From assembly GCA_003635265.1 (NCBI GenBank), contig PYIZ01000032.1, positions 1 through 64,000 of the forward strand: a DNA stretch of 64,000 nucleotides, written 5' to 3'. The translations under genes were made by a program, and so were the position numbers. The stretch comes from Candidatus Poribacteria bacterium. GTDB taxonomy: Bacteria > Poribacteria > WGA-4E > PCPOR2b. Position 1 is the first letter of the stretch. Every line of letters starts with the position of its first letter. Below are positions 1 through 64,000 of the stretch, piece after piece. Under the pieces are notes generated by a model. The model made no database searches. It was not told the DNA's origin and was given only the letters and a program-made list of their open reading frames with translations.

Positions 1-102
1 CTGCCACAAGCGAACATGAATTTGGCTATCACGGTTTTAGCCGCTCTGATCGGTTGCGGGGTGGTGCTCCTGTTTTATCACCTAGAAAGTCAAAGAAACT
101 GA
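1..102 (+). CDS. C-terminal end of a membrane protein (5' truncated)
   Basis: The window opens inside a reading frame that runs from base 1 to a TGA at 100-102, giving 33 residues. They contain one strongly hydrophobic stretch (AITVLAALIGCGVVLLFYH) followed by a short polar tail, LESQRN. This is what the last transmembrane helix of an integral membrane protein or a C-terminal membrane anchor looks like. Too little is present to name a family. The next 240 bases are non-coding and lead into the transposon gene, so the neighbour gives no functional hint. Confidence 0.5.
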   Translation: MPQANMNLAITVLAALIGCGVVLLFYHLESQRN

Positions 103-343
103 TGCTAACTTGGTAAGTTCCGTTGAGACTTAATGGATTAAGCTAATCTTGATGTGCGTTGAAGTAATTTCAGACAACCATCTAGTTTTTCTTGGATAGC
201 GTGATGATTACAGCGTTTCCTGAATTTGTGCAGCAAAATGTCAACATTCTCTAGCGAATCCTGCTATACATCTGCACTCAAAGGAACGAACAACATGAGC
301 AATTTTAGGTTTACGGCGCAACTTTTTTCTAAAGACACTTCCC
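103..343. other. Spacer upstream of tnpB, presumed transposon left flank
   Basis: No convincing gene lies here. The short frames opening at 226 and 238 are not protein-like. The stretch is AT-rich and probably contains the left end of the IS200/IS605-type element whose tnpB starts at 344. I could not identify a clear subterminal hairpin or cleavage site by eye. Confidence 0.3.
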
Positions 344-1444
344 ATGTTAAAAACTCACAAAATCGCTTTAGATCCAAACAACATTCAATCGACACAATTC
401 GCTCAACACTGTGGGTATGCTCGTGTTGCGTATAACCACGTCCTTGCTGATTTTAAGGCTGGCTTGGACGAAGGACAATGGCGTTCACATATAGAATTAA
501 ATAAGCGATTCAACGCTACCAAACATGAGCAATACGACTGGTGTAAAGCACTCAATCAGCGCGCTGCTCATAATGCGATTTACTTCAACTTTCAGGATGC
601 CGTCAAACGTTGGAAGGCAGGTGAGAGTCGGTTTCCAAAGTTCAAGAAGCGTTCACGGGGTCAAAGTTTTCAAGCGGATGCGGGTCGAGGCACAACTATC
701 GTCGAAGGACAGCGTATAAAACTACCCAAGATCGGTTGGGTTCGCTTATGTCAAAAACTTCGACACCTCGGCACTATCGTTAAGGTTGTTATTTCTAAAA
801 CGGCGCACCGTTGGTGTGCTTCTATCACTGTTGATACTTTTGATAACGATACGATTGTTGACAATCGACATCTGCCTGTTGTTGGTGTTGACGTAGGTAT
901 CAAGCACTTAGCGGTCACGTCCGAAGATGTATATCACGAAAACCCCAAAGCCTTAAAGCGTTACCAGCGGAAGCTAAAACGGCTACAACGTCAGTTGAGT
1001 CGAAGGCAGAAAGGCAGTCGCAATTGGCATAAGACGAAAGCGAAACTTGCCAAGTTACACTACCGTATCACCTGCATTCGACAGGACGCTCAACACCAGG
1101 CAACAACGGCTATCGTCAATGGTGCAAGTCGTATTGGGATTGAGTCACTTAACGTTGCAGGTATGTTAAAAAACCACAGACTTGCAAAGGCGTTATCGGA
1201 CGCTTCGCTATCCAGTTTTCTCACGATGCTTGCATACAAAGCAGAACGGATAGGGGTTAAAATTGTAGAGGCAGACACCTTCTACCCAAGCAGTAAGACG
1301 TGCTCGGCTTGTGGGGCAAAAGACAAAGACCTGTCACTATCGGATAGGACGTACCATTGCAGCGATTGTGGGCATACCCAAGACAGAGACCTAAACGCTG
1401 CGATAAACCTCAGAACCGTCGCCGTGGGACACACGGAGACGTAA
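344..1444 (+). CDS. tnpB: IS200/IS605-family RNA-guided endonuclease TnpB (OrfB)
   Basis: A TnpB protein, the RuvC-type nuclease of IS605/IS1341-like elements, thought to cut DNA guided by an RNA from the element's right end. The 366 residues show the split RuvC site: D183 in GVDVGIKHLAV, E267 in GIESLNVAGM, and D347/D349 in DRDLNAAINL. They also show the zinc ribbon, with C320/C323 and C339/C342. No tnpA lies nearby, so this is an IS1341-type single-gene element or a stranded copy. The frame stops at a TAA right after VGHTET. Without that codon it would continue in phase for 22 residues, NACGEIVRPHPQYV..., to a TAG at 1511-1513. TnpB proteins usually continue through this point with NACGE, so the stop looks like a nonsense change (probably Leu to TAA). 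All catalytic residues remain, so activity may be retained. Confidence 0.93.
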   Translation: MLKTHKIALDPNNIQSTQFAQHCGYARVAYNHVLADFKAGLDEGQWRSHIELNKRFNATKHEQYDWCKALNQRAAHNAIYFNFQDAVKRWKAGESRFPKFKKRSRGQSFQADAGRGTTIVEGQRIKLPKIGWVRLCQKLRHLGTIVKVVISKTAHRWCASITVDTFDNDTIVDNRHLPVVGVDVGIKHLAVTSEDVYHENPKALKRYQRKLKRLQRQLSRRQKGSRNWHKTKAKLAKLHYRITCIRQDAQHQATTAIVNGASRIGIESLNVAGMLKNHRLAKALSDASLSSFLTMLAYKAERIGVKIVEADTFYPSSKTCSACGAKDKDLSLSDRTYHCSDCGHTQDRDLNAAINLRTVAVGHTET

Positions 1445-1513
1445 AACGCTTGTGGAGAGATAGTAAGACCACACCCGCAATACGTGGCTTGTCTCGTCGA
1501 AACAAGAAAATAG
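1445..1513 (+). other. Untranslated former C-terminal tail of tnpB / possible guide-RNA region
   Basis: Read in the tnpB frame, these bases encode NACGEIVRPHPQYVACLVE plus TRK and then TAG. This is the usual tail of the family, cut off by the TAA at 1442-1444. In IS605 elements the 3' end of tnpB also overlaps the guide RNA (omega or reRNA), so the segment may be kept as RNA even though it is no longer translated. The RNA role is inferred from the family only. Confidence 0.45.
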
Positions 1514-1526
1514 CATGGAGATAAAA

Positions 1527-2447
1527 ATGTCTACCAATAAGTCTATTAAGAATCCCAATGTTTCAACATTGGGAGCAGTCAAAACAGTTGGTTTCTTCGT
1601 TAATACTGCCAAACCTCACGCGCTACAGGTCGCTACGGAGGCTTGCGATTGGCTCAAAAAGCACGGGGCAAAACCGCTAGTTCCCGATGCGGAAGCTGCG
1701 CTACTCGGGCTGGCAGGCGCGGGGTGTGATCGCCGTGAATTGGCTTCACACTGTGATCTGTTGTTGGTCCTCGGTGGTGACGGCACACTTCTCGACGCCG
1801 CACATATACCCGAAATTGAGAAGGTCCCAATCCTCGCCGCGAACCTTGGTAGCCTCGGTTTCCTCACCGATGTTCCGCGTGATCAGCTTTACGCTGCGTT
1901 GACCAACGTTTTTAACGGTGACTACAAAATAGATCGGCGTATGATGTTAGAGGTCAGCGTCGATAACCATGAACGGGAGTTTTCCAATTCTTTTGCGCTG
2001 AACGATGTTGTGATTCGCCACTATACGCAACTCATCGAATTGGAGACGTACATTGATGGCGAGCCATTCGTTACCTACAACGCCGACGGATTGATTATCG
2101 CCACATCAAGTGGTTCGACCGCCTATTCCTTAGCGTGTGGGGGACCAATCGTTGAGCCGCATCTCAACGCAATACTCCTGACACCGATTTCGCCGCATTC
2201 ATTAACGATGCGTCCTTTTATTGCACACGGGGATTCAGAGATTACGGTAGTTATGCAATCCGATTATAGCAGCGTCAACCTGCTCGTCGATGGTCCCCGT
2301 GAGACACACACGGTTGCTCCCAATTCCTTAATCCGTGTGCGTAAAGCGGACAAGACAATCCAACTGATTCGTTCTCACCACCATAGCAATTATGAAGTTC
2401 TACAAACGAAATTGATGTTGGGAGAAGGAACGAAGCGGAAAGCGTGA
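1527..2447 (+). CDS. nadK: NAD kinase
   Basis: An ATP-NAD kinase that phosphorylates NAD to NADP in the cytoplasm. Visible family signatures are GGDGTLL (residues 83-89, catalytic Asp85), NLGSLGFLTDV, the Asn-Asp pair in ALNDVVI, the NAD-binding NADGLIIATSSGSTAYSLAC segment, and VDGP near the C-terminus. The usual GDGLI is NADGLI here. The start is placed at the second ATG (1527) because GGAG at 1517-1520 sits six bases upstream. An ATG at 1515 has no ribosome-binding site and lies beside the transposon end. At 306 residues the length is normal for the family. It is the first gene of a five-gene co-directional run with recN, the oxidoreductase, aroE and zapA; the nadK-recN pairing is common in bacteria. 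Confidence 0.93.
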   Translation: MSTNKSIKNPNVSTLGAVKTVGFFVNTAKPHALQVATEACDWLKKHGAKPLVPDAEAALLGLAGAGCDRRELASHCDLLLVLGGDGTLLDAAHIPEIEKVPILAANLGSLGFLTDVPRDQLYAALTNVFNGDYKIDRRMMLEVSVDNHEREFSNSFALNDVVIRHYTQLIELETYIDGEPFVTYNADGLIIATSSGSTAYSLACGGPIVEPHLNAILLTPISPHSLTMRPFIAHGDSEITVVMQSDYSSVNLLVDGPRETHTVAPNSLIRVRKADKTIQLIRSHHHSNYEVLQTKLMLGEGTKRKA

Positions 2448-2511
2448 GATGTGAAAAATGAACCAATGGAGTAATGAAATAACAGCTCTGGTTCGTTAAT
2501 TCAATGTTGCC

Positions 2512-4227
2512 ATGATTGAAGAACTTTACATAAGCAATGTTGCCCTTATTGATGAGCTTCAGTTGGAGTGTGACGCCGGTCTGAATGTTTTTACCGGGGA
2601 GACGGGTGCGGGCAAATCTGTGATCTTAAACGCTGTGGGGCTTGCGCTCGGTGAACGCAGTAACGCTGGACTTGTCAGAGATGGGGCGACCAACGCCAAA
2701 ATTCAGATCGCGGTTGCGCTACCCCCGGATCATCCCGTGTGGGCTGGTTTTAACGACTCGGAGTTTGCTGACGCTTTGGATGCAGAAGAAACGTTAGTTC
2801 TATCCCGACAGATCAACGCAAGCGGGCGCAGTCGTTGCCACGCCAATGGACAGCTTGTGAGCCTGACATTCTTGAGTGCAATCGGTGATTTACTCGTCGA
2901 TATTCACGGTCAGCATGCGCACCAATCTCTCTTCCGGTCTGAGACCCATCTCGATCTCGTTGATACGTTCGGCAGGCATGAAGCACTGAAGGCGGAGGTC
3001 TGTAAAAAGTATGACGAACTCCACGCTGCCCAAGCACAACTCGCTGATTATTCCCAAACGCTCCGTGAGGCGACGCAAGAGAAGGATCTGCTGGAATTTC
3101 AACTTGAAGAACTAGAGGACGCCCAGCTCCAAGAGGGAGAAGAGGAGGCGCTTAGTAACGAGCGACATCTCCTGAGTAATGCGGAAACCCTCTTTGAATC
3201 AGCCAATCAACTTTACCAAGAACTTTATGGCAGCGACCTATCGGAATCTTCGACGCTAGACGGACTCAAAATATCGAGCCGCACTCTTTCTAAACTCTGT
3301 GAACTGGACGGCAGTCTGTCAGAATTGAACACGCGTTTCGAGTCCGCCCTGTATGAGTTGGAGGACATCGTCTATCAGATTCGCGACTATCGTGATAAAA
3401 TTGAGTTTAATCCGCACCGCCTTTCAGAGGTTGAGGAACGGCTAGACCTCATCCACCGACTCAAGCGGAAGTACGGCGATTCAGTCTCCGAGATTTTAGC
3501 GTACCAAGCCCAAGCCTCGCAGAAACTTGAGGATCTCCAGTTCGGGTCCGAGCGCATTGAAGAGTTGAAAGATCAGATTCACCTTGTAACACAGGGTGCC
3601 CAAGAACTTGCGACGGAACTTTCCAAGAAGCGAAGAGAAACCGCGACTCAACTTGAAGGTCTGATTGAGCGTGAGCTCCAGACGCTGGGGATGGAAAAAG
3701 CGGTTTTCCAGATCCTTGTGTCCCCGATTGAATCCGCCGAGGGCCCCTTAGAGATTGAGGGCAAACGGTATGAGCTGCGATCTGACGGGATGGACGAGAT
3801 TGAATTCTTCATTTCCCCCAACGTTGGATCCGAACCGAAGCCGTTGGCGAGAATAGCGTCGGGTGGGGAGATCTCGCGCGTCATGCTAGCGTTGAAAACT
3901 GTGCTTGCCCAAGTCGATTTGATTCCGACGATGATCTTTGACGAAATCGACGCAGGTATCGGCGGACGCACTGCAGATATCGTTGGACAAAAACTGAAGG
4001 AGCTATCGCGTTTTCGTCAAGTCTTTTGTATCACTCATCTGCCACAGATTGCGCGTTTTGCAGACCAGCATTTTCGGGTCGAAAAGAGTGTGGAAGGCGA
4101 TCGCACAACAATCTCGGCAAAACTCCTGACACCGGAAGAACGGGTTGAGGAGGTGGCTCGAATGCATGGCGGCGAAGCGACAGTAACGACGCTCGCACAT
4201 GCGAGGGAGTTGTTGAAGGGACAATAG
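2512..4227 (+). CDS. recN: DNA repair protein RecN
   Basis: An SMC-like ATPase acting in repair of double-strand breaks, cytoplasmic and nucleoid-associated. The 571 residues have the expected layout. The Walker A motif GETGAGKSVIL is near residue 30 and HGQHAHQSL near 130. A long coiled-coil middle spans about 160-370 and is rich in Glu, Leu and Gln. The ABC signature ASGGEISRVMLALK is near 450, and Walker B TMIFDEIDAGIGG near 475. The length is typical. It lies 64 bases after nadK and ends three bases before the next start, so it is probably cotranscribed. No SOS box was recognised immediately upstream. Confidence 0.96.
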   Translation: MIEELYISNVALIDELQLECDAGLNVFTGETGAGKSVILNAVGLALGERSNAGLVRDGATNAKIQIAVALPPDHPVWAGFNDSEFADALDAEETLVLSRQINASGRSRCHANGQLVSLTFLSAIGDLLVDIHGQHAHQSLFRSETHLDLVDTFGRHEALKAEVCKKYDELHAAQAQLADYSQTLREATQEKDLLEFQLEELEDAQLQEGEEEALSNERHLLSNAETLFESANQLYQELYGSDLSESSTLDGLKISSRTLSKLCELDGSLSELNTRFESALYELEDIVYQIRDYRDKIEFNPHRLSEVEERLDLIHRLKRKYGDSVSEILAYQAQASQKLEDLQFGSERIEELKDQIHLVTQGAQELATELSKKRRETATQLEGLIERELQTLGMEKAVFQILVSPIESAEGPLEIEGKRYELRSDGMDEIEFFISPNVGSEPKPLARIASGGEISRVMLALKTVLAQVDLIPTMIFDEIDAGIGGRTADIVGQKLKELSRFRQVFCITHLPQIARFADQHFRVEKSVEGDRTTISAKLLTPEERVEEVARMHGGEATVTTLAHARELLKGQ

Positions 4228-4230
4228 CAT

Positions 4231-7200
4231 ATGGAAGATAGATTTATACAAGAGAGTGGTACAAATGTTTATACCGGTTGTGAATTGCTAGTCAAAGGCG
4301 CCCTCGAAGGGCAGGTCAATTTGCTGACAGGATACCCCGGCTCACCGTTGGCAGAGGTGTTCGACGTAATGAAAGCCAACGCAGCACTCCTCAAAGAACA
4401 CGGTATCCTTGCGCAGATTGGGAACAACGAAGCCCTCAGCGTCGCAAGGCTCAACGGCTCACAAATGGCGAATTTACGCGCTGCTGCCTTCATGAAGAAC
4501 GTCGGGATGCATGTAGCGTCCGATGCGTTGGCAATTAGCAATTTGGCGGGGACAACGGGCGGTGCCGTTGTTGTCGTCGGGGATGACACATGGGGATCAA
4601 GCACGCAGGTGCCAGCGGATTCACGCTTTCTAGCCCGCCACCTTTACACGCCAGTTATCGAGCCGAGCACATTTCAGGAGATGAAAGATTGGTTGAGCGC
4701 TGCCTTTGAAATCTCTGCCAGATCCAATCTGTATGTCACCTATATCGTAACACTCACTCAAGCAGAGGGCGGCGGCAGCGTGGAATTGCGCCCGAACTGC
4801 TATCCCGAGACCTCCACGAAAAATCAGACTGTGATCGATACAGCATTGATTAACGGTTCAAACCGGATTATTTTGCCACCGGACACACCTCGGATTGAGA
4901 TTGAAACCTTAACGGAGCGATTCCCAACTGCGGTCAAGAGTGCACGCGAACATAACCTGAATCAGATCTACCACTTAAATGACATGGAACACGAGATCGG
5001 ATTTATCGCTTCGGGGTTGGGGTATTCCTATCTCGAACACGCGCTTTATGAGTTGGAGTTCCAAGAACGGATTCCAATCCTTAAACTTGGGTTGACGCAT
5101 CCAGTTGATGAAGAGATTGTGCGCGAATTTGCATCGCATGTGCGCGAAATCTACGTGGTTGAGGAGAAGCGACCTCTGCTTGAAAAGGACATCAAGGCAA
5201 TTGTCGGACGCTTCTATCAGAATGGCGAAATGGATCGGCTTGTGCAGGTGTGGGGCAAGGAATTTCCAGACGATTTGGAAGGGATCCCTGATTCGCTCGG
5301 ACTTAACCCAACAATACTGATACAGCACCTGATTCCGCTGCTTCGGCATAAGTTCGGCAGCAAAGATAAATCTATCAAAATTGATCCGGAGGTGCTTGTC
5401 CGTGAGGAGCAACACCTCGAACAGGTCAAGGCGCATCAGGTTGATATTCCCGCACGAACGCCCACTTTCTGTCCAGGGTGTCCACACCGCGACTCCGCGA
5501 GTGTCTTCAAAGAGATTGCCGATCAGTTTATGGATCCGAAATATATGAAGCAGCATCACGCACGGTCTCCCGTTGACCTCGTCTTTCATGGTGACATTGG
5601 TTGTTACTCAATGCTGAAGTATGAGCCATTTCCGCGCTTGATGCACAACCTCTCGGCGATGGCACTCGGGGGCGGGGCAGGCGCCGGTATCGATCCGTTC
5701 ATCATGAATAAACAGATTGTCTTTATGGGGGATTCCACATTCTTTCACGGTGGGATGTCAGCGATTTCCGATTCGATCAAAAATGGGCAGGATCTGACCT
5801 ATGTCATATTGGACAATCAAACAACTGGGATGACCGGACATCAACCCACGCCATCGACGGAAGACGACATCCTCGGCAATCCGACCTTTGCACAGGACAT
5901 CGAAAAGGTTGTAGAAGGACTTGCGGGTGATGCGGATCTCTTTATTATCCGCACCAACCCGGAGAATCGCGTAGAGTATAAAAAACTGGTCGAAGAGACG
6001 GTACTTAAGCCGGGTGTCAAAATTCTCATCGCGGATAAGGAGTGTGGCATCACCTATCACCGTCGGCTACGACGTGACCATCAACAAACAATCAAAGAAC
6101 GCGGCTTTCTATCGGTCGAAAAACATATAAATATCACCCCTGAAGTCTGCGAATTCTGCCTTGAGTGTACCAACGCAACCGGTTGTCCCGGCTTAAAGAT
6201 AGCCGAAACAGACTATGGACCCAAGATTGGGATAGATCAATCGAACTGTGTATCCGATGGTGCGTGTGCGCGGATTAAATGGGCGTGTCCCTCCTTCGAG
6301 GAGGTGACTATCACCCGTAAGCGTCCACCACGCCAACAGGTAGATTTGGGCGTTATGTCAGCCGATTCTGCGGAGTTACCACCACCGCCACCACGCACCT
6401 TCGATCAGACATGGAGTGTCCATGCCGCGGGCGTCGGCGGAATGGGAATTGGTACAATCTCTAAAGTTCTGGTGCTTGCAGGACAGGCGCAAGGGTATCA
6501 TGTGAAGTTTTTCGACAAGAAGGGATTGGCAATTCGTAACGGAGGGGTCTACACAAACCTTATTTACTCGAAAGTAGCGGTGGAACTCTCTCCGATTATT
6601 CCATACGGGAAAGCAGATCTACTGATTGGCATGGATATGTTGGAAGCGGTGCGTGGACTTGATGCGAAGGCCGGATTTTGTGTTGCTTCAACCAATCGGA
6701 CGGCTGCCATCGTTAATACTGCGAAGACGGATACGGTGACGACCCTTATCGGTCAGGACGATTTCAAAGTTACGGATTTGGAGAACTGGTTACAGCGTTA
6801 CACCGACGCAGATGCCTATTTCGGGGTAGATGTGTTCGAGATTTCCGAAAGGCATCTTGGTAATAAACTCTATGCCAACATGATGTTGCTCGGTGTTGCT
6901 TTTCAGCGAGGGCATCTGCCTCTTGAACTTGAAAATATTCAATCGGCGTTAAAATTAGCGGTTAGACCCGCGGACTTGGAAACGAATCAGCGCGCTTTTG
7001 ACATGGGTAGACGCCTCGCTGTCGATCCAGACGCTTTTGCGACAGCGCAGCAGCAACAAACGTACAAAACCTTACTCCGAGAGAAATGCGACAGTTTAGC
7101 GCGCAAGCGGCGAGGTGGAACCCTCGCCCACGAATATGAGGTACTTGTTCAACAGACAGTGGAAAAGCTGGAATTGGACGACGAAACCAATCGGAGTTTT

Positions 7201-7785
7201 GCCTTGTATGTGTATGACCTCATCCAATTCGAAAATTTAGAGTATGCCCGTCTGTATGTTGAAAAGGTTAAAAGGATCCATTCCAAAGATGTATCTGAGA
7301 TGGGCTACCGTGCAACGAAGGCTGCGATTAAATATCTGCATAAAGTCATGCTCATCAAGGACGAAGTATATGTGGCGCATCTGCTGACGAGCGAGACTAA
7401 ATTAAGACGTGACAAGGAGTTGTACAACGTCATTGAAGCGAGTGGGGATAAGATCAAGTACCTCCACCTGAACCGTCCCCGTTTCACCATTATGGGTCGG
7501 GATCTTCAGTGGGACATGAACACCAGAAACTGGCAGCTAAATTTAATGAAACGGATGCGCTTCCTCAGACGTTTGCTATCGCAATGGCATAAACTAGAAA
7601 AAGTGTTCCGAGATTGGTATATCGCTGAAGTGATTGATACCTTTGCACCACACGATAGAGAGAGCTATGAAGATCATGTCAGTGCGATAGAAATCCCTGA
7701 AGAGGTGCGTGGATATCGAGAGGTGCGTTATCCAAAGATGGAAAACGCCAGAACAAAAGTCGAAGAATTATTGCGTAACACATAA
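4231..7785 (+). CDS. Fused indolepyruvate:ferredoxin oxidoreductase (IorA-IorB plus DUF6537-type end)
   Basis: A single-chain 2-oxoacid:ferredoxin oxidoreductase that oxidatively decarboxylates aryl-pyruvates such as indolepyruvate to the acyl-CoA, reducing ferredoxin, with thiamine pyrophosphate (TPP) and iron-sulfur clusters. Order in the 1,184 residues: an alpha-type pyrimidine-binding domain (LLTGYPGSPLAEVFD, residue ~30); CPGCPH near 412; the TPP site GDIGCYSM and MGDSTFFHGGMSA near 450-500; cysteine clusters CEFCLECTNATGCP near 640 and CVSDGACARIKWAC near 673; the gamma-type domain GVGGMGIGTISKVL near 734; and a C-terminal extension found in the long bacterial fusions. It starts three bases after recN with AAGGGA as the ribosome-binding site. 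The substrate is inferred from the family; amino acid catabolism is the likely role. Confidence 0.9.
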   Translation: MEDRFIQESGTNVYTGCELLVKGALEGQVNLLTGYPGSPLAEVFDVMKANAALLKEHGILAQIGNNEALSVARLNGSQMANLRAAAFMKNVGMHVASDALAISNLAGTTGGAVVVVGDDTWGSSTQVPADSRFLARHLYTPVIEPSTFQEMKDWLSAAFEISARSNLYVTYIVTLTQAEGGGSVELRPNCYPETSTKNQTVIDTALINGSNRIILPPDTPRIEIETLTERFPTAVKSAREHNLNQIYHLNDMEHEIGFIASGLGYSYLEHALYELEFQERIPILKLGLTHPVDEEIVREFASHVREIYVVEEKRPLLEKDIKAIVGRFYQNGEMDRLVQVWGKEFPDDLEGIPDSLGLNPTILIQHLIPLLRHKFGSKDKSIKIDPEVLVREEQHLEQVKAHQVDIPARTPTFCPGCPHRDSASVFKEIADQFMDPKYMKQHHARSPVDLVFHGDIGCYSMLKYEPFPRLMHNLSAMALGGGAGAGIDPFIMNKQIVFMGDSTFFHGGMSAISDSIKNGQDLTYVILDNQTTGMTGHQPTPSTEDDILGNPTFAQDIEKVVEGLAGDADLFIIRTNPENRVEYKKLVEETVLKPGVKILIADKECGITYHRRLRRDHQQTIKERGFLSVEKHINITPEVCEFCLECTNATGCPGLKIAETDYGPKIGIDQSNCVSDGACARIKWACPSFEEVTITRKRPPRQQVDLGVMSADSAELPPPPPRTFDQTWSVHAAGVGGMGIGTISKVLVLAGQAQGYHVKFFDKKGLAIRNGGVYTNLIYSKVAVELSPIIPYGKADLLIGMDMLEAVRGLDAKAGFCVASTNRTAAIVNTAKTDTVTTLIGQDDFKVTDLENWLQRYTDADAYFGVDVFEISERHLGNKLYANMMLLGVAFQRGHLPLELENIQSALKLAVRPADLETNQRAFDMGRRLAVDPDAFATAQQQQTYKTLLREKCDSLARKRRGGTLAHEYEVLVQQTVEKLELDDETNRSFALYVYDLIQFENLEYARLYVEKVKRIHSKDVSEMGYRATKAAIKYLHKVMLIKDEVYVAHLLTSETKLRRDKELYNVIEASGDKIKYLHLNRPRFTIMGRDLQWDMNTRNWQLNLMKRMRFLRRLLSQWHKLEKVFRDWYIAEVIDTFAPHDRESYEDHVSAIEIPEEVRGYREVRYPKMENARTKVEELLRNT

Positions 7786-7811
7786 GGTTTTCACATTTCG
7801 CTTCACATGCC

Positions 7812-8666
7812 ATGCAAATCACAGGTCAAACGAAAATCGTTGGCATTATCGGTGACCCGATCGAGCATAGTCGCTCTCCGCAGATACACAACGCAGCAAT
7901 TACCGCACTGGGATTGGATTATGTCTACGTGGCTTTTCACGTCCAGCCTGAAAATTTAGGCGCGGCGATTGAGGGGTTCAAGGCAACCAATGTAGTCGGT
8001 ATCAACGTAACGATTCCACACAAACAAAACGTAATCTCGTACCTTGATGAGATATCAAGGGAAGCGACGCTCATCGGTGCCGTCAATACGCTGATTTTCA
8101 AAGATGGAGCGATTACCGGCGAGAATACAGACGCCCCCGGTTTCTTACGAGCCATGCAGGAAGAGGGACTCGACGTGCCGCAAGGGGGTTCGGCTGTCAT
8201 AATTGGAGCGGGTGGGTCAGCACGCGCAGTTGTTGTTGCCCTTGCCCTTGCCGGGGTGCGGACGATTTGTATTACTAATCGTACCGTTTCAAGAGCGATT
8301 GTGCTTGCCACGGATCTTTCAGAGAAAACAGACGCATCAATCTACGGAATAGGGCTTGATGATCCCAAGCTACCGGACGCTGTGGGAACGAGTCAGTTAA
8401 TCGTCAATACAGCAGCCACGAGTATGGATGTTTCGCATCCGTTGTTGATTGATCCTGAGTGGTTAGCACCAAAATCCATCGTTTACGATATTGTCTACAC
8501 GCCTCCCGATACGCGACTTCTACAAGCTGCGGCGGAGAAGGAGTGTCACACAATCGGCGGCTTAGGTATGCTTGTCCATCAAGGAGCGATTGCCTTTGAG
8601 AAATGGACCGGCGTCAATCCGCCTGTTGAGGTCATGCGGCAAGCACTCCAAGGTGCATTCGATTAG
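7812..8666 (+). CDS. aroE: Shikimate dehydrogenase (NADP+)
   Basis: Reduces 3-dehydroshikimate to shikimate in aromatic amino acid synthesis. Key features in the 284 residues are the substrate-binding SRSPQIHNAA near residue 20, NVTIPHKQNV with the catalytic Lys near 70, GAITGENTDAPGF near 100, the Rossmann loop VIIGAGGSARAVV near 130, ITNRTVSRA as the NADP-selective Asn-Arg-Thr, VYDIVYTPP near 225, and GGLGMLVHQGAIAFEKWTG near the end. The length and all catalytic positions are standard. It follows the oxidoreductase by 26 bases and precedes zapA by 16, so it sits inside the operon. Confidence 0.95.
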   Translation: MQITGQTKIVGIIGDPIEHSRSPQIHNAAITALGLDYVYVAFHVQPENLGAAIEGFKATNVVGINVTIPHKQNVISYLDEISREATLIGAVNTLIFKDGAITGENTDAPGFLRAMQEEGLDVPQGGSAVIIGAGGSARAVVVALALAGVRTICITNRTVSRAIVLATDLSEKTDASIYGIGLDDPKLPDAVGTSQLIVNTAATSMDVSHPLLIDPEWLAPKSIVYDIVYTPPDTRLLQAAAEKECHTIGGLGMLVHQGAIAFEKWTGVNPPVEVMRQALQGAFD

Positions 8667-8682
8667 AAGTGAGAGGTCAATT

Positions 8683-9036
8683 ATGAGTATCGAAAATTCT
8701 TTTTCTACAGGAACCCCGACATCTGCGCCAATTAAGGTGGATATTTTTCATTCGCAGTATCTTATACAACCAACTGAACATTTACCAGCGGACGACATTC
8801 GTGAATTGGCTGCCTACGTAGATGGGCGGCTGCACGAAATGAGTCGAAAAACTTCACGTGATAAATTCGATATCGCGATCATGGTCGCACTGCAAATTGC
8901 GGCGCAGATGTGCGAAGATCAGAAACGGTTCCAGCAATCGATCCATCGAATGATCGAGGAACTTGAGAAAGCGGTAGAAGGTAAATCTGTTCCTGAATCA
9001 GAACAATCCACGCCAACAGGATTCAATAATATATAA
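8683..9036 (+). CDS. zapA: Cell division protein ZapA
   Basis: A small FtsZ-ring stabilising protein that bundles FtsZ filaments at mid-cell. The 117 residues include IKVDIFHSQYLIQ, the signature LAAYVDGRLHEMS, and a C-terminal helical segment MVALQIAAQMCEDQ continuing as a short coiled coil, ending in an unstructured tail. The start at 8683 is chosen because GAGAGG at 8671-8676 lies six bases upstream. A longer frame opening at 8572 overlaps the end of aroE and adds 37 basic, non-homologous residues. It closes the operon and meets the oppositely directed lipoprotein gene one base later. Confidence 0.85.
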   Translation: MSIENSFSTGTPTSAPIKVDIFHSQYLIQPTEHLPADDIRELAAYVDGRLHEMSRKTSRDKFDIAIMVALQIAAQMCEDQKRFQQSIHRMIEELEKAVEGKSVPESEQSTPTGFNNI

Positions 9037-9037
9037 A

Positions 9038-9961
9038 TTACTCAATTTCATAGATGACATTCACCGTGACGGTGATCTGAAGTTGACCCGATTGGATAGG
9101 GGTTTCCGCCGCCGCTGCATCGTCAGCAAATGCAAATTCAAGTCTGGCAGGGTACGGTGCATAGAAATCGCCCGACTCGGAGATGGAGATCGGTTTCCCA
9201 AGCGTGACTCCGCCTTCAGTTGCTAGCGTTTGCGCTTTTGCTTGTGCATCCTGCATCGCTGCCACGCGAGCCTGCATTTTTAATTTTGTGGTGTCGTCGA
9301 TTGTGAACTGAATTGAATTGATCTCCACCAAATCCCCGCCAGCTTCCGCCGCATCGTCAATCACATTCCCAACAGTGTCCAAATCACGGATCTTCGCAGA
9401 GACGGTATTTGTCACGTTATATCCCCGAAACTCTCGCCGACCTTTGCTGTAGTCATATCGTTGGTAAATGCTGAAATGCTGGGTCTGAATGTCCGTATCA
9501 AGGAGACCGTTGCCTTTTAGTGATTCGATCACCCCTGCCATCGCTTCAGCGGCTTCTGTCCGTGCCTGCTTCACAGAATCCCTTTCCACCGAAACCCCTA
9601 TACTCAGCACCACCAAATCGGGATCCCCTGCGACTATACCGGTACCGGTCACTCGAACTGTCTTTTCTGTTTTCTCCCTATTAATAACCTCTATGGTACG
9701 TTCCCCCGGTTCAACCGAAACCTGCACATCGTCCCCCAAACTACCCGCTACTATCACTAAATCGAACAGGTCTATACTCCCATCTTGATTTACATCCCGC
9801 GGGGAAGCGACAAAATCGATCCCCGCCTGCGTATTCAGTAGCGGAGTCAATTCAGCAACCGTGAGTTCGATCTCTTCTTCTGGTGTAGTTCCCTCATCTG
9901 CAGCACATCCACTCAACAGTATGATCAGACATACAAGAGGACAGATAAATTTGGTTTTCAT
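9038..9961 (-). CDS. SIMPL-domain (DUF541) lipoprotein with a dockerin-like insert
   Basis: A predicted lipoprotein of 307 residues. The N-terminus MKTKFICPLVCLIILLSGC is a type II signal with the lipobox LSGC. Residues ~45-70 hold one dockerin-like Ca-binding repeat, DVNQDGSIDLFDLVIVAGSL. The rest is a SIMPL domain: VRVTGTGIVAGDPDLVVLSIGV, a YDYSKGRREFRGYNVTN strand pair, and a typical QARVAAMQDAQAKAQTLA helix. SIMPL proteins are periplasmic or surface proteins of unsettled function. The start at 9961 has AAGGAG nine bases upstream; the frame is open 25 codons further but without such a site. The extra dockerin-like repeat in front of the domain is unusual and links it to the WD40 proteins nearby. 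Confidence 0.8.
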   Translation of the reverse strand: MKTKFICPLVCLIILLSGCAADEGTTPEEEIELTVAELTPLLNTQAGIDFVASPRDVNQDGSIDLFDLVIVAGSLGDDVQVSVEPGERTIEVINREKTEKTVRVTGTGIVAGDPDLVVLSIGVSVERDSVKQARTEAAEAMAGVIESLKGNGLLDTDIQTQHFSIYQRYDYSKGRREFRGYNVTNTVSAKIRDLDTVGNVIDDAAEAGGDLVEINSIQFTIDDTTKLKMQARVAAMQDAQAKAQTLATEGGVTLGKPISISESGDFYAPYPARLEFAFADDAAAAETPIQSGQLQITVTVNVIYEIE

Positions 9962-10053
9962 GGATAAAATCTCCTTACATATGAAGTGTGAAATGTGAAG
10001 TATGATAAAATTCACCGCCTCTGCGGTAAAACACAAATGAGCAGATTTGAGTT

Positions 10054-11919
10054 TTACAGAAAATAACGCTCCTTCTGCTTTGCGATCTCATATTCCTCGT
10101 AGGCCTGCTGCACGGTGTCCACCTCAGAGACTTCGGCGATAGGCACATCCCACCACGATTCGTAACTGGGGACGCGCTTCCCAAAATCGACATCAACCTT
10201 GATCACTGTTGTGCGATCCGATGCTTTTGCCTCACCGAGTGCGGTTTTCAGGCTGGTTGCTGAATCCGCTTCAATGACGTGTGCGCCAAGGCTTGCGGCG
10301 TTCGCAACCAGATCCACCGGCAACACTCCACCGTCAAGCTGACCTGTGGCATCGTTACGATACAGGAATTTCGTTCCAAATCCCTGTGCACCGGTTGCTT
10401 CAGAAAGCCCGCCGATGCTGCTGTGGCCATAATTGTTCACCAGCACGATGGTCAGTTTGTAGCCTTCCTGGACTGCGGTCATAATCTCCTGTCCCATCAG
10501 CAGGTAAGAACCATCGCCGACCAGCACGTAGACCTCGCGGCTTGGATCCGCCATCTTGATCCCTAGCCCGCCTGCGACCTCGTAGCCCATACAGGAGTAG
10601 CCGAACTCTACATCATATCCCTTGGGATCGCGAGTGCGCCACAGTTTCTGGAGATCGCCCGGTAGACTGCCCGCCGCACCGATAAGCACATCCTTCGGAT
10701 CGGAGAACTCATTGACAACACCGATGACCTCGCCTTGACTGAGGATCTCGGTCTGATCTGGATGATAGATTCGCTCTACCTCGGCCTCCCACTCCTCCCG
10801 CAATTTTGCGATCTGGGCGGCGTAGTCCAGATTGACATGATAGCCTTGGACGGCGTCACCGAGTTCTTCAAGTGTTACGCGCGCATCTGCAGTCAGCGGT
10901 AGCGCTGCGTGTTTGGCAGCATCAAACTCCGCCACGTTGATGGTGATGAAACGGACATCTGGATGCTGGAATGCCGTCTTCGACGCTGTGATAAAATCGC
11001 TCAAGCGAGAACCTACTACGATGATGAGATCCGCATCACGAGCGATGATATTCGCACCCAGCGTGCCGGAGACACCCATACTCCCTAAGCATTGTGGGTG
11101 GTCGTAGCGGAGGGAACCTTTGCCTGCAAATGTTTCAGCGACAGGGATGCCGGTCTGTTCAGCGAAATGAGCGAGTGCGTCGGTTGCCTCGCTGTATTTT
11201 ACGCCGCCGCCCGCGATGATAAATGGTCGCTTGCTGGTACGAATCCATTCAGCGGCTTTTTTAAGCGCACTGATGTCAGCACGTGGGCGTGGAATCGTTT
11301 GAACCCGCTTCTCAAACAGCGCAGCTGGATAATCATAGGCTTCGGCTTGTACGTCCTGCGGCAATGCCACCGTAACGACGCCCGTTTCCGCTGGCGAGGT
11401 CAGCACACGCATCGCCTCGGGCAACGCGGTGATAATCTGTTCCGGACGATTGATTCGGTCCCAGTAGCGCGAAATCGGCTTGAAGCAGTCGTTCACCGAG
11501 ATATCCTGTGAACTGGGCGATTCAAGCTGCTGTAGGACAGGAGCAACAAGCCGTGTTGAGAAGATGTCGCCCGGCAACAGCAGGATAGGTATCCGATTGA
11601 TTGTCGCACCCGCAGCGGCAGTAACCATGTTGGTCGCACCGGGTCCAATCGAAGAGGTACACGCAAAGGTCCGTAGGCGGTTGTTCATCTTTGCATACGC
11701 CGCAGCAGTATGCACCATCGCCTGTTCATTGCGCGTCTGATAGAACCGGAATGACTCTGCGTATTGATGCAGTGCCTGACCAACTCCAGCGACGTTACCG
11801 TGCCCAAAGATGCCAAACATACCCGCAAAAAACTGATGTTCGATGCCATCACGTTCAACGTACTGGTTTTTGAGGAATTCGACGACGGCTTGTCCCATCG
11901 TCAATCTTTGAGTTTTCAT
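10054..11919 (-). CDS. iolD: 3D-(3,5/4)-trihydroxycyclohexane-1,2-dione hydrolase
   Basis: A thiamine-pyrophosphate enzyme of myo-inositol breakdown that opens the ring of the dione to 5-deoxyglucuronate. The 621 residues follow the acetolactate-synthase-type fold: TPP Glu65 in RNEQAMVHTAAAYAK, the middle domain around RPFIIAGGGVKYSEA, and the TPP-Mg motif GDGSYLLMGQEIMTA...NNYG near 463-495. FGIFGHGNVAGVGQAL near residue 35-50 is characteristic of IolD. The start at 11919 has AAGGAG six bases upstream. The open frame continues upstream, but that part encodes a leftover of a different protein (11947-12015). iolC lies 12 kb upstream on the same strand, beyond the WD40 block. Confidence 0.9.
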   Translation of the reverse strand: MKTQRLTMGQAVVEFLKNQYVERDGIEHQFFAGMFGIFGHGNVAGVGQALHQYAESFRFYQTRNEQAMVHTAAAYAKMNNRLRTFACTSSIGPGATNMVTAAAGATINRIPILLLPGDIFSTRLVAPVLQQLESPSSQDISVNDCFKPISRYWDRINRPEQIITALPEAMRVLTSPAETGVVTVALPQDVQAEAYDYPAALFEKRVQTIPRPRADISALKKAAEWIRTSKRPFIIAGGGVKYSEATDALAHFAEQTGIPVAETFAGKGSLRYDHPQCLGSMGVSGTLGANIIARDADLIIVVGSRLSDFITASKTAFQHPDVRFITINVAEFDAAKHAALPLTADARVTLEELGDAVQGYHVNLDYAAQIAKLREEWEAEVERIYHPDQTEILSQGEVIGVVNEFSDPKDVLIGAAGSLPGDLQKLWRTRDPKGYDVEFGYSCMGYEVAGGLGIKMADPSREVYVLVGDGSYLLMGQEIMTAVQEGYKLTIVLVNNYGHSSIGGLSEATGAQGFGTKFLYRNDATGQLDGGVLPVDLVANAASLGAHVIEADSATSLKTALGEAKASDRTTVIKVDVDFGKRVPSYESWWDVPIAEVSEVDTVQQAYEEYEIAKQKERYFL

Positions 11920-11946
11920 GGTTGTCTCCTTCGTTTTAGATTCGTC

Positions 11947-12015
11947 ATTCGCTGTAGGTGTATACTCCTCCGAACGGAGTTGATAGAAATAGATTCCATC
12001 TGCCACTGATTCGCC
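11947..12015 (-). pseudogene. Remnant of a FlgD-like secretion tail
   Basis: Translated on the minus strand this stretch reads GESVADGIYFYQLRSEEYTP, then TAN. It closely matches the last strands of the FlgD-like tail in the WD40 proteins (for example GESVASGVYFYNLSTGGYS in the protein at 17385-19988). Only about 23 residues remain, directly in front of iolD and in its frame. This suggests a former secreted-protein gene ended or was deleted here. Confidence 0.6.
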
Positions 12016-12120
12016 ACCCTAATAAATTTTATCACATAATTGTTCTGTTGGGTAGAAGATAAACTCACACGACACGAAAAAAGAGGGATATACTGAAGCA
12101 ATTCACTAATCGACGTTTCG

Positions 12121-12149
12121 ATGTCGAGATATGAATCTCGACCTACGGG
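12121..12149 (-). repeat. Dispersed palindrome, TCGAGAT type
   Basis: TCGAGAT and ATCTCGA are separated by four bases and followed by CCTACGGG. The same element occurs at 31264-31292 and 48615-48642 and, inverted, at 40289-40311. It lies between the WD40 block and iolD. Confidence 0.7.
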
Positions 12150-12211
12150 TTTGGTTGATTTTAGGCAAATTTGGTGAGAAAGCGAAGCATTGGGGGCGAA
12201 ATCGAGGGATA

Positions 12212-12634
12212 CTACTTGAGGATGACCATCCGCCGTAAGGCAGTATAATTACCCGCGTGAAGTTGATAGAAGTAAATTCCACTTGTCACCAATTCCCCAC
12301 TGTCGTTACGACCATCCCAATAGGCTGCCTTTGCCCGATCTGTATAATACCCCGCGGATTGGTGCCCTAGATCCAGCAGCCGCACAGGTGCACCCTTTGT
12401 GTCGTAAATCGCAACGGTTACGTCGGCGGCATGGGCAAGATGATACGGTATCCATGTCTCTGGATTGAACGGGTTGGGGTAGTTTGGAAGGAGTGCCGTT
12501 TCGGCAGGAGCGAGTATAGCTAGCAGTGTTTCGAGATTAGCGATACCGCGTCGAAAGGTGAGCGAGCCGTCATCTGCTGTATGTGCTATATCAATCCATT
12601 TCTGAATCGTTTTAGGGGTGATGTGAACGCTCAT
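12212..12634 (-). CDS. Detached FlgD-like C-terminal domain of the preceding WD40 protein
   Basis: A 140-residue frame encoding only the end of a WD40-dockerin protein: the linker ITPKTIQKWIDIAHTADDGS, the conserved LLPNYPNPFNPETWIPYHLA, and the final strands SGIYFYQLHAGNYTALRRM. It lies in the same reading phase as the gene at 12653-14776, with a single TGA (12653-12655) between them. The codons after that stop, SFPAIPM, lead smoothly into this frame. The intact paralogue at 17385-19988 reads straight through here. It is therefore most likely the separated tail of one broken gene, not an independent gene. It has no signal peptide. Confidence 0.7.
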   Translation of the reverse strand: MSVHITPKTIQKWIDIAHTADDGSLTFRRGIANLETLLAILAPAETALLPNYPNPFNPETWIPYHLAHAADVTVAIYDTKGAPVRLLDLGHQSAGYYTDRAKAAYWDGRNDSGELVTSGIYFYQLHAGNYTALRRMVILK

Positions 12635-12652
12635 CGGTATGGCGGGGAATGA

Positions 12653-14776
12653 TCAGTGATTTCTACGGACTAGGGGTGCTGCAGAAGTCGTCGCTTCATC
12701 AAGGTGTGCGCCGACCGCGACCAGATCAAAGATATTGACCACACCATCGCCGTTGACATCTCCCGATAACCCTTCCCCTGCTTGCCCAAAGCGTTCTGCG
12801 ACTGTTGCCAAGTCAAGGAGATTCACAATGCCATCTTGGTTGACATCATGAGCAGAAACCTTCGGCGGTATATCCGTTGGAGGCCCGAGGTTCCACAGGA
12901 GCACGGTGCCATCCTCACTCCCACTTGCGAGTATGGTGCCGTCCGGATTAAATTTTACACTCAAGACAGAGTCTGTGTGTCCCGTGAAGGTAGCTTTGCG
13001 TTGTCCTGTGGTAACATCCCACAACCGTACCGTGTTATCTGGTCGACCTGCACCGCTTGCGAGCGTGGTGCCATCGGGACTGAATGCAACACTACTAACC
13101 CAACGCGTGTGACCCACGAGGGTGGCTATGATTTGCCTTGTGGCAATATCCCACAGATACACTGTGCCGGTCCTAAGCCAATCCCAAATCCCACAGGCGA
13201 GTATCCTACCGTCCGGGCTGAATGCTACGCTCCCGACGCGGCCCCCATGTCCCATGAGGGTGGCGGTATGCTGTCCCGTAGTAACATCCCATAGATGCAC
13301 TGTGTTGTCCTTACTTCCACTTGCCAATATAGCTCCATCCGGACTGAATGCTACGCTTAAAATCGCGTCTCCGTGCCCGGTAAGAGTAGTTTGGAGCTCC
13401 CCTGTGGCAACATCCCATAAATGCACTGTGTCGTCCTCATCCCCACTAGCGAGCATGGTGCCGTCCGGACTAAACGCGACACTATTGACAGCGTCTGTAT
13501 GTCCTGTGAGAGTGACTATGGGTTGGTCTGTGGCAACGTCCCACAGCCGCACCGTCTCGTCCCGCCCTCCAGTTGCGAGTGTGGTGCCGTCGGGACTGAA
13601 CGCGATACTGTTGACGCCGTCCGAATGCCCGCCGAGGGTGGTTTTGTGACTTCTGGTTGCTACATCCCAGAGTCGCACCCTGCCGTCTAGCCAACCTCCC
13701 CCAGCTACCAGCGTGGCACCATCTGGACTGAACACGACACTGCTGACACGGTGCGTATGCTCTCTAAGGATGATTCTCGGTTTCCACGTAGCGGTATCCC
13801 GCAGCCATACCGTTTGATCCCAACTCCCACTTGCCAACGTAGTGCCATCCGGACTAAACACTACAGTGCTGATACCGTCCGCATGTCCTGCGAGAGTAGC
13901 TTTGAGTTGTTTTGTGGCGACATCCCATAGTCGTACCGTGCTTTCCCACACACTTCCCGTAGTTGCCAGCGTTGTACCATCTGGACTGAATACTACATTT
14001 GAAACCGAACCTTGATGACCTGTAGGAATGGCTATGGACTGACGTGCCTGCATATCCCACAACCGTACCGTCAAATCCCAACTCCCGCTTGCTAGTAAAG
14101 TGCCATCCGGATTAAACGCGACACTTCTGACGTCGTTGGTATGCTCCGTAAGGGTGGCTATGGGCAGACCTGTAGCAACATCCCATAGCCGCACTGTTTT
14201 GTCGTCCCAACCCGCGCTTGCGAGTGTAGTGCCATCCGGACTGAACACAACACTGCCGATGGCGTTTTTATGTCCTGCAAGAATGGCTATGGACAGACCT
14301 GTAGCAACATCCCATAGCCGCACTGTCTCGTCACTACCTCCACTGGCGAGCATGGTGCCATCCGGACTAAACACTACACTATAGATATGGTCGGTATGCC
14401 CTGTGAAAGTAGCTTTGAGCTGCCCTGTAGCAACGTCCCACAGTTGCACGGTGCTATCTTTGCCATCCGAACTCGTTTCTATGCTTGCGAGCATAGTGCC
14501 ATCTGGACTGAGCGCGACACTTAAAATCCCTATAAGGAGATCAAGCGTTGTACCGGTATCGGTATCGTAGATCCACGTCCCAATAGAGCCTGTAACCGCT
14601 AGACGCTTTCCGTCGGGGAAATAGGCTATCTCTCCACTTATCCAACCTTTGCCCAAACGTGCTTTTGCACCTTCAGGTAAGCTCCATTTGGTGTAGTCTT
14701 GGGCGTAGATGTTTGGCAAGAACGCAAGTGTTCCTAAAAAGAAAAGTATGAGCATGAAAAATTGTACTGTTTTCAT
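12653..14776 (-). CDS. Secreted 14-repeat WD40 protein with dockerin pair, tail cut by in-frame TGA (copy A)
   Basis: A signal peptide (MKTVQFFMLILFFLGTLAFL, cleavage after IYA) is followed by 14 WD40 repeats of the form FSPDGTTLASGS..TVRLWDVATG, enough for two seven-bladed propellers. A dockerin-type pair comes next (DVNQDGIVNLLDLATVAERF and DVNGDGVVNIFDLVAVGAHL, residues ~640-690). The frame ends at VRRNH with TGA. The next codons in phase encode the FlgD-like tail at 12212-12634. Full length would be 854 residues, equal to its neighbours (844-867). It is the last of four tandem paralogues and most resembles the one at 17385-19988. Such proteins probably act as extracellular or surface binding scaffolds; the ligand is unknown. 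Loss of the tail may impair export. Confidence 0.85.
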   Translation of the reverse strand: MKTVQFFMLILFFLGTLAFLPNIYAQDYTKWSLPEGAKARLGKGWISGEIAYFPDGKRLAVTGSIGTWIYDTDTGTTLDLLIGILSVALSPDGTMLASIETSSDGKDSTVQLWDVATGQLKATFTGHTDHIYSVVFSPDGTMLASGGSDETVRLWDVATGLSIAILAGHKNAIGSVVFSPDGTTLASAGWDDKTVRLWDVATGLPIATLTEHTNDVRSVAFNPDGTLLASGSWDLTVRLWDMQARQSIAIPTGHQGSVSNVVFSPDGTTLATTGSVWESTVRLWDVATKQLKATLAGHADGISTVVFSPDGTTLASGSWDQTVWLRDTATWKPRIILREHTHRVSSVVFSPDGATLVAGGGWLDGRVRLWDVATRSHKTTLGGHSDGVNSIAFSPDGTTLATGGRDETVRLWDVATDQPIVTLTGHTDAVNSVAFSPDGTMLASGDEDDTVHLWDVATGELQTTLTGHGDAILSVAFSPDGAILASGSKDNTVHLWDVTTGQHTATLMGHGGRVGSVAFSPDGRILACGIWDWLRTGTVYLWDIATRQIIATLVGHTRWVSSVAFSPDGTTLASGAGRPDNTVRLWDVTTGQRKATFTGHTDSVLSVKFNPDGTILASGSEDGTVLLWNLGPPTDIPPKVSAHDVNQDGIVNLLDLATVAERFGQAGEGLSGDVNGDGVVNIFDLVAVGAHLDEATTSAAPLVRRNH

Positions 14777-14813
14777 CAGTTAGATCCTCCTGCATTGATT
14801 GCGGATGCCAATC

Positions 14814-17348
14814 CTACTTCAAAATAAGCATCTTCCGCGTTGCCGAATAATTCCCTGCGGACAGACTGTAGAAATAGACACCGCTTGTGACCTGTTCTCC
14901 ACTTGCGTTACGACCGTTCCAATACGCCGACTTTGCTCGATCCGTATAATATCCGGCAGGTTGAAATCCCAGATCGAATTGACGTACTACCGTGCCCTTC
15001 GTATCATAAATCGTGAGGGTTACATCGGCGGAATGGGCAAGACGGTATGGAATCCACGTTTCCGGATTGAATGGATTGGGGTAGTTGGGTAACAAGTCGA
15101 AGACTCTCGGAACGGAGGCTGTGTTTTGTAGTGGCAATGCTGCCAAAAGTTGCTCAAGTACGGCAATGCCGCGCCGATGGACGAGAGAACCATCATCTGC
15201 TGCGTAAGCCATATCGAGCCATCCCTGAATTGTATCTCGGTTGAGATTCGACGGCCCACGTCTTTCCCCATTTGCAGGGAATAGGAATGCAATTGGCGCG
15301 GTCGGAATCATTGTTTCACCAAACACGGCAGCAACCTTGACGAGATCCAGAATATCAACAACACCATCTCCGTTGATATCGGCACTGTTTTGTCCTGTTT
15401 GCCCTAAGTTTGATCCAACAAACGTCAGATCCAAAATGTTTACCACACCATCGTGGTTGACATCACCAGGTTTTATTGCGGGAGTGAACTCCCATAAGAG
15501 TATCGTACCGTCCGCACTCCCACTTGCGAGCAGTGTGCCCTCCGGGTTGAACGCTACACTGCGAACGCTAACCGTATGCCCTATAAAGGTGGCTTGAAGT
15601 TGCCCTGTGGCAACGTCCCACAGACGGACCATCTTATCCCTACCGCCACTCGCCAGTGTCCGACCATCGGGACTAAACGCGATACTGGCGAGATCGTACG
15701 TGTTTTCTGCAAGCGTGGTTTTGAGTTGCCCGGTGGTAACGTCCCACAGTCCCACTGTTTTGTCTGGACCTCCACTTGCTATCGTGGTGCCATCCGGACT
15801 GAACGCTATATCTCCGATAAAGGGTCTATATTCCATGAAGATGGCTCTGAGTTGCCCCGTGACCGGATCCCATAGCCGGATTGTATTCTCTGTACTCCCA
15901 GCGGCGAGAATGGTGCCATCTAAGCTAAACGCTACGCTCACGATAGTCGCTATTCCCCACGTAAAAGTAGAGAGCTGCTGCCCGGTGAGGACATCCCAGA
16001 GACGCAGCGTCCTGTCCCAGTGTCCATTCGCAGTGGCAAGCATGGTGCCATCCGGACTAAACGCTACACTGTTGATACCGTACGTATGCCCGATAAGGAC
16101 GGTTTTGAGTTGACCGGTGGGGACGTCCCATACCCGTGCCGTGTAGTCTACGCTTCCACTCGCCAGTCTGTTTCCATCTGGACTGAACGCTATCGCCCTA
16201 ACACTGTCTGTATGCCCGGTAAAGGTAGTTTTGGGCTGCCATGTATTAACATCCCACAGCATCACTACCGTTCCACTTCCACTTGCGAGTATGTTACCAT
16301 CCGGACTAAACACTATATTTGAACTGCTATCTTTATGCTCCGCGAAGGTAGCCTTGAATTGCCCGGTGGCAGCATCCCACAGCCGTACCACCCCGCCGCC
16401 TCCGGTTGCAAGTGTGCTACCATCCGGACTGAACGATAGACTTTTGATACCTCCGATATGCCCTGTAAGAGTGGTTTTCAACTCTCCCGCGGTTGCATCC
16501 CACAGCCGTATCGTATCGTCGCGCCAACCGCCCCCACTGGCAAGTGTGTTTCCATCCGGTCTAAATGCAATACTATAGACACCCGCCACATGTCCTGTGA
16601 GGGTGACTATCGGTTTCTCTGTCTGCACATTCCACAGCCGTACTGTCCTGTCACTACTACCAGTTGCGAGTGTGTTGCCATCCGGACTGAACGCAACACT
16701 ATAGACGGTTTCCGTATGTCCTGTAAGGGTGGCTTTTGACTCTCCTGTGGCTGCATCCCACAACCGCACTGTCTCATCACTACCACTAGTTGCAAGTGTA
16801 TTGCCATCCGGACTAAATGCTATCCCATACACACCGCGTATATGTCCGGTGAGGGTAGCTTTGTGTTGTCCTGTGTGTGCCTCCCATAGCCGTACTGTCT
16901 TATCAGTGCTCGCGCTTGCCAGTGTGGTGTTATCCGGACTGAACGCCATATCTGAGATACGGCTTGTATGTCCAGTGAGAGCGGCTTTGAGTTCCCATGT
17001 TGCAACATCCCACAGTCGTATTGTTCTGTCGCTCCATCTTCCCCCGCTTGCGAGCGTTTTACCATCTGGGCTGAATGCTAGACTCTCAATCGGTGTCGTG
17101 TGCCCTGTGAGTAGCTCAAGCTCTGCCCCGGTCTGTGCATCGTATATCCAAACCCCGATAGAAGCCCCCACTGCCAAGAACTTCCCGTCTGGTGAATACG
17201 CTATATCATATATCCCGCCTTTACCGAGACGCACTTTGGCTCCTTTGGGCAGATGCCATTGCGGTGAATCTTGGGCGTAGGTGTTCGGTAGGAATGCGAA
17301 TATTCCGAAGGAGAGGAGCATGAGCATAGAAAATTGTAATATTTTCAT
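14814..17348 (-). CDS. Secreted 14-repeat WD40 protein with dockerin pair and FlgD-like tail (copy B)
   Basis: An intact 844-residue protein. It has a signal peptide (MKILQFSMLMLLSFGIFAF..., cleavage near TYA), the lead-in DSPQWHLPKGAKVRLGKGG, and 14 WD40 repeats to about residue 625. The dockerin pair (DVNHDGVVNILDLTFVGSNL and DINGDGVVDILDLVKVAAVF) spans ~629-680. A linker with FLFPANGERRGPSNLNRDTI follows, then the FlgD-like tail from ~753 (LLPNYPNPFNPETWIPYRLA). GGAGGA lies nine bases before the ATG. It sits 36-37 bases from each neighbour, so the four genes are probably one transcript. Its linker and tail are nearly identical to those of the gene at 20025-22586 and clearly different from copies A and C. 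A function in surface binding is inferred. Confidence 0.88.
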   Translation of the reverse strand: MKILQFSMLMLLSFGIFAFLPNTYAQDSPQWHLPKGAKVRLGKGGIYDIAYSPDGKFLAVGASIGVWIYDAQTGAELELLTGHTTPIESLAFSPDGKTLASGGRWSDRTIRLWDVATWELKAALTGHTSRISDMAFSPDNTTLASASTDKTVRLWEAHTGQHKATLTGHIRGVYGIAFSPDGNTLATSGSDETVRLWDAATGESKATLTGHTETVYSVAFSPDGNTLATGSSDRTVRLWNVQTEKPIVTLTGHVAGVYSIAFRPDGNTLASGGGWRDDTIRLWDATAGELKTTLTGHIGGIKSLSFSPDGSTLATGGGGVVRLWDAATGQFKATFAEHKDSSSNIVFSPDGNILASGSGTVVMLWDVNTWQPKTTFTGHTDSVRAIAFSPDGNRLASGSVDYTARVWDVPTGQLKTVLIGHTYGINSVAFSPDGTMLATANGHWDRTLRLWDVLTGQQLSTFTWGIATIVSVAFSLDGTILAAGSTENTIRLWDPVTGQLRAIFMEYRPFIGDIAFSPDGTTIASGGPDKTVGLWDVTTGQLKTTLAENTYDLASIAFSPDGRTLASGGRDKMVRLWDVATGQLQATFIGHTVSVRSVAFNPEGTLLASGSADGTILLWEFTPAIKPGDVNHDGVVNILDLTFVGSNLGQTGQNSADINGDGVVDILDLVKVAAVFGETMIPTAPIAFLFPANGERRGPSNLNRDTIQGWLDMAYAADDGSLVHRRGIAVLEQLLAALPLQNTASVPRVFDLLPNYPNPFNPETWIPYRLAHSADVTLTIYDTKGTVVRQFDLGFQPAGYYTDRAKSAYWNGRNASGEQVTSGVYFYSLSAGNYSATRKMLILK

Positions 17349-17384
17349 CAGTCTGATTCCTCCACGTGGATTACGGTGCCAATT

Positions 17385-19988
17385 CTACTTCAAAATAAGC
17401 ATCTTCCGCGTTTCTGAATAACCCCCGGTAGATAAGTTGTAGAAGTAAACCCCACTCGCCACTGATTCCCCACTGTCATTTCGACCATCCCAATACATTG
17501 CGTTCGCACGATCCGTATAATGCCCTGCGGGCTGATAACCCAGATCAAATTGACGTATTATCACACCTGCTGTGTCATAAATCGTGAACGTTACATCGGC
17601 GGCATGGGCGAGGTGATACGGTATCCATGTCTCTGGGTTGAATGGGTTGGGATAGTTTGGGAGCAGTGCGGTTTCGGCAGGACCCATCATGGCTAACAGA
17701 GCGTCGAGATTAGCGATGCCTCGTCGAAAGATGTACGAGCCGTCATCTGCTATGTGCGCCACAGCAATCCATTTCTGAACTGCATCGGGAGTGATGCGGG
17801 CACCGATCGGTATCACGTGGTGTCCTCTGCGCGCTACGGGTGCCGCGGGAGTTGCTATGTCATCAAGGTGGGCACTGACAGCGACCAAATCAAAGATGTT
17901 AACGAAGCCATCGTTATTAATATCTCCCAATAGCCCCTCTCCGGCTTGCCCAAACATCTCTCCGACCGTTGCCAAGTCAATAAGGTTTACGATGCCATCT
18001 TGGTTGACATCGTAAATAGTGGGCTGAGACGGTGTATCTGTTGGAGGTAGGAGATTCCACAGGAGCACTGTGCCATCGTCGCTTCCACTTGCTAGCATGT
18101 AGCCATCGGGACTGAACGCTACGCTGTTGACGGCGTCCGTATGTCCCGTGAAGGTGGCGATGAGTTCCTTAGTGCGGACATCCCACAGCTGCACGATGCT
18201 CTCCGTTTTCCAATCCCCATGTCCAGTTGCGAGCGTCCTACCATTCGGACTAAACGCAACACTGTTGACAGGATTTCCATCCCCTGTGAGAGTGGCTATG
18301 AGTTCTCTTGTAGCAACATCCCACAGCTGCACTAGGCCTTCTGTACCCCAATTCCCATGCCCACTTCCGACTGCGAGTGTTTTGCCATCCGGACTAAACG
18401 CAACACTGTTGACAGGATTTCTATCGCCCCTGAGAGTTGCTATGAGTTGCTGAGTGTGAACATTCCACAGTTGGAAATTACGGTCCCGACTCCCAGTTGC
18501 GAGTATGTTGCCATCGGGACTGAACACTAAACTTCTAACGCTGTCCGTCAGTCCCGTGATAATGGCTTTGAGTTGCCCTGTATCTGGATCCCACAGTCGT
18601 ACCTTCTTGTCTTGTTCCCAGCTTCCAACGTTGTTGCCTTGTCTGCCTCCCCCAGTTGCGAGTGTTTTGCCATCCGGACTAAATGCTACGCTTAGAATAG
18701 AGTCTGTGTGTCCTAAGAGAGTCGTTTTGAGTTGTCCTGTATCTGGATCCCACAGTCGTATTCTGTTATATCGTGAATCTCCACCTGTGCTGTCGTAACC
18801 GACGATTGCCAGCGTGCGGCTATCCGGACTGAATGCTATGCTACTGACACCGTCCGGATGCCCCCCGAAGATGGCTTTGCGTTGTCCCGTATTCATGTCC
18901 CACAATCGCACCCGGTTATTTGGCCAACCTCCTCCTGTTGCCAGCATAGTACCATCGGGACTGAATGCTATACTGGTAATACCGTCTGTATACTCCCTGA
19001 GGATGCTTCTCGGTTTCCACGTGGCAGTATCCCGCAGCCACACCGTGTTATCCGAACTCCCGCTTGCCAATGTGTTGCCATCCGGACTGAACACCACACT
19101 CCTGAGATAGTCTCCCTGTCCTGCAAGGGTGGTTTTGTGTTGTCCCGTCTCTGGATCCCACAGTCGCACCGTATTGTCCCAACTCGCACTTGCGAGTGTG
19201 TCCCCATCCGGACTGAACGCGACACTTATAACCGGACTCGTATGTCCCTTGAGAATAGCTTTAGACCGACCTGTACCTACATACCACAATTGTGCCGTTT
19301 TGTCCCAACTCCCAGTTGCCAACGTCGTTCCCTCCGGACTGAACGCAACACTTGTAACCGATTCCGTGTGCCCTGTGAGGGTAGCTTTAGGCAGACCTGT
19401 GGCAACATCCCACAGCCATACCGTTTTATCGTCATCTCCACTTGCCAGTATAGTGCCATCCGGGCTGAATGCGACACTTGTGACCGCCCCTGTATGCCCT
19501 GCTAGAGTGGTTTTGCGCTGTCCTGTTCCTACATCCCACAGCTGTACTGTTAGGTCATCCTCGGTTGCGAGTGTGTTCCCGTCTGGACTGAATGCGATAC
19601 CCTCGGTATGATCTATATCGCCCGTGAAGATAGCTTTGTGCTGCCCGGTCCGCAAATTCCGCAGTTGCACCGTGTTGTCATCCCAACTCCCGGTTGCGAG
19701 TGTGTTACCATCGGGACTGAACGCGACAGCTGAGACATTGAAGGATTCCGTAATGAGGTCCAGCGCCGCGTCAGTATCGGTATCGTATATCCATATTCCG
19801 ATTGTACTCGCAACCACTAAAAGATTTCCATCGGGGGAATACGCCATCGTCCCAGTTGTCCGACCCTTGCCTAAACGTGCTCTTGCATCTTCGGGCAAAC
19901 TCCATTGGGTGTAGTCTTGGGCATGGGTGGTGAGTGCGAAAGTCCCTAAAGAGAGGAGGATGAATATCGAAAATTGTGATCTTCTCAT
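17385..19988 (-). CDS. Secreted 14-repeat WD40 protein with dockerin pair and FlgD-like tail (copy C)
   Basis: An 867-residue protein. It has a signal peptide (MRRSQFSIFILLSLGTFAL..., cleavage after THA), the lead-in DYTQWSLPEDARARLGKGR, and 14 WD40 repeats. Some blades carry long loops, for example around VGYDSTGGDSRYNRIRLW and GGGRQGNNVGSWEQD. A dockerin pair (DVNQDGIVNLIDLATVGEMF, DINNDGFVNIFDLVAVSAHL) lies at ~658-710. The linker ITPDAVQKWIAVAHIADDGS is followed by the FlgD-like tail from ~778. It is the intact version of the gene broken at 12653. The loops between blades are where these paralogues differ most, as expected if they form binding surfaces. Confidence 0.88.
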   Translation of the reverse strand: MRRSQFSIFILLSLGTFALTTHAQDYTQWSLPEDARARLGKGRTTGTMAYSPDGNLLVVASTIGIWIYDTDTDAALDLITESFNVSAVAFSPDGNTLATGSWDDNTVQLRNLRTGQHKAIFTGDIDHTEGIAFSPDGNTLATEDDLTVQLWDVGTGQRKTTLAGHTGAVTSVAFSPDGTILASGDDDKTVWLWDVATGLPKATLTGHTESVTSVAFSPEGTTLATGSWDKTAQLWYVGTGRSKAILKGHTSPVISVAFSPDGDTLASASWDNTVRLWDPETGQHKTTLAGQGDYLRSVVFSPDGNTLASGSSDNTVWLRDTATWKPRSILREYTDGITSIAFSPDGTMLATGGGWPNNRVRLWDMNTGQRKAIFGGHPDGVSSIAFSPDSRTLAIVGYDSTGGDSRYNRIRLWDPDTGQLKTTLLGHTDSILSVAFSPDGKTLATGGGRQGNNVGSWEQDKKVRLWDPDTGQLKAIITGLTDSVRSLVFSPDGNILATGSRDRNFQLWNVHTQQLIATLRGDRNPVNSVAFSPDGKTLAVGSGHGNWGTEGLVQLWDVATRELIATLTGDGNPVNSVAFSPNGRTLATGHGDWKTESIVQLWDVRTKELIATFTGHTDAVNSVAFSPDGYMLASGSDDGTVLLWNLLPPTDTPSQPTIYDVNQDGIVNLIDLATVGEMFGQAGEGLLGDINNDGFVNIFDLVAVSAHLDDIATPAAPVARRGHHVIPIGARITPDAVQKWIAVAHIADDGSYIFRRGIANLDALLAMMGPAETALLPNYPNPFNPETWIPYHLAHAADVTFTIYDTAGVIIRQFDLGYQPAGHYTDRANAMYWDGRNDSGESVASGVYFYNLSTGGYSETRKMLILK

Positions 19989-20024
19989 GGGTCGGATTCC
20001 CCTTGTTAATTACGGGTGCCAATT

Positions 20025-22586
20025 CTACTTCAAAATCAGCATCTTGCGCGTTGCGGAGTAATTCCCTGCCGACAGGCTGTAGAAGTAAGTCCCACTTGCG
20101 ACCTGTTCTCCACTGTCGTTACGACCGGCCCAGTAGATTGCCTTTGCACGATTCGTGTAATGCCCCGCAGACTGGTATCCTAAATCAAACCGGCGCACCT
20201 GTGCCCCTTCTGTATCATAAATCGTGAGGGTTACATCGGCGGAATGGGCAAGACGGTATGGAATCCACGTTTCCGGATTGAATGGATTGGGGTAGTTGGG
20301 TAACAAGTCGGAGACTCTCGGAACGGAGGCTGTGTTTTGTAGTGGCAATGCTGCCAAAAGTTGCTCAAGTACGGCAATGCCGCGCCGATAGACGAGCGAA
20401 CCATCATTTGCTGCGTGAGCCATACTGATCCACGTCTGAATCGTATCTCGGTTGAGATTCGACGGCCCGCGTCTTTCCCCATTTGCAGGGAATAGGAATG
20501 CAACTGGGGCGGTAGGGATTATTGTTTGACTAAACATACCAGCAACTCGGACGAGGTCCAGAATATCAACAACACCATCTCCGTTGATATCGGCACTGTT
20601 CTGTCCCGTCTGTCCCAAGTGTGTTCCGACGAACGTCAGATCCAGAATGTTCACTACACCATCGTGGTTGACATCTCCGGGTTCTGTTGCGGGGGTAAAA
20701 TCCCATAAGAGCACCGTGCCGTCATAACTGCCACTGGCAAGCGTGGTGCCGTCAGGACTGAATGCTACACTGGAGACCATACTCTTATGCCCTATAAGGG
20801 TGGCTTGAAGTTGTTCGGTGGCAACATCCCACAACTTCACCATTTTGTCATCACCGCCGGTTGCAAGTGTTTTACCATCTGGACTAAATGCCACACTAAA
20901 GACATTGTACGTATGTCCTATAAGGATGGCTTTGAGTTGCCCTGTAGGAACAGCCCACAACCACACTGTATTGTCACGACTCGTCGTTGTCAGATCCTGA
21001 CTCCCAGCTGCTAATGTTCTGCCATCCGGACTGAACGCTATATCTCTGATAAAGTCTTTAGGTCCCCTGAGGGTGGCTTTGTGCTGCCCTGTGACCGGAT
21101 CCCACAGCTGTATTGTCTTTTCTAAGCTACCAGCTGCGAGGAGGGCCCCATCTGGGCTGAACGCTACACTTGTGAACTCCGTTACACCCCATTCAAAGGT
21201 CGCATGCTGTTGCCCGGTGGCAACGTCCCACAGTCGCACCGTTCTGTCCCAGTATCCGTTTCCTGTGGCAAGCATAGTGCCATCGGGACTGAACGCTACA
21301 CTGTTAACACCGTGAGTGTGTCCTATCAAGATAGTTTTAAGTTGCTCGGCAGCAACGTCCCACAGTCGCACCGTGTAATCTGAACTGCCACTCGCTAGTG
21401 TACCACCATCCGGACTGAATGCTATCGTTCTAATAGTCTCCGTATGTCCCGTTAGGCTACCTTTGGGTTGCCATGTCGCAGCATCCCATAGCCGTACTAC
21501 ATCGCCACTCCCACCTGCAAGTATGGCGCCATCAGGACTAAATGCTATCTCTGAGCCACCGCCTGTATGTGAAGCGAAAGTGCTTTTGAATTGCCATGTT
21601 GTTGCATCCCACAGCTGCACCTCACTGCCACTTTCAATTGCGAGTGTGGTGCCATCTGGACTGAACGCTAGACTCCCGACACTGCCCGTATGTCCTCTAA
21701 GGGTGGCTTTTAGTTCTCCTGTCATGTGCCATATCTGTATCGTCTCATCATTATCACCTCCTCCGGTTGCGAGCATAGTACCATCGGGACTGAACGCTAT
21801 ATTTGAACCCCAATTCGTATGCCCTGCTAGGGTGGCTATGGCCCTGCCTGTTCGCGCGCCCCATAGTCTCACCGTCCCGTCGCTCCGACTCGCTCCACTT
21901 GCCACGATAGTGCCATCGGGACTAAACGCTACACTGTAGACATTACCCGTATGCCCTGTAAGGATTTCTTTTATTTGTCCCGTTTTTGCATCCCACAGTC
22001 GCACCGTATGGTCGTTATAGCCTCCCGCACTCGCTAGCGTTGTACCATTGGGGCTAAATGCTACACTGTAGGCAGTCGCTGTATGACCCGCGAGGGTAGC
22101 TTTGTGCTTTCCTGTCCGCACCTCCCATAACCGTACTGTATCGTCCGAACTGCCACTTGCGAGTGTGTTACCATCCGGGCTAAACGCTACACTTGCGACG
22201 TAGCTTGTATGCCCTGTCAGGATAGTTTTGGCTTCCCATGTTGCAACATCCCACAGCCACACCGTTTCATCGTCCCAACTTCCGCCACTTGCGAGCGTGG
22301 TGCTGTCCGGACTGAATGCAACACTTGTCACCGATGATGTGTGCCCCGTGAGCAGAGTGAGTTCCGCTCCAGTGTGTGCGTCGTACACCCAAATCCCAAT
22401 GACAGTCCCTACTGCCAGGAGGTCTCCGTCAGGAGAATACGCTATATCAGTGATCCCGCCTTTACCGAGACGTGCTTTCGCACCTTTGGGCAGATGCCAT
22501 TGCGGGGAATCTTGGGCGAAGATACTTGGTACATATAGAATGGATACTAATAATAGGTTGACGCCAAAATACATTCCCTTTTTCAT
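20025..22586 (-). CDS. Secreted 14-repeat WD40 protein with dockerin pair and FlgD-like tail (copy D)
   Basis: An 853-residue protein and the first gene of the four-gene array. It has a signal peptide (MKKGMYFGVNLLLVSILYV..., cleavage near IFA), the lead-in DSPQWHLPKGAKARLGKGG, and 14 WD40 repeats. The dockerin pair lies at ~635-690 and the FlgD-like tail starts at ~764. The start at 22586 is supported by AAGGGGG nine bases upstream. The frame stays open to 22772, but that part has no signal peptide and is not protein-like. Its lead-in, linker and tail pair it with copy B, so the order D-C-B-A looks like a duplicated two-gene unit. The product is predicted to be exported; the ligand is unknown. 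Confidence 0.88.
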   Translation of the reverse strand: MKKGMYFGVNLLLVSILYVPSIFAQDSPQWHLPKGAKARLGKGGITDIAYSPDGDLLAVGTVIGIWVYDAHTGAELTLLTGHTSSVTSVAFSPDSTTLASGGSWDDETVWLWDVATWEAKTILTGHTSYVASVAFSPDGNTLASGSSDDTVRLWEVRTGKHKATLAGHTATAYSVAFSPNGTTLASAGGYNDHTVRLWDAKTGQIKEILTGHTGNVYSVAFSPDGTIVASGASRSDGTVRLWGARTGRAIATLAGHTNWGSNIAFSPDGTMLATGGGDNDETIQIWHMTGELKATLRGHTGSVGSLAFSPDGTTLAIESGSEVQLWDATTWQFKSTFASHTGGGSEIAFSPDGAILAGGSGDVVRLWDAATWQPKGSLTGHTETIRTIAFSPDGGTLASGSSDYTVRLWDVAAEQLKTILIGHTHGVNSVAFSPDGTMLATGNGYWDRTVRLWDVATGQQHATFEWGVTEFTSVAFSPDGALLAAGSLEKTIQLWDPVTGQHKATLRGPKDFIRDIAFSPDGRTLAAGSQDLTTTSRDNTVWLWAVPTGQLKAILIGHTYNVFSVAFSPDGKTLATGGDDKMVKLWDVATEQLQATLIGHKSMVSSVAFSPDGTTLASGSYDGTVLLWDFTPATEPGDVNHDGVVNILDLTFVGTHLGQTGQNSADINGDGVVDILDLVRVAGMFSQTIIPTAPVAFLFPANGERRGPSNLNRDTIQTWISMAHAANDGSLVYRRGIAVLEQLLAALPLQNTASVPRVSDLLPNYPNPFNPETWIPYRLAHSADVTLTIYDTEGAQVRRFDLGYQSAGHYTNRAKAIYWAGRNDSGEQVASGTYFYSLSAGNYSATRKMLILK

Positions 22587-22997
22587 GAGACTCAACCCCC
22601 TTGTTCTGTGACTGTCTATCAATTTCTGTGCCAAACATCTGTCGGCACTAGAAAACGGGGTAAAAGGGTTGATTGCGGCCTTATATCCCACAGTCGTTAG
22701 CGCTAAAGCCGTCTTGAGATGGGGCACATTTCGCTTGCAGGCGGGCGGGAGATTGCCCGACATCGTACACACTGGTGTTTACTTTTAACCTTCAGTGTGC
22801 AAAGTGTCTATTGAGCAGTTGCTGGTGGGAGTGTATGCGATTGGGATAAGGATTTGACCGATCTGCTCGGCGTTTGGGACAGTAAGTGAAGAGTTCAGTT
22901 GGAACTTAGGCGTGTAATACAGCTTGGGTTCAACAGTTCAAATTTTGAACATCGTTGTCTTATAAATAGACGCGGTGAGAACCAACACGCAGCTGCC
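22587..22997 (-). promoter_or_regulatory. Leader/promoter region of the WD40 array with two GTTC/GAAC inverted repeats
   Basis: This is a 411-base gap without a convincing gene. It holds two inverted repeats of similar make-up: AGTTC-N5-GAACT at 22892-22906 and GTTCAAA-T-TTTGAAC at 22936-22950. They could be operators or parts of RNA hairpins. No consensus promoter was found, although the region must contain or transmit transcription for the array. Confidence 0.3.
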
Positions 22998-23777
22998 TTA
23001 GAGATTTGAATTTTCAAGCCAATCACAGAAAACGAGTACCGCTCCCCGAATTTCTTCAAACAGCAGGGTTGTTTTCTGCGCTAGTGTTACTACCCGTACT
23101 GCCTCTAATTCATACCCATAAATGTGGCGCAGCCTATGACGAAAACGGCGGTATTCATCTGTGTCGGATAGAAGGTCCTGAGAAAACAGTGGTGGGCGCT
23201 CAACCCGCAGTTGACCCATTTGGTAAAGGAGAGTCCGATGCCACTGTTCATCTGTTGGTAAGTCGCCATCTAATGTGACGGCAATTCTTTCACAGATACG
23301 TTCAATACCTGAATAAAAATCGTCCACATAGCTCGCCAACGCACGGGTGGCAAATTGGTCCGGTTGCTCACCCGCTCTTTTCAGTGCTTCTGCAAGCCCT
23401 GAAATGATTGGCTCAAGTGCGGCAATTTCAGCCATTAATCTCGACTTCAATGCGGCGTGGGGATTTTCATCCATAGGTTTCCCTTCCAAAATGCGTTCCC
23501 GTATTTCTGTAGGCACGGAATCTAAAAGCACCAGATGAATAGATAGCCACGGTGGCATTAGCGTTTCCAGAACCGCTTCCGCTTCCCAACACGCCTCGCG
23601 TGACAGTCCTTCAATAGCCAGATCGAGATCGGAAGCTTCATGCCAAGGACTATCGCCGACAAGTGAACCGAAAGGGATGACCTGCTTTGCACCGAACCTT
23701 TTCTGCAATACCTCTGCACAGTGTGCGGCGATGGAAAGTGCCTCTTGATGACGATGAGTTAAGCTCGGTGAATCCAA
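22998..23777 (-). CDS. Single-chain MntA-HepT-like protein (nucleotidyltransferase + HepT-like RNase)
   Basis: A 259-residue protein joining two halves that are normally separate proteins of type VII toxin-antitoxin systems. The N-terminal half is a minimal nucleotidyltransferase: GS at 37-38 and DLDLAIEG with D50/D52. In MntA, such domains adenylylate and silence HepT. The C-terminal half is helical and contains R213-HRLR-H218-I-Y220, matching the HepT RNase motif R-X4-H-X-Y, preceded by the DDFYSGIERICERIA helix seen in HepT-like proteins. The start appears to be TTG, directly after the iolC stop, with GAGG about ten bases upstream, so translation is probably coupled to iolC. Whether it is a toxin, a self-silenced toxin or a degenerate enzyme cannot be told from sequence. 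Confidence 0.75.
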   Translation of the reverse strand: MDSPSLTHRHQEALSIAAHCAEVLQKRFGAKQVIPFGSLVGDSPWHEASDLDLAIEGLSREACWEAEAVLETLMPPWLSIHLVLLDSVPTEIRERILEGKPMDENPHAALKSRLMAEIAALEPIISGLAEALKRAGEQPDQFATRALASYVDDFYSGIERICERIAVTLDGDLPTDEQWHRTLLYQMGQLRVERPPLFSQDLLSDTDEYRRFRHRLRHIYGYELEAVRVVTLAQKTTLLFEEIRGAVLVFCDWLENSNL

Positions 23778-24791
23778 CTACCAATCACCTCTTTCCTCGA
23801 CAAAATCTTCGACCTCGCGCATCGTCGGCATAAAGTTCGCGCAACCGTGTCGAGTGACGACAATTGCGCCGGTCGCATTGCCCAAGCGGGCGGACCGTTC
23901 CCATCCCCAATCTTTCAGGTGACCATAAATGAAACCACTGGCGAAGGCATCTCCTGCGCCAAGCGTGTTATACACCTCGACGGGGAATGGATCGGCGTTG
24001 ATAACGTCCCCTTCGGACAGATGAACATCTGCGCCTTCAACCCCGCGTTTCATCACCAAAGCCTCTGGACCACCGTTGAGAATGGTCTCAATCGCGGCGT
24101 TCACGTCGCCTTCTATATCTGGGTTGGAGATTTGGGAGTGGGTAATGGAGAGTTGTGAGACATCGGAAAGACTTGCCGCTTTGACCTCCTCCTCCGTTCC
24201 GAGTGCGATATCGACCAATCGTAGGGCAGATCTGGCAACCACCCCGAAAGCGCGGGGGTCATGCCACTGGTCTGCGCGGAAGTCAAGGTCGAAGAACACG
24301 GTCGTTCCAACGGATTGGGCATATTCAGCGGCGAAGAGGTTCGCGCTGCGACTCGGGTCCTTGCTCAGGCCAGTACCAGAGATGAGTAAGGCGCGACTAT
24401 CGGCAATCGGTGCAGCGAGGACATCGTCGATGGTGAGTTCGATGTCGGCACAGTTATCGCGATAGTAGACGAGCGGGAATCGGTCCGGCGGTTCGATCCC
24501 AAGCACAACCGCACTGGTTCGATGTCCCGGTTTGTGACAGACAAACTTTGTTTCGACATCTTCGTCATTTAGGAACTTGAGGATGAAGTCACCCACTGGA
24601 TCTTCGCCGAGTGCGGTGAGAACAGCGGATCGGAGTCCAAGTCGCCGTGTTCCGACGCTGATGTTCGTTGGGCATCCACCGACAAACGCGCCAAAGCTAC
24701 CGATTTCGGGAAAGGGTGTGCCGATGTCGTTGGAATATAAATCTATCGAACTGCGTCCAATTGCTAAAATATCATAAGTTCGTTCGCTCAT
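23778..24791 (-). CDS. iolC: 5-dehydro-2-deoxygluconokinase (PfkB family)
   Basis: A ribokinase-like sugar kinase that phosphorylates 5-dehydro-2-deoxygluconate in inositol breakdown. The 337 residues contain the PfkB N-terminal signature around GAFVGGCPTNISVGTRRLG and the C-terminal NTLGAGDAFASGFIYG with the catalytic Asp. MSERTYDILAIGRSSIDLYS is typical of IolC. The start at 24791 avoids a 25-codon extension overlapping the aldolase gene. The aldolase stop is four bases upstream and the HepT-like gene begins immediately downstream. The 2-keto-sugar kinase KdgK is an alternative, but the IolC assignment fits the presence of iolD. Confidence 0.85.
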   Translation of the reverse strand: MSERTYDILAIGRSSIDLYSNDIGTPFPEIGSFGAFVGGCPTNISVGTRRLGLRSAVLTALGEDPVGDFILKFLNDEDVETKFVCHKPGHRTSAVVLGIEPPDRFPLVYYRDNCADIELTIDDVLAAPIADSRALLISGTGLSKDPSRSANLFAAEYAQSVGTTVFFDLDFRADQWHDPRAFGVVARSALRLVDIALGTEEEVKAASLSDVSQLSITHSQISNPDIEGDVNAAIETILNGGPEALVMKRGVEGADVHLSEGDVINADPFPVEVYNTLGAGDAFASGFIYGHLKDWGWERSARLGNATGAIVVTRHGCANFMPTMREVEDFVEERGDW

Positions 24792-24795
24792 CGGT

Positions 24796-25584
24796 TCACC
24801 CTGATACGTACTTCTTGAATTTCTCACTTTGCTCTGCGAATCGGCAGGTAACCAGAAAAGCATCATTTCCGCAAGCGATTAACTGAACACCCGCATCCGC
24901 CCACCGTTTGCCACTCTCAAAATCGTTGACGTAGCTGCCGAGAACGATTTGAGATTCCTTTGCCTTTGCGATCACCTTTTCTATACTTTCGACAATCAAC
25001 GGGTGGTCGAGCTGTCCAGAGATTCCGAGCGATGTCGAGAGGTCATACGGTCCGAGGAATATTGCATCGAGTCCATCGGTCGAAAGAATCTCATCAATGT
25101 TCTCCACCGACCTCGCAGTTTCAATCTGCCCGATGATGAAAATTTCCTCATTCGCCTGAAGAGTATATTTCACACCATCTAATTTGCGAAAATCGCCGTA
25201 ATCGGTGTGTCCTATGCCGAATGCGACTCCCCTATCTCCCTCCGGTGCATATTTCGCCCACTCTACCACATTTTCGATATCTTCGCGGGATTCCACACGC
25301 GGAATCATCACGCCAGAAGCACCGGCGTCAAGTGCGCGTGAGATAAAATGTCGCTCCTTGTCTGGCACACGTACAATACTGGGGAGATCCGATCCCCTTG
25401 CCGCTCTGACGATACGCCCGACCGTTTCCATCGTAAAGGTCGTATGCTCCATATCTACAATGATGAAATCCGCTCCGGCGCTCGCTAGAATGGTTGCAAT
25501 TGATGGCACCGCAAACTCCATCACAAAGGTGCCAACAATGACTTCTCCGCTTCGTAACGTTGATTTAATCTGCTTCGCTCTCAT
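24796..25584 (-). CDS. HpcH/HpaI-family 2-keto-3-deoxy acid aldolase
   Basis: A class II metal-dependent aldolase of the HpcH/HpaI family. Signs include FIIVDMEHTTFTME, SIVRVPDK, GASGVMIPRVESREDIENVV, the metal/substrate stretch IGQIETARSVENIDEIL, and FLGPYDLSTSLG. At 262 residues it matches 4-hydroxy-2-oxoheptanedioate and 2-dehydro-3-deoxyglucarate aldolases. It sits four bases before iolC, so it probably acts on a keto-acid formed in the same sugar or inositol route, perhaps replacing the usual IolJ step. The exact substrate is not shown by sequence. Confidence 0.82.
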   Translation of the reverse strand: MRAKQIKSTLRSGEVIVGTFVMEFAVPSIATILASAGADFIIVDMEHTTFTMETVGRIVRAARGSDLPSIVRVPDKERHFISRALDAGASGVMIPRVESREDIENVVEWAKYAPEGDRGVAFGIGHTDYGDFRKLDGVKYTLQANEEIFIIGQIETARSVENIDEILSTDGLDAIFLGPYDLSTSLGISGQLDHPLIVESIEKVIAKAKESQIVLGSYVNDFESGKRWADAGVQLIACGNDAFLVTCRFAEQSEKFKKYVSG

Positions 25585-25704
25585 ATTTTAATTACACCGT
25601 CCGCTATCAGAAATCGTGCTTTTGGGAGGGAGATTCGCGATAAGTTCTAAACATAATTTGATGCAATGTTCAGTACAAGAACCTTCTTTACATCCGATAT
25701 TTTG

Positions 25705-27669
25705 TTACCTTGCTGTAAAGAGATTTTCTATTTCCCGTAATAGTTTTCGCGCACCAGCCTCAGCGTTGGTAGTTCGTTTCAGCCTTTTTGAAATCCTTAA
25801 AATTCTATCACAATAGTCGTAGGTTAAACTGAGATCTCCTATAGCACGGGCATTTTCCGCGACATTGAAATAACAGATTGTCGTGCGCGATAGACTTTGA
25901 TTCGCTGCTTCCCACAGGTTGGCATGCGCGTAATTGTCCGCGGAAAGAGCATATAATCTGCCGGCGTCAGCCCAAGTCAGTTCCCTTTCTAAGGCGTCCG
26001 CCCGCATGGCATAGTAGGTTCCCGCTTCCTGCGCACACTGTCGTGCGCGATTGTAACGGCGGCTAGCTGTGTAGGCGAGCCGTGCTCGTGCATAACAATC
26101 TGCGCCCGATTCCCAATTCTCCGACTCAATAAAGTTGTCCGCAGATGTTTTATAAAATTCCCCCAGTTTTTTGTACTCCGCACGGCTCCGTCGGCTCTTC
26201 CCCGCTTGGGCATGTTCTTCAGCTGATTGACGTATCTCGGCAGCAAGCCTCTCATGGGGTGCCTGAAGTGCTTCATGGAGTTTTCGCAGCACATATTCTG
26301 GGGCAGTTTCCTGTGGATTGAGCGGTTGAAATGTCAAATCGGAACCGGTGCCACCATCTGTAGGAAGGGGACCTGAACCTACAGCAGAAGGCACATCGGC
26401 GATGTCACGAGAAGAGAAACGATTGTTAAGCAAGGTTCTGAGTTCCGCAACCTCGTCAGTCGACAACTGGTCAATTAATCCAATCATTTCTCTTGCTGTC
26501 GAAGGAGGTTGGGGAGGAGTCATCAAATCCGACAGATGCCGAAATATCCAATCCGCTTTTTTGGTGGCTTTGACACTGCTTAAGTAGAGGCGGTGTGCTT
26601 GTTGCACTTCTTGCAATGCGTGCTGTGACTGTGTGCCGCCGATGAGTTGAATGGCTTTATCGTAGTGTAGATTGACTTGGGCTTCAAGTTGAAGTTCGTT
26701 CTGTTTTTCTGTTTTTGCTTTCTGTTCCTCAGATATATCCAATTCAATTTTCTCTGCCACCTCGGCAGAAACTCGCAAATCCTTTCTGTGTTCGGATAGC
26801 ATAGCGCCTTGTATCGCTGGATTTGATTGCTCCGTCATTGTATGCCGCACGGCGTCTGCATACCATTTTTTGCGGATATGATCCAAGTCGTTATACAACT
26901 CTGAGGCGGTTTGATACCGAGTCTGCACGTCTCGATGCAATGCTCTCTGTAAGATCGCACGCATATCTTCAGGCAATTTGTAGTCGAATTCGATTTCTTC
27001 GCTCTGCTTTCTCACCTGAATTTCATCCTGGGTTTTTCCTCGAAATGGGAACTTTCCCATAAACATTTCGTAAAGGATTAGCCCAGTTGAGTAGAGATCT
27101 GCCCGGTAATCGTAACTCCCTTCGTACTGTTCGGGTGCCATGTATCTGCGTGTGCCCGTGATCGTGCCCGCGTAGTCAGTGCTTGCTTCAAGGATACGCG
27201 CAACGCCGAAGTCAGAAATTTTCGCTACTTGATCCGCAGTCAACAAAATATTTTGAGGCTTGATGTCCCGATGGATAATGTTCTGTTCATGGGCAGCGAC
27301 AAGTCCTCGGGAGATATCAAGTGCAATATTGATCGATAGATTACGGCGAAGAGGAGTCGCGGTGATTAACTGACGTAAACTGGGTCCGTCAACGTACTCC
27401 ATGACGATATAGGCGACGTATTCATCATCGCCGGGTTCGACGGTATGGATGGAGACGATGTTGGAATGTCCCCAATTCCGTCCCATCGCGCTCAATTCGG
27501 TAAGAAGGTAACGCATCCGTCCCGAGGGGTAGATTGATTTGGGCAATACTTTGATCGCAACGGTACGATTAGTAAACTCCTCTTTCGCTCGAAAAACGGA
27601 GGCAAAACTACCGTTGTTAATCAGTTTTTCAATACGATATTTTCCTAAGACCAGTCCGTTTATCTGCAT
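25705..27669 (-). CDS. Ser/Thr protein kinase with helical repeat C-terminus
   Basis: A Hanks-type kinase (654 residues): a degenerate Gly loop NNGSFASVF, VAIK with Lys40, HRDIKPQN at 133-140, DFG at 153-155, and the APEQYEG activation end. All catalytic positions are kept. After the kinase domain (to ~280) come a charged coiled-coil stretch and, from ~500, TPR-like helical repeats rich in Ala and Tyr (AGTYYAMRADALERELTWAD). No transmembrane helix is visible, unlike PknB-type receptors, so it is probably cytosolic. The start MQINGL has AAGGA eight bases upstream and a good promoter lies at 27710-27738. It stands alone between sugar-catabolism genes; targets are unknown. Confidence 0.88.
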   Translation of the reverse strand: MQINGLVLGKYRIEKLINNGSFASVFRAKEEFTNRTVAIKVLPKSIYPSGRMRYLLTELSAMGRNWGHSNIVSIHTVEPGDDEYVAYIVMEYVDGPSLRQLITATPLRRNLSINIALDISRGLVAAHEQNIIHRDIKPQNILLTADQVAKISDFGVARILEASTDYAGTITGTRRYMAPEQYEGSYDYRADLYSTGLILYEMFMGKFPFRGKTQDEIQVRKQSEEIEFDYKLPEDMRAILQRALHRDVQTRYQTASELYNDLDHIRKKWYADAVRHTMTEQSNPAIQGAMLSEHRKDLRVSAEVAEKIELDISEEQKAKTEKQNELQLEAQVNLHYDKAIQLIGGTQSQHALQEVQQAHRLYLSSVKATKKADWIFRHLSDLMTPPQPPSTAREMIGLIDQLSTDEVAELRTLLNNRFSSRDIADVPSAVGSGPLPTDGGTGSDLTFQPLNPQETAPEYVLRKLHEALQAPHERLAAEIRQSAEEHAQAGKSRRSRAEYKKLGEFYKTSADNFIESENWESGADCYARARLAYTASRRYNRARQCAQEAGTYYAMRADALERELTWADAGRLYALSADNYAHANLWEAANQSLSRTTICYFNVAENARAIGDLSLTYDYCDRILRISKRLKRTTNAEAGARKLLREIENLFTAR

Positions 27670-27709
27670 ATACACCATCCTTATTACTGGCTGGATATGG
27701 TCGTTTGAC

Positions 27710-27738
27710 AGACTAACACAAACCGAATGGGCTGTCAA
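27710..27738 (-). promoter_or_regulatory. Sigma-70-type promoter of the Ser/Thr kinase gene
   Basis: On the minus strand a perfect -35 TTGACA (27733-27738), a 17-base spacer and TAGTCT (27710-27715) preceded by TGTGT. It lies about 40 bases before the chosen kinase start. Confidence 0.5.
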
Positions 27739-27787
27739 TATACAAATATACGCGCATCTGTGAGACAGGTGCTTGCCTACGGGATTA

Positions 27788-28435
27788 TTAATCTGCTTTG
27801 GCGATTTGCACGGCTTCTACCAACTTTTTCGCGTTCTCTGTCAGGAGATCTAACCGCCCATCGGCAATCACCTGATTGTTGACGAGTGCACTGCCAACGC
27901 CAAGCGCGGCTGAACCTGCCTTGATGAATTCTCCTGCATTCTCAATACTCACGCCACCGGTGGGAATCATTGGGATATGCGGCAACGGTGCTTTCACATC
28001 TTTGATGTAGCTTGGTCCCCCACTGCTTGACGGGAAAACTTTGACATAGTCTGCCCCGGTTTCCCATGCAGCCAAAATCTCCGTCGGCGTAAATGCCCCG
28101 GGCATTACAATTTTACTATATCGGTTGCAGATTTCGATAACATCTGGTTTTGTTACTGGGCTGACGACAAACTCCGCACCTGCTAGCATTGCTGCCCGCG
28201 CGGTTTCGGCATCGAGGACCGACCCAACGCCTACGAGTACTTCATCACCGTATCGTGCGGCGACATCGCTGATAACGCTTAACGCATTCGGAGTTGTCAT
28301 CGTCACTTCAATCAGGTCGACCCCACCCGCTTTGATTGCTGCTGCAACTTCAATTAATTCAGCCGAACTGTTCGCACGAATGATGGCAACAACTCCACAG
28401 GATTCGACCCGTTGCATCTGTTCCAGTTTAGTCAT
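27788..28435 (-). CDS. eda: KDPG/KHG aldolase
   Basis: A class I 2-dehydro-3-deoxy-phosphogluconate / 4-hydroxy-2-oxoglutarate aldolase of 215 residues, splitting KDPG to pyruvate and glyceraldehyde-3-phosphate in Entner-Doudoroff-type pathways. Visible are VVAIIRANSSAEL, EVTMTTPNAL, VGVGSVLDAETA, PGAFTPTEILAAWETGADYVKVFPSS with the Schiff-base Lys, and IPTGGVSIENAGEFI. The length is typical. It shares its strand with the kinase and SDR genes but has 93 bases upstream, so its operon is uncertain. Confidence 0.9.
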   Translation of the reverse strand: MTKLEQMQRVESCGVVAIIRANSSAELIEVAAAIKAGGVDLIEVTMTTPNALSVISDVAARYGDEVLVGVGSVLDAETARAAMLAGAEFVVSPVTKPDVIEICNRYSKIVMPGAFTPTEILAAWETGADYVKVFPSSSGGPSYIKDVKAPLPHIPMIPTGGVSIENAGEFIKAGSAALGVGSALVNNQVIADGRLDLLTENAKKLVEAVQIAKAD

Positions 28436-28528
28436 TATTTACCTCGATCACAATAGATCATTAAAAATTATCTAGTAAGCTCAAAACCTTACTTTTCTAT
28501 CGTTTGTATGTGTATCCAGTATTTTCCT

Positions 28529-29242
28529 TCACAGGATCCCAAGCGGTGGTGTTACGACAATTTCGTCAGTAACCATGCCAGCCGGCTGCGTCGCAACAAA
28601 GAGAATGGTCTCTGCTACATGTTCTGGCTTCAACATCAAATTCAGGTCAGGATGCCCCTCAATCTCCTTCCAGAATGGCGTGTCGACCGAGCCGGGGGAG
28701 ACCGCTGTGACACGGATATTCTCGCTCCGGACCTCCTCCGCCAAAACCTTTGTAAACGCTAGTGCGCCTGCCTTTGCTGCACAATAGGCACTTGAGGCTG
28801 TGAATGCGACTTTCGCAGCAATTGACAGCACATTGATAATTTGACCGGATTGACGTTCGAGCATAGAGGGTAGCACATATTTCGAGCAAAGGTAGGTGCT
28901 TTTGAGGTTAGAGGCGACTACCTGCGTCCATGTCTCCGGATCTGAATCGGCAACGGTCTCGAAGACACCGATCCCTGCATTGTTCACAAGGATGTCGATT
29001 TGACCGTAAGCCTCTAGCGTTCGATTGACCAGAGTCTCCACCGCCTCCGCCTGTGTTACATCCGTTGGTACAACGAGGGATTCGCCACCATCTGCGCTTA
29101 CGAGACTGGCAGCTGCTTCGAGGTCATGTTGTGTCCGCGATGCGAGGACAACTTTCGCACCCGCTTGTGCAAACGCCAAAGCCGTTGCGCGACCGATGCC
29201 CCGCGATGCTCCTGTTATAATTGCAACTTTGTCCTTCAGCAT
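28529..29242 (-). CDS. Short-chain dehydrogenase/reductase
   Basis: A classical SDR of 237 residues with a Rossmann GASRGIGRA motif at 10-18, NNAG, a catalytic Ser in NVLSIAAK, YCAAKAG as Tyr-X3-Lys, and PGSVDTPF. SRTQHDLEAA after the second strand suggests NADPH preference. The start at 29242 has GGGAG six bases upstream; the frame extends to a TTG at 29257. It lies 44 bases after folE, which follows a PTPS gene, so it may reduce a pterin (sepiapterin-reductase-like). A sugar or ketoacyl reductase is equally possible. Confidence 0.85.
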   Translation of the reverse strand: MLKDKVAIITGASRGIGRATALAFAQAGAKVVLASRTQHDLEAAASLVSADGGESLVVPTDVTQAEAVETLVNRTLEAYGQIDILVNNAGIGVFETVADSDPETWTQVVASNLKSTYLCSKYVLPSMLERQSGQIINVLSIAAKVAFTASSAYCAAKAGALAFTKVLAEEVRSENIRVTAVSPGSVDTPFWKEIEGHPDLNLMLKPEHVAETILFVATQPAGMVTDEIVVTPPLGIL

Positions 29243-29286
29243 CTCGATCTCCCTCAAAGTGGTGCGTTTCTAGGACTAGGTATCGT

Positions 29287-29880
29287 CTAAATACATCTCA
29301 TGAACTCTGTCCGAGTCGAAATTTTATCTCGAAACTCACCAAGCATAACGTTGGTCATCGTTTGCGAGTGCTGCTTCTGTACGCCGCGCACCATCATGCA
29401 CAGATGCTGTGCTTCGATGACAACAGCTACCCCAGCGGGATGCAAAACGTCCTGTAACGCTTCCGCAATCTGCTTCGTCAGTCTCTCTTGCACCTGCAAG
29501 CGACGGGCAAACATATCCACAATCCGCGGAATTTTACTGAGCCCAATGATTTTCTTGCGAGGAATATAGCCAACGTGACACTTTCCAAAAAATGGTAAGA
29601 GATGGTGCTCACAAAGGCTATAACACTCAATATCTTTGACAATGACCATTTCGTCGTATTCTTCGTTGAAAATTGCATCGTTCACAACATCTTCGACGTT
29701 CTGGTCGTATCCCTGCATCAAAAATTGGAGGGCTTTCGCTGCGCGTTGCGGTGTTTTCAGGACCCCTTCCCTCGTCGGGTCTTCGCCGATATTCTCCAAT
29801 ATCTGTGTATAGATATATTCAAGTTTTGGATCGGCGGCAGTGGTTCCGTTATCAATTGAATCTGCGTGGTAAATTTTCAT
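29287..29880 (-). CDS. folE: GTP cyclohydrolase I
   Basis: Converts GTP to 7,8-dihydroneopterin triphosphate, the entry step for folate, queuosine or biopterin. The 197 residues hold the zinc ligands in [20 protein letters not shown] and the second Cys in [14 protein letters not shown], plus [20 protein letters not shown]. The zinc site is complete, so this is a type IA enzyme. Its start is four bases from the end of the PTPS gene, so the two are almost certainly co-translated. Confidence 0.95.
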
Positions 29881-29883
29881 TAA

Positions 29884-30717
29884 CTAAATTCCGTCTCCGT
29901 AGTAATCAAAGTGGTTCTTAGGAGTTTCTCTCAATCGAAGCCGATGTAACTGAATCGGCTTCAAATTTGGTTCTATAATTTCCCAAAGCACCTTCACAAA
30001 GTTTTCTGAAGTTGGATTGAGGTTCTCAAACTCAGGGGTGTCCAAGTTAAGATGCTTATGATCAAATCGTCCGTAGACCTGCTTCTGGATTGTTTCATCA
30101 AGGCGGTCTAAATCCGCAACCATGCCGGTTCTTGAATCCACCTCACCTTTTATTGTCACTTCTAGGGCATAGTTGTGCCCATGACCGTAGAAATTGTTAC
30201 ACTTTCCAAAGATCTCTTGATTTTCCGCATTGCTGAGTTGTGGACTGTGCAATCGGTGTGATGCACTGAATTCGTAAACTTTCGTGAGATAGACCATCTG
30301 TCCCTCTCCATAATAGTCGGCAGACAGGGTTGAATCCTCATATAACCTGATGCGATGTAAGGTGGTCCCTTTTAGATGTGGTTCAATCGCACCCCAAATC
30401 TGAATCGCTAAGTTCTCGCTTGTCGGCTGCAGGTGTGGGTTATTCGCGAAGGTAGGGTGTTGGACGTTGATATGCTTATGATCATAGTAGGCAACGACCT
30501 CGTCCTTGAGCACTTCGTCCAGATCCGTGATATTGATGACCATCCCGTGTTCAGGATTAAGCCTACCTTTGACTGTCGCCTCTAGGACGTAGTTATGTCC
30601 ATGACTATTTGGATTCGCAGTTGCTCCAAACAGGGCATAATTCTCCGTATCGCTGAATTCAGGAATACGATAGTAGTGTGAGGCTTCAAAAGCGATTTGG
30701 CGCGTAAGGTAGTGCAC
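29884..30717 (-). CDS. Tandem-domain 6-pyruvoyl/6-carboxy-tetrahydropterin synthase
   Basis: Two PTPS/QueD domains in one 277-residue chain; these enzymes act on dihydroneopterin triphosphate. Domain 1 (1-139) has zinc His14, His39 and His41, but Thr33 where the catalytic Cys belongs (FGATANPNSHGHNY). Domain 2 (141-277) has His154, Cys173, His179 and His181 (FGKCNNFYGHGHNY). Both keep the DHKHINV/DHKHLNL segment and PTSEN. Normal family members are 120-150 residues and assemble as hexamers with the active site between subunits, so the fusion may have specialised halves. It is cotranscribed with folE. Queuosine (QueD) or biopterin synthesis is possible; queC and queE are not in the window. Confidence 0.88.
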   Translation of the reverse strand: MHYLTRQIAFEASHYYRIPEFSDTENYALFGATANPNSHGHNYVLEATVKGRLNPEHGMVINITDLDEVLKDEVVAYYDHKHINVQHPTFANNPHLQPTSENLAIQIWGAIEPHLKGTTLHRIRLYEDSTLSADYYGEGQMVYLTKVYEFSASHRLHSPQLSNAENQEIFGKCNNFYGHGHNYALEVTIKGEVDSRTGMVADLDRLDETIQKQVYGRFDHKHLNLDTPEFENLNPTSENFVKVLWEIIEPNLKPIQLHRLRLRETPKNHFDYYGDGI

Positions 30718-30770
30718 GATGAGATTCCTTATCCGTGAAGCAAGATTCGTTATTCAGCCATCACATTGTA

Positions 30771-30789
30771 GTAAGCACGCTCCGCGTGC
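30771..30789. repeat. GTAG-tagged hairpin upstream of the PTPS gene
   Basis: GTAGTAA is followed directly (overlapping by the last bases) by GCACGC-TCC-GCGTGC, a six-base-pair stem. It belongs to the family of intergenic palindromes with a GTAG/CTAC end described in the findings. Confidence 0.5.
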
Positions 30790-30821
30790 CGTAACCCTGT
30801 ACTGGTGCTTCTTCACCCCTG

Positions 30822-31100
30822 TCACAGCCTAGCAACCGTATTATCTACCGTTTCAAGCTGCACACGCATTACCCACTCCCCACCTCCGCGAAAATGCACA
30901 TGCCGCTTCTTCAGCCATTCTACGAGCGTATCTCGATTCGGTGCTTCCCATTCGCAGACCATTCGACCGAGGACAGTATCACACTGCACTTTCAAGTTCT
31001 TGACTCCGTCACTTTCGTCATCAAGAAATCGCTTGGCGAGCCTTTCTACATCTTGTCGTGTCATGCAGGCAATGATATGAGCAGAAACAAATTTGGGCAT
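30822..31100 (-). CDS. Small conserved protein, ferredoxin-like fold suspected
   Basis: A 92-residue protein starting MPKFVSAHIIACMTRQDVER. It alternates predicted strands and helices (KNLKVQCDTVLGRMVCEWEA, then NRDTLVEWLKKRHVHF, then EWVMRVQLETV). This resembles DUF4242/nickel-binding SCO4226-like small proteins with an alpha-beta sandwich, but I cannot confirm the family. The start at 31100 is chosen because GGAG lies six bases upstream; the open frame extends 20 hydrophobic codons further. It stands 100 bases upstream of the PTPS gene on the same strand. Confidence 0.65.
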   Translation of the reverse strand: MPKFVSAHIIACMTRQDVERLAKRFLDDESDGVKNLKVQCDTVLGRMVCEWEAPNRDTLVEWLKKRHVHFRGGGEWVMRVQLETVDNTVARL

Positions 31101-31195
31101 ATATGACTCCAATATAATATGAAGAATAAAACGAATTATGAGTACAACGAAGTTTGCCAAAGCCCCACCGGCACCTCATCGAGAACTGCTGGAGG

Positions 31196-31393
31196 TTGAT
31201 TTTCCAAAATCAACAGGCTTTCGTAGTCATCCCGATACATCGGGATGATCATGAGGTATAAAGATGTCGAGATATGAATCTCGACCTACGGGAGTTAAGT
31301 GCAACGGAGTAAGAAGATTAGTCGAGCAATTCCTGACAATCCCAATCCTGTTTGTAGATTGGAGCAGTAGGGACACAAAGTTTGTATCCCTAC
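31196..31393. repeat. Cluster of four different palindromes
   Basis: The 313-base gap before the sulfurtransferase gene holds no gene but four stem-loops. TTGATTTT-CC-AAAATCAA is at 31196-31213. CATCCCGAT-AC-ATCGGGATG is at 31228-31247. The TCGAGAT element is at 31264-31292. A GTAGGGA...TCCCTAC palindrome with one mismatch is at 31367-31393. The last could also terminate transcription, as it lies 21 bases beyond the sulfurtransferase stop. Confidence 0.7.
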
Positions 31394-31413
31394 TAGCTCG
31401 GTATTACTTTCAA

Positions 31414-32262
31414 TTACCCTTTTGCAATAGGTGCGCCGACAAGGTTACCCCATTCAGTCCAGCTACCGTCGTAGTTGCGGACCTTTTCGTAACCCAAAAG
31501 GTACTTGAGCGCGAACCATGTGTGCGAGGAACGTTCTCCAATTCGGCAGTAAGCGACCGTCTCTTTGTCCGGATCCACGCCAGCACCCTCGTAGATCTCC
31601 TTCAACTCATCGTAGGATTTGAAGGTGCCGTCGTCCGCCACTGCGGTTGCCCACGGGATATTGGCTGCACCCGGAATGCGCCCCGGACGTTGTGCTGTTT
31701 CGGGCAACCCTGGGGGTGCGATAATCTCGCCGGTGAACTCCGCTGGTGAGCGCACATCTACAAGGTTGACCACTCCCTGCTCCAGCGTTGGGAGAACGTG
31801 ATCCTTTGTTGCCCGCACGTTGTCATCAGGGAATTTTGCTTTGTAATCGGTGGCAGCAGGCGAAGACGTATCCGTAACTAAATCGCGGCCCTCGTCAATC
31901 CATTTCTGGCGACCGCCGTCCATCACCTTCAGCTTGCTTTCGTCATGCCCATAGTAGCGGAATTGCCATAGCGCATAGGTAGCAAACCAATTGTTGTTGT
32001 CGCCATAGAAGATAACTGTGGTGTCGTTACTGATGCCGTTATCTTGGCACAACTCTTCAAACTGCTCTTTTGTTAAGATATCGCGCCGCACTTGGTCGCA
32101 TAGCTGCGTCTGCCAGTTAAGCCCGACAGCGCCGCTGATGTGTCCTTCGTCATAAGCCGCTGTATCCACATCGACCTCTACCAAACGGATGCCAGCGTCA
32201 CCGCCATGCTGGGCGACCCAATCGGTGGTTACTAATACTTCAGGGTGTGCATAATCTGCCAT
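31414..32262 (-). CDS. Thiosulfate/3-mercaptopyruvate sulfurtransferase (two rhodanese domains)
   Basis: Transfers sulfur from thiosulfate or 3-mercaptopyruvate to an acceptor such as cyanide or a thiol. The 282 residues form two rhodanese domains: an inactive N-terminal one (VTTDWVAQHGGDAGIRLVEV...) and a C-terminal one with the active-site loop AYCRIGERSS near residue 238. CRIGERSSH is the form seen in thiosulfate-preferring CysA/SseA-type enzymes. No signal peptide, so it is cytoplasmic. AGGAGG precedes the ATG by nine bases. It appears monocistronic. Confidence 0.92.
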   Translation of the reverse strand: MADYAHPEVLVTTDWVAQHGGDAGIRLVEVDVDTAAYDEGHISGAVGLNWQTQLCDQVRRDILTKEQFEELCQDNGISNDTTVIFYGDNNNWFATYALWQFRYYGHDESKLKVMDGGRQKWIDEGRDLVTDTSSPAATDYKAKFPDDNVRATKDHVLPTLEQGVVNLVDVRSPAEFTGEIIAPPGLPETAQRPGRIPGAANIPWATAVADDGTFKSYDELKEIYEGAGVDPDKETVAYCRIGERSSHTWFALKYLLGYEKVRNYDGSWTEWGNLVGAPIAKG

Positions 32263-32378
32263 AACAAAAAACCTCCTGCTTTAATTTAAAAATTGATATA
32301 TTCTGCTGTCTGGGTGGGAGATACGGTTGATGCCCTGCCTATTCTTTTTGTTACTGTCGTGTCCCCAATAGATCGGGG

Positions 32379-32486
32379 TTAAGAAGCTTTCCAGTGCTTA
32401 CGGAGTCGTGTTTGCTCGGTGTTGTAATCTTCCCACTTGGGGAGGACAGCACCGGCACCCACATTCCGTACTAGGAATCGTAGCAT
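32379..32486 (-). pseudogene. Possible leftover 3' end of a gene
   Basis: A 35-codon frame reads MLRFLVRNVGAGAVLPKWED and then YNTEQTRLRKHWKAS before a stop. The tail looks like a real protein C-terminus, not random sequence, but the frame upstream is not protein-like. It may be the remains of a deleted gene, or a chance open frame in the 760-base gap between the sulfurtransferase and the lipoprotein genes. The family is not recognised. Confidence 0.25.
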
Positions 32487-32670
32487 ATTTTTGTGTGAAT
32501 TACAAGTTTTTTGATAGACGGTACGGTGGGAAGGGTGGCAAGAAAGAGACAGAACGGAAGATACGAGGACTTGATGGCAGGCATTGATTGATGAATATCC
32601 GCAGATCCTAACTACGGCGTATTGACATTTATGTGGGGTATGTCCGCCAACCGCCGATGAGTACGCCATC

Positions 32671-32896
32671 GTAGGGGCGAGGTTTCCTCGCCAAATACCC
32701 GATGTGTGGCACTATAGTTCTAGGTTCATTGAGCCAAGACTATTGCGTGACGTTGTTGGTATCTTGGGGAACCCAATCCCTACGGATTCAGGCTTAGTTC
32801 AGAACAGATGGAACGGAGATCTCCGTTCCCTACGAATGACTCGGTTCTGTGTCGTGGTAGGGGTTTTGGTAGGGAACAACGATCGTTGTTCCCTAC
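32671..32896. repeat. Cluster of GTAG/CTAC-tagged palindromes
   Basis: Four elements lie within 230 non-coding bases. GTAGGGGCGAGG-TTT-CCTCGCC is at 32671-32692. TTGGG-GAA-CCCAA followed by TCCCTAC is at 32764-32783. GAACGGAGATCTCCGTTC followed by CCTAC is at 32811-32832. A perfect 28-base palindrome (half-site GTAGGGAACAACGA) is at 32869-32896 and recurs at 36842-36869. The rest of the 32263-33023 gap holds no recognisable gene. Confidence 0.75.
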
Positions 32897-33023
32897 GATA
32901 TGCGTCAACGGTTAGAGTCGCGATTCGGAACAAGGTGCAACCGATTGTGGGAGATGCTGATTGGAGCGACAGCTGCGCCGAATCCGAGACTTAATGACCA
33001 CAGATCCGCTTGCACGCTTCATA

Positions 33024-33893
33024 CTAAGGCTTTGGCTTTGTTCGAAACGTCATCCGGAGATCTGAGTTCCCGCAGCAGCGATCCTGAACAAAAATATCAA
33101 CTAGGTATACGGTATCAAATTGCAACAACGGGGCTCCTTCGGCGCGCATTATCTGTATCTGGTTTCCGATATTCTCGTGCTCAACTAGACCGCGAGGTAA
33201 CCAACGGAGGGACGCGCCCGCACGGTCCCGCAGGTCAATCCAATACCTTCTGATATTTCTATCAAATCCAAAGCGAATTCCGTTTGCGTTGAGCGGTTCA
33301 GGGTCGATGTCAGCGGCTCCGTCTTGCACGTCGCCCCATACTAGTGTCGGCGGCGTTATATCAAGCCGAAAGTGTTCACCTGATGGCACAACGGGTGGTC
33401 GTTCTTGAATCATGGGTTCTGGTTTCTCAACCGTAGATCTCTGCGGGCCCGTCCGAAACTGTATCACTATCTCTACGAAATCGCAGTCGAAATTTTGAGT
33501 GTATATCTTAATCTCGTAGTCGGTGTCGTATTCCAACAGATCGCGGGAATGCATGCGCTCTATAAGCACGACGTTTGTTTTCTTACACCAGTAAGCTTGG
33601 GGAGAGTTCCAAGTCAGGCGCTTATCGCGCTTTTTATCGTAGACAGAAACCCAATGGCTATCAAGAGGTTCCTTAAATACGAATCGAAATCCGCTGAGAT
33701 TCAATGGTTGCGGATCAACATTAACCTCTCCGTGTTTCACGGTGCCCTCTGCGATCATTTCCGGTTGAGGGAGGGGTTCATCTTCCACCACGATGGGCGG
33801 CGGTTCTTCGACCACTGGCTCCTCAACCACAGACGTTTCAGTGTCGCAGCCGAGAATCAATATAGCAAACATCAATAAAGATAATTTTTTCAT
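33024..33893 (-). CDS. Lipoprotein with two Ig-like (SbsA/Big-type) domains
   Basis: A predicted surface or periplasmic lipoprotein of 289 residues. MKKLSLLMFAILILGC has a lipobox (LILGC), followed by a Pro/Glu-rich linker (EEPVVEEPPPIVVEDEP). Two similar domains follow. Each starts with a GxVxDGxxxxDPxPLN-like strand (VKHGEVNVDPQPLNLSGFRF and VQDGAADIDPEPLNANGIRF) and ends in FRT, resembling SbsA/Big_5 Ig-like modules. CCGN and paired cysteines may form disulfides. The start at 33893 has GAGG six bases upstream. The function is unknown. Confidence 0.75.
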   Translation of the reverse strand: MKKLSLLMFAILILGCDTETSVVEEPVVEEPPPIVVEDEPLPQPEMIAEGTVKHGEVNVDPQPLNLSGFRFVFKEPLDSHWVSVYDKKRDKRLTWNSPQAYWCKKTNVVLIERMHSRDLLEYDTDYEIKIYTQNFDCDFVEIVIQFRTGPQRSTVEKPEPMIQERPPVVPSGEHFRLDITPPTLVWGDVQDGAADIDPEPLNANGIRFGFDRNIRRYWIDLRDRAGASLRWLPRGLVEHENIGNQIQIMRAEGAPLLQFDTVYLVDIFVQDRCCGNSDLRMTFRTKPKP

Positions 33894-34075
33894 GGAATAC
33901 CTCATGCGTGATGCGTGAAACGTGATAACTATTAGGCCAGTGGTTCGACCTAAATGGGTAGGTCTTAAATAGTTAATTGCATTCCACTTGGATTTACTTC
34001 AGAAAAAGTAGGAGTGCTCCCCAGAGTGGTGAGGTGGCGGGACTGAGGCGTTGTCGGGGCAGTCGATTGTGCAGC

Positions 34076-36142
34076 TTATGCTATACTGAGAAAAAGATTC
34101 CCACCTTCAGCTACACGAACACGAACCCAAGGTTCGATCCAGATGGTTGTGTCCGGCTGCTCGATGACAGCAGGCCCCAAGAAATCACTCCCCCACGGCA
34201 GCAGTGAGCGATCGTAGATGGGACATGTTACAAACCGATCTTCCACGTAGACAGGTCTGGTGCCCTTCTGTGCGGCTTGCAAGGTGGTTTTAGGATTGGG
34301 GATGAAGTCCTTCAATGACAGGTTGGGGCGTGCACCAATTACAGAGGTTCGGAGATTCAGCAGGCGGATAGGGATGCTCTCAAGCAGCGTTTCTAATCCG
34401 CTGAATGTTTCGTCGACCTGCCCGTATTGACGGAGATATGCGCGACGAAAACTCTCCGTGATAACGTCGGGAGAGACAGGTCCCGCCGGCAACGGTGTCC
34501 GTATGACGTGGGTTTGCCCTTCATAGGAAATCTCTGCTTCCCGCAAGACGTTTACCTGTGTCAGGGGGATCTGTTCGCTCTGGATCAATTGTTCTCCCTG
34601 CGCGAGGTGTTCAGCAAAAATCCTTTCTGCATCGGTTGGGTCGAGATCGGAGAGACGACGGTTGATCATGGTCACGAAATCGTGCTGGAGATCGGCGATG
34701 ACACACCCCCAAGCGGAGGCGATGCCGGGATAGTAGGGGACAAGTGCCTGTGAAACACCTAGCTCGCGGAGGAGGAAACTGACCATCAATGGTCCTCCGC
34801 CGCCGAAGGAGAAGAGGACAAAATCTCGTGGATCGTGTCCACGGTCAATGGAGATGCGCCGGATGCTACCGGCGATTCGGTTATTGGCGATGGTGAGGAC
34901 TGCGAGTGCCGCTTCTTCTAAGGAGAGACCGAGCGGTTTACCAATCTTCTCGGTGAGAACAGACCGGGCTGTATTGAGGTCAAACGAAAAATCGGTTTCT
35001 CTGGCGATGGGATAGTCCGGGTTGATTCGTCCCAGAATCACGTTCGCATCGGTGACGGTGGGTTCGGTGCCACCTAGTCCATAGCAGACGGGGCCCGGTT
35101 CAGCACCGGCACTTTCGGGTCCCACTTGGAGAAGACCTCCCTCGTCAATCCGAGCGATGCTACCGCCGCCTGCGCCAATGGTATGAATATCGATCATCGA
35201 CACCATGATCGGAATGCCAAACTCCGGTTCGATCCCGTTTGACACGACCGGCTTACCCTCTGTTACTAGAGACACATCAAGACTCGTGCCTCCCATATCG
35301 TAACCGATTAGGTTTTGGAAACCACTTTCTGCGGCGATCTTGGTGGCGGCGATAACCCCAGCTGCGGGACCCGATAGGACGGTGTTTACTGAAAAGTCTT
35401 GAGCGGCTTCCACCGACATCATTCCACCGTTCGACTGCATGATGAGAAGATTCCCGTCGTAACCGCGGTCTTGCAAGCGGTGTTGAAGCCGTGCCAAGTA
35501 ACGACTTACTATCGGCTGAACGTAGGCGTTCACAGTAGCGGTGCTAGTGCGTTCAAACTCACGGAAGAGGGGGAGGATATCTGCGGAAGCGACAGTATAA
35601 ATATTAGGGAAGCGTGTTTCGAGGAGGGCTTTGGCGCTGCGCTCGTTCGTGGGATTGATGTAAGCGTTCAGGAAACTGATGACAATGGCTTCGACACCGT
35701 CCGCAACCAGTTCTTCGGCAGCTGCGAGGACCTCCTCCTCCGCTAATGGGACGAGAATTTCGCCTTCTGCCGAAACACGTTCGGAGACCTCTTTGCGTCG
35801 ATCTCGTGGGACTAACGGTTCATAAGATCCGGTGAGGCCGTAAAGGTGTGGTCGATCGCGACGCCTCAATTCCAAAATATCGCGAAAACCGCGCGTTGCA
35901 ATCAGACCACAGCGTACACCTTTGCGTTCCAAGATGGCGTTGGTCGCCACAGTAGTACCGTGAATGACCAGTTCAATGTCAGGATAGGAAACCTCAAGCG
36001 CATCTAGGCCAGCAATTAAGCCGATAGATGGCTCCTGTGGCGTGGTTGAAGCCTTTCCAATCTGTAGAAGTTTCTGGTTTTCATCTAAGACAACAATATC
36101 GGTGAAAGTGCCGCCGATGTCCACACCAACAAGCTTTCCCAT
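34076..36142 (-). CDS. Hydantoinase A / 5-oxoprolinase-type ATPase subunit
   Basis: A 688-residue HyuA-family protein; relatives open hydantoins or 5-oxoproline with ATP, usually with a HyuB partner, or act in acetone carboxylation. Visible features are the ATP-binding start VGVDIGGTFTDIVVLDEN, HGTTVATNAILERKG near 60, a central actin-like core with SGPAAGVIAATKIA and GYDMGGTSLDVSLV, and a GAGGGSIA segment. No hyuB lies beside it; the neighbours are a lipoprotein gene and a transposon relic. It may therefore belong to the stand-alone HyuA type. The substrate is not predictable. Confidence 0.88.
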   Translation of the reverse strand: MGKLVGVDIGGTFTDIVVLDENQKLLQIGKASTTPQEPSIGLIAGLDALEVSYPDIELVIHGTTVATNAILERKGVRCGLIATRGFRDILELRRRDRPHLYGLTGSYEPLVPRDRRKEVSERVSAEGEILVPLAEEEVLAAAEELVADGVEAIVISFLNAYINPTNERSAKALLETRFPNIYTVASADILPLFREFERTSTATVNAYVQPIVSRYLARLQHRLQDRGYDGNLLIMQSNGGMMSVEAAQDFSVNTVLSGPAAGVIAATKIAAESGFQNLIGYDMGGTSLDVSLVTEGKPVVSNGIEPEFGIPIMVSMIDIHTIGAGGGSIARIDEGGLLQVGPESAGAEPGPVCYGLGGTEPTVTDANVILGRINPDYPIARETDFSFDLNTARSVLTEKIGKPLGLSLEEAALAVLTIANNRIAGSIRRISIDRGHDPRDFVLFSFGGGGPLMVSFLLRELGVSQALVPYYPGIASAWGCVIADLQHDFVTMINRRLSDLDPTDAERIFAEHLAQGEQLIQSEQIPLTQVNVLREAEISYEGQTHVIRTPLPAGPVSPDVITESFRRAYLRQYGQVDETFSGLETLLESIPIRLLNLRTSVIGARPNLSLKDFIPNPKTTLQAAQKGTRPVYVEDRFVTCPIYDRSLLPWGSDFLGPAVIEQPDTTIWIEPWVRVRVAEGGNLFLSIA

Positions 36143-36198
36143 AAAATTATCGCAGGTCTCCGTGCAGAGAGTGCCTCACTCCTTCTTTAACGCTGTTT

Positions 36199-36835
36199 TG
36201 CCCTTGACATACTCCCACACCCTAAAGGGATGGGGATTCTTACAAGTCCCTGCCCAATAGGAAGTCGAATTGTGGTATCAACGCGGATAGCGTCAAGCGG
36301 GAAATCGCTGACTTGATGTCAACTTGGCTGTTAGGCAATGCCTAACAGTCTTTCAATTCTGCGATTTCCTTAACGACTTACGTCCGCTACTCCAAAGGAC
36401 AATGCCCTGCCCTTTTGTCCCCCGCGGGACAACTGTTTGCGGTGGCATAGTATGCGATAGAGATTCGGGAGTCTCCCTATGCCAACGACTAAACTCGTTA
36501 CCAGAACTAACGTCCGGGACCTGTCCCCAAAAGGGACTAACCGCGTGCGCGATTACCGTCGTCAACTCGTCTCTTTGGACTCAATCGGTTATCCGGCTCC
36601 GCCGTTCTGAAAAGTTGTTTTCATTCATGTTTTATAGAGGGCTGGCTCTATAGCTTCCATATCCATGACAGTAGATTGTGAGGGACCCTATCAAGCGATA
36701 GGGCTGTCATTCCCCCACGAAAGCCAAGAAAAGTATATCATAATTTCACCTGCAAACTCAACTTTTTTTGACTAACTAACGGGTTTGGCGGGCTACATCC
36801 CCAACCTAAAGGATGGGGCATTGTCCGCAAGATTA
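36199..36835 (-). mobile_element. Relic or non-autonomous IS200/IS605-type element with several hairpins
   Basis: The region lacks a transposase frame but is bounded by two hairpins of the kind found at IS605-type ends. CCCACACCCTAAAGGGATGGGG (36214-36235) is next to CTTGACATACT, and CCCCAACC-TAAA-GGATGGGG is at 36799-36818. Inside are a 10-base-pair palindrome, CTGTTAGGCA-A-TGCCTAACAG (36328-36348), and CCCTATC-AAGC-GATAGGG (36686-36703). Read on the minus strand, the first hairpin resembles a right end lying beyond a deleted tnpB. The whole could be a palindrome-associated transposable element moved by a TnpA elsewhere, or a stable RNA gene. Exact ends cannot be fixed by eye. Confidence 0.5.
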
Positions 36836-36841
36836 GGTAAA

Positions 36842-37050
36842 GTAGGGAACAACGATCGTTGTTCCCTACAACCTGCGTTATAGCAACATCTGAAGTGTTT
36901 GCCATCAAGTATCAAAGGGACAACTATAGGGTCATTTAATTCTCCCATATTATTGTCTGAATCACGGGTAAAAGATGCGATAGACAGTTGGTATAAGAAC
37001 GCGCAATGAATTGCGCTACTACAAACGGCGGGGCAAGATGCCCCGCCTAC
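36842..37050. repeat. Three tagged palindromes downstream of recA
   Basis: The perfect 28-base palindrome with half-site GTAGGGAACAACGA is at 36842-36869. GCGCAAT-GA-ATTGCGC followed by TACTAC is at 37001-37020. GGCGGGGCA-AGA-TGCCCCGCC followed by TAC is at 37027-37050. The last lies four to seven bases beyond the recA stop and has a very stable GC stem, so it may also serve as the recA terminator. There is no T-run. Confidence 0.65.
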
Positions 37051-37053
37051 GGA

Positions 37054-38103
37054 TTAATTGTCGTCAACTGCGGCATCGGTTTCCGACAATGAGGCGGTGC
37101 CAGAGGGGAGGTGGATACCAAGATTAGCGCGGATCTTACTCGAGATCTCGGCGGCGATTTCGGTGTGTTCCACTAGAAAGTCTTTCGCGTTGCTCTTACC
37201 CTGTCCAAGTCGTTCATCGTTATAGGAGAACCAGGTACCACTTTTCTGAATAATTCCTGCCTCCACACCCACATCCAAAATTTCTCCGATTTTACAGATA
37301 CCTTCGCCGAAGATAACATCGAATTCAGCTTGACGGAATGGCGGAGCGACCTTATTTTTAGCGACCTTCACACGGATACGGTTTCCGACTATATCTTCGC
37401 CGTCCTTCAGACGGTCTGCCCGACGTATTTCCAACCGAACCGAGGCGTGAAATTTCAGTGCCAATCCACCGGGTGTTGTTTCTGGATTTCCAAACATGAC
37501 GCCAATCTTCTGTCGGATCTGATTGGTGAAGATCACACAGGCTTTGGACTTGTTGGTGACACTGGACAGCTTACGCAAGGCTTTGGACATCAAGCGCGGC
37601 AACAATCCAACGTGGGCGTCCTCCATACTGCCCTCAATCTCCGCATGAGGGGTGAGCGCTGCAACGGAATCGACAACCACAACGTCAACAGCGCCGCTTC
37701 GAACTAAGGTCTCAACAATATCTAGCGCCTGTTCCCCGGTATCCGGTTGAGAGATTAAGACATTTTCCATATTCACACCAATCTGCTTGGCATACATCGG
37801 GTCCAGAGCATGCTCGACATCGACAAACGCTGCGACACCACCCTGCTGCTGCGCTTCTGCGATGATGTGAAGTGCGAGCGTGGTTTTACCACTCGCTTCG
37901 TGACCAAAGATCTCAACAATTCGTCCACGGGGAACGCCACCAACCCCTAGAGCAATATCTAATGCTATTGAGCCGGTCGGAACGACGGCGACAGGAATCA
38001 CCTCGTCGCTATCAAGCCGCATAATTGAGCCTTTGCCGTGCTGCCGTTCAATTTGAGAGACTGCGAGATCGATCGCTTTCTGCTTGTCTGCACTTAATTC
38101 CAT
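37054..38103 (-). CDS. recA: Recombinase RecA
   Basis: A DNA-dependent ATPase for strand exchange that also promotes LexA cleavage. At 349 residues it is normal length. It contains the N-terminal [20 protein letters not shown], Walker [10 protein letters not shown] near residue 66, [27 protein letters not shown] as Walker B, loop L1 [11 protein letters not shown] and loop L2 region [20 protein letters not shown]. The acidic tail ends [10 protein letters not shown]. It is monocistronic with its own promoter at 38153-38182; AAGGAG precedes the start. Confidence 0.97.
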
Positions 38104-38152
38104 GTTGTTAATTCTCCTTGTATAGATGGATTAGAATCGTTTTAATGGGTTA

Positions 38153-38182
38153 ATTGTATCATAACATTTGTTAAAATGTCAA
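38153..38182 (-). promoter_or_regulatory. recA promoter with inverted repeat in the spacer (possible SOS operator)
   Basis: On the minus strand TTGACA (38177-38182), an 18-base spacer and TACAAT (38153-38158) form a near-consensus promoter. Within the spacer lies TAACA-AA-TGTTA (38162-38173), an inverted repeat of the AAC-N4-GTT form reminiscent of Gram-positive LexA boxes (GAAC-N4-GTTC). A repressor bound there would block the polymerase. The LexA role is inference; no lexA is in the window. Confidence 0.6.
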
Positions 38183-38239
38183 TAAAAAAAGAGAATACCC
38201 GGATACAAAACTATGTTGATGGAGTAGTGATGTTGTTCC

Positions 38240-40192
38240 TCATTTTCCTACTACGATAACCCCGTTACGGACTTCGACCTGATCATCAGATTTCAGCCGA
38301 ATCTGGTAGATATACGGTCCGATGTTCACAATTTCTCCCGCCTCATCTCTGCCGTCCCATTCGACACTCATTGTATTGGAGCTCATTACCGTTTGGTTCA
38401 CTAAGGTTCGGATGAGTTTATTATGAAGGTCGAAGATTTCAACGACCGGCTCCGTCCCCCCGATGTGGGAGGTGTTATGGTTCACGATCGTTAAACGTGT
38501 CCGATCGGCGATCCCATTTCCGTCCGGAGAGAACGGGTTAAAACTCCACGCTACCTGGATCTGTGATGGGACCGCCTGAAACAGAGCAACTTGAGAGATG
38601 AAGTTAAGTTCCATATGGACGACCCGTCGATGCAGATCAATTTCGCCGCCCACCAACTGCCATTCTTGCGCGGATGCATCCCAAGCGAAAATTTTCAGAT
38701 CTGATTCTCGTCTGATGTTTGCAACCATCAAATCTGAAGCGCGATAGGCTAATTCAAGCAGCGCAGGACGGCCAAGGATTAGATACTCCAAGGGATCAAA
38801 AGATACGATTTTCGCGCCTGACACATCAAAAAACTCGACCTCATTGAGTTGGAGGTTATTCACTTGCTTGCTCTCTGTGATTTCGAGGCGAAAGTAACGG
38901 GCGGAAGGTCGGGTGGGTAGTTCGATGGTGGTGACTCGATCATCGAATGCCGTGACCTCAAGGACGTCTATGAAATTTTCGTTGTCGTTCGATGTGAAGA
39001 GTATCGCACGCTTGGGACCGAAGGAGTTCTCCCCTTCCACGTTAGCGTGCACAACGATACGGCTGACGGTGCGTTGAACCTTGAGATCAATTGTCAGACT
39101 GACAGGCAGGGGCACTAGACCTGCAACCCACGTAGACGGTGGCTCCAAGATGCCATCTACGGCGAAGGTTGGTGGTTGATTATGCAGTGCACTTGTCGCT
39201 TCAGCAGGAAACACACCTTGGCGAAGTGCTTCAAAGCGGTACACAACTACCGGCGCTGTTCCTTTCACAATGCGACTGTTTGCCCGATAGCTGAATGGAT
39301 CAACCGCTTCAGGTGGCACCGAAAAAAAATGTAGTTTCGTGATCTGTTCATCAAAGGCATCCACCGGGATGACAACGGTTGCCCGATCTCCATCACTCAA
39401 GGTGAAAACCCCGCCTTCGGCTGCTTCAGGTTCTAACTCCGGAAGGTAAAAGAGAGAAATTGTCTCTCTGTCCACGGCGTTCAGTGAATCCGGATCCGAT
39501 GCCGCTAGTTCCCTAGCAGTTACTGAAAGTCGGTTTACCCCAGCTTCTAGCATCACGTCTATGGAAAAGGTTGCACAGTAGGGTCCGGTCAGACTTGGTT
39601 GGCACGCATCTGTTAGAGGGAGTCGAATGGCGATGGATTGAATTTGTCCCTGTATAACCCGATCGTTCGTGTCCAAGAACTGAATCGACTCAATCGCAAT
39701 TGGCTCAATCTGCCACCCTTCGAGCATCTCAATTTGAATGAATTGTGCGGAGATGACTGATGGAAAATCAACCACGGTGCTATGGAAATTGGGATCTATG
39801 CCCGATGGAATGTTGAAGGGTTGACCTGTGGAGAAACTGTTTCCAGCTTTAGAGAACGCAAGGTGTGCCAAGCGGGGACCGCGTGGAAACCCCTGATCTA
39901 CTACATGTCGAATCAGCATTCCCTTCAGCTCCTGTGCATTTCCAAGATCTACGACAACGCCGTAGATTGAGTGTGTCAATTGCGCGAGATCTGGGATGCC
40001 ACCGGGGGTGTTGGTCGAAACGATAACCTCCCTTCCAATTGAGGACTCAACGATTCCCCTGATTTCTACTGTTTGGTTATTCGTCGTGAAATCGGTAGTC
40101 GGGCTGATGATAGAGAGATTCGTCCGAGCTGCTAATTCGCCCGCGGTTAGAAGACTGAGGATAATTAAGAGAAGGGAGAGGTACAATCGCAT
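38240..40192 (-). CDS. Secreted discoidin-like protein with FlgD-type C-terminal domain
   Basis: A 650-residue exported protein. MRLYLSLLLIILSLLTAGEL is a signal peptide. Two regions look like F5/8 type C (discoidin) carbohydrate-binding folds: ~60-190 (AQLTHSIYGVVVDLGNAQEL...) and ~350-470 (FAVDGILEPPSTWVAGL, then RTVSRIVVHANVEG and RYFRLEITE). The last 100 residues are a FlgD-like Ig domain: AWSFNPFSPDGNGIADRTRL, VEWDGRDEAGEIVNIGPYIY. A role in binding surface polysaccharide is inferred. The start at 40192 is chosen because it begins the signal peptide; no clear ribosome-binding site is visible. A degenerate GCGTGAAACGTGAT repeat lies just upstream. Confidence 0.75.
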   Translation of the reverse strand: MRLYLSLLLIILSLLTAGELAARTNLSIISPTTDFTTNNQTVEIRGIVESSIGREVIVSTNTPGGIPDLAQLTHSIYGVVVDLGNAQELKGMLIRHVVDQGFPRGPRLAHLAFSKAGNSFSTGQPFNIPSGIDPNFHSTVVDFPSVISAQFIQIEMLEGWQIEPIAIESIQFLDTNDRVIQGQIQSIAIRLPLTDACQPSLTGPYCATFSIDVMLEAGVNRLSVTARELAASDPDSLNAVDRETISLFYLPELEPEAAEGGVFTLSDGDRATVVIPVDAFDEQITKLHFFSVPPEAVDPFSYRANSRIVKGTAPVVVYRFEALRQGVFPAEATSALHNQPPTFAVDGILEPPSTWVAGLVPLPVSLTIDLKVQRTVSRIVVHANVEGENSFGPKRAILFTSNDNENFIDVLEVTAFDDRVTTIELPTRPSARYFRLEITESKQVNNLQLNEVEFFDVSGAKIVSFDPLEYLILGRPALLELAYRASDLMVANIRRESDLKIFAWDASAQEWQLVGGEIDLHRRVVHMELNFISQVALFQAVPSQIQVAWSFNPFSPDGNGIADRTRLTIVNHNTSHIGGTEPVVEIFDLHNKLIRTLVNQTVMSSNTMSVEWDGRDEAGEIVNIGPYIYQIRLKSDDQVEVRNGVIVVGK

Positions 40193-40288
40193 ATTTTTAG
40201 GCGTGAAACGTGATGCGTGAAACGTGAAAAACATCCGCGAATAAAGAAGATACTTGGTTCATTGGCTCATCGGTCTGTGTGTCAGGCT

Positions 40289-40372
40289 GTAGGTCGAGAT
40301 TCACATCTCGACGCCCAAATGTCGATTTTGGAAAATCAGTCTACAGCAGGGTAACCACAAGGGTTACCCCTA
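40289..40372. repeat. Inverted copy of the TCGAGAT element plus a tagged hairpin
   Basis: GTAGGTCGAGAT and ATCTCGA (40289-40311) form the reverse-oriented copy of the palindrome at 12121, 31264 and 48615. GGGTAACC-ACAA-GGGTTACCC followed by CTAC (40349-40372) is a further member of the tagged family. Both lie between two minus-strand genes. Confidence 0.65.
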
Positions 40373-40422
40373 CATTGGACACGCAATTCATCCTACTCGT
40401 TGGTACGTGAACCGTGATGTGA

Positions 40423-41583
40423 TTAGAGTGCTTGTTGATAGAGGTCGATCATGTCTTGCTCAGTGCAAGGGCGGGGATTGGTTAGGTGGCACTGATCCGC
40501 CATTGCCTGCTCCGCGAGGCGAGGAATCATCTCTGCCTTCACATTGACCTCCCGCAAGTGTGACGGGATGCCAATATCCTTGCATAACTGCGTGACCTGA
40601 TCTATTGCAGCTTGTGCGGCTTCCTCCGGTGATAGTGCGTGGATATTCACGCCAAATGCTGCAGCGATATCCTTTAGTTGGTCTGTTGCCGCCTCCTTGT
40701 TGAACGCCATTGTGTATGGGAGGAGAATCGCGTTTGCAAGTCCATGATGTAGATCGGCGACCGTCGAAAGCGGGTGTGCCAGTGAATGGTTGACGCCCAG
40801 TTCTTTCTGAAACGCTATAGCACCCATCATCGCCGCCATCATCATCGCACCACGCGCTTCGAGGTCGCTGCCATTTTCGACAGCACGCCGTAGGTTTTGG
40901 GCGACTAGTTTTACCCCGGCAAGCGCAATCCCATCGCAGATTGGATGATAGGCGGTTGAGAGGTAGGATTCAAGGTTGTGGGTAAGTGCGTCCATCCCTG
41001 TCGCAGCGGTCAAGGTTTTGGACAATCCAACGGTCAATTCCGGATCCACGATTGCGACTTTGGGCAGCAAGTAAGGACTAAACACTAACGCCTTGCGGCC
41101 TAACGATTTTATCGTGACGACGGCGCCGCGCCCAACTTCGCTCCCGGTTCCTGCGGCGGTTGGAATGGCGAGCATTGATGGAAGGTCGGACGAGATTTTG
41201 TCCAATCCGCCATTAAGGACTTCGTATTCTGCTAACGACAGGGGGTGTGTTGCCTTCAAACAGATTAATTTGGCAACATCTAGCGGACTCCCACCGCCCA
41301 TACCAATTACAAATTCGCAGCCTTCCTTTTGAAAAACCTCCACGCCGTCGAACACATCGGCTTCGACCGGATTCCCGTGGACGCCGTCATAGATTGCGTA
41401 GTCGATTCGTGCCGCTTCGAGTCGCTGCGTCACTTCATCTGCTAATCCTACTTCGCGAATCCCCTTGTCCGTTACCAATAAAACTTTGTAGGCGGAGTAA
41501 GCCGAGAGTTGTTCGGCGAGTGTGTTAATTGTCCCGACGCCGAAGATGATTTTGTTAGGAAAACTGAAGATAGAAGGAGACAT
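40423..41583 (-). CDS. Iron-containing alcohol dehydrogenase
   Basis: A group III NAD(P)-dependent alcohol dehydrogenase, 386 residues, with no N-terminal extension. GMGGGSPLDVAK near residue 95 binds the nucleotide, and AIPTAAGTGSEVGRGAV near 140 is the family signature. The metal ligands are in GMDALTHNLES (Asp and His), HSLAHPLS and HHGLANA. FSFPNKIIFGVG at the start is typical. The substrate (ethanol, 1,3-propanediol, lactaldehyde or a sugar-derived alcohol) cannot be decided. It is probably a single-gene unit. Confidence 0.92.
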   Translation of the reverse strand: MSPSIFSFPNKIIFGVGTINTLAEQLSAYSAYKVLLVTDKGIREVGLADEVTQRLEAARIDYAIYDGVHGNPVEADVFDGVEVFQKEGCEFVIGMGGGSPLDVAKLICLKATHPLSLAEYEVLNGGLDKISSDLPSMLAIPTAAGTGSEVGRGAVVTIKSLGRKALVFSPYLLPKVAIVDPELTVGLSKTLTAATGMDALTHNLESYLSTAYHPICDGIALAGVKLVAQNLRRAVENGSDLEARGAMMMAAMMGAIAFQKELGVNHSLAHPLSTVADLHHGLANAILLPYTMAFNKEAATDQLKDIAAAFGVNIHALSPEEAAQAAIDQVTQLCKDIGIPSHLREVNVKAEMIPRLAEQAMADQCHLTNPRPCTEQDMIDLYQQAL

Positions 41584-41636
41584 GTATCTATCCTTTTTCT
41601 AATGCGTGATGCGTGAAACGTGATGCATAAGTTGGT

Positions 41637-42206
41637 TCATTGGTTTGCCAATCGTAGTTCTGCGGTCGTCTTGCCGCCATGTTCGACAAGCACCTCGATA
41701 ACGGCTTCATTGCCTTTCCGAATTGCATCGTCCAACGCGGTTTGGTCATGATCTCCGGTTGCCCGGCGATTAATATCTACTCCGTGCGTTATAAGCAACA
41801 GAGCTGCCCTACGATAGCCATCTGAGTTTTCCTGTCCGCTGGTTGAGCCGCCTTGGGCTGCGGCGTGGAGTGCTGTTGTCATACCGAACGCATCCCCGTT
41901 GACATCTGCCCCATCTCTAAGGAGCAATTCAACGGCGTCAGCACACCCGGCGTCCGCCGCCCAAGCGAGCGGTGTTCGCCACCATTGGGCTCGGCGTGCG
42001 TTCGCGTCTGCCCCGGATTGAACGAGTTGCTCACACAGATTGGTCATATTTCTGTGTGCCGCCCAATGCAGAGGTGTTGCACCTCGGAGGACACCTTCTC
42101 TGAGTGATTCGCCGATTGCGAGTGCGGGTTGTTGTTCGATAAGTTCTTGGGCAGTAAGTTCATCTCCGTTGTCAATTGCATCGATCAGTTCATCTACAGA
42201 TGCCAT
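41637..42206 (-). CDS. Ankyrin-repeat protein
   Basis: A 189-residue protein made of about five ankyrin repeats. Examples are GATPLHWAAHRNMTNLCEQL, RTPLAWAADAGCADAVELLL, TALHAAAQGGSTSGQENSDG and QTALDDAIRKGNEAVIEVLV, each with the TPLHWAA-type turn. There is no signal peptide or membrane helix, so it is probably a cytosolic protein-binding module. It is transcribed from its own strong promoter (42348-42376), divergently from the ferredoxin-NADP reductase, with a ~140-base leader containing a hairpin at 42253-42284. The partner is unknown. Confidence 0.85.
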   Translation of the reverse strand: MASVDELIDAIDNGDELTAQELIEQQPALAIGESLREGVLRGATPLHWAAHRNMTNLCEQLVQSGADANARRAQWWRTPLAWAADAGCADAVELLLRDGADVNGDAFGMTTALHAAAQGGSTSGQENSDGYRRAALLLITHGVDINRRATGDHDQTALDDAIRKGNEAVIEVLVEHGGKTTAELRLANQ

Positions 42207-42252
42207 ACTTTACTCCAATAAAACTGTGGTTCTTATTCGCGTGGGTTCGCAT

Positions 42253-42284
42253 GATTCGCGGAGGCTTATTTTCCTCCACGAATC
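42253..42284. repeat. Hairpin in the leader of the ankyrin gene
   Basis: GATTCGCGGAGG and CCTCCACGAATC, with an eight-base loop and a single mismatch, form a long stem inside the transcribed leader. It could be a dispersed palindrome or an RNA control element. Confidence 0.4.
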
Positions 42285-42347
42285 TTTATTGTTGGTGTTG
42301 TAAACTTTCGTAACGCCAAAAGCATTATAACCCAAAGCAATCTGCTA

Positions 42348-42376
42348 AGTATAAGGGGATTGCATGTAAATGTCAA
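42348..42376 (-). promoter_or_regulatory. Consensus promoter reading into the ankyrin gene
   Basis: On the minus strand TTGACA (42371-42376), 17 bases, TATACT (42348-42353). Its -35 box lies 36 bases from that of the oppositely directed promoter at 42413. Confidence 0.65.
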
Positions 42377-42412
42377 CAATCTTTCAAAGTAGCGAGAGTC
42401 ATGGAAATTGTA

Positions 42413-42441
42413 TTGACAGCAACTTGGGTCAGTGCTATAAT
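42413..42441 (+). promoter_or_regulatory. Perfect sigma-70 promoter of the ferredoxin-NADP reductase gene
   Basis: TTGACA (42413-42418), exactly 17 bases, TATAAT (42436-42441): all 12 consensus bases match. The GTG start follows about 100 bases later. Confidence 0.75.
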
Positions 42442-42548
42442 GTGCAAGCCAGAGTTAGGCTATTGCGCCGATTAAGCACTTATATCTAAAAAAATTAACA
42501 CTGATCCATGCTCATAATTTTCATCATTAAATAGACGGGAGGCGGACC

Positions 42549-43544
42549 GTGATAACGTCTTTCTTAGAAAAACCTGCTGATTCACCGCTTATGCCAATCC
42601 CAGAAACAGCGGTAAATATTTATACGCCAAAAAATCCCTTTGCGGCAGAGGTCGTGAGTAAGTATCGGATTACCGATAGTTCCAGTCCGAATTACGGTTG
42701 GCATGTCGTTCTTAATCTTAAGGGGAGCCAAATGGTGGGAAAATATCGCATCGGTCAGAGTATCGGCGTGGTGCCGACCGGACGCTTCAATGATGCGGCG
42801 TTCAATTATGCGCATGAGGCTCTGAACGATAAGATTCGGCTGTATTCAATCACTTCTGCCTGCTGGGGCGATGATTGGAAGGGAGAAACCGTATCGCTAT
42901 GTGTCAAACGGGAGATCGCAGAGGATGCGGAAACAGGCGAATTGGTTTTGGGCGTAGATTCAAACTATATCTGTGATGCGAAGCCCGGCGATGAGATGCT
43001 CATTACAGGACCCGTGGGCAAGAGTTTCCTACTACCGGATAATCCGCTCGATTACAATTACGTCTTCACAGCGACAGGGACGGGGATTGCCCCGTTTGTT
43101 GGGATGCTTGTGGAGTTATTCAATCAGGGCTTTGAGCGGGAAGTCTGGCTTATCTTTGGCGTTCCGTATTCCACAGACATCATGTATAACGAAGAATTTC
43201 TTTATTTCGCAGAACGCTACCCGAATTTTCACTATACCACTGCGATTAGCCGAGAACAGACCAACGCGCGTGGCGGCAAGATGTATGTGCAGGACCGCCT
43301 CGAAGAGCATCAGGACGGGCTTATCCCTCTGCTAGAACAGCCGGATACCCTGTTTTATATGTGTGGGCTAAAGGGCATGGAATACGGCATCTATCCATGG
43401 CTCTATCGGATAGAGTCGAACCTTGTCAACCTACCGGGCGGTCTGACTGTGGCGGACATTGAGGGGTTATCTCGTGATGCTCCAGAGTGGTCAAAGATTG
43501 AGAGGGCACGGGATAAAGAACGTCTATTCAAGGAAACGTATTAA
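42549..43544 (+). CDS. Plant-type ferredoxin-NADP(+) reductase
   Basis: An FAD enzyme passing electrons between ferredoxin and NADPH, 331 residues. It has RLYSITSA near 96 (FAD binding), LCVKRE, GPVGKSFLLP near 155, ATGTGIAPFVGML near 178 (NADP loop), KMYVQDRLEE and FYMCGLKGMEYGI near 274. These are hallmarks of the cyanobacterial/plastidic FNR class. The C-terminus ends in a short basic extension after WSKIERARDKERLF instead of the aromatic residue that plant enzymes end with (here it ends TY, so a final Tyr is present). The start is GTG, supported by GGGAGG seven bases upstream and a perfect promoter. It may serve the ferredoxin used by the indolepyruvate oxidoreductase. Confidence 0.9.
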   Translation: MITSFLEKPADSPLMPIPETAVNIYTPKNPFAAEVVSKYRITDSSSPNYGWHVVLNLKGSQMVGKYRIGQSIGVVPTGRFNDAAFNYAHEALNDKIRLYSITSACWGDDWKGETVSLCVKREIAEDAETGELVLGVDSNYICDAKPGDEMLITGPVGKSFLLPDNPLDYNYVFTATGTGIAPFVGMLVELFNQGFEREVWLIFGVPYSTDIMYNEEFLYFAERYPNFHYTTAISREQTNARGGKMYVQDRLEEHQDGLIPLLEQPDTLFYMCGLKGMEYGIYPWLYRIESNLVNLPGGLTVADIEGLSRDAPEWSKIERARDKERLFKETY

Positions 43545-43613
43545 GACGTTAGAAGTACATTAGTTCATCGGTTCACTAGTTCATTTTTGTCGCCCTTCAG
43601 AAGTTAATGAAGC

Positions 43614-43677
43614 ATAATGCGTAACGAGTGTAAGGTCGATGGCTCTCGGAACAGAGAATTTACGCATTACGCATTAT
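43614..43677. terminator. Long-range inverted repeat between convergent genes
   Basis: ATAATGCGTAA (43614-43624) and TTACGCATTAT (43667-43677) are perfect 11-base complements with a 42-base loop. They lie between the ends of the reductase gene and the ATPase gene. They may act as a two-way terminator; there is no typical T-run. Confidence 0.3.
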
Positions 43678-43693
43678 TCCTTACGTTTCATGT

Positions 43694-44518
43694 CTAGCCA
43701 ACTTCCTCACCGTCGAGCCTACCAACCTGCAGATCGATTTCTTCGCGGGTCTCCATCTTATCGATTTTGCCGTCCGCCATGTAGAAGATTCGATCCGACA
43801 CATCAAGCATCTTGGTATCGTGGGTGGCTGTGATAATTGTGACCCCGTTCACCTCATTCAAAGTTTTCAATAGGGCGATGATCTCAAGCCCGGTCCGTGT
43901 GTCTAGGTTTCCCGTCGGTTCATCTGCGAGGACAATTGCGGGATCGTTTGCGAGGGAACGCGCAACGGCGACACGTTGTTGCTGACCACCGGAGAGTTCG
44001 AGCGGTTTATGCTGGACCCGTTCTCCTAACCCCACAGTGGTTAGCAGTTCAACCGCTTTTGTGCGGCTATCGTCCGCGGTCATCCCAGCGAAGATCATAG
44101 GAAGGGAGACATTTTCGAGGGCGGTCATCACAGGGATAAGGTTGAACGACTGGAAGATGTAACCGATTTTACGGCAACGCAGCCACGCCAATTCGTAGGC
44201 ATCCAGTTGCGCGATGTCCACCTCATCGATGTAGACCCTGCCTTCTGTCGGCTTGTCCAAGCCACCAATCATATTGAAAAGCGTCGACTTACCGGACCCC
44301 GAAGGTCCCATAATCGAGATGTATTCGCCGCGGCGGATTTCAAAGTTAGTGCCGCGCAACGCCTCAACGACGGTGGTGCCCATCTCGTATTTTTTGATCA
44401 AGTTCCTGACCCGGACTGTGTTTTCCTTGGGTAGATCCCTCGCAAACCGTGCGGGGGTTTCCGTCGGCACGGGGGGCTGCCCTGCTGTTTCCGGAGTTAA
44501 TCCTTCTAATTCTGCCAT
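43694..44518 (-). CDS. MacB/LolD-type ABC transporter ATP-binding protein
   Basis: A 274-residue ATPase with a Pro/Thr-rich N-terminal extension of ~30 residues. Walker [10 protein letters not shown] is at 71-79, [16 protein letters not shown] is the Q-loop region typical of the MacB/LolD/FtsE class, the signature [16 protein letters not shown] is near 170, and ADEPTGNLD is Walker B. ATHD is the H-loop. This class drives FtsX-type permeases that do not form transport channels but move periplasmic parts. The only such permease in the window is the giant protein at 50883-58301, at the other end of the same gene run. The start is one base after the pqqD-like stop, so translation is coupled. Confidence 0.88.
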
Positions 44519-44519
44519 T

Positions 44520-44939
44520 TTACCTGTTTCCTTTCTTCGTTTGTTGGGGAACCGCAAATCCTACCATTCCCCGCTTGCCTAACTGCCGCATAAACTGGAA
44601 TAGCGATGTCTCCGCCTCTTTTCTCGTCATGCGATACTTATCACAAAGTTGTTTGACAATATGACCGATGGAGTTATGTCCATCGCATAATTGCCATACA
44701 AAGCCTCCTACATCGTCCAAGACAACTACACGGTTGGGAGGTAGCATAAACAGTTTCGCTACCAACTTTAACCACAGCGTCTCCTTCTGGGGGATAACCA
44801 ATGCGACTTCCCCCTTGTCATCGACCTCCCATTCGATTAGCTGGTTGCGTAGCGGCAGTGATTTTATGATGTCCGCTCGATCCAGTTGCGATTCTGGACG
44901 TTTCTTGAGCCTGAGTTTATAAAGAATTGTATTGATCAT
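44520..44939 (-). CDS. PqqD-family protein
   Basis: A 139-residue protein with a C-terminal PqqD-like winged-helix domain: RVVVLDDVGGFVWQLCDGHN, SIGHIVKQLCDKYRM, EAETSLFQFMRQLGKRGMV. PqqD relatives (RiPP recognition elements) bind peptides for modifying enzymes; others of this family are linked to transporters. No radical SAM enzyme or precursor peptide is seen here. It ends one base before the ATPase start, which implies a joint function. The N-terminal ~55 residues are basic and unassigned. Confidence 0.75.
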   Translation of the reverse strand: MINTILYKLRLKKRPESQLDRADIIKSLPLRNQLIEWEVDDKGEVALVIPQKETLWLKLVAKLFMLPPNRVVVLDDVGGFVWQLCDGHNSIGHIVKQLCDKYRMTRKEAETSLFQFMRQLGKRGMVGFAVPQQTKKGNR

Positions 44940-45009
44940 CGTTTTATTTAGTTCATTGGTACATTAGTTCACTAGTGCATTAATGAACTCTTGAACTAGT
45001 GAACTCCGC

Positions 45010-45939
45010 TTAATGACACTGAATACTTGCGGCGATCTCCTCTGCTGTCCTCGCTGCATCCTGTTTGGCGATCGCTTGAACGACGTAGATCCGATTGGAG
45101 TGATGACAGCGCCAGAGGTTGACGGCGAAAGTTTTGCGACGCATAACTTTGTCGATAACCAGAGCGGGGCCAAAAGGAACGCGGTCTATGAGGCGGGTTT
45201 CCTCGCCAATTAGCGTGAGCCGTTCCTCTGCGTCACCGTTGCTGGATTCGATTGAGAAGCCGTATCCACGGATGGCTTTGGCGTATCTCCCGCGAAACCA
45301 TTCCTCAAGATCTTGTTCCTTCAGGGTAACATCTGCGACCCCATACCGTTCGATGCTAACCTTTCGGCTGCCGTCTACGAATGAGAAGAGCAGGTAGCCG
45401 GACAATAGTTTATGCTTGTCGAGCCGATACCGCCGCGGAACTTCTGCATTGAGTTGATAAGCGCTCCAGAGCGTTGCCTGTCCTACCGGGTGATCTTGAA
45501 CAGAACTAAAGATACGGCTGGTTGTCTCCTTGATATTTTCCTTGAGATGTCCCATAACCTGCACGATTGTAATTCGTTTGCAGATGTGGCAGTGGAAGAT
45601 GACGCCGCTTGCCCGAAAGTCGCCCTTCCAGTTGAAGAAAGCAACCTCTCTGTCCTCAAAAAACTCCTCATCCTTGATTAGATTGACGTTACGTTGGATG
45701 TGGAGGTTTGTGTCTTTGCGTTTATAATTTTTGCGGACGAGTTTGAAATAGTCGTCGAGAACCTTTTGGAGGTCTGGCTTTTTTTGCTTTGATTCGGACC
45801 ATTTTAACTCAAGGCGCGGCATATCCGCATCCTCAAGGCGCAGGTATCCGCTTTTATCGTCGCCGGATAATCCACTCAATTCCCAATCTTCGGGTAGTTC
45901 AAGGGTGATGCCACCCCACCCTAAAGTTGTCCAGTTCAT
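45010..45939 (-). CDS. Uncharacterised 309-residue protein of the envelope gene run
   Basis: Starts MNWTTLGWGGITLELPEDWE. It appears built of two similar halves, each with a strand-rich PsbP/DUF1795-like beginning (WGGITLELPEDWELSGLSG and, later, KHKLLSGYLLFSFVDGSRKV) followed by helices. Each half also has a Cys-His segment (FHCHICKRITIVQVMG and LWRCHHSNRIYVVQAIA). The repeated C-H / R-I-x-V-V-Q pattern suggests an internal duplication. There is no signal peptide. It precedes the PqqD-like gene by 70 bases. I do not recognise the family. The open frame extends 32 codons upstream into the interrupted four-helix gene but is not protein-like there. Confidence 0.65.
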   Translation of the reverse strand: MNWTTLGWGGITLELPEDWELSGLSGDDKSGYLRLEDADMPRLELKWSESKQKKPDLQKVLDDYFKLVRKNYKRKDTNLHIQRNVNLIKDEEFFEDREVAFFNWKGDFRASGVIFHCHICKRITIVQVMGHLKENIKETTSRIFSSVQDHPVGQATLWSAYQLNAEVPRRYRLDKHKLLSGYLLFSFVDGSRKVSIERYGVADVTLKEQDLEEWFRGRYAKAIRGYGFSIESSNGDAEERLTLIGEETRLIDRVPFGPALVIDKVMRRKTFAVNLWRCHHSNRIYVVQAIAKQDAARTAEEIAASIQCH

Positions 45940-45967
45940 AACGTAATACGTAATGCGTGAAGCGTGG

Positions 45968-46436
45968 TTAGGAGAACGGTACGTGTTGTACAAGAGGATC
46001 TGTGCTCTCCATATTGTAGGCCTGAGGGACTTCACGTAGAGTCCCCTGACGTTGTTCTGGAACCATCGTTAGTAGCAATCGAATAATATGGGTGAGAAGA
46101 CTCAGGCGATGGGCAGTAACCGCCGGACCCAATATGTGCCTGCCCTTGTAATACCAATCCCGGCTCTCTAGCAGAACCGAGCGCATATTCATAGAAACGG
46201 GATCTATCCTTGCCTGTTCCGCGTGAATAACCTTCAGCGAGGTTCGCACTGATAGAACCTAGAGACCGGTAGAGTTGATTTGACAATGCCAGTGTACGTT
46301 TATCCCGCATCAGTTTAGTTGCGTCATGCCACCCAACATCCGCAATAAACAATCCTAGACGATAAGCCTTTATCTTCCATAAAGAGTCGTTAGTGATTTC
46401 AGTAGGAACCGATTTTTCCCATTCTTCATAGTTCAT
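45968..46436 (-). pseudogene. Four-helix-bundle (S23 / rRNA intervening-sequence type) protein, frameshifted
   Basis: The first part encodes LALSNQLYRSLGSISANLAE, GYSRGTGKDRSRFYEYALGSARE and then loses frame. The second part, in another phase, continues ESRDWYYKGRHILGPAVTAH and LTHIIRLLLTMVPEQRQG. Together they give a complete four-helix-bundle protein of the S23/IVP family (~150 residues). The break falls in a (CT)3 run at 46164-46169 on the plus strand, where two extra bases would restore the frame. It is therefore a slippage-type deletion, a phase-variable switch or a sequence error. Family functions are poorly known. Confidence 0.75.
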
Positions 46437-46504
46437 TCGACCGATTTTTTTGCATACTCCTGTGAGATTTCACGGTTAACGCTTTATGTTTTACGCTTCA
46501 CGCA

Positions 46505-48502
46505 TTAGAACGGTTTGACAATGACCGCTTTAGAGACTAGCGCAATAGCGACTGTTCCCATTCCAATCAGTCCAACGCCACAAGTAAAGCCTGCCGCCAG
46601 AACAGGATTAAACATGAACCAGCGTTTCAGACCGAATTTCTTAATCATGTAAAACCGACCGACAATTGCGCCGAACACTTTTGGAAGCATCATACCCGGA
46701 TCTGCACCGATACCGCCCACGATTCCGTAGAACCACATACTTGGCATCTTCGCTACCCAGAGTACACCGTAGATTGCCAGAGAGGAGGCGAAGCCTGCCG
46801 CCACATAATTGCCACGAATGGCTTGCAACATCTGGCTGTTTCCGTCCCGCAGCGAGGTTTTCCAGAGGCATTCATTGGTCGCATAGAGGGGCCACCACGT
46901 CTGTGCGAATGGGTATTGCGCCGACGGGATCGGTGCAACTTTCCAGACAAAATGCCAAACCACAATGCCAGAAACGATCAGAATCGGCATAAGTAGCAAT
47001 CGTGCGGCGATACTACTGGTGAAGGTGGTGCCTGTCAATTCGAGGACGCGCCAACTTTGTGTGCCACGTCCGTAATCTTCGTCGGGCAGCGGAACGAACC
47101 AGATATCGATCTCCTCATAACGACTCAAGATAAATGTCGTTTCGTGAAGGTAAGGGATCTCGAAAAGGTCGCGACCGAGTATCCCGTACGTTCTCGCAGT
47201 GATGTATGAATTGACCGGGGTATACAAAAAGGCGAAGCCGACTAGGAAAATCAACGGGAAGTTCGGCGCCATATAGGTGTGAACAATATAGATGAAGGTC
47301 GTCATCCCAAAGAGCCACAGGATTGCCATCAACCAGAGCGGAAAATCGCCGCGTCCCGGAGGTGGTGCGCGTAACGATCTACCTACATCAGTCTGTTCCT
47401 GTCGGGCTTGCTTAAACTTTATCACCATCGGAATCGAGGCTGCCATGCCAACGAGGGCGAAGCTGAAAGATTTTCCCATCCCGAAGCTGATCCAGAAATC
47501 GAGACCATTGTATAAGCCCACACCACGAACATCTAAGCCGGGACGCCACTGATGTAAAATTTCCGCAGGATAGAGGATTCGTGGATTCAGAATAAACTGG
47601 GTAAAGAACGCGCCTGCGAGTTCCGTCATGATGATAGGAAATGGCAGCACAAAACCGGTGAGTATCGCTCCGAAGTCGGTTGATAAGGCGAACACACCTG
47701 TTGGTGCGACTTCTTCGATTACATTCGTGAAATCAATAAATGGAATCTTTAGGAGCTGTATCGGCGTTGACATCATCACCCCTGTGAGTGAAGGGATGCC
47801 GATATAGATAAACCCCCAGATCAACCCCGCCATAGATCCGACTGAAAAGACACGCCAACGCCATGTTTCCTCGCGCCCGGTGGTCTCTGCCAATGCGGTC
47901 GCACCTTGTGCTTCGATGGGTGCCATTGGGTATGGCAGCCGCTCCATGTCCGCTGTCAGTCGAAACAGAAAGTAACCTGCACTGATATAGCGGATCTCTC
48001 CCAAGAGCTTGAATATCAGAAAGAATGCGATGGGCCAGAACCAGTCCATGTGCAAGAGCGAACGCTCTGCGATAGCTAGCGCATCTTTCGGCGGCACAAT
48101 CCAGAAAGGGATCTTATCCGCAATTTCGTACGACGCAGCTTGTGGCGTATTGACAAAGTATGCGTACCAGATAAAGCCGCGATACTGACCCCCGGACCCG
48201 ACCGCTGCACCGGTGAGTCCAAGTAACATATAAAGCTCTTGTCGTCGAGCGGTTGTGAAAGATCGACGGGCTAACTCCGTGAACAGGATAACTGCGACCC
48301 ACGGCGCTGCGCCTGCGCCGGACTGACCGGATACGAGGGTTAGATAGATTGACCCCGGCATCATCAGCAAGCCGACAAAAAGTGCGCCCAAAAAGACCTT
48401 CAGCGTTAGACCTGACTCAAAGGTGCGGATTCCACCATCTATGTCGTAACGCTGCGCCCAAGTTTGCCATTCTTCTGCTTGTGTAATGCGTTCTCTTGCC
48501 AT
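46505..48502 (-). CDS. OPT-like / DUF6785-type polytopic membrane protein (copy 2)
   Basis: A 665-residue integral membrane protein with about 14 hydrophobic segments. The N-terminus MARERITQAEEWQTWAQRYD is cytosolic. GSIYLTLVSGQSGAGAAPWV near 50, LPYPMAPIEAQGATALAE near 190 and the conserved end GGIGADPGMMLPKVFGAIVG recall oligopeptide-transporter (OPT) family signatures. Planctomycete and poribacterial relatives are labelled DUF6785/DUF6784. It is a full-length paralogue of the gene at 48673-50670 (about two-thirds identical by eye). The substrate is unknown. It is separated from that copy by 170 bases holding a palindrome. Confidence 0.65.
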   Translation of the reverse strand: MARERITQAEEWQTWAQRYDIDGGIRTFESGLTLKVFLGALFVGLLMMPGSIYLTLVSGQSGAGAAPWVAVILFTELARRSFTTARRQELYMLLGLTGAAVGSGGQYRGFIWYAYFVNTPQAASYEIADKIPFWIVPPKDALAIAERSLLHMDWFWPIAFFLIFKLLGEIRYISAGYFLFRLTADMERLPYPMAPIEAQGATALAETTGREETWRWRVFSVGSMAGLIWGFIYIGIPSLTGVMMSTPIQLLKIPFIDFTNVIEEVAPTGVFALSTDFGAILTGFVLPFPIIMTELAGAFFTQFILNPRILYPAEILHQWRPGLDVRGVGLYNGLDFWISFGMGKSFSFALVGMAASIPMVIKFKQARQEQTDVGRSLRAPPPGRGDFPLWLMAILWLFGMTTFIYIVHTYMAPNFPLIFLVGFAFLYTPVNSYITARTYGILGRDLFEIPYLHETTFILSRYEEIDIWFVPLPDEDYGRGTQSWRVLELTGTTFTSSIAARLLLMPILIVSGIVVWHFVWKVAPIPSAQYPFAQTWWPLYATNECLWKTSLRDGNSQMLQAIRGNYVAAGFASSLAIYGVLWVAKMPSMWFYGIVGGIGADPGMMLPKVFGAIVGRFYMIKKFGLKRWFMFNPVLAAGFTCGVGLIGMGTVAIALVSKAVIVKPF

Positions 48503-48614
48503 AACAACTCACAGTTCATTAATTCAGGGGGGCATTGGTTCATTAATTATGGACTTAATAGCTTATTGATGGTATATCCTTTAGTAGGTTGAGCTGCCAA
48601 GATCGACAGTTAAG

Positions 48615-48642
48615 TGTCGAGATATGAATCTCGACCTACGGG
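48615..48642 (-). repeat. TCGAGAT-type palindrome between the two OPT-like genes
   Basis: TCGAGAT-ATGA-ATCTCGA followed by CCTACGGG, identical to the elements at 12121 and 31264. The flanks carry degenerate TTCATTAATT-type words. Confidence 0.65.
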
Positions 48643-48672
48643 TTGTGCTGACTGGTATTTACATGTTACTCA

Positions 48673-50670
48673 TTAGAACGGTTTGACGATGACTGCTTTG
48701 GAGACCAGCGCGATTGCAACTGTTCCCATGCCAACAAGTCCGACGCCACAGATGAAGCCTGCCGCCAAGACGGGGTTATACATAAACCACCGTTTCAGAC
48801 CGAACTGTTTGATCATGTAAAACCGACCGATGAGTGCGCCTATAACTTTTGGAACCATCATCCCTGGGTCTTGACCGATCCCGCCAACGATTCCGTAGAA
48901 CCACATACTTGGTAACTTTGCCATCCAGAGCAGTCCGTAAATTGCCAGCGAGGAGGTAAAGCCGGCCGACACATAGTCGCCACGAATGGCTTGTAGCATT
49001 TGGCTATTCCCATCTCGAAGCGAGGTCTTCCAGAGACATTCATCGGTTGCGTAGAGGGGCCACCATGTTTGTGCAAAAGGATACTGTGAGGACGGGATAG
49101 GCGCGATTTGCCAGATAAAATGCCAGACCACGATTGTTGCAACAATTATGAGCGGCACCATCAAGGCACGTCCAAGGACATCGCTTCTGAAGGTTGTTCC
49201 AGTCAGTTCAAGCACACGCCAATGCTGTGTGCCCGCACCATAATCTTCATCGGGTAAGTGGACAAACCAGATGTCAATCTCTTCGTAACGGCTTAAAATA
49301 AAGGTTGCTTGATGGATGTAGGGCAGCACGAAGAGGGGTCGCCCTAGCACCCCGAATGTTCGTGCGTTGATATAGGAGTGCAAAGGGGTGTACAGAAAGG
49401 CAAAGCCGAGCAGGAACGAAACGGGGAAGTTTGGCACCATCCGATGCACAATCCATACATATACCAACATGCTGAGAACCCACAGACCGCCCATGAGCCA
49501 GATTGGGAAATCGCCGCGTCCCGGCGGCGTTGCCATTGACCCGCGTCCTGCAGCCTCTTGCTGTCGTGATTGTCTAACGCTCAGCATGATTGGTATGGAC
49601 GCTGCCAACCCGACGGCGGCGAAGCTAAAGGATTTACCCATATTGAAACTCAACCAGAAATCGAGGTCATTAAACAGCTTGACACCACGCATATCCAAGC
49701 CCGGGCGCCACTGATGTAGGATTTCCAATGGATAAAGGATTCGCGGGTTCAGGATAAACTGAGTGAACATTGCTGCCACAAATTCGCTTATAATGATTGG
49801 AAACGGTAGCACGAATCCCTGTAGTATTAGTCCGAAATTTGTCCATAGGGCAAACATACCCGATGGTGCAAAACTTTCGATGCTCGGGGTGAAGTCGATA
49901 AATGGGATTTTTAGAATCTGTATGGGTGTTGACATCATCACCCCTGTGAGCGAGGGGATACCGATATAGAAAAACCCCCAGAACAGCCCCGCCATAGAGC
50001 CGATGGAAAAGACGCGCCAACGCCATGTTTCGCCCTGACCTGTGGTTTCGGCTAGTGCGGTCGCGCCTTGCGCCTGAATCGGTGCCAGCGGGTAGGGGAG
50101 TCGCTCTAAATCTGCTGTCAGACGGAACAGAAAATAGCTCGCGCTAATATAGCGGACCTCCGCCAACAACTTGAATATCAGAAAGATTGCAAGGGGCAAG
50201 AACCAATCCATATGCAGCAGTGAACGCTCCGCAATCGCCACTGCGTCTTTTGCGGGTGCGACCCAATAGGGGACTTTGTCCGCTATTTCATAGGATTGTG
50301 CCTGCGGTGTGTTGATAAAGTAGGCGTACCAGACAAATGGATAGGCACGATATTGGGTCCCAGAGCCGACTGCCAGAGTGGTTAGCCCCAGCAAAATGTA
50401 AAGTTCTTGTCTCCTTGCAGTTGTGAAAGACCGGCGCGCCAATTCTGTAAATAGAATAACCGCTACCCAAGGTGCTGCGCCCGCGCCCGACTCCCCGGCG
50501 ACTAAGGTCAAATAGATTGAACCCGGCATCATCAACAGTCCGATGAAGACCGCGCCTAGAAAGACTTTCAGGGTTAAGCCGGACTCAAAGGTTCTTAAAC
50601 CTCCGTCAACATCATAACGTTGTGCCCAAGCTTGCCACTCTTCTGCTTGCGACACCCTCTCTCTTGCCAA
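48673..50670 (-). CDS. OPT-like / DUF6785-type polytopic membrane protein (copy 1)
   Basis: A 665-residue membrane protein, same length and topology as the copy at 46505. It starts MARERVSQAEEWQAWAQRYD and has GSIYLTLVAGESGAGAAPWV, LPYPLAPIQAQGATALAETT and GGIGQDPGMMVPKVIGALIG. The initiation codon is TTG: the aligned ATG of the other copy falls on TTG, with AAGGAG seven bases upstream. It begins 24 bases after the small two-helix gene, so it belongs to the same transcript as the giant permease. Divergence is greatest in loops, which hints at different ligands for the two copies. Confidence 0.65.
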   Translation of the reverse strand: MARERVSQAEEWQAWAQRYDVDGGLRTFESGLTLKVFLGAVFIGLLMMPGSIYLTLVAGESGAGAAPWVAVILFTELARRSFTTARRQELYILLGLTTLAVGSGTQYRAYPFVWYAYFINTPQAQSYEIADKVPYWVAPAKDAVAIAERSLLHMDWFLPLAIFLIFKLLAEVRYISASYFLFRLTADLERLPYPLAPIQAQGATALAETTGQGETWRWRVFSIGSMAGLFWGFFYIGIPSLTGVMMSTPIQILKIPFIDFTPSIESFAPSGMFALWTNFGLILQGFVLPFPIIISEFVAAMFTQFILNPRILYPLEILHQWRPGLDMRGVKLFNDLDFWLSFNMGKSFSFAAVGLAASIPIMLSVRQSRQQEAAGRGSMATPPGRGDFPIWLMGGLWVLSMLVYVWIVHRMVPNFPVSFLLGFAFLYTPLHSYINARTFGVLGRPLFVLPYIHQATFILSRYEEIDIWFVHLPDEDYGAGTQHWRVLELTGTTFRSDVLGRALMVPLIIVATIVVWHFIWQIAPIPSSQYPFAQTWWPLYATDECLWKTSLRDGNSQMLQAIRGDYVSAGFTSSLAIYGLLWMAKLPSMWFYGIVGGIGQDPGMMVPKVIGALIGRFYMIKQFGLKRWFMYNPVLAAGFICGVGLVGMGTVAIALVSKAVIVKPF

Positions 50671-50694
50671 ATTTATGCTCCTTTCACGAGCCCG

Positions 50695-50886
50695 TTATTT
50701 TTTTTCTCGAAAAAGCTCTTCCCAGACGTGGGCAATAATAATTCCGACAATGAGAATCACGGCAGCGAGTAGCTGTGCCTGCCATCTACCTTGCATGGCG
50801 AAAATCGAAAATACCCAAAAAATTGCACCGACAAAAATTAAGACATACGCTAATTTTTCCACTGATTCTATTTTCTCCTTCTTCAA
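50695..50886 (-). CDS. Small two-helix membrane protein
   Basis: A 63-residue protein with a charged start (MKKEKIESVEKL), two transmembrane helices (AYVLIFVGAIFWVFSIFAMQ and LLAAVILIVGIIIAHVW) and a basic end, LFREKK. Its ATG overlaps the stop of the giant permease gene by four bases (ATGA), a classic coupling arrangement, so it is very likely a real partner subunit or assembly factor. I know no family for it. Confidence 0.7.
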   Translation of the reverse strand: MKKEKIESVEKLAYVLIFVGAIFWVFSIFAMQGRWQAQLLAAVILIVGIIIAHVWEELFREKK

Positions 50887-53800
50887 TCTGCTGGTGTTGG
50901 TTGAGCGACTAGACCGCCAACGCCCGGAGCATCTTCCGTCTCGCTCTCTTGGCGTCCACGCTCATGAAATTCACCGCGAATATCGGCACTGAACGTCCGC
51001 CAAATCAACAACTGTTTTCGGACAAGGTTCAAGAAACGACGGTTGACGCGCTTCCATGAAGCGATTTCCCCACTCTCGCGGTGGACATCGAGGTGAATCT
51101 TATACAACTCTTCCTCTTCTCCGCCGACCGGTGAGGTGACAAGCCGAATGGATTGGCTGACCCCGAGATCGTAGGGAGCGAGCCACACCATCATGCTGAT
51201 ATTGTAGGCTTCCTCCTCCTCTTTACCTTCCACTACTACCGGCGTTCGACCAAAGGCGACCTGATCTGTATAGAAGTCGCTTGCGGATTCGTCGGCATGC
51301 GCCTCAAAGTAGTCGCGCATAAAGATATTCAAGCCGAGCGATTCTTCTGCTAGTACTGTGAAGGGGAGATCGAAGTGCCATTCGTCGCCTTCAGGCTCCG
51401 GCAGCTGCCATTTCCGCTCGATGTCAGGCACCGCCATGCGACTCGCTTTAATTGCAGGGTACAATGTACTTCCAATCACGACAATCATTACGATAATGGT
51501 TGCTACCACTGTTGACATTGACGAGTAGTTGAGAGTCAATCCCGCGAGTAAACCGAATTTGACAAGCACAGTTGCGACAGCCTGACCGAGCAGATAACCG
51601 AGCACAGCGCCGACGATCGCATACACACACGCTTCTGCGAGGAACAGGAAGGCGATATGCACAGGGGCAAGTCCGACGGAACTGTAGATGCCGATTTCAC
51701 GGACCCGTTCGTAGACCGCACCGAGCATCGTATTCAGAACAATCAGCGACGCAATTAGGATCGGTATAAACAGATTACCCATACCAGAGAAAGAGGTCAT
51801 TCCGATAGAACTGTAGAGGTAGGTGTCCCGATCTTTTCCAACGAAGAAGTCGAGTGCGATTCGATTCATCAGAGGAGCCATGATTAGGTCCAGTTTGTCT
51901 GCTGCGCTAAAGATTGTTGGATCACCGGGCTGTACTTCCATGTTAACAGCGACCGATCGTAGCGTTCCACCCTGATTCATCACCACATCATACGGAAGGA
52001 TAGCCACAGCGTCAGGAGGCAGATGGATATATTTTTCCAACTCTCCTTCCATAGCTTGGTTCTGTCCCTGTGCACCACCGCCTCGCGCTTCCTGCTGCTG
52101 CATCAGTTGGTAGTCAACCGGTGTCAGTTCCTCACCATCGTTATCCTGTAAATCCTTGAAGCCGATACCGAGGACACCTGTAACGGTGAAATTCGCGCCG
52201 TATACGGATACAGTCGCTTTGCCCATATCCGCTTCGGTGATACCGAGTAGATCCGCCATACCTTTGGGCAAAACGCAAGCATAGGGCCATTGTGTGGGCC
52301 ACTCTGCCTCATCGTCCGGGTGATACCATCGACCATACTGAAGGTAACGATCAATCCCTGTTACACCGGGTTCATTTTGACTCATCCCGACCAGCATAGT
52401 GGCGGAGTAAGTCTTTGGCTGACCGGTTGTGGTATTGACAGGGGGTACAGGATCTTGCAGATTGGGGGTGCGCTCTAACTGCACAAACGACTGATCACCG
52501 GTTCCCGCCGACTGATACCACGCGCGTGGTGCGACGATGTTGTGCACTCGCAATACGGAGTCTTCACCGAGCTCAATCAATGCACCCTGCTGACGTAATT
52601 GGGCTGTGATTTCTTCAATTTCTCGATCTGCCTGCTCTGCTGATTTACCTCGCTGACCCAATCTTTTCTTCAGCAGCAACCGTAGGTCTTTCTCAGGGAT
52701 TTGCGTTTTCCGCAAATCATTTGTGAGTGAGTTGACAACGGGCTCCTCAAGCGGATTCCAATACTGATCTCGGATGAGCATCCCAGTGTACCGCGGCGTT
52801 ACTGAAGGTAGGTTGGTACTGTTAGGGTGCATAAATGTACGCACCGATGTAAAGGAGATGACCGTGAAGGTAAGGATGACCAATGTGCTACAGGTGAGGA
52901 TGGTACGTCCCTTCCGCTTACGCATATTGGAAATCCCCAAGCTGAAAGCGGCAGCGGAGGCAGACAAACGTCCCACATCTGCCTTATACACCTTTGATCC
53001 TTCCTGCTTAATTTTTTCCACCTGTTCCTCAAACTTCCGGACGATAATACTGATCACGATTGCCGTCAATGCAAGGACAACGAACGCAATTAGGATGATA
53101 ACCGGTGTTGTAGTAATCTGGAACGCGGGGTGTACCTGCGCCAAGAAGAAAAAGACAACGAGGAAGATCGCGGCTGTCCCGACAATCTGTTTTTGGACGG
53201 TTGGGAAGGCGAACAGCAGCCGTTCCATGAAATAAGCGAACGGAATCAGAAGCGCGAGATAAAACATCACGCCGTTCACCACGTCATTGCCTGTTTTCTT
53301 CACATCGGGGTAGGCACGGGATTCGTATCCCCAAGCCGCACGAGCGAGTTTGAGTGCCTGCTGATAGTCTTTTTGCGTGAGGGCAGCCTCAGCCTGATTC
53401 AGATGTTCGTTGGCGAATTGGTGGAGCTGATCGAGCCGGTCACTACTGATGCCGAACCGTTTGTACAGACTTGCTCGGTTCTCATCGAGCCACCACATAT
53501 CGCGGACGACAACGTATGGAGTCACGCGAATGCTACCGTTCTCACGAACTACAAATCCTTCTCCGGTATAAAGTGTCGGGTTCTTTGTTCCACTCTTACT
53601 TGCTTTAATCAAGAGCAACCGTTTGCCGATTTGTCCATACGCCATACCAACTTTGATACGACTGTTGGGTTCCGAATAAACGAGCGCGATTGGCTCAGTT
53701 GCCGAGACACCTTCCTGCTGCCACGGCTTCGATACCCCATACTTTTCTGGTGGGCTATCACTTGCAGCATCAAAAACTTCCAGTTCACGCAGCGTCCGTA

Positions 53801-56800
53801 GGTATCGCTGATCCACAAGATCGTAGATAGTGGTGGACACACAGGGGAAAACCACTATCCGGCACCCACGACGGTGGGTGTTAATCGGAATTAGGTTGGG
53901 CAAGAGTTTCGCGCCAAAGTTACCGAGATCTGGTGCATAGACAATATCTCCAGAATCGGGATGGAGGATATAGGCTTCAACCTCCTGCGTTCCTTTGAGG
54001 CGTATGGTGGCGCGTCCCTCCATCGCGAGGCCTGCGACCTCGAAGTTACCTTTATTGTCTCCCATTGCGATGAGATCGCCACGCACGCCCATCATCGTTT
54101 TGTGCTGATTCCGCAAGGCGAGGATAGGATATTCCACCGGCTTGTTTGGAAGTGCACTCTCGCGAGCATCATACTCGACCACATCGCCAAACAGGTTACA
54201 GTAGAAGTTCCCCACCCGCGCGGCGGTGGGCATCTTCGGATCGCGCATCGCTTGGATAAGAACGGCAGCAAGGGTTTTCGCCTGTTTATGCAAAGCACCA
54301 TCTTGGCTCAAATCCATTCGGTCGATTGTATCGAGCGGGGTATCGGTCAACACACGGGCATCGTCGATGGTGGCAAAAGCGATTCCAGTAAAGCCGGTGA
54401 GAGTTGCCACTTCACTATCAAAGGCGATCTTGCCGGGAATATAGGTTTTCCAGATCTTACCGCCACTGGCGGAGATTGCGTTGACAAAGTTGGTCGCACC
54501 GCCAAAACCGGCGATATCAATGAGTGCTTTGATATCATCAACTTCTTCTTGGGTGAATTCGGACGGGTCCTCGTAGCGCAGGGCAAGCATCGCATCCATT
54601 CGATTCAGCAGGCGCACCTTATTCTTGCGGTTCTTCCGCGCCTCACGGATATCGTTTCGGATGAACCGTTCGACCTCCTTACGGATATAGTCCATATCCT
54701 TGAGCATATCCTCGGAAGGTTCGCCCTGATTCCTCATCTGTTCAAACTGCATCTTCATCAATCGAGAGACCCCGGAGAGTCCGACCAATGTTGCGTAATG
54801 TTCGGTGACTAGGCTTTCAAGGCTCTTACCTTCGATGGCTTTTTTCGGATCGATACCAGCTGCAACCGTCCACTGGGTGTTCATCACCGCTTGGCGGATC
54901 TGGTCGTCAGTGAAAGTCCATAGTTTCTGGATCCGCTCACCGAAATCGGCTTGCTCCGCGTATTCCGCAAGTTTATTTCCGATGGAAGCGAACTCACGAC
55001 GGAGGACAAATTCGGGTTGTTGGTCGTAAAACCACCCTTTGTTGAACACGCCGAATTGGTCGTTCTGGCTGGAGAGGTCAATGGAGATAAAGAGGGAGGT
55101 GTAGTAACGGTTGAAGATATCTTGCAGTGCGATTGCTTGTTCGATAGAGCGTATTTTCCGAGTGTATTCTGATTCGCTGATACGTGCAATCTTCTCCACC
55201 CGTTTCTGTAGATTACGGAATCGAGCGTTACGCATCGTCAGCAGGTTATCGCGCAGGAGAATCTTGGTCTCCTCGTCCGGGTCGCGATCGAGACGGTCAA
55301 GGATGTTCAGTAGGTTCTGGAGTTCGACAATATCGTTCTTGGCTCGCCGCTTCACCATCTCTAGTAGATGTTGTTCTTCAAGCTGACCAAAGATCTGCTC
55401 ACGGACAGCCATCGCCCGGTCTGCTGCATCTTCAGGGAGATAGTGGCGGATGACGAGCGCCTCTTCGGCGAGGTAGGGGCGGTTCAGCGACGCATGGCGT
55501 TTGAGGAGAGATTCAATTCGAAAGCGCTCAAGGCGAGCGTTACGCATTGCGGTTTCGAGGATACTCTGTTTGTCTCTCGTGAGGTCATCAACCAAGATTT
55601 GGTCTAGTTCTCGTGAGGTTGCTGTTCCCGTTGTTGGGTCCATCATCTCCAACTTCTGGTGGAGTTGGGTCTGAACAATCTCAAACTGCTTGAGGGTCGC
55701 TGCATTAAGGAAAAGTTTTAACTCATCATCAAAACCTTGCGGGATGTGATCCGGCTTAGCACTCAACTGGGTGATGGCATTTTTGATGCGATCCTCTGCA
55801 TCACTGGTTGAGGGAATGTTTGCGAGCGCCCGTTCAAGGAGTTGTCGTTCTTCTTCAATATAGGCTTCCAGAGATTTTTCAGCGCGATTGACAACCCTAC
55901 GGGCTGACTTGATTCGTTCCAACCCCTTAAAGTCAAGATGGCGATCTAACAACTTCTCTTGGGCATACTGGAGGGTGAATTTCCGTGGATCTTCAAATTC
56001 CCAATCCTGCAAAGCTTCCGACAGTTGCTGCGCGTCTACCTCCAAATGCTGCGGTAGGTCACTTGGCGCAGGTAAATAATGGCTACCATCTTCCCGTTCC
56101 TTAGGTACGAGATAGCTGCTGTCTGGTGTTTGGGCATATTTCCCTTCGATTCGTTTTGCTGCCAAATCTGCTATCAGTTTGTCGATTGCCCATACATCTA
56201 ACCGAGCCATCGGTAAGGCAATCTGTTCAATTAGGGCGCGCTGGGCTTTACGGCATTCCTCCAATGCCTGTGAACGCAATTTTAAGGTGCGCTGAAGCAT
56301 TGAACCGAGGAATTGAGTCGTCTGCAGCGCATCTTTCTTGAACTTTGCAAGGTTCACTTCCAGTCGTGACTTCTCCTCTTCGGTAAATCCTTGTTTTTCC
56401 CGTTTCTTGGTTGTTTCGAGTTTTTTCTTCTCTTTCTCCTTTGCGTCGCGTTGAGCGTTACGCAAGCTATTAATTTTTCCCTTTGTTGATGCGAGATCGG
56501 CGAGGGTTGTTGCTAGGGAATTGACATCTGCTTTGAGTCCATGTACTTCGTGGAAAAAGTCCGGGGGTAGGTCTACTAGCACGTTCCGATCAATCGACAG
56601 CAGCAGCTTGCGCCCTAATTCTTCAAACTCAAAGAGGTCCGTGCTTAAACCGCGGCGCAGCCCGCGCATTGTCGGTGTGCCGGGAGAATCCGCTTCTCGC
56701 CCGACGACATCTTGACCAATCCCTTCCATAAATGCTCGCATACCACCTAGCCCTTGGAAGTGGGCATCTGTTGCGACAAACAGGAGGGATCTGCCCGGAC

Positions 56801-58301
56801 GGAATTCCTCTTGGCTAAAGATACGCGCAAGTTCCAACAGCGTGGCGATGCCACCGGTGGGGTCGGCACCCGGTGCCATTGCAGGAACGACAGACATCGA
56901 GTCGTAATAGCCGGTGATAACGACCAATTCGTCCTTGAGGGTTGGGTCGCCACCTTCGAGGAAACCACGAATGTTCTGTCCGATACGTTGTTCCCAAGTG
57001 ATGGTACTAGTGAGACGTGCATACAGTTTCTGAGGAGACGAGTCCATTTGCATCTCCCCTTCGCCAAGCATTGCCAAGAGCTCATCGGCGTCTTCCTTAG
57101 CAATCCAGAAACGGGGGATATTGGCGGGGACCGTCAGAAATTTGTTCTCAGCCTCACCGCGGATCGTGGTCTCCGGCTCGATGAAGAGGACGGCTTTTGC
57201 GCCAAGCATGGCAGCGTTAATCCATTTAGTGCTGGAGTTAAAGTCAACTAGTGCAACACTGCCTTGGGGGATAAAGATGCTGGATTCATAGGCGGCGACA
57301 AACTCGCCTTCCTCGTCAATTTGCCCATTGTTGTTGTTATCAATACCATCAGTTTCATCGCCGGGGATCTCATCTACAAAGTTGTCGCCGTCGTTGTCGA
57401 TGCCGTCGGTATCCCATTGTAAAATCTCAGTCAGCGGGGGAATCTCACCGTATTCGTCAATCTGTCCGTCTTCATTGTTGTCAATGCCATCTTGTGTCTT
57501 TTGCAGGTGACCGTTAAGAACGTCGTCGGTGATGCTGCCGACACCGATACGGAAACGGTGGGCGAGGTCATCCAGCGTATCGCCCGGTTGAACTTTATGC
57601 CAGAACCCTCCGATATCTTTGCCGTTAAACGAGGAGAGTTCGCCAGCTCCGCCATAAAAGAGGGGTGCGGTCAATCCGCCGGTAGGAATAAAGAGCGAGT
57701 TGCCTTCTACCAGCACTAACTCGCCCGGTTCGTCGATTTCACCATCATCATCGTTGTCGCTGCCATCGGTTGCTTGGTCTCGGAGGTATTGGTTATGGGG
57801 GTCAGCCAAGATAGCGAGCGGGTCAACTTGATAAGATTTGGCGATTCCATCAAAGGTTTCGCCTTGAACGACTACATGAGAGACACCGTTGGGGAGGAAG
57901 GAGGTACGAACAAGATTGGGCCAGATGGACCAGATTCGGTAAGTCTTCAGAAGCGTCTGATCTTCGGAGAGAACTTCTACTTTTCCATCACCGTGATCTA
58001 TTGGAACAGAAACAGGAAACTCACGGCTCTCGACGTTTTGTAAGCCGATTTCGACGAATTGGTCGAAGATGTATTTGCTGCCTGATGCGGCTTCATCGTA
58101 GCCAGTGACGCGGGTGGGAAGATTCGAGAGTCGAGCAATGTCTTTTCGCATTCGACCGATATCAACTTTGTCGCTAATTTTGACTGCAACCTCCGAAAGC
58201 CCGACGGATAGCTGCTCCTCAACAGCAGCATCCGCGTGCGGAGATAGCAGCGCAAGGATGCAGAGCCATAAACTAATGTGATAATATTTCTTGGTGATCA
58301 T
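50883..58301 (-). CDS. Giant fusion: LysM + Ca-binding repeats + split M28-like domain + coiled coil + FtsX/MacB permease
   Basis: A 2,472-residue exported membrane protein. Order: a signal peptide (MITKKYYHISLWLCILALLS); LysM-like repeats at ~142-175 (VVVQGETFDGIAKSYQVDPL) and ~234-265 (KVQPGDTLDDLAHRFRIG); four TSP3-like acidic repeats (DGSDNDDDGEIDE, DGIDNNEDGQIDE and similar) at ~179-332; the first half of an M28 peptidase-like fold at ~455-530 (VVITGYYDSM..., GGIATLLELARIF, FVATDAHFQGLGGM); a ~650-residue Lys/Glu-rich helical insertion; and the second M28 half at ~1240-1350 (ATIDDARVLTDTPLDTIDRM). Three helices lie around 1670-1760. An FtsX/MacB unit follows, with helices near 1800 and at ~2180-2290 (VYERVREIGIYSSVGLAPVH), and then a soluble tail. 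Metal ligands of M28 look degraded (GADPTGG for GADDNGSG), so it is probably a binding module. GGAGG precedes the ATG. Confidence 0.85.
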   Translation of the reverse strand: MITKKYYHISLWLCILALLSPHADAAVEEQLSVGLSEVAVKISDKVDIGRMRKDIARLSNLPTRVTGYDEAASGSKYIFDQFVEIGLQNVESREFPVSVPIDHGDGKVEVLSEDQTLLKTYRIWSIWPNLVRTSFLPNGVSHVVVQGETFDGIAKSYQVDPLAILADPHNQYLRDQATDGSDNDDDGEIDEPGELVLVEGNSLFIPTGGLTAPLFYGGAGELSSFNGKDIGGFWHKVQPGDTLDDLAHRFRIGVGSITDDVLNGHLQKTQDGIDNNEDGQIDEYGEIPPLTEILQWDTDGIDNDGDNFVDEIPGDETDGIDNNNNGQIDEEGEFVAAYESSIFIPQGSVALVDFNSSTKWINAAMLGAKAVLFIEPETTIRGEAENKFLTVPANIPRFWIAKEDADELLAMLGEGEMQMDSSPQKLYARLTSTITWEQRIGQNIRGFLEGGDPTLKDELVVITGYYDSMSVVPAMAPGADPTGGIATLLELARIFSQEEFRPGRSLLFVATDAHFQGLGGMRAFMEGIGQDVVGREADSPGTPTMRGLRRGLSTDLFEFEELGRKLLLSIDRNVLVDLPPDFFHEVHGLKADVNSLATTLADLASTKGKINSLRNAQRDAKEKEKKKLETTKKREKQGFTEEEKSRLEVNLAKFKKDALQTTQFLGSMLQRTLKLRSQALEECRKAQRALIEQIALPMARLDVWAIDKLIADLAAKRIEGKYAQTPDSSYLVPKEREDGSHYLPAPSDLPQHLEVDAQQLSEALQDWEFEDPRKFTLQYAQEKLLDRHLDFKGLERIKSARRVVNRAEKSLEAYIEEERQLLERALANIPSTSDAEDRIKNAITQLSAKPDHIPQGFDDELKLFLNAATLKQFEIVQTQLHQKLEMMDPTTGTATSRELDQILVDDLTRDKQSILETAMRNARLERFRIESLLKRHASLNRPYLAEEALVIRHYLPEDAADRAMAVREQIFGQLEEQHLLEMVKRRAKNDIVELQNLLNILDRLDRDPDEETKILLRDNLLTMRNARFRNLQKRVEKIARISESEYTRKIRSIEQAIALQDIFNRYYTSLFISIDLSSQNDQFGVFNKGWFYDQQPEFVLRREFASIGNKLAEYAEQADFGERIQKLWTFTDDQIRQAVMNTQWTVAAGIDPKKAIEGKSLESLVTEHYATLVGLSGVSRLMKMQFEQMRNQGEPSEDMLKDMDYIRKEVERFIRNDIREARKNRKNKVRLLNRMDAMLALRYEDPSEFTQEEVDDIKALIDIAGFGGATNFVNAISASGGKIWKTYIPGKIAFDSEVATLTGFTGIAFATIDDARVLTDTPLDTIDRMDLSQDGALHKQAKTLAAVLIQAMRDPKMPTAARVGNFYCNLFGDVVEYDARESALPNKPVEYPILALRNQHKTMMGVRGDLIAMGDNKGNFEVAGLAMEGRATIRLKGTQEVEAYILHPDSGDIVYAPDLGNFGAKLLPNLIPINTHRRGCRIVVFPCVSTTIYDLVDQRYLRTLRELEVFDAASDSPPEKYGVSKPWQQEGVSATEPIALVYSEPNSRIKVGMAYGQIGKRLLLIKASKSGTKNPTLYTGEGFVVRENGSIRVTPYVVVRDMWWLDENRASLYKRFGISSDRLDQLHQFANEHLNQAEAALTQKDYQQALKLARAAWGYESRAYPDVKKTGNDVVNGVMFYLALLIPFAYFMERLLFAFPTVQKQIVGTAAIFLVVFFFLAQVHPAFQITTTPVIILIAFVVLALTAIVISIIVRKFEEQVEKIKQEGSKVYKADVGRLSASAAAFSLGISNMRKRKGRTILTCSTLVILTFTVISFTSVRTFMHPNSTNLPSVTPRYTGMLIRDQYWNPLEEPVVNSLTNDLRKTQIPEKDLRLLLKKRLGQRGKSAEQADREIEEITAQLRQQGALIELGEDSVLRVHNIVAPRAWYQSAGTGDQSFVQLERTPNLQDPVPPVNTTTGQPKTYSATMLVGMSQNEPGVTGIDRYLQYGRWYHPDDEAEWPTQWPYACVLPKGMADLLGITEADMGKATVSVYGANFTVTGVLGIGFKDLQDNDGEELTPVDYQLMQQQEARGGGAQGQNQAMEGELEKYIHLPPDAVAILPYDVVMNQGGTLRSVAVNMEVQPGDPTIFSAADKLDLIMAPLMNRIALDFFVGKDRDTYLYSSIGMTSFSGMGNLFIPILIASLIVLNTMLGAVYERVREIGIYSSVGLAPVHIAFLFLAEACVYAIVGAVLGYLLGQAVATVLVKFGLLAGLTLNYSSMSTVVATIIVMIVVIGSTLYPAIKASRMAVPDIERKWQLPEPEGDEWHFDLPFTVLAEESLGLNIFMRDYFEAHADESASDFYTDQVAFGRTPVVVEGKEEEEAYNISMMVWLAPYDLGVSQSIRLVTSPVGGEEEELYKIHLDVHRESGEIASWKRVNRRFLNLVRKQLLIWRTFSADIRGEFHERGRQESETEDAPGVGGLVAQPTPAD

Positions 58302-58370
58302 GGTGATTCCTCCGAATTTTTTTGGTAGGCTGACCGGCGCATAGTATGCTATCGTATTTTAATCTGTCAG

Positions 58371-58399
58371 ATTCTATCATAGTCACAAAGTCTTGTCAA
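58371..58399 (-). promoter_or_regulatory. Strong promoter of the giant-permease operon
   Basis: On the minus strand TTGACA (58394-58399), 17 bases, TAGAAT (58371-58376), about 70 bases before the start of the giant gene. Confidence 0.65.
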
Positions 58400-58506
58400 G
58401 ACGCAAAAACGGATCTAACTTACAAAAGTAAGCATTATGGACGGTATATTATCTCAAAAATTTATGTCCCCTATTGGTGCATCGATTCATTTGTGAAACC
58501 TGATGT

Positions 58507-58520
58507 CCCGATAAATCGGG
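58507..58520. repeat. CCCGAT-AA-ATCGGG palindrome
   Basis: A short perfect hairpin in the 390-base gap between the giant-permease operon and the XRE gene. Relatives are at 31228-31247 and 62698-62738. Nothing else recognisable lies in the gap besides the two promoters. Confidence 0.5.
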
Positions 58521-58571
58521 CCAGGCAGTGAATCGTTTCTACACAAATTTACGTTAATTTTATTTTAGGGC

Positions 58572-58601
58572 TTGCAATAGAACGGCGTAATATGTTAAAA
58601 T
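58572..58601 (+). promoter_or_regulatory. Probable promoter of the XRE-ImmA pair
   Basis: TTGCAA (58572-58577), 18 bases, TAAAAT (58596-58601), within the divergent region shared with the giant-permease promoter. Confidence 0.4.
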
Positions 58602-58692
58602 ACGAATCACAATCGTTAGAAAGTGTAATAAATGTGCTTTTCTGCGATCGTATACCGCTTTTTACTCTAACCCGATAAGGAGGTATGTGATT

Positions 58693-59028
58693 ATGTCTGT
58701 TTCATTACGTATTAAGGGACGTCGTGACAAACTCGGAATGACACAAACACAACTCGCCAAAGCAGCGAAACTGACCCCTGCAGCGATTTCACAGTTTGAG
58801 TCCGGTGCCCGTAAACCTGCATTCGACACGCTTTCAAGCCTCGCTGACGCGCTGAAAGTTACCACGGATTACCTGCTTGGCAAAAAGGCGCACGGCTACG
58901 ATGATCTTTTGGCGGATCCAAAGGTCAGCGTTATGTTTAGAGGCATCATGGAGCTTTCCGAGGAAGATAAAGAAACACTGATCGAGTTCTACCAATTTCT
59001 TAAAGACAAAAATCACAAAAGCGCGAAG
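58693..59028 (+). CDS. XRE-family helix-turn-helix regulator
   Basis: A 112-residue DNA-binding protein. Residues 3-60 are a Cro/CI-type HTH: RIKGRRDKLGMTQTQLAKAA, then KLTPAAISQFESGARKPAFD, ending in LADALKVTTDYLLG. The C-terminal part (SVMFRGIMELSEEDKETLIE) is a short helical region as in small phage-type repressors. The start at 58693 has AAGGAGG nine bases upstream; a GTG six bases earlier is less well placed. The annotated end excludes the stop at 59029-59031. It is divergent from the giant-permease operon and 31 bases ahead of an ImmA/IrrE protease that probably inactivates it. It may control itself, the neighbouring operon or both. Confidence 0.88.
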
Positions 59029-59059
59029 TAGTGCATGATGAAGGATCTACTGTTTAAAC

Positions 59060-59947
59060 ATGAATCAGAGACCTTCCCGAAAAGATCAGACTGCAGAGCA
59101 GGTGTCCTCCAAACCCACTCTGGATCCCGCCGAGGGTGCGCGACAGTTGTTGCGTGAACTAAATGTTCAGAACATCCCGATTCAGCCGCGACATATTGCG
59201 GAACAGCTACAAATCATCGTTTGGGAGCGTGAGATGGAAAGCCAGTACGATGGTTGCTTGATGCGGGTCGGCGACACTTGGGGCATTCTGCTCAACAATC
59301 TGATTCAATCAGAGTCCCGAAAGAACTTTACAATCGCTCACGAATTGGGGCATTACTACTTGGAGAGTGGGCAAACGGAGAGACAAAGTTCCGCTGCAGG
59401 TGAGACAGACAGCGTGGCGGAATTTGTCCCTCAGCACCGTTGTCAGCGCGAGGATTTGCACGGCTTCGACTCGCACCGATTGGAGGAGCAACGTGCCAAT
59501 CAGTTCGCGGTTGAGTTGCTGATGCCCTCTCCCATTTTCCGAGCGGACGCTACAGATCTGCCTGAAATCGGCTTGCCGGCGATTGATACGCTGGCTGCTA
59601 GTTATTCTACCTCTTTGACTAGCACAGCGATCCGGTACACCCGCTTGAGTCCGCATGTCTGTGCGATTGTCCTGTCTGAGCAGGGGCAGATTAAATATTT
59701 TGCGTATTCAGAGCGGTTTCGTCAGAACAGCGATTGCTATCTTGACACAAACAAAGCCCTCCATCCTGACTCGGTTGCCTCGCTGCTTGCCAAGGGCGGA
59801 TCGAAAGAGGTCAAGGAGCATCAGCGGACAGTTCCGTTATCCCATTGGTGCTCGACGCAATCGGATCAACCCCTCGTCGAGCAATCCCGCCGATTACCCC
59901 GCATGAATCAGGTGCTCTCGTTTCTTTGGTTGCCCGACTCTCCTTGA
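59060..59947 (+). CDS. ImmA/IrrE-family metallopeptidase
   Basis: A 295-residue zinc protease of the ImmA/IrrE type. HELGH at 94-98 is the HEXXH motif, within FTIAHELGHYYLE, and the third-ligand helix is EEQRANQFAVELLMP. Relatives cleave XRE-type repressors to switch on genes, for example ImmA-ImmR of ICEBs1 or IrrE-DdrO in Deinococcus. Here it follows an XRE regulator, matching that arrangement. A C-terminal region of ~100 residues (SPHVCAIVLSEQGQIKYFAY...) could sense a signal. No mobile element genes surround the pair, so a stress-response switch is possible. Confidence 0.88.
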   Translation: MNQRPSRKDQTAEQVSSKPTLDPAEGARQLLRELNVQNIPIQPRHIAEQLQIIVWEREMESQYDGCLMRVGDTWGILLNNLIQSESRKNFTIAHELGHYYLESGQTERQSSAAGETDSVAEFVPQHRCQREDLHGFDSHRLEEQRANQFAVELLMPSPIFRADATDLPEIGLPAIDTLAASYSTSLTSTAIRYTRLSPHVCAIVLSEQGQIKYFAYSERFRQNSDCYLDTNKALHPDSVASLLAKGGSKEVKEHQRTVPLSHWCSTQSDQPLVEQSRRLPRMNQVLSFLWLPDSP

Positions 59948-59987
59948 AGTCGTAACGTGACGTGCGGGACAATTAAGGAGATATTCG

Positions 59988-61247
59988 ATGGCAAAGCCTT
60001 TTCGCGTTGCTGCTATTGTAACCACCTTTTTTCCGAACAGCCATGCTGGTGTAATAGTTCCCAAATTCCTGCGTGGCTTTCCTACCGACGATGGACTGAT
60101 TGCGCCGCGCACTCAACTCGCTTCGCTCTTCATTGACCAGATCCACCAGAATGATGTCGGGCGGCAGATCGCTCACGAATACGATATTCCCATCTACGAG
60201 AGCATTCGCGCCGCGCTCACCCTCGGTGGAGATAGTTTGGCTGTAGATGCGGTGCTGCTCATCGGTGAGCACGGTGACTATCCACGCTCTGCCTTGGGTC
60301 AAGAGATGCTCCCACGACGTTACTTCTTTGAGCAGATCTGCGGCGTTATCGCCGAATCTAATCGTCCTATTCCCATCTACAACGACAAACATCTATCCTA
60401 CCGTTGGGACGATGCCCATTGGATGTACACAACCGCCAAGCAGCTCAGCATACCGCTCTGGGCGGGTTCAGCACTACCGGTGGGTTGGCGTCGCCCGAAC
60501 TTTGAGCATCCACTTGGCGCACCGATCGACGAGGCATTGTCCGTCGGGTTTCACATGATTGAGCGCTACGGCTTCCATGCGCTGGAAAGCCTACAGTGTC
60601 AGGTGGAGCGTCGGCAGGAAGGCGAGACGGGAGTTCGTTCAATTCAATGCCTGTCCGGCGCTGCGGTTTGGCGCGCTGCCGATGCGGGACGATGGTCGTT
60701 TGAACTCGCTGATCATGCTCTCGGTGCGATTGAAGACGGCCCCGGTCACCTCGATCCGTCGCGGGTCGAAGATCCACACGTCTTTCTGATTGAGTATTGT
60801 GACGGGTTGAGAGGTGCGGCTCTGATGCTTGGCGATAACGGCTATGTCCGCAAGTTTGCCTACGCGGCGAAGCGTGGCAGCGTCATTGATGCGATGGAGT
60901 ACCACACCGATTCGGGGGCGACGCACGCGGTCTTCAGCTATATGGGACTGAATATCGAGGACTTCTTCCTGACCGGTGTCCCGCCTAGTCCGGTCGAGCG
61001 AACCTATCTGACGACCGGCATTTTGGAGGCGGCGATGCGCTCCCACGGCAGCAACGGTTCCCCGATCGAAACCCCGCACTTGGCGATACGTTATACGCCT
61101 ACTGAAGCCCAACTCCGACGACCCACAAGCACTCGCCCGACAGACGCGTCCCTTTCACCATGGGAGATGCCGGAGCCGGGAGCCACTCCCACCGCGAACT
61201 CGATTCCCACTGGACGTGATGGCACGATTCGTGGACATCGACGCTAA
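59988..61247 (+). CDS. Uncharacterised 419-residue protein, Rossmann-like start
   Basis: Starts MAKPFRVAAIVTTFFPNSHA, a strand-loop-helix resembling the nucleotide-binding start of Gfo/Idh/MocA oxidoreductases. It continues with YDIPIYESIRAALTLGGDSL and VDAVLLIGEHGDYPRSALGQ, also compatible with a Rossmann fold. Conserved-looking motifs are YNDKHLSYRWDDAHWMY, PLWAGSALPVGWRRP and GFHALESLQCQVERR. The last ~45 residues are Pro/Thr/Ser-rich and probably disordered. There is no signal peptide. AAGGAG sits seven bases before the ATG. The family is common in planctomycete-like genomes, but I know of no function. Confidence 0.6.
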   Translation: MAKPFRVAAIVTTFFPNSHAGVIVPKFLRGFPTDDGLIAPRTQLASLFIDQIHQNDVGRQIAHEYDIPIYESIRAALTLGGDSLAVDAVLLIGEHGDYPRSALGQEMLPRRYFFEQICGVIAESNRPIPIYNDKHLSYRWDDAHWMYTTAKQLSIPLWAGSALPVGWRRPNFEHPLGAPIDEALSVGFHMIERYGFHALESLQCQVERRQEGETGVRSIQCLSGAAVWRAADAGRWSFELADHALGAIEDGPGHLDPSRVEDPHVFLIEYCDGLRGAALMLGDNGYVRKFAYAAKRGSVIDAMEYHTDSGATHAVFSYMGLNIEDFFLTGVPPSPVERTYLTTGILEAAMRSHGSNGSPIETPHLAIRYTPTEAQLRRPTSTRPTDASLSPWEMPEPGATPTANSIPTGRDGTIRGHRR

Positions 61248-61375
61248 AATGGCGGACGAGCCTCTTTAGTAGGTCGATGTTCCCCGTGAAATTGTACAGA
61301 TCGCAACGTCCGTTCCTTCATCTTGATAGCTCACAGAATTTTCACTTTTTAACATTAAACCGTAAGAGGTTGGCT

Positions 61376-62036
61376 ATGAATCCAGAACCTATTGGACGAA
61401 CACCACACTATGTTAGTTACGCCACGATGATGTTATTTTTGATTGTGGTTGTATCTCTGATGAGGTGCGATCAGATTCGTGAACTAATCGCTTCCGGCAC
61501 CGATCCGGAGGAAACACTACCGCAGCTCAAGGTTTTTACGTGACCCAATCACGTCAGTGATGAGATCAGGTTGGAGTTCGAGGGTGAGTTTGGTATGCGG
61601 GTGGTCGTGGACACATATACGAGCAATGAGGAACTACTCGCCAAGCTGCAGGCTGGTGCTACTTCCTACGATATTATTATGCCTTCTGATTATATGGTTG
61701 CCATTATGATCAGGGAGGGGTTGTTAGCGATGCTGGACTGGAACAATATTCCGAACGTTAAGAATATTAGTCCACAATTTCGGAGCAAGTATTTCGACCC
61801 AGAAAGCCGCTACACCGTGCCTTCTTCGTCCAGAGGTTAACGCAAAAATTACGGAAGCCACGAGGTTCGGGACAGCCGTGGGGGAGGCGAGAAATTATCT
61901 CCCCGAAGAACTACGCAATCCTCCGGGCATCTATCCGCCCGAAGAGGTTTTAGGTCAATCTGAATTCTTGATAGATCTGGGTGATTTCACTGCTAACTAT
62001 GAGGAGGTCTGGATCGAAGTACAGCAGGCAGAATGA
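61376..62036 (+). pseudogene. Decayed PotD-like polyamine-binding protein gene
   Basis: Three pieces of a spermidine/putrescine ABC substrate-binding protein remain. The first (61376-61543) has a lipoprotein-like signal and ends LPQLKVFT with TGA, where the family has Trp (TGG). The same phase continues as PNHVSDEIRLEFEGEFGMRV, with the ligand-site pattern SYDIIMPSDYMVA, to 61840. A further piece from ~61836, in another frame, encodes the C-terminus (NPPGIYPPEEVLGQSEFLID, EEVWIEVQQAE). About 180 central residues are missing. No partner transporter genes are nearby, so it is a dead remnant. Confidence 0.8.
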
Positions 62037-62064
62037 TAGGACGCTGGGTATCGCGTTTCACGCA

Positions 62065-62661
62065 TCATATTCCACATTCAGTTTGCGAACTTTCTTCAGC
62101 CAGGCCAACAAGCAGGTTCGGGAGCGATTCCCACCACGCCTCCGATGCACTAACCCGCAACAGGTGGGTATTGCCCGGCACATCGTTCGCGCCTAAGCCG
62201 CGTTCGATGACCCCTGTATGTGGATCCTTCTCCAACCGCTTCGCGAGTCTGTCTTCCAATCGCTCACGTGAGCGGATTGCGGAGATGCCTACAAGTTCTG
62301 CCGAAGGCAGGTCCAAAAAGAAATCTACGTTCCAGTGCAAGGTTTTGCCACGCCGGGGTAATAGATTCATGTCTCCCAGACCGCATTCAGCAAATCGACA
62401 GAGCATCGTTTCACGGATAGAGTGTGGGCGTTGATTGCCGCTTCGTGTTGCGTGCCGGACGAGCCGCCGCGTCAACGTGGTCGCACCCTTCTCTGCGAGT
62501 GCGGAGCCGACATAGGCGTATTCACCGGCGGGGGTTGAAATCAACTTCCCTTTCTTAAACCGTCCGAATCGTAGTGTGGTGTCCTTTTTGAGATGAATTC
62601 GCAGGATGTATGTTCCCGCTTGCAGTTCATCTCCGATTATAACGATGTTTGGAATTTCCAC
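62065..62661 (-). CDS. DUF123 domain protein (GIY-YIG-like)
   Basis: A 198-residue protein with the DUF123 signature: AGTYILRIHLKKDT, a FGRFKKGKLISTPAGEYAYVG strand pair, GSALAEKGATTLTRRLVRH, and LHWNVDFFLDLPSAELVGI. DUF123 resembles GIY-YIG nucleases, occurs in archaeal proteins and fused to endonuclease III, and may bind or cut nucleic acid. The C-terminus has SEAWWESLPNLLVGLAEESS. It follows the pseudogene convergently. Confidence 0.75.
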   Translation of the reverse strand: MEIPNIVIIGDELQAGTYILRIHLKKDTTLRFGRFKKGKLISTPAGEYAYVGSALAEKGATTLTRRLVRHATRSGNQRPHSIRETMLCRFAECGLGDMNLLPRRGKTLHWNVDFFLDLPSAELVGISAIRSRERLEDRLAKRLEKDPHTGVIERGLGANDVPGNTHLLRVSASEAWWESLPNLLVGLAEESSQTECGI

Positions 62662-62697
62662 TCAGTCACCGAATGTGCTAGATGTCGGTTCCGTTCC

Positions 62698-62738
62698 CCC
62701 GATGCATCGGGACAGGCGAGAATCCCGATTTGTCGGGA
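62698..62738. repeat. Two CCCGAT-type palindromes
   Basis: CCCGATGCATCGGG (62698-62711), a perfect 14-base palindrome, and TCCCGA-TTTG-TCGGGA (62723-62738). Related hairpins are at 31228 and 58507. They lie between the DUF123 and GNAT genes. Confidence 0.6.
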
Positions 62739-62761
62739 GATTCGGAGATCCCTCCTACAGG

Positions 62762-63205
62762 TTATTCGGGGTCTCTTTTCATCTGAAAGTGTGTAGCATT
62801 TTCATCGACGATTGTGAAACCCAGCCTTTGGTAGAAGGCGGTAGCACGGGTGTTAATTTTTAGTACCTGAAGCGTCACTGGCTTTTCTTCAAGGTTAGCA
62901 TCGTCGATAATGCGCTTCATGTACGCTGCCCCAATTCCCCTTCCTTGGTATTCAGGCAGGATATAGAGCTGATCGACCTTGACGGAGGCGGAGGTATTAG
63001 ACCTTGACAAGAAGCCCACGTCGGTTCCGCAAAACTGGATGATACGAATATCCTGTGAAGCGAACCGCCTATTGTGCAGATCTCTTTGATAGGTATCGTC
63101 CCAACCCCAGATCTGTTCCACGTATTCTCGGAATGCTGCTTTCTTAACGGTAAAGACAAATTCGCTGTCGGTTGCCTGTGCCTTCCGAATGCTTAACTCT
63201 TTCAT
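62762..63205 (-). CDS. GNAT-family N-acetyltransferase
   Basis: A 147-residue acetyltransferase. The core is VDQLYILPEYQGRGIGAAYM, with the acetyl-CoA-binding Q-G-R-G-I-G loop. It is followed by LQVLKINTRATAFYQRLGFT and a final strand DENATHFQMKR. FREYVEQIWGWDDTYQRDLH near the start is seen in small GNATs acting on amines or antibiotics, but the substrate cannot be told. The start at 63205 follows GGGTG; ATGs at 63217 and 63259 are possible. It stands alone between palindromes and the dehydrogenase gene. Confidence 0.85.
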   Translation of the reverse strand: MKELSIRKAQATDSEFVFTVKKAAFREYVEQIWGWDDTYQRDLHNRRFASQDIRIIQFCGTDVGFLSRSNTSASVKVDQLYILPEYQGRGIGAAYMKRIIDDANLEEKPVTLQVLKINTRATAFYQRLGFTIVDENATHFQMKRDPE

Positions 63206-63274
63206 ATTAGCACCCATGGTGGTTTTCTTTGATTTTTTAATCCATGATATAGCAGCCATTTCTGGTCGAGCGGA

Positions 63275-64000
63275 TTAACTGCAGCAGCCGAGTGCGCTTA
63301 CCACAGCGTCTCCAACCTGTGAGGTTGTGGCTTGACCGCCGAGGTCTGGCGGGAGGGTTTCGCCCTTTTCGACTACCTTTAGAACGGCTGCGTCTATCGT
63401 GTCCGCTGCTTCCGTTTCACCGACGAAGCGCAGCATCATCGCACCGGAGACAATCGCTGCCAACGGATTAGCGATGCCTTGCCCCATAATATCCGGTGCG
63501 CTGCCGTGGACCGGCTCAAACATTGATGGGAATCGGCGTTGCGGATCGAGATTGCCGCTCGGTGCCAGTCCCATACTTCCGCTGATAATTGCGCCGATGT
63601 CGGTCAGGATATCCCCAAACAGATTGCTAGCGACGACTACATCGAAGTCCTCCGGTCTCCGAACGAAATCCATACACGCTGCGTCCACAAGCAACGATTC
63701 TGTCTCTATGTCGGGATATTTTTCCGCGACTCGCTCAAAGGCGGTATCCCATACAATCATGCCGTAGCCTTGCGCGTTCGACTTTGTGACGGATGTGACT
63801 TTGCGCTTCTTATTTCGTGCTCGTGCTTGCTCGAAGGCGTAGGTGATGACACGTTCGCTGCCGTGACGGGTGAATACGCCGACCTGCACGCCGATCTCTT
63901 CAGGAAACCCTTGGTATTGGAACCCGCCAACGTTGGCATATTCGCCCTCTGTGTTCTCCCGTATCACCACCAGATCAATGTCCCAAGGTCCTTTGTCCTT
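63275..64000 (-). CDS. D-malate/tartrate-type isopropylmalate dehydrogenase family enzyme (5' truncated)
   Basis: 241 residues of an NAD-dependent decarboxylating beta-hydroxyacid dehydrogenase; the N-terminus lies beyond the window. VVIRENTEGEYANVGG is the D-malate/tartrate dehydrogenase form of the substrate loop. KSNAQGYGMIVWDTAFERVA follows, then DAACMDFVRRPEDFDVVVAS with metal-binding Asp residues and NLFGDILTDIGAIISGSMGL. FEPVHGSAPDIMGQGIANPL is the NAD site. LeuB is less likely because the loop sequence differs. It ends ALGCCS. Confidence 0.88.
   Translation of the reverse strand, partial: KDKGPWDIDLVVIRENTEGEYANVGGFQYQGFPEEIGVQVGVFTRHGSERVITYAFEQARARNKKRKVTSVTKSNAQGYGMIVWDTAFERVAEKYPDIETESLLVDAACMDFVRRPEDFDVVVASNLFGDILTDIGAIISGSMGLAPSGNLDPQRRFPSMFEPVHGSAPDIMGQGIANPLAAIVSGAMMLRFVGETEAADTIDAAVLKVVEKGETLPPDLGGQATTSQVGDAVVSALGCCS

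What the first reader, a model, noticed from the sequence alone, without database searches (positions are those of the whole stretch)
43694..58301. Candidate undescribed envelope machine: giant LysM/M28-like/FtsX fusion, two OPT-like proteins, PqqD-like protein and MacB-type ATPase
Seven protein genes run in one direction behind a strong promoter (58371-58399). They are a 2,472-residue permease fusion, a 63-residue two-helix protein overlapping its stop by four bases, two 665-residue OPT-like paralogues, an unknown 309-residue protein, a PqqD-like protein and a MacB/LolD-type ATPase one base after it. The sequence shows the order, overlaps and promoter. Family knowledge says FtsX-type permeases need such an ATPase, and none other is in the window. 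I infer an ATP-driven mechanotransmission complex whose outer part (LysM, Ca repeats, M28-like fold) binds cell-wall or peptide ligands while the OPT-like proteins import or export them. Spacers of 70-170 bases in the middle mean it may be two transcripts.
Basis: partly seen in the sequence, partly recalled or inferred. Interest (0 to 1): 0.88.

Follow-up and report, generated by a model that had tools for sequence, protein, structure and literature searches.

The report
Giant dead-peptidase ABC carrier machine
Poribacteria and several other bacterial phyla share a gene set predicted to build an envelope machine that would use ATP to move a giant outer-facing receptor, made from a peptidase-like domain whose catalytic and most metal-binding residues are replaced, and would likely hand peptide-like molecules to neighbouring membrane carriers, which would be a new way of coupling ATP to this carrier family.

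Summary
The giant gene occurs in 81 of 84 Poribacteria genomes, in a fixed order: giant, small two-helix protein, OPT-like, unknown, PqqD-like, ATPase. The ATPase follows in 54 of 57 testable loci. Shorter giants beside an OPT-like gene exist in other phyla.

Three findings change the picture. (1) The M28-like domain has replaced its catalytic and most metal-site residues in nearly all of 186 relatives checked; in Poribacteria it is split by a large helical insertion. (2) A separate FtsX protein of about 220 residues without a periplasmic domain tracks the giant: of 204 non-Poribacteria genomes, the same 5 carry giant, OPT-like protein and mini-FtsX. I infer an asymmetric heterodimer. (3) The OPT-like protein has the OPT/YSL fold in a predicted model.

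Best reading: a new variant of type VII ABC machine, in which a pseudo-peptidase receptor fused to the permease likely captures a peptide-like ligand and passes it to OPT-fold carriers. Parts and linkage are shown; complex formation, ligand and direction are inferred. Seven paper searches found no description.

The parts
50883..58301 (-). Giant permease fusion, 2,472 aa: signal peptide, PA/M28-like pseudo-peptidase ectodomain with two Poribacteria insertions, three TM helices, FtsX module, cytosolic C-terminal domain
   Evidence: translation; Pfam; hydropathy; homologs
58221..58301 (-). Signal-peptide-like N-terminus (residues 1-27)
   Evidence: hydropathy peak 9-27
57528..57599 (-). LysM (residues 235-258) in the PA-domain region, with Ca-type DxDxDG repeats around it; apparent Poribacteria insertion
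   Evidence: Pfam; outgroup alignment coverage 0 for residues 251-300; no LysM in two outgroup giants
56727..56975 (-). M28-like core, first half (residues 443-525); catalytic Glu position is His, first His ligand position is Tyr
   Evidence: Pfam
55152..56669 (-). Helical insertion in the M28-like fold (about residues 545-1050), long helices
   Evidence: little or no coverage in four outgroup giants; AlphaFold2 model m3d997657c683, most blocks between residues 649 and 1060 at pLDDT 75-94
54102..54509 (-). M28-like core, second half (about residues 1265-1400) with conserved DTP.D where M28 has HTP.D
   Evidence: second stretch not significant on its own, same register in 2ek8 and 6hc6
53043..53282 (-). 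Three TM helices (residues 1674-1753) before the FtsX module
   Evidence: hydropathy
51441..52904 (-). FtsX module (residues 1800-2287): TM, about 360-residue periplasmic domain, three TM
   Evidence: FtsX 2.7e-12 and sub-cut-off MacB_PCD 1.5e-4; MacB, LolC, YtrF hits
50886..51434 (-). C-terminal domain (residues 2290-2472), predicted cytosolic, conserved, no Pfam family
50695..50886 (-). 63-aa two-helix protein; not detected in the outgroup loci read
48673..50670 (-). OPT-like carrier 1 (665 aa), lineage duplicate
46505..48502 (-). OPT-like carrier 2 (665 aa)
   Evidence: model pLDDT 80; Foldseek to barley Yellow stripe 1
45010..45939 (-). Conserved 309-aa protein, no Pfam family above cut-off and no PDB match
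44520..44939 (-). PqqD-like protein (139 aa)
   Evidence: Pfam PqqD 3.1e-13; alignment
43694..44518 (-). LolD/MacB-type ATPase (ABC1)
58371..58399 (-). Promoter-like site upstream of the giant gene
   Evidence: 11 of 12; scan total not above shuffles
58687..59031 (+). Divergent XRE-type HTH regulator
   Evidence: HTH_3 1.7e-15; divergent XRE in 42 of 56 testable loci
59060..59947 (+). M78 (ImmA/IrrE-like) gene next to the XRE gene
   Evidence: 14 of 56 testable loci

Best explanation
The locus encodes most of a conserved gene set that is predicted to form an asymmetric type VII (MacB/LolCDE-like) ABC complex, in which a giant permease with a degenerate M28 peptidase-like ectodomain likely pairs with a mini-FtsX subunit encoded elsewhere and, driven by the LolD-type ATPase, would capture a peptide-like ligand outside the inner membrane and pass it to the adjacent OPT-fold carriers. 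Shown: the gene order and its conservation; the FtsX and ATPase families; the replacement of catalytic and most metal-site residues; the co-occurrence of giant, OPT-like protein and mini-FtsX; the OPT fold in a predicted model. Inferred: (1) the ectodomain works as a receptor, as other M28-fold pseudo-peptidases do (nicalin and transferrin receptor are among its PDB matches; their roles are recalled); (2) giant and mini-FtsX form a heterodimer, because in each of the five non-Poribacteria genomes one ATPase ortholog has to serve both; (3) ATP-driven motion of the periplasmic domain delivers ligand to, or gates, the carrier; (4) the PqqD-like and 309-aa proteins act on the cytoplasmic side, PqqD by binding a peptide. 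Poribacteria have two ATPase paralogues, ABC1 beside the giant and ABC2 beside the mini-FtsX, probably from a duplication.
For: Giant in 81 of 84 Poribacteria genomes. Fixed order in 66 loci: OPT 62 of 64 testable, unknown 60 of 63, PqqD 57 of 60, ATPase 54 of 57 ('testable' by flank length set in the script). Outside the phylum: giant-OPT adjacent in 5 of 5 genomes; giant-OPT-unknown-PqqD-miniFtsX-ATPase contiguous in G121 and, without the unknown gene, in G157. Giant in 16 of 16 genomes of G194's phylum. In one panel of 288 genomes (84 Poribacteria, 204 others) giant hits 81+5, OPT 81+5, mini-FtsX 78+5, with the same five others each time. One ATPase ortholog of 69-73% identity, next best 51% or less, in each of the five, beside the mini-FtsX in all five. 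Outgroup ATPases are closer to ABC1 (71%) than to ABC2 (64%). M28 site: first His is Tyr/Phe in 121 of 124 relatives and Tyr in 62 of 62 Poribacteria; catalytic Glu is His in 121 of 124 and 62 of 62; last His is Asp in 123 of 124 and 62 of 62. Outgroup ectodomain profile finds M28 aminopeptidases at 6e-18, plus nicalin and transferrin receptor. OPT model: the only hits below E 0.001 are barley Yellow stripe 1. Both extra giants without the cluster (L051, L053) have a DUF6785 gene downstream on the same strand; DUF6785 is a possible distant OPT relative.
Against: No complex was modelled; the permease and the mini-FtsX were not folded. Of ten non-Poribacteria giant loci read, two (L147, L149) have neither an OPT nor a DUF6785 hit in the fetched flank, and L147 has a different ATPase (31% to ABC1) upstream. 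In Poribacteria the mini-FtsX lies away from the giant, beside ABC2, in 12 of 12 loci checked, and no fetched giant flank holds it, so it could be a separate machine. Inside Poribacteria the profiles do not match fully: G023 and G033 have the mini-FtsX but no giant or OPT hit, and G000, G005, G024, G029 and G058 have the giant but no strong mini-FtsX (several are incomplete assemblies). G302 has giants but no close ATPase ortholog (best 49%; assembly 83% complete). The ectodomain model is poor (pLDDT below 50 over much of the M28 part). MacB_PCD in the window protein is below Pfam's cut-off (22.5 against 27). The OPT profile has no PDB sequence match. The tree joining outgroup ATPases with ABC1 has support 56 only.
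Confidence: 0.4

Rival explanations
1. A YbbAP-TesA or LolCDE-like extractor: ATP-driven motion pulls a lipid or lipoprotein out of the inner membrane and presents it to the ectodomain; the OPT-like genes are co-regulated but work on their own.
For: MacB/LolC-type permease and LolD-type ATPase; a hydrolase held next to a type VII permease, as in YbbAP-TesA (PMC12646458, abstract and sections 10 and 16 read).
Against: The hydrolase fold has lost its catalytic residues; an OPT-like gene is beside the giant in Poribacteria and in 5 of 5 other genomes and co-occurs with it in the same 86 of 288 genomes.
Confidence: 0.2
2. An FtsEX-EnvC-like regulator: ATP-driven motion of the giant's coiled insertion switches wall enzymes on and off, with LysM holding it to the wall.
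For: LysM and a long helical insertion in the Poribacteria giants.
Against: LysM and the helical insertion are absent from the four outgroup giants aligned, one of which has an F5/8C domain instead; no wall hydrolase was recognised among the 28 neighbour families listed, though most of these were not domain-scanned; Foldseek finds no match below E 0.001 for the model that contains the insertion.
Confidence: 0.15
3. A peptide exporter or maturation system: the PqqD-like domain binds a made peptide inside the cell and the ABC machine moves it out.
For: A PqqD-like gene directly before the ATPase or mini-FtsX in Poribacteria and in four of the five other genomes, not found in G207.
Against: No radical-SAM or precursor gene family was recognised among the 28 neighbour families listed (most were not domain-scanned); does not explain the OPT carriers.
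Confidence: 0.1
4. Not one machine: independent envelope genes kept together only by co-regulation.
For: Spacers of 70-170 bases, inserted short ORFs, an ATPase module apart from the giant in G194 and G207; mini-FtsX without giant in G023 and G033.
Against: Giant, OPT and mini-FtsX hit the same 5 of 204 non-Poribacteria genomes; invariant order in 66 loci.
Confidence: 0.15

Closest known systems
Type VII ABC systems (MacB, LolCDE, FtsEX, BceAB)
   Same: FtsX permease with a large domain between the first two helices of its FtsX module, and a LolD/MacB-type ATPase
   Different: ectodomain built on a degenerate peptidase fold and anchored by three extra helices; likely asymmetric partner without a periplasmic domain; OPT-fold carrier as near-constant neighbour
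YbbAP-TesA (PMC12646458)
   Same: type VII ABC machine with a hydrolase fold on the outer side
   Different: here the hydrolase fold is fused to the permease and lacks catalytic residues; YbbP has two FtsX halves in one chain, the giant has one
M28-fold proteins without activity (nicalin, transferrin receptor; roles recalled)
   Same: M28 fold, among the PDB matches of the ectodomain
   Different: fused to an ABC permease, split by LysM and helical insertions in Poribacteria
OPT/YSL carriers (barley Yellow stripe 1)
   Same: predicted fold, TM-score 0.62/0.67
   Different: 13-14% identity, no Pfam hit in the window proteins, tied to an ABC cluster
ECF transporters (recalled; search listing only)
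   Same: one ATP motor could serve several carriers
   Different: other permease and carrier families; sharing is untested here

Membership tests
Type VII ABC system | FtsX domain in the permease | tested here: met
   PF02687 47.2 bits, cut-off 25.5
Type VII ABC system | Large periplasmic domain between TM1 and TM2 of the FtsX module | tested here: met
   hydropathy gap 1818-2178; MacB_PCD below cut-off in the window protein (22.5 against 27), above it in G266 (32.7) and G121 (28.2)
Type VII ABC system | Dedicated ATPase of the LolD/MacB/FtsE kind | tested here: met
Type VII ABC system | Two permease halves around an ATPase dimer | not testable with these tools
   no multimer modelling; mini-FtsX co-occurrence is indirect
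LolCDE | ATPase passes the LolD equivalog cut-off | tested here: not met
   229 bits against 307.75
FtsEX | ATPase passes the FtsE equivalog cut-off | tested here: not met
   204.9 against 264.85
MacB | ATPase fused to the permease | tested here: not met
   separate genes
M28 peptidase | Metal ligands and catalytic Glu | tested here: not met
   five of six positions replaced in nearly all of 62 Poribacteria and 124 relatives, the third-site Asp kept; residue roles recalled from Aeromonas aminopeptidase
M28 fold | PA plus M28 architecture | tested here: met
   outgroup profile to 2ek8 at 6e-18; 8 of 8 members hit PF04389, 5 of 8 hit PA
OPT carrier | OPT/YSL fold | tested here: met
   predicted model of P0004, pLDDT 80; 7wst and 7wsr are the only hits below E 0.001
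OPT carrier | Pfam OPT above cut-off | tested here: not met
   P0003 and P0004: no family; of seven proteins of this family scanned only P0192 passes, 28.9 against 25.8
PQQ synthesis protein PqqD | Passes the PqqD equivalog cut-off | tested here: not met
   40.5 against 46; the Pfam PqqD domain is met
ECF-like shared motor | One ATPase module serving several carriers | not tested
   only suggested by multicopy DUF6785 genes

The most novel reading that the evidence does not exclude
The giant/mini-FtsX/ATPase complex is a shared ATP motor for a large family of OPT-fold carriers: it docks the partner next door and the many DUF6785-type carriers scattered in the same genomes, making the first ATP-driven OPT system, with the dead peptidase as common ligand receptor. 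Among 204 non-Poribacteria genomes the same five that carry the giant are the only ones with strong DUF6785 hits (two more have weak ones), and each of the 84 Poribacteria has at least five scored.
Probability: 0.15. Interest if true: 0.92.

Novelty: new variant of a known kind. Interest (0 to 1): 0.74.

Why it matters
This is a phylum-wide conserved cluster of Poribacteria with relatives in other phyla (names seen include Latescibacterota, Omnitrophota, Ratteibacteria and WOR-3), built from families of unknown or unexpected function. If right, it would extend type VII ABC machines to pseudo-peptidase receptors and to OPT-fold carriers. It gives a function hypothesis for the uncharacterised DUF6785/6784 families, and it names a compact version (G121: six contiguous genes, giant of 1,478 aa) that could be made in a laboratory strain.

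Tried and rejected
Rejected: wall binding as the core role, because LysM, Ca-type repeats and helical insertion look like Poribacteria additions. Rejected: an active peptidase. Rejected: that the window's permease and ATPase are the whole engine; a mini-FtsX was found in outgroups and then in Poribacteria. Led nowhere: Foldseek of the giant fragment (no hit below E 0.001); PDB profile searches with the OPT and 309-aa families (none); Pfam on the 309-aa family (only weak unrelated hits). The profile comparison of OPT-like with DUF6785 gave probability 32% and E 5e-4, so kinship is possible, not shown. Paper searches found no description of the system in their listings; one search was on ECF transporters; PMC3909097 holds none of six terms (term search only).

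Not done: folding of the permease, the mini-FtsX and the 309-aa protein; multimer models; naming of the G-handle phyla; domain scans of most neighbour families.
Full report
WHAT IS THERE. The window lies in a Poribacteria-type genome: all 66 relatives of the giant protein found in genome contigs are titled Poribacteria. The giant protein has Pfam hits to M28, LysM and FtsX above cut-off, and to PA and MacB_PCD below it. Hydropathy gives a signal peptide and about seven transmembrane helices: three before the FtsX module, then one, a 360-residue outer domain, and three more. The ATPase has the ABC motifs and scores best against LolD, MacB, DarD, DevA and YbbA models, below their cut-offs.

CONSERVATION IN PORIBACTERIA. 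The giant is present in 81 of 84 genomes of the phylum (54 of 55 high-quality ones). In the 66 loci the order giant, small protein, OPT, unknown, PqqD, ATPase on one strand never varies among the genes found. Found of testable: 61 of 64, 62 of 64, 60 of 63, 57 of 60 and 54 of 57 (testable means found, or enough flank by thresholds set in the script). The misses are L051 and L053 (second giants elsewhere in their genomes), L034 and L041 (later genes not found in the flank) and L058 (small protein not detected). L027 and L071 end just after the giant. A divergent XRE regulator lies upstream in 42 of 56 loci with more than 1,200 bases upstream, with an M78 gene beside it in 14; the window has both.

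OUTSIDE PORIBACTERIA. OPT-like relatives at 42-47% identity led to five genomes of other phyla. All five have a giant of 1,041 aa (cut by the contig end) to 1,634 aa directly before an OPT gene. A further search scored 7,996 candidates and found 942 proteins at E 1e-20 or better; among the 120 listed, names include Latescibacterota, Omnitrophota, Ratteibacteria, WOR-3 and Caldiserica. In G194's phylum 16 of 16 genomes have giants, most of them several. Of ten non-Poribacteria giant loci read (L118, L122-L125, L146-L149, L176), six have OPT next door; L148 ends before it could show, and L146, L147 and L149 lack it. DUF6785 genes, by sequence similarity, are near five (L118, L122, L146 divergent, L148, L176). 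L147 and L149 have neither.

THE SECOND MODULE. In G121, G157 and G266 a mini-FtsX of about 214-220 aa sits between the PqqD-like gene and the ATPase. In G194 the set unknown-PqqD-miniFtsX-ATPase, and in G207 miniFtsX-ATPase, lie apart from the giant. Each of these five genomes has one ATPase ortholog at 69-73% identity and nothing else above 51%. The mini-FtsX has four helices with a loop of about 31 residues where the giant has its periplasmic domain. In Poribacteria its ortholog is strong in 78 of 84 genomes, and in 12 of 12 loci checked it is beside a second ATPase, ABC2. It is missing from the held G000 assembly but present in all five same-genus genomes (in G019 in two pieces). ABC1 forms a clade with support 99; outgroup ATPases are nearer to ABC1 than to ABC2 by identity, with weak tree support, 56.

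CO-OCCURRENCE. The same 288 genomes (84 Poribacteria, 204 others) were searched four times. Giant: 81 and 5. OPT: 81 and 5. Mini-FtsX: 78 and 5. DUF6785: 84 and 5 strong, plus two weak hits at 3e-5 and 2e-7. The five others are the same each time (G121, G157, G194, G207, G266). A random match of two such sets of five among 204 has probability 3.6e-10; this ignores shared ancestry (G121 and G266 share a small phylum) and that the five were first found through OPT. Inside Poribacteria the match is not perfect: G023, G032 and G033 lack giant and OPT hits, and of these G023 and G033 have the mini-FtsX; G000, G005, G024, G029 and G058 have the giant but no strong mini-FtsX.

A DEAD PEPTIDASE. A profile of eight outgroup ectodomains finds M28 aminopeptidases with PA domains at 6e-18, and nicalin and the transferrin receptor. 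By alignment with Aeromonas aminopeptidase (residue roles recalled) the first zinc His is Tyr or Phe in 121 of 124 relatives; the bridging Asp position is Gln, Ser, Asn or Met in most of them and Pro or Thr in Poribacteria; the catalytic Glu is His in 121 of 124; the next Glu is His, Phe or Tyr in 121 of 124; and the last His is Asp in 123 of 124. The third-site Asp is kept in 111 of 124 (Glu in 11) and in 62 of 62 Poribacteria. Several replacements are themselves conserved, which suggests a kept non-catalytic pocket. The second M28 half was placed by the DTP.D motif; its stretch scores are not significant but in the same register in 2ek8 and 6hc6. Poribacteria carry LysM and Ca-type repeats in the PA region and a large helical insertion in the M28 fold; four outgroup giants lack them, and G266 has an F5/8C domain where the helical insertion begins. 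The model of residues 340-1440 is confident mainly for the helical insertion.

OPT. The window OPT-like proteins hit no Pfam family, but an alignment-based model (pLDDT 80) matches only the barley Yellow stripe 1 carrier below E 0.001, and one relative passes Pfam OPT.

MECHANISM. See Best explanation. Asymmetry follows from one ATPase ortholog with two unlike FtsX proteins in the five outgroup genomes; this is inference. Receptor and hand-off roles rest on the dead M28 fold and on the OPT neighbour. YbbAP-TesA shows that a type VII machine can hold a hydrolase against its outer domain (PMC12646458; abstract and two sections read).

NOVELTY. New variant of a known kind: the engine is type VII ABC; the combination with a pseudo-peptidase ectodomain, a mini-FtsX and OPT-fold carriers was not found in the seven paper searches listed under Tried and rejected.

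Noticed in passing
46032-46436; also L019, L021, L060: Short four-helix-bundle (23S rRNA IVP family) ORFs sit in different spacers of this cluster, or just after it, in related genomes; the window copy matches the family only in its middle part (residues 38-91) and looks worn. Another short ORF family of six loci, possibly of the same kind (not tested), lies downstream near the OPT-unknown spacer.
   Followed up: partly
84 Poribacteria genomes, e.g. G000:C31:27418: DUF6785 genes are multicopy in Poribacteria: five scored per genome (the cap), with first-look candidate numbers of 8 to 86.
   Followed up: partly
L051 and L053: Second, unlinked giant paralogues with an extra stretch near residue 1908 and a DUF6785 gene downstream on the same strand.
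   Followed up: partly
L124:9412-10626, L125:7022-8236: A GAF-GGDEF (diguanylate cyclase) gene directly follows the ATPase in both genomes.
   Followed up: no
L118:3845-8749: F5/8 type C domain inserted in the M28-like fold where Poribacteria have the helical insertion.
   Followed up: yes
downstream of the ATPase in Poribacteria loci: SelA-like PLP enzyme gene family in 37 and metallo-beta-lactamase-fold gene family in 35 of 66 loci, same strand (one member of each scanned).
   Followed up: no
L147:6195-6776: A different ABC ATPase (31% to ABC1) upstream of one G194 giant.
   Followed up: no
344-1444: IS605 OrfB-type transposase gene at the window's start.
   Followed up: no
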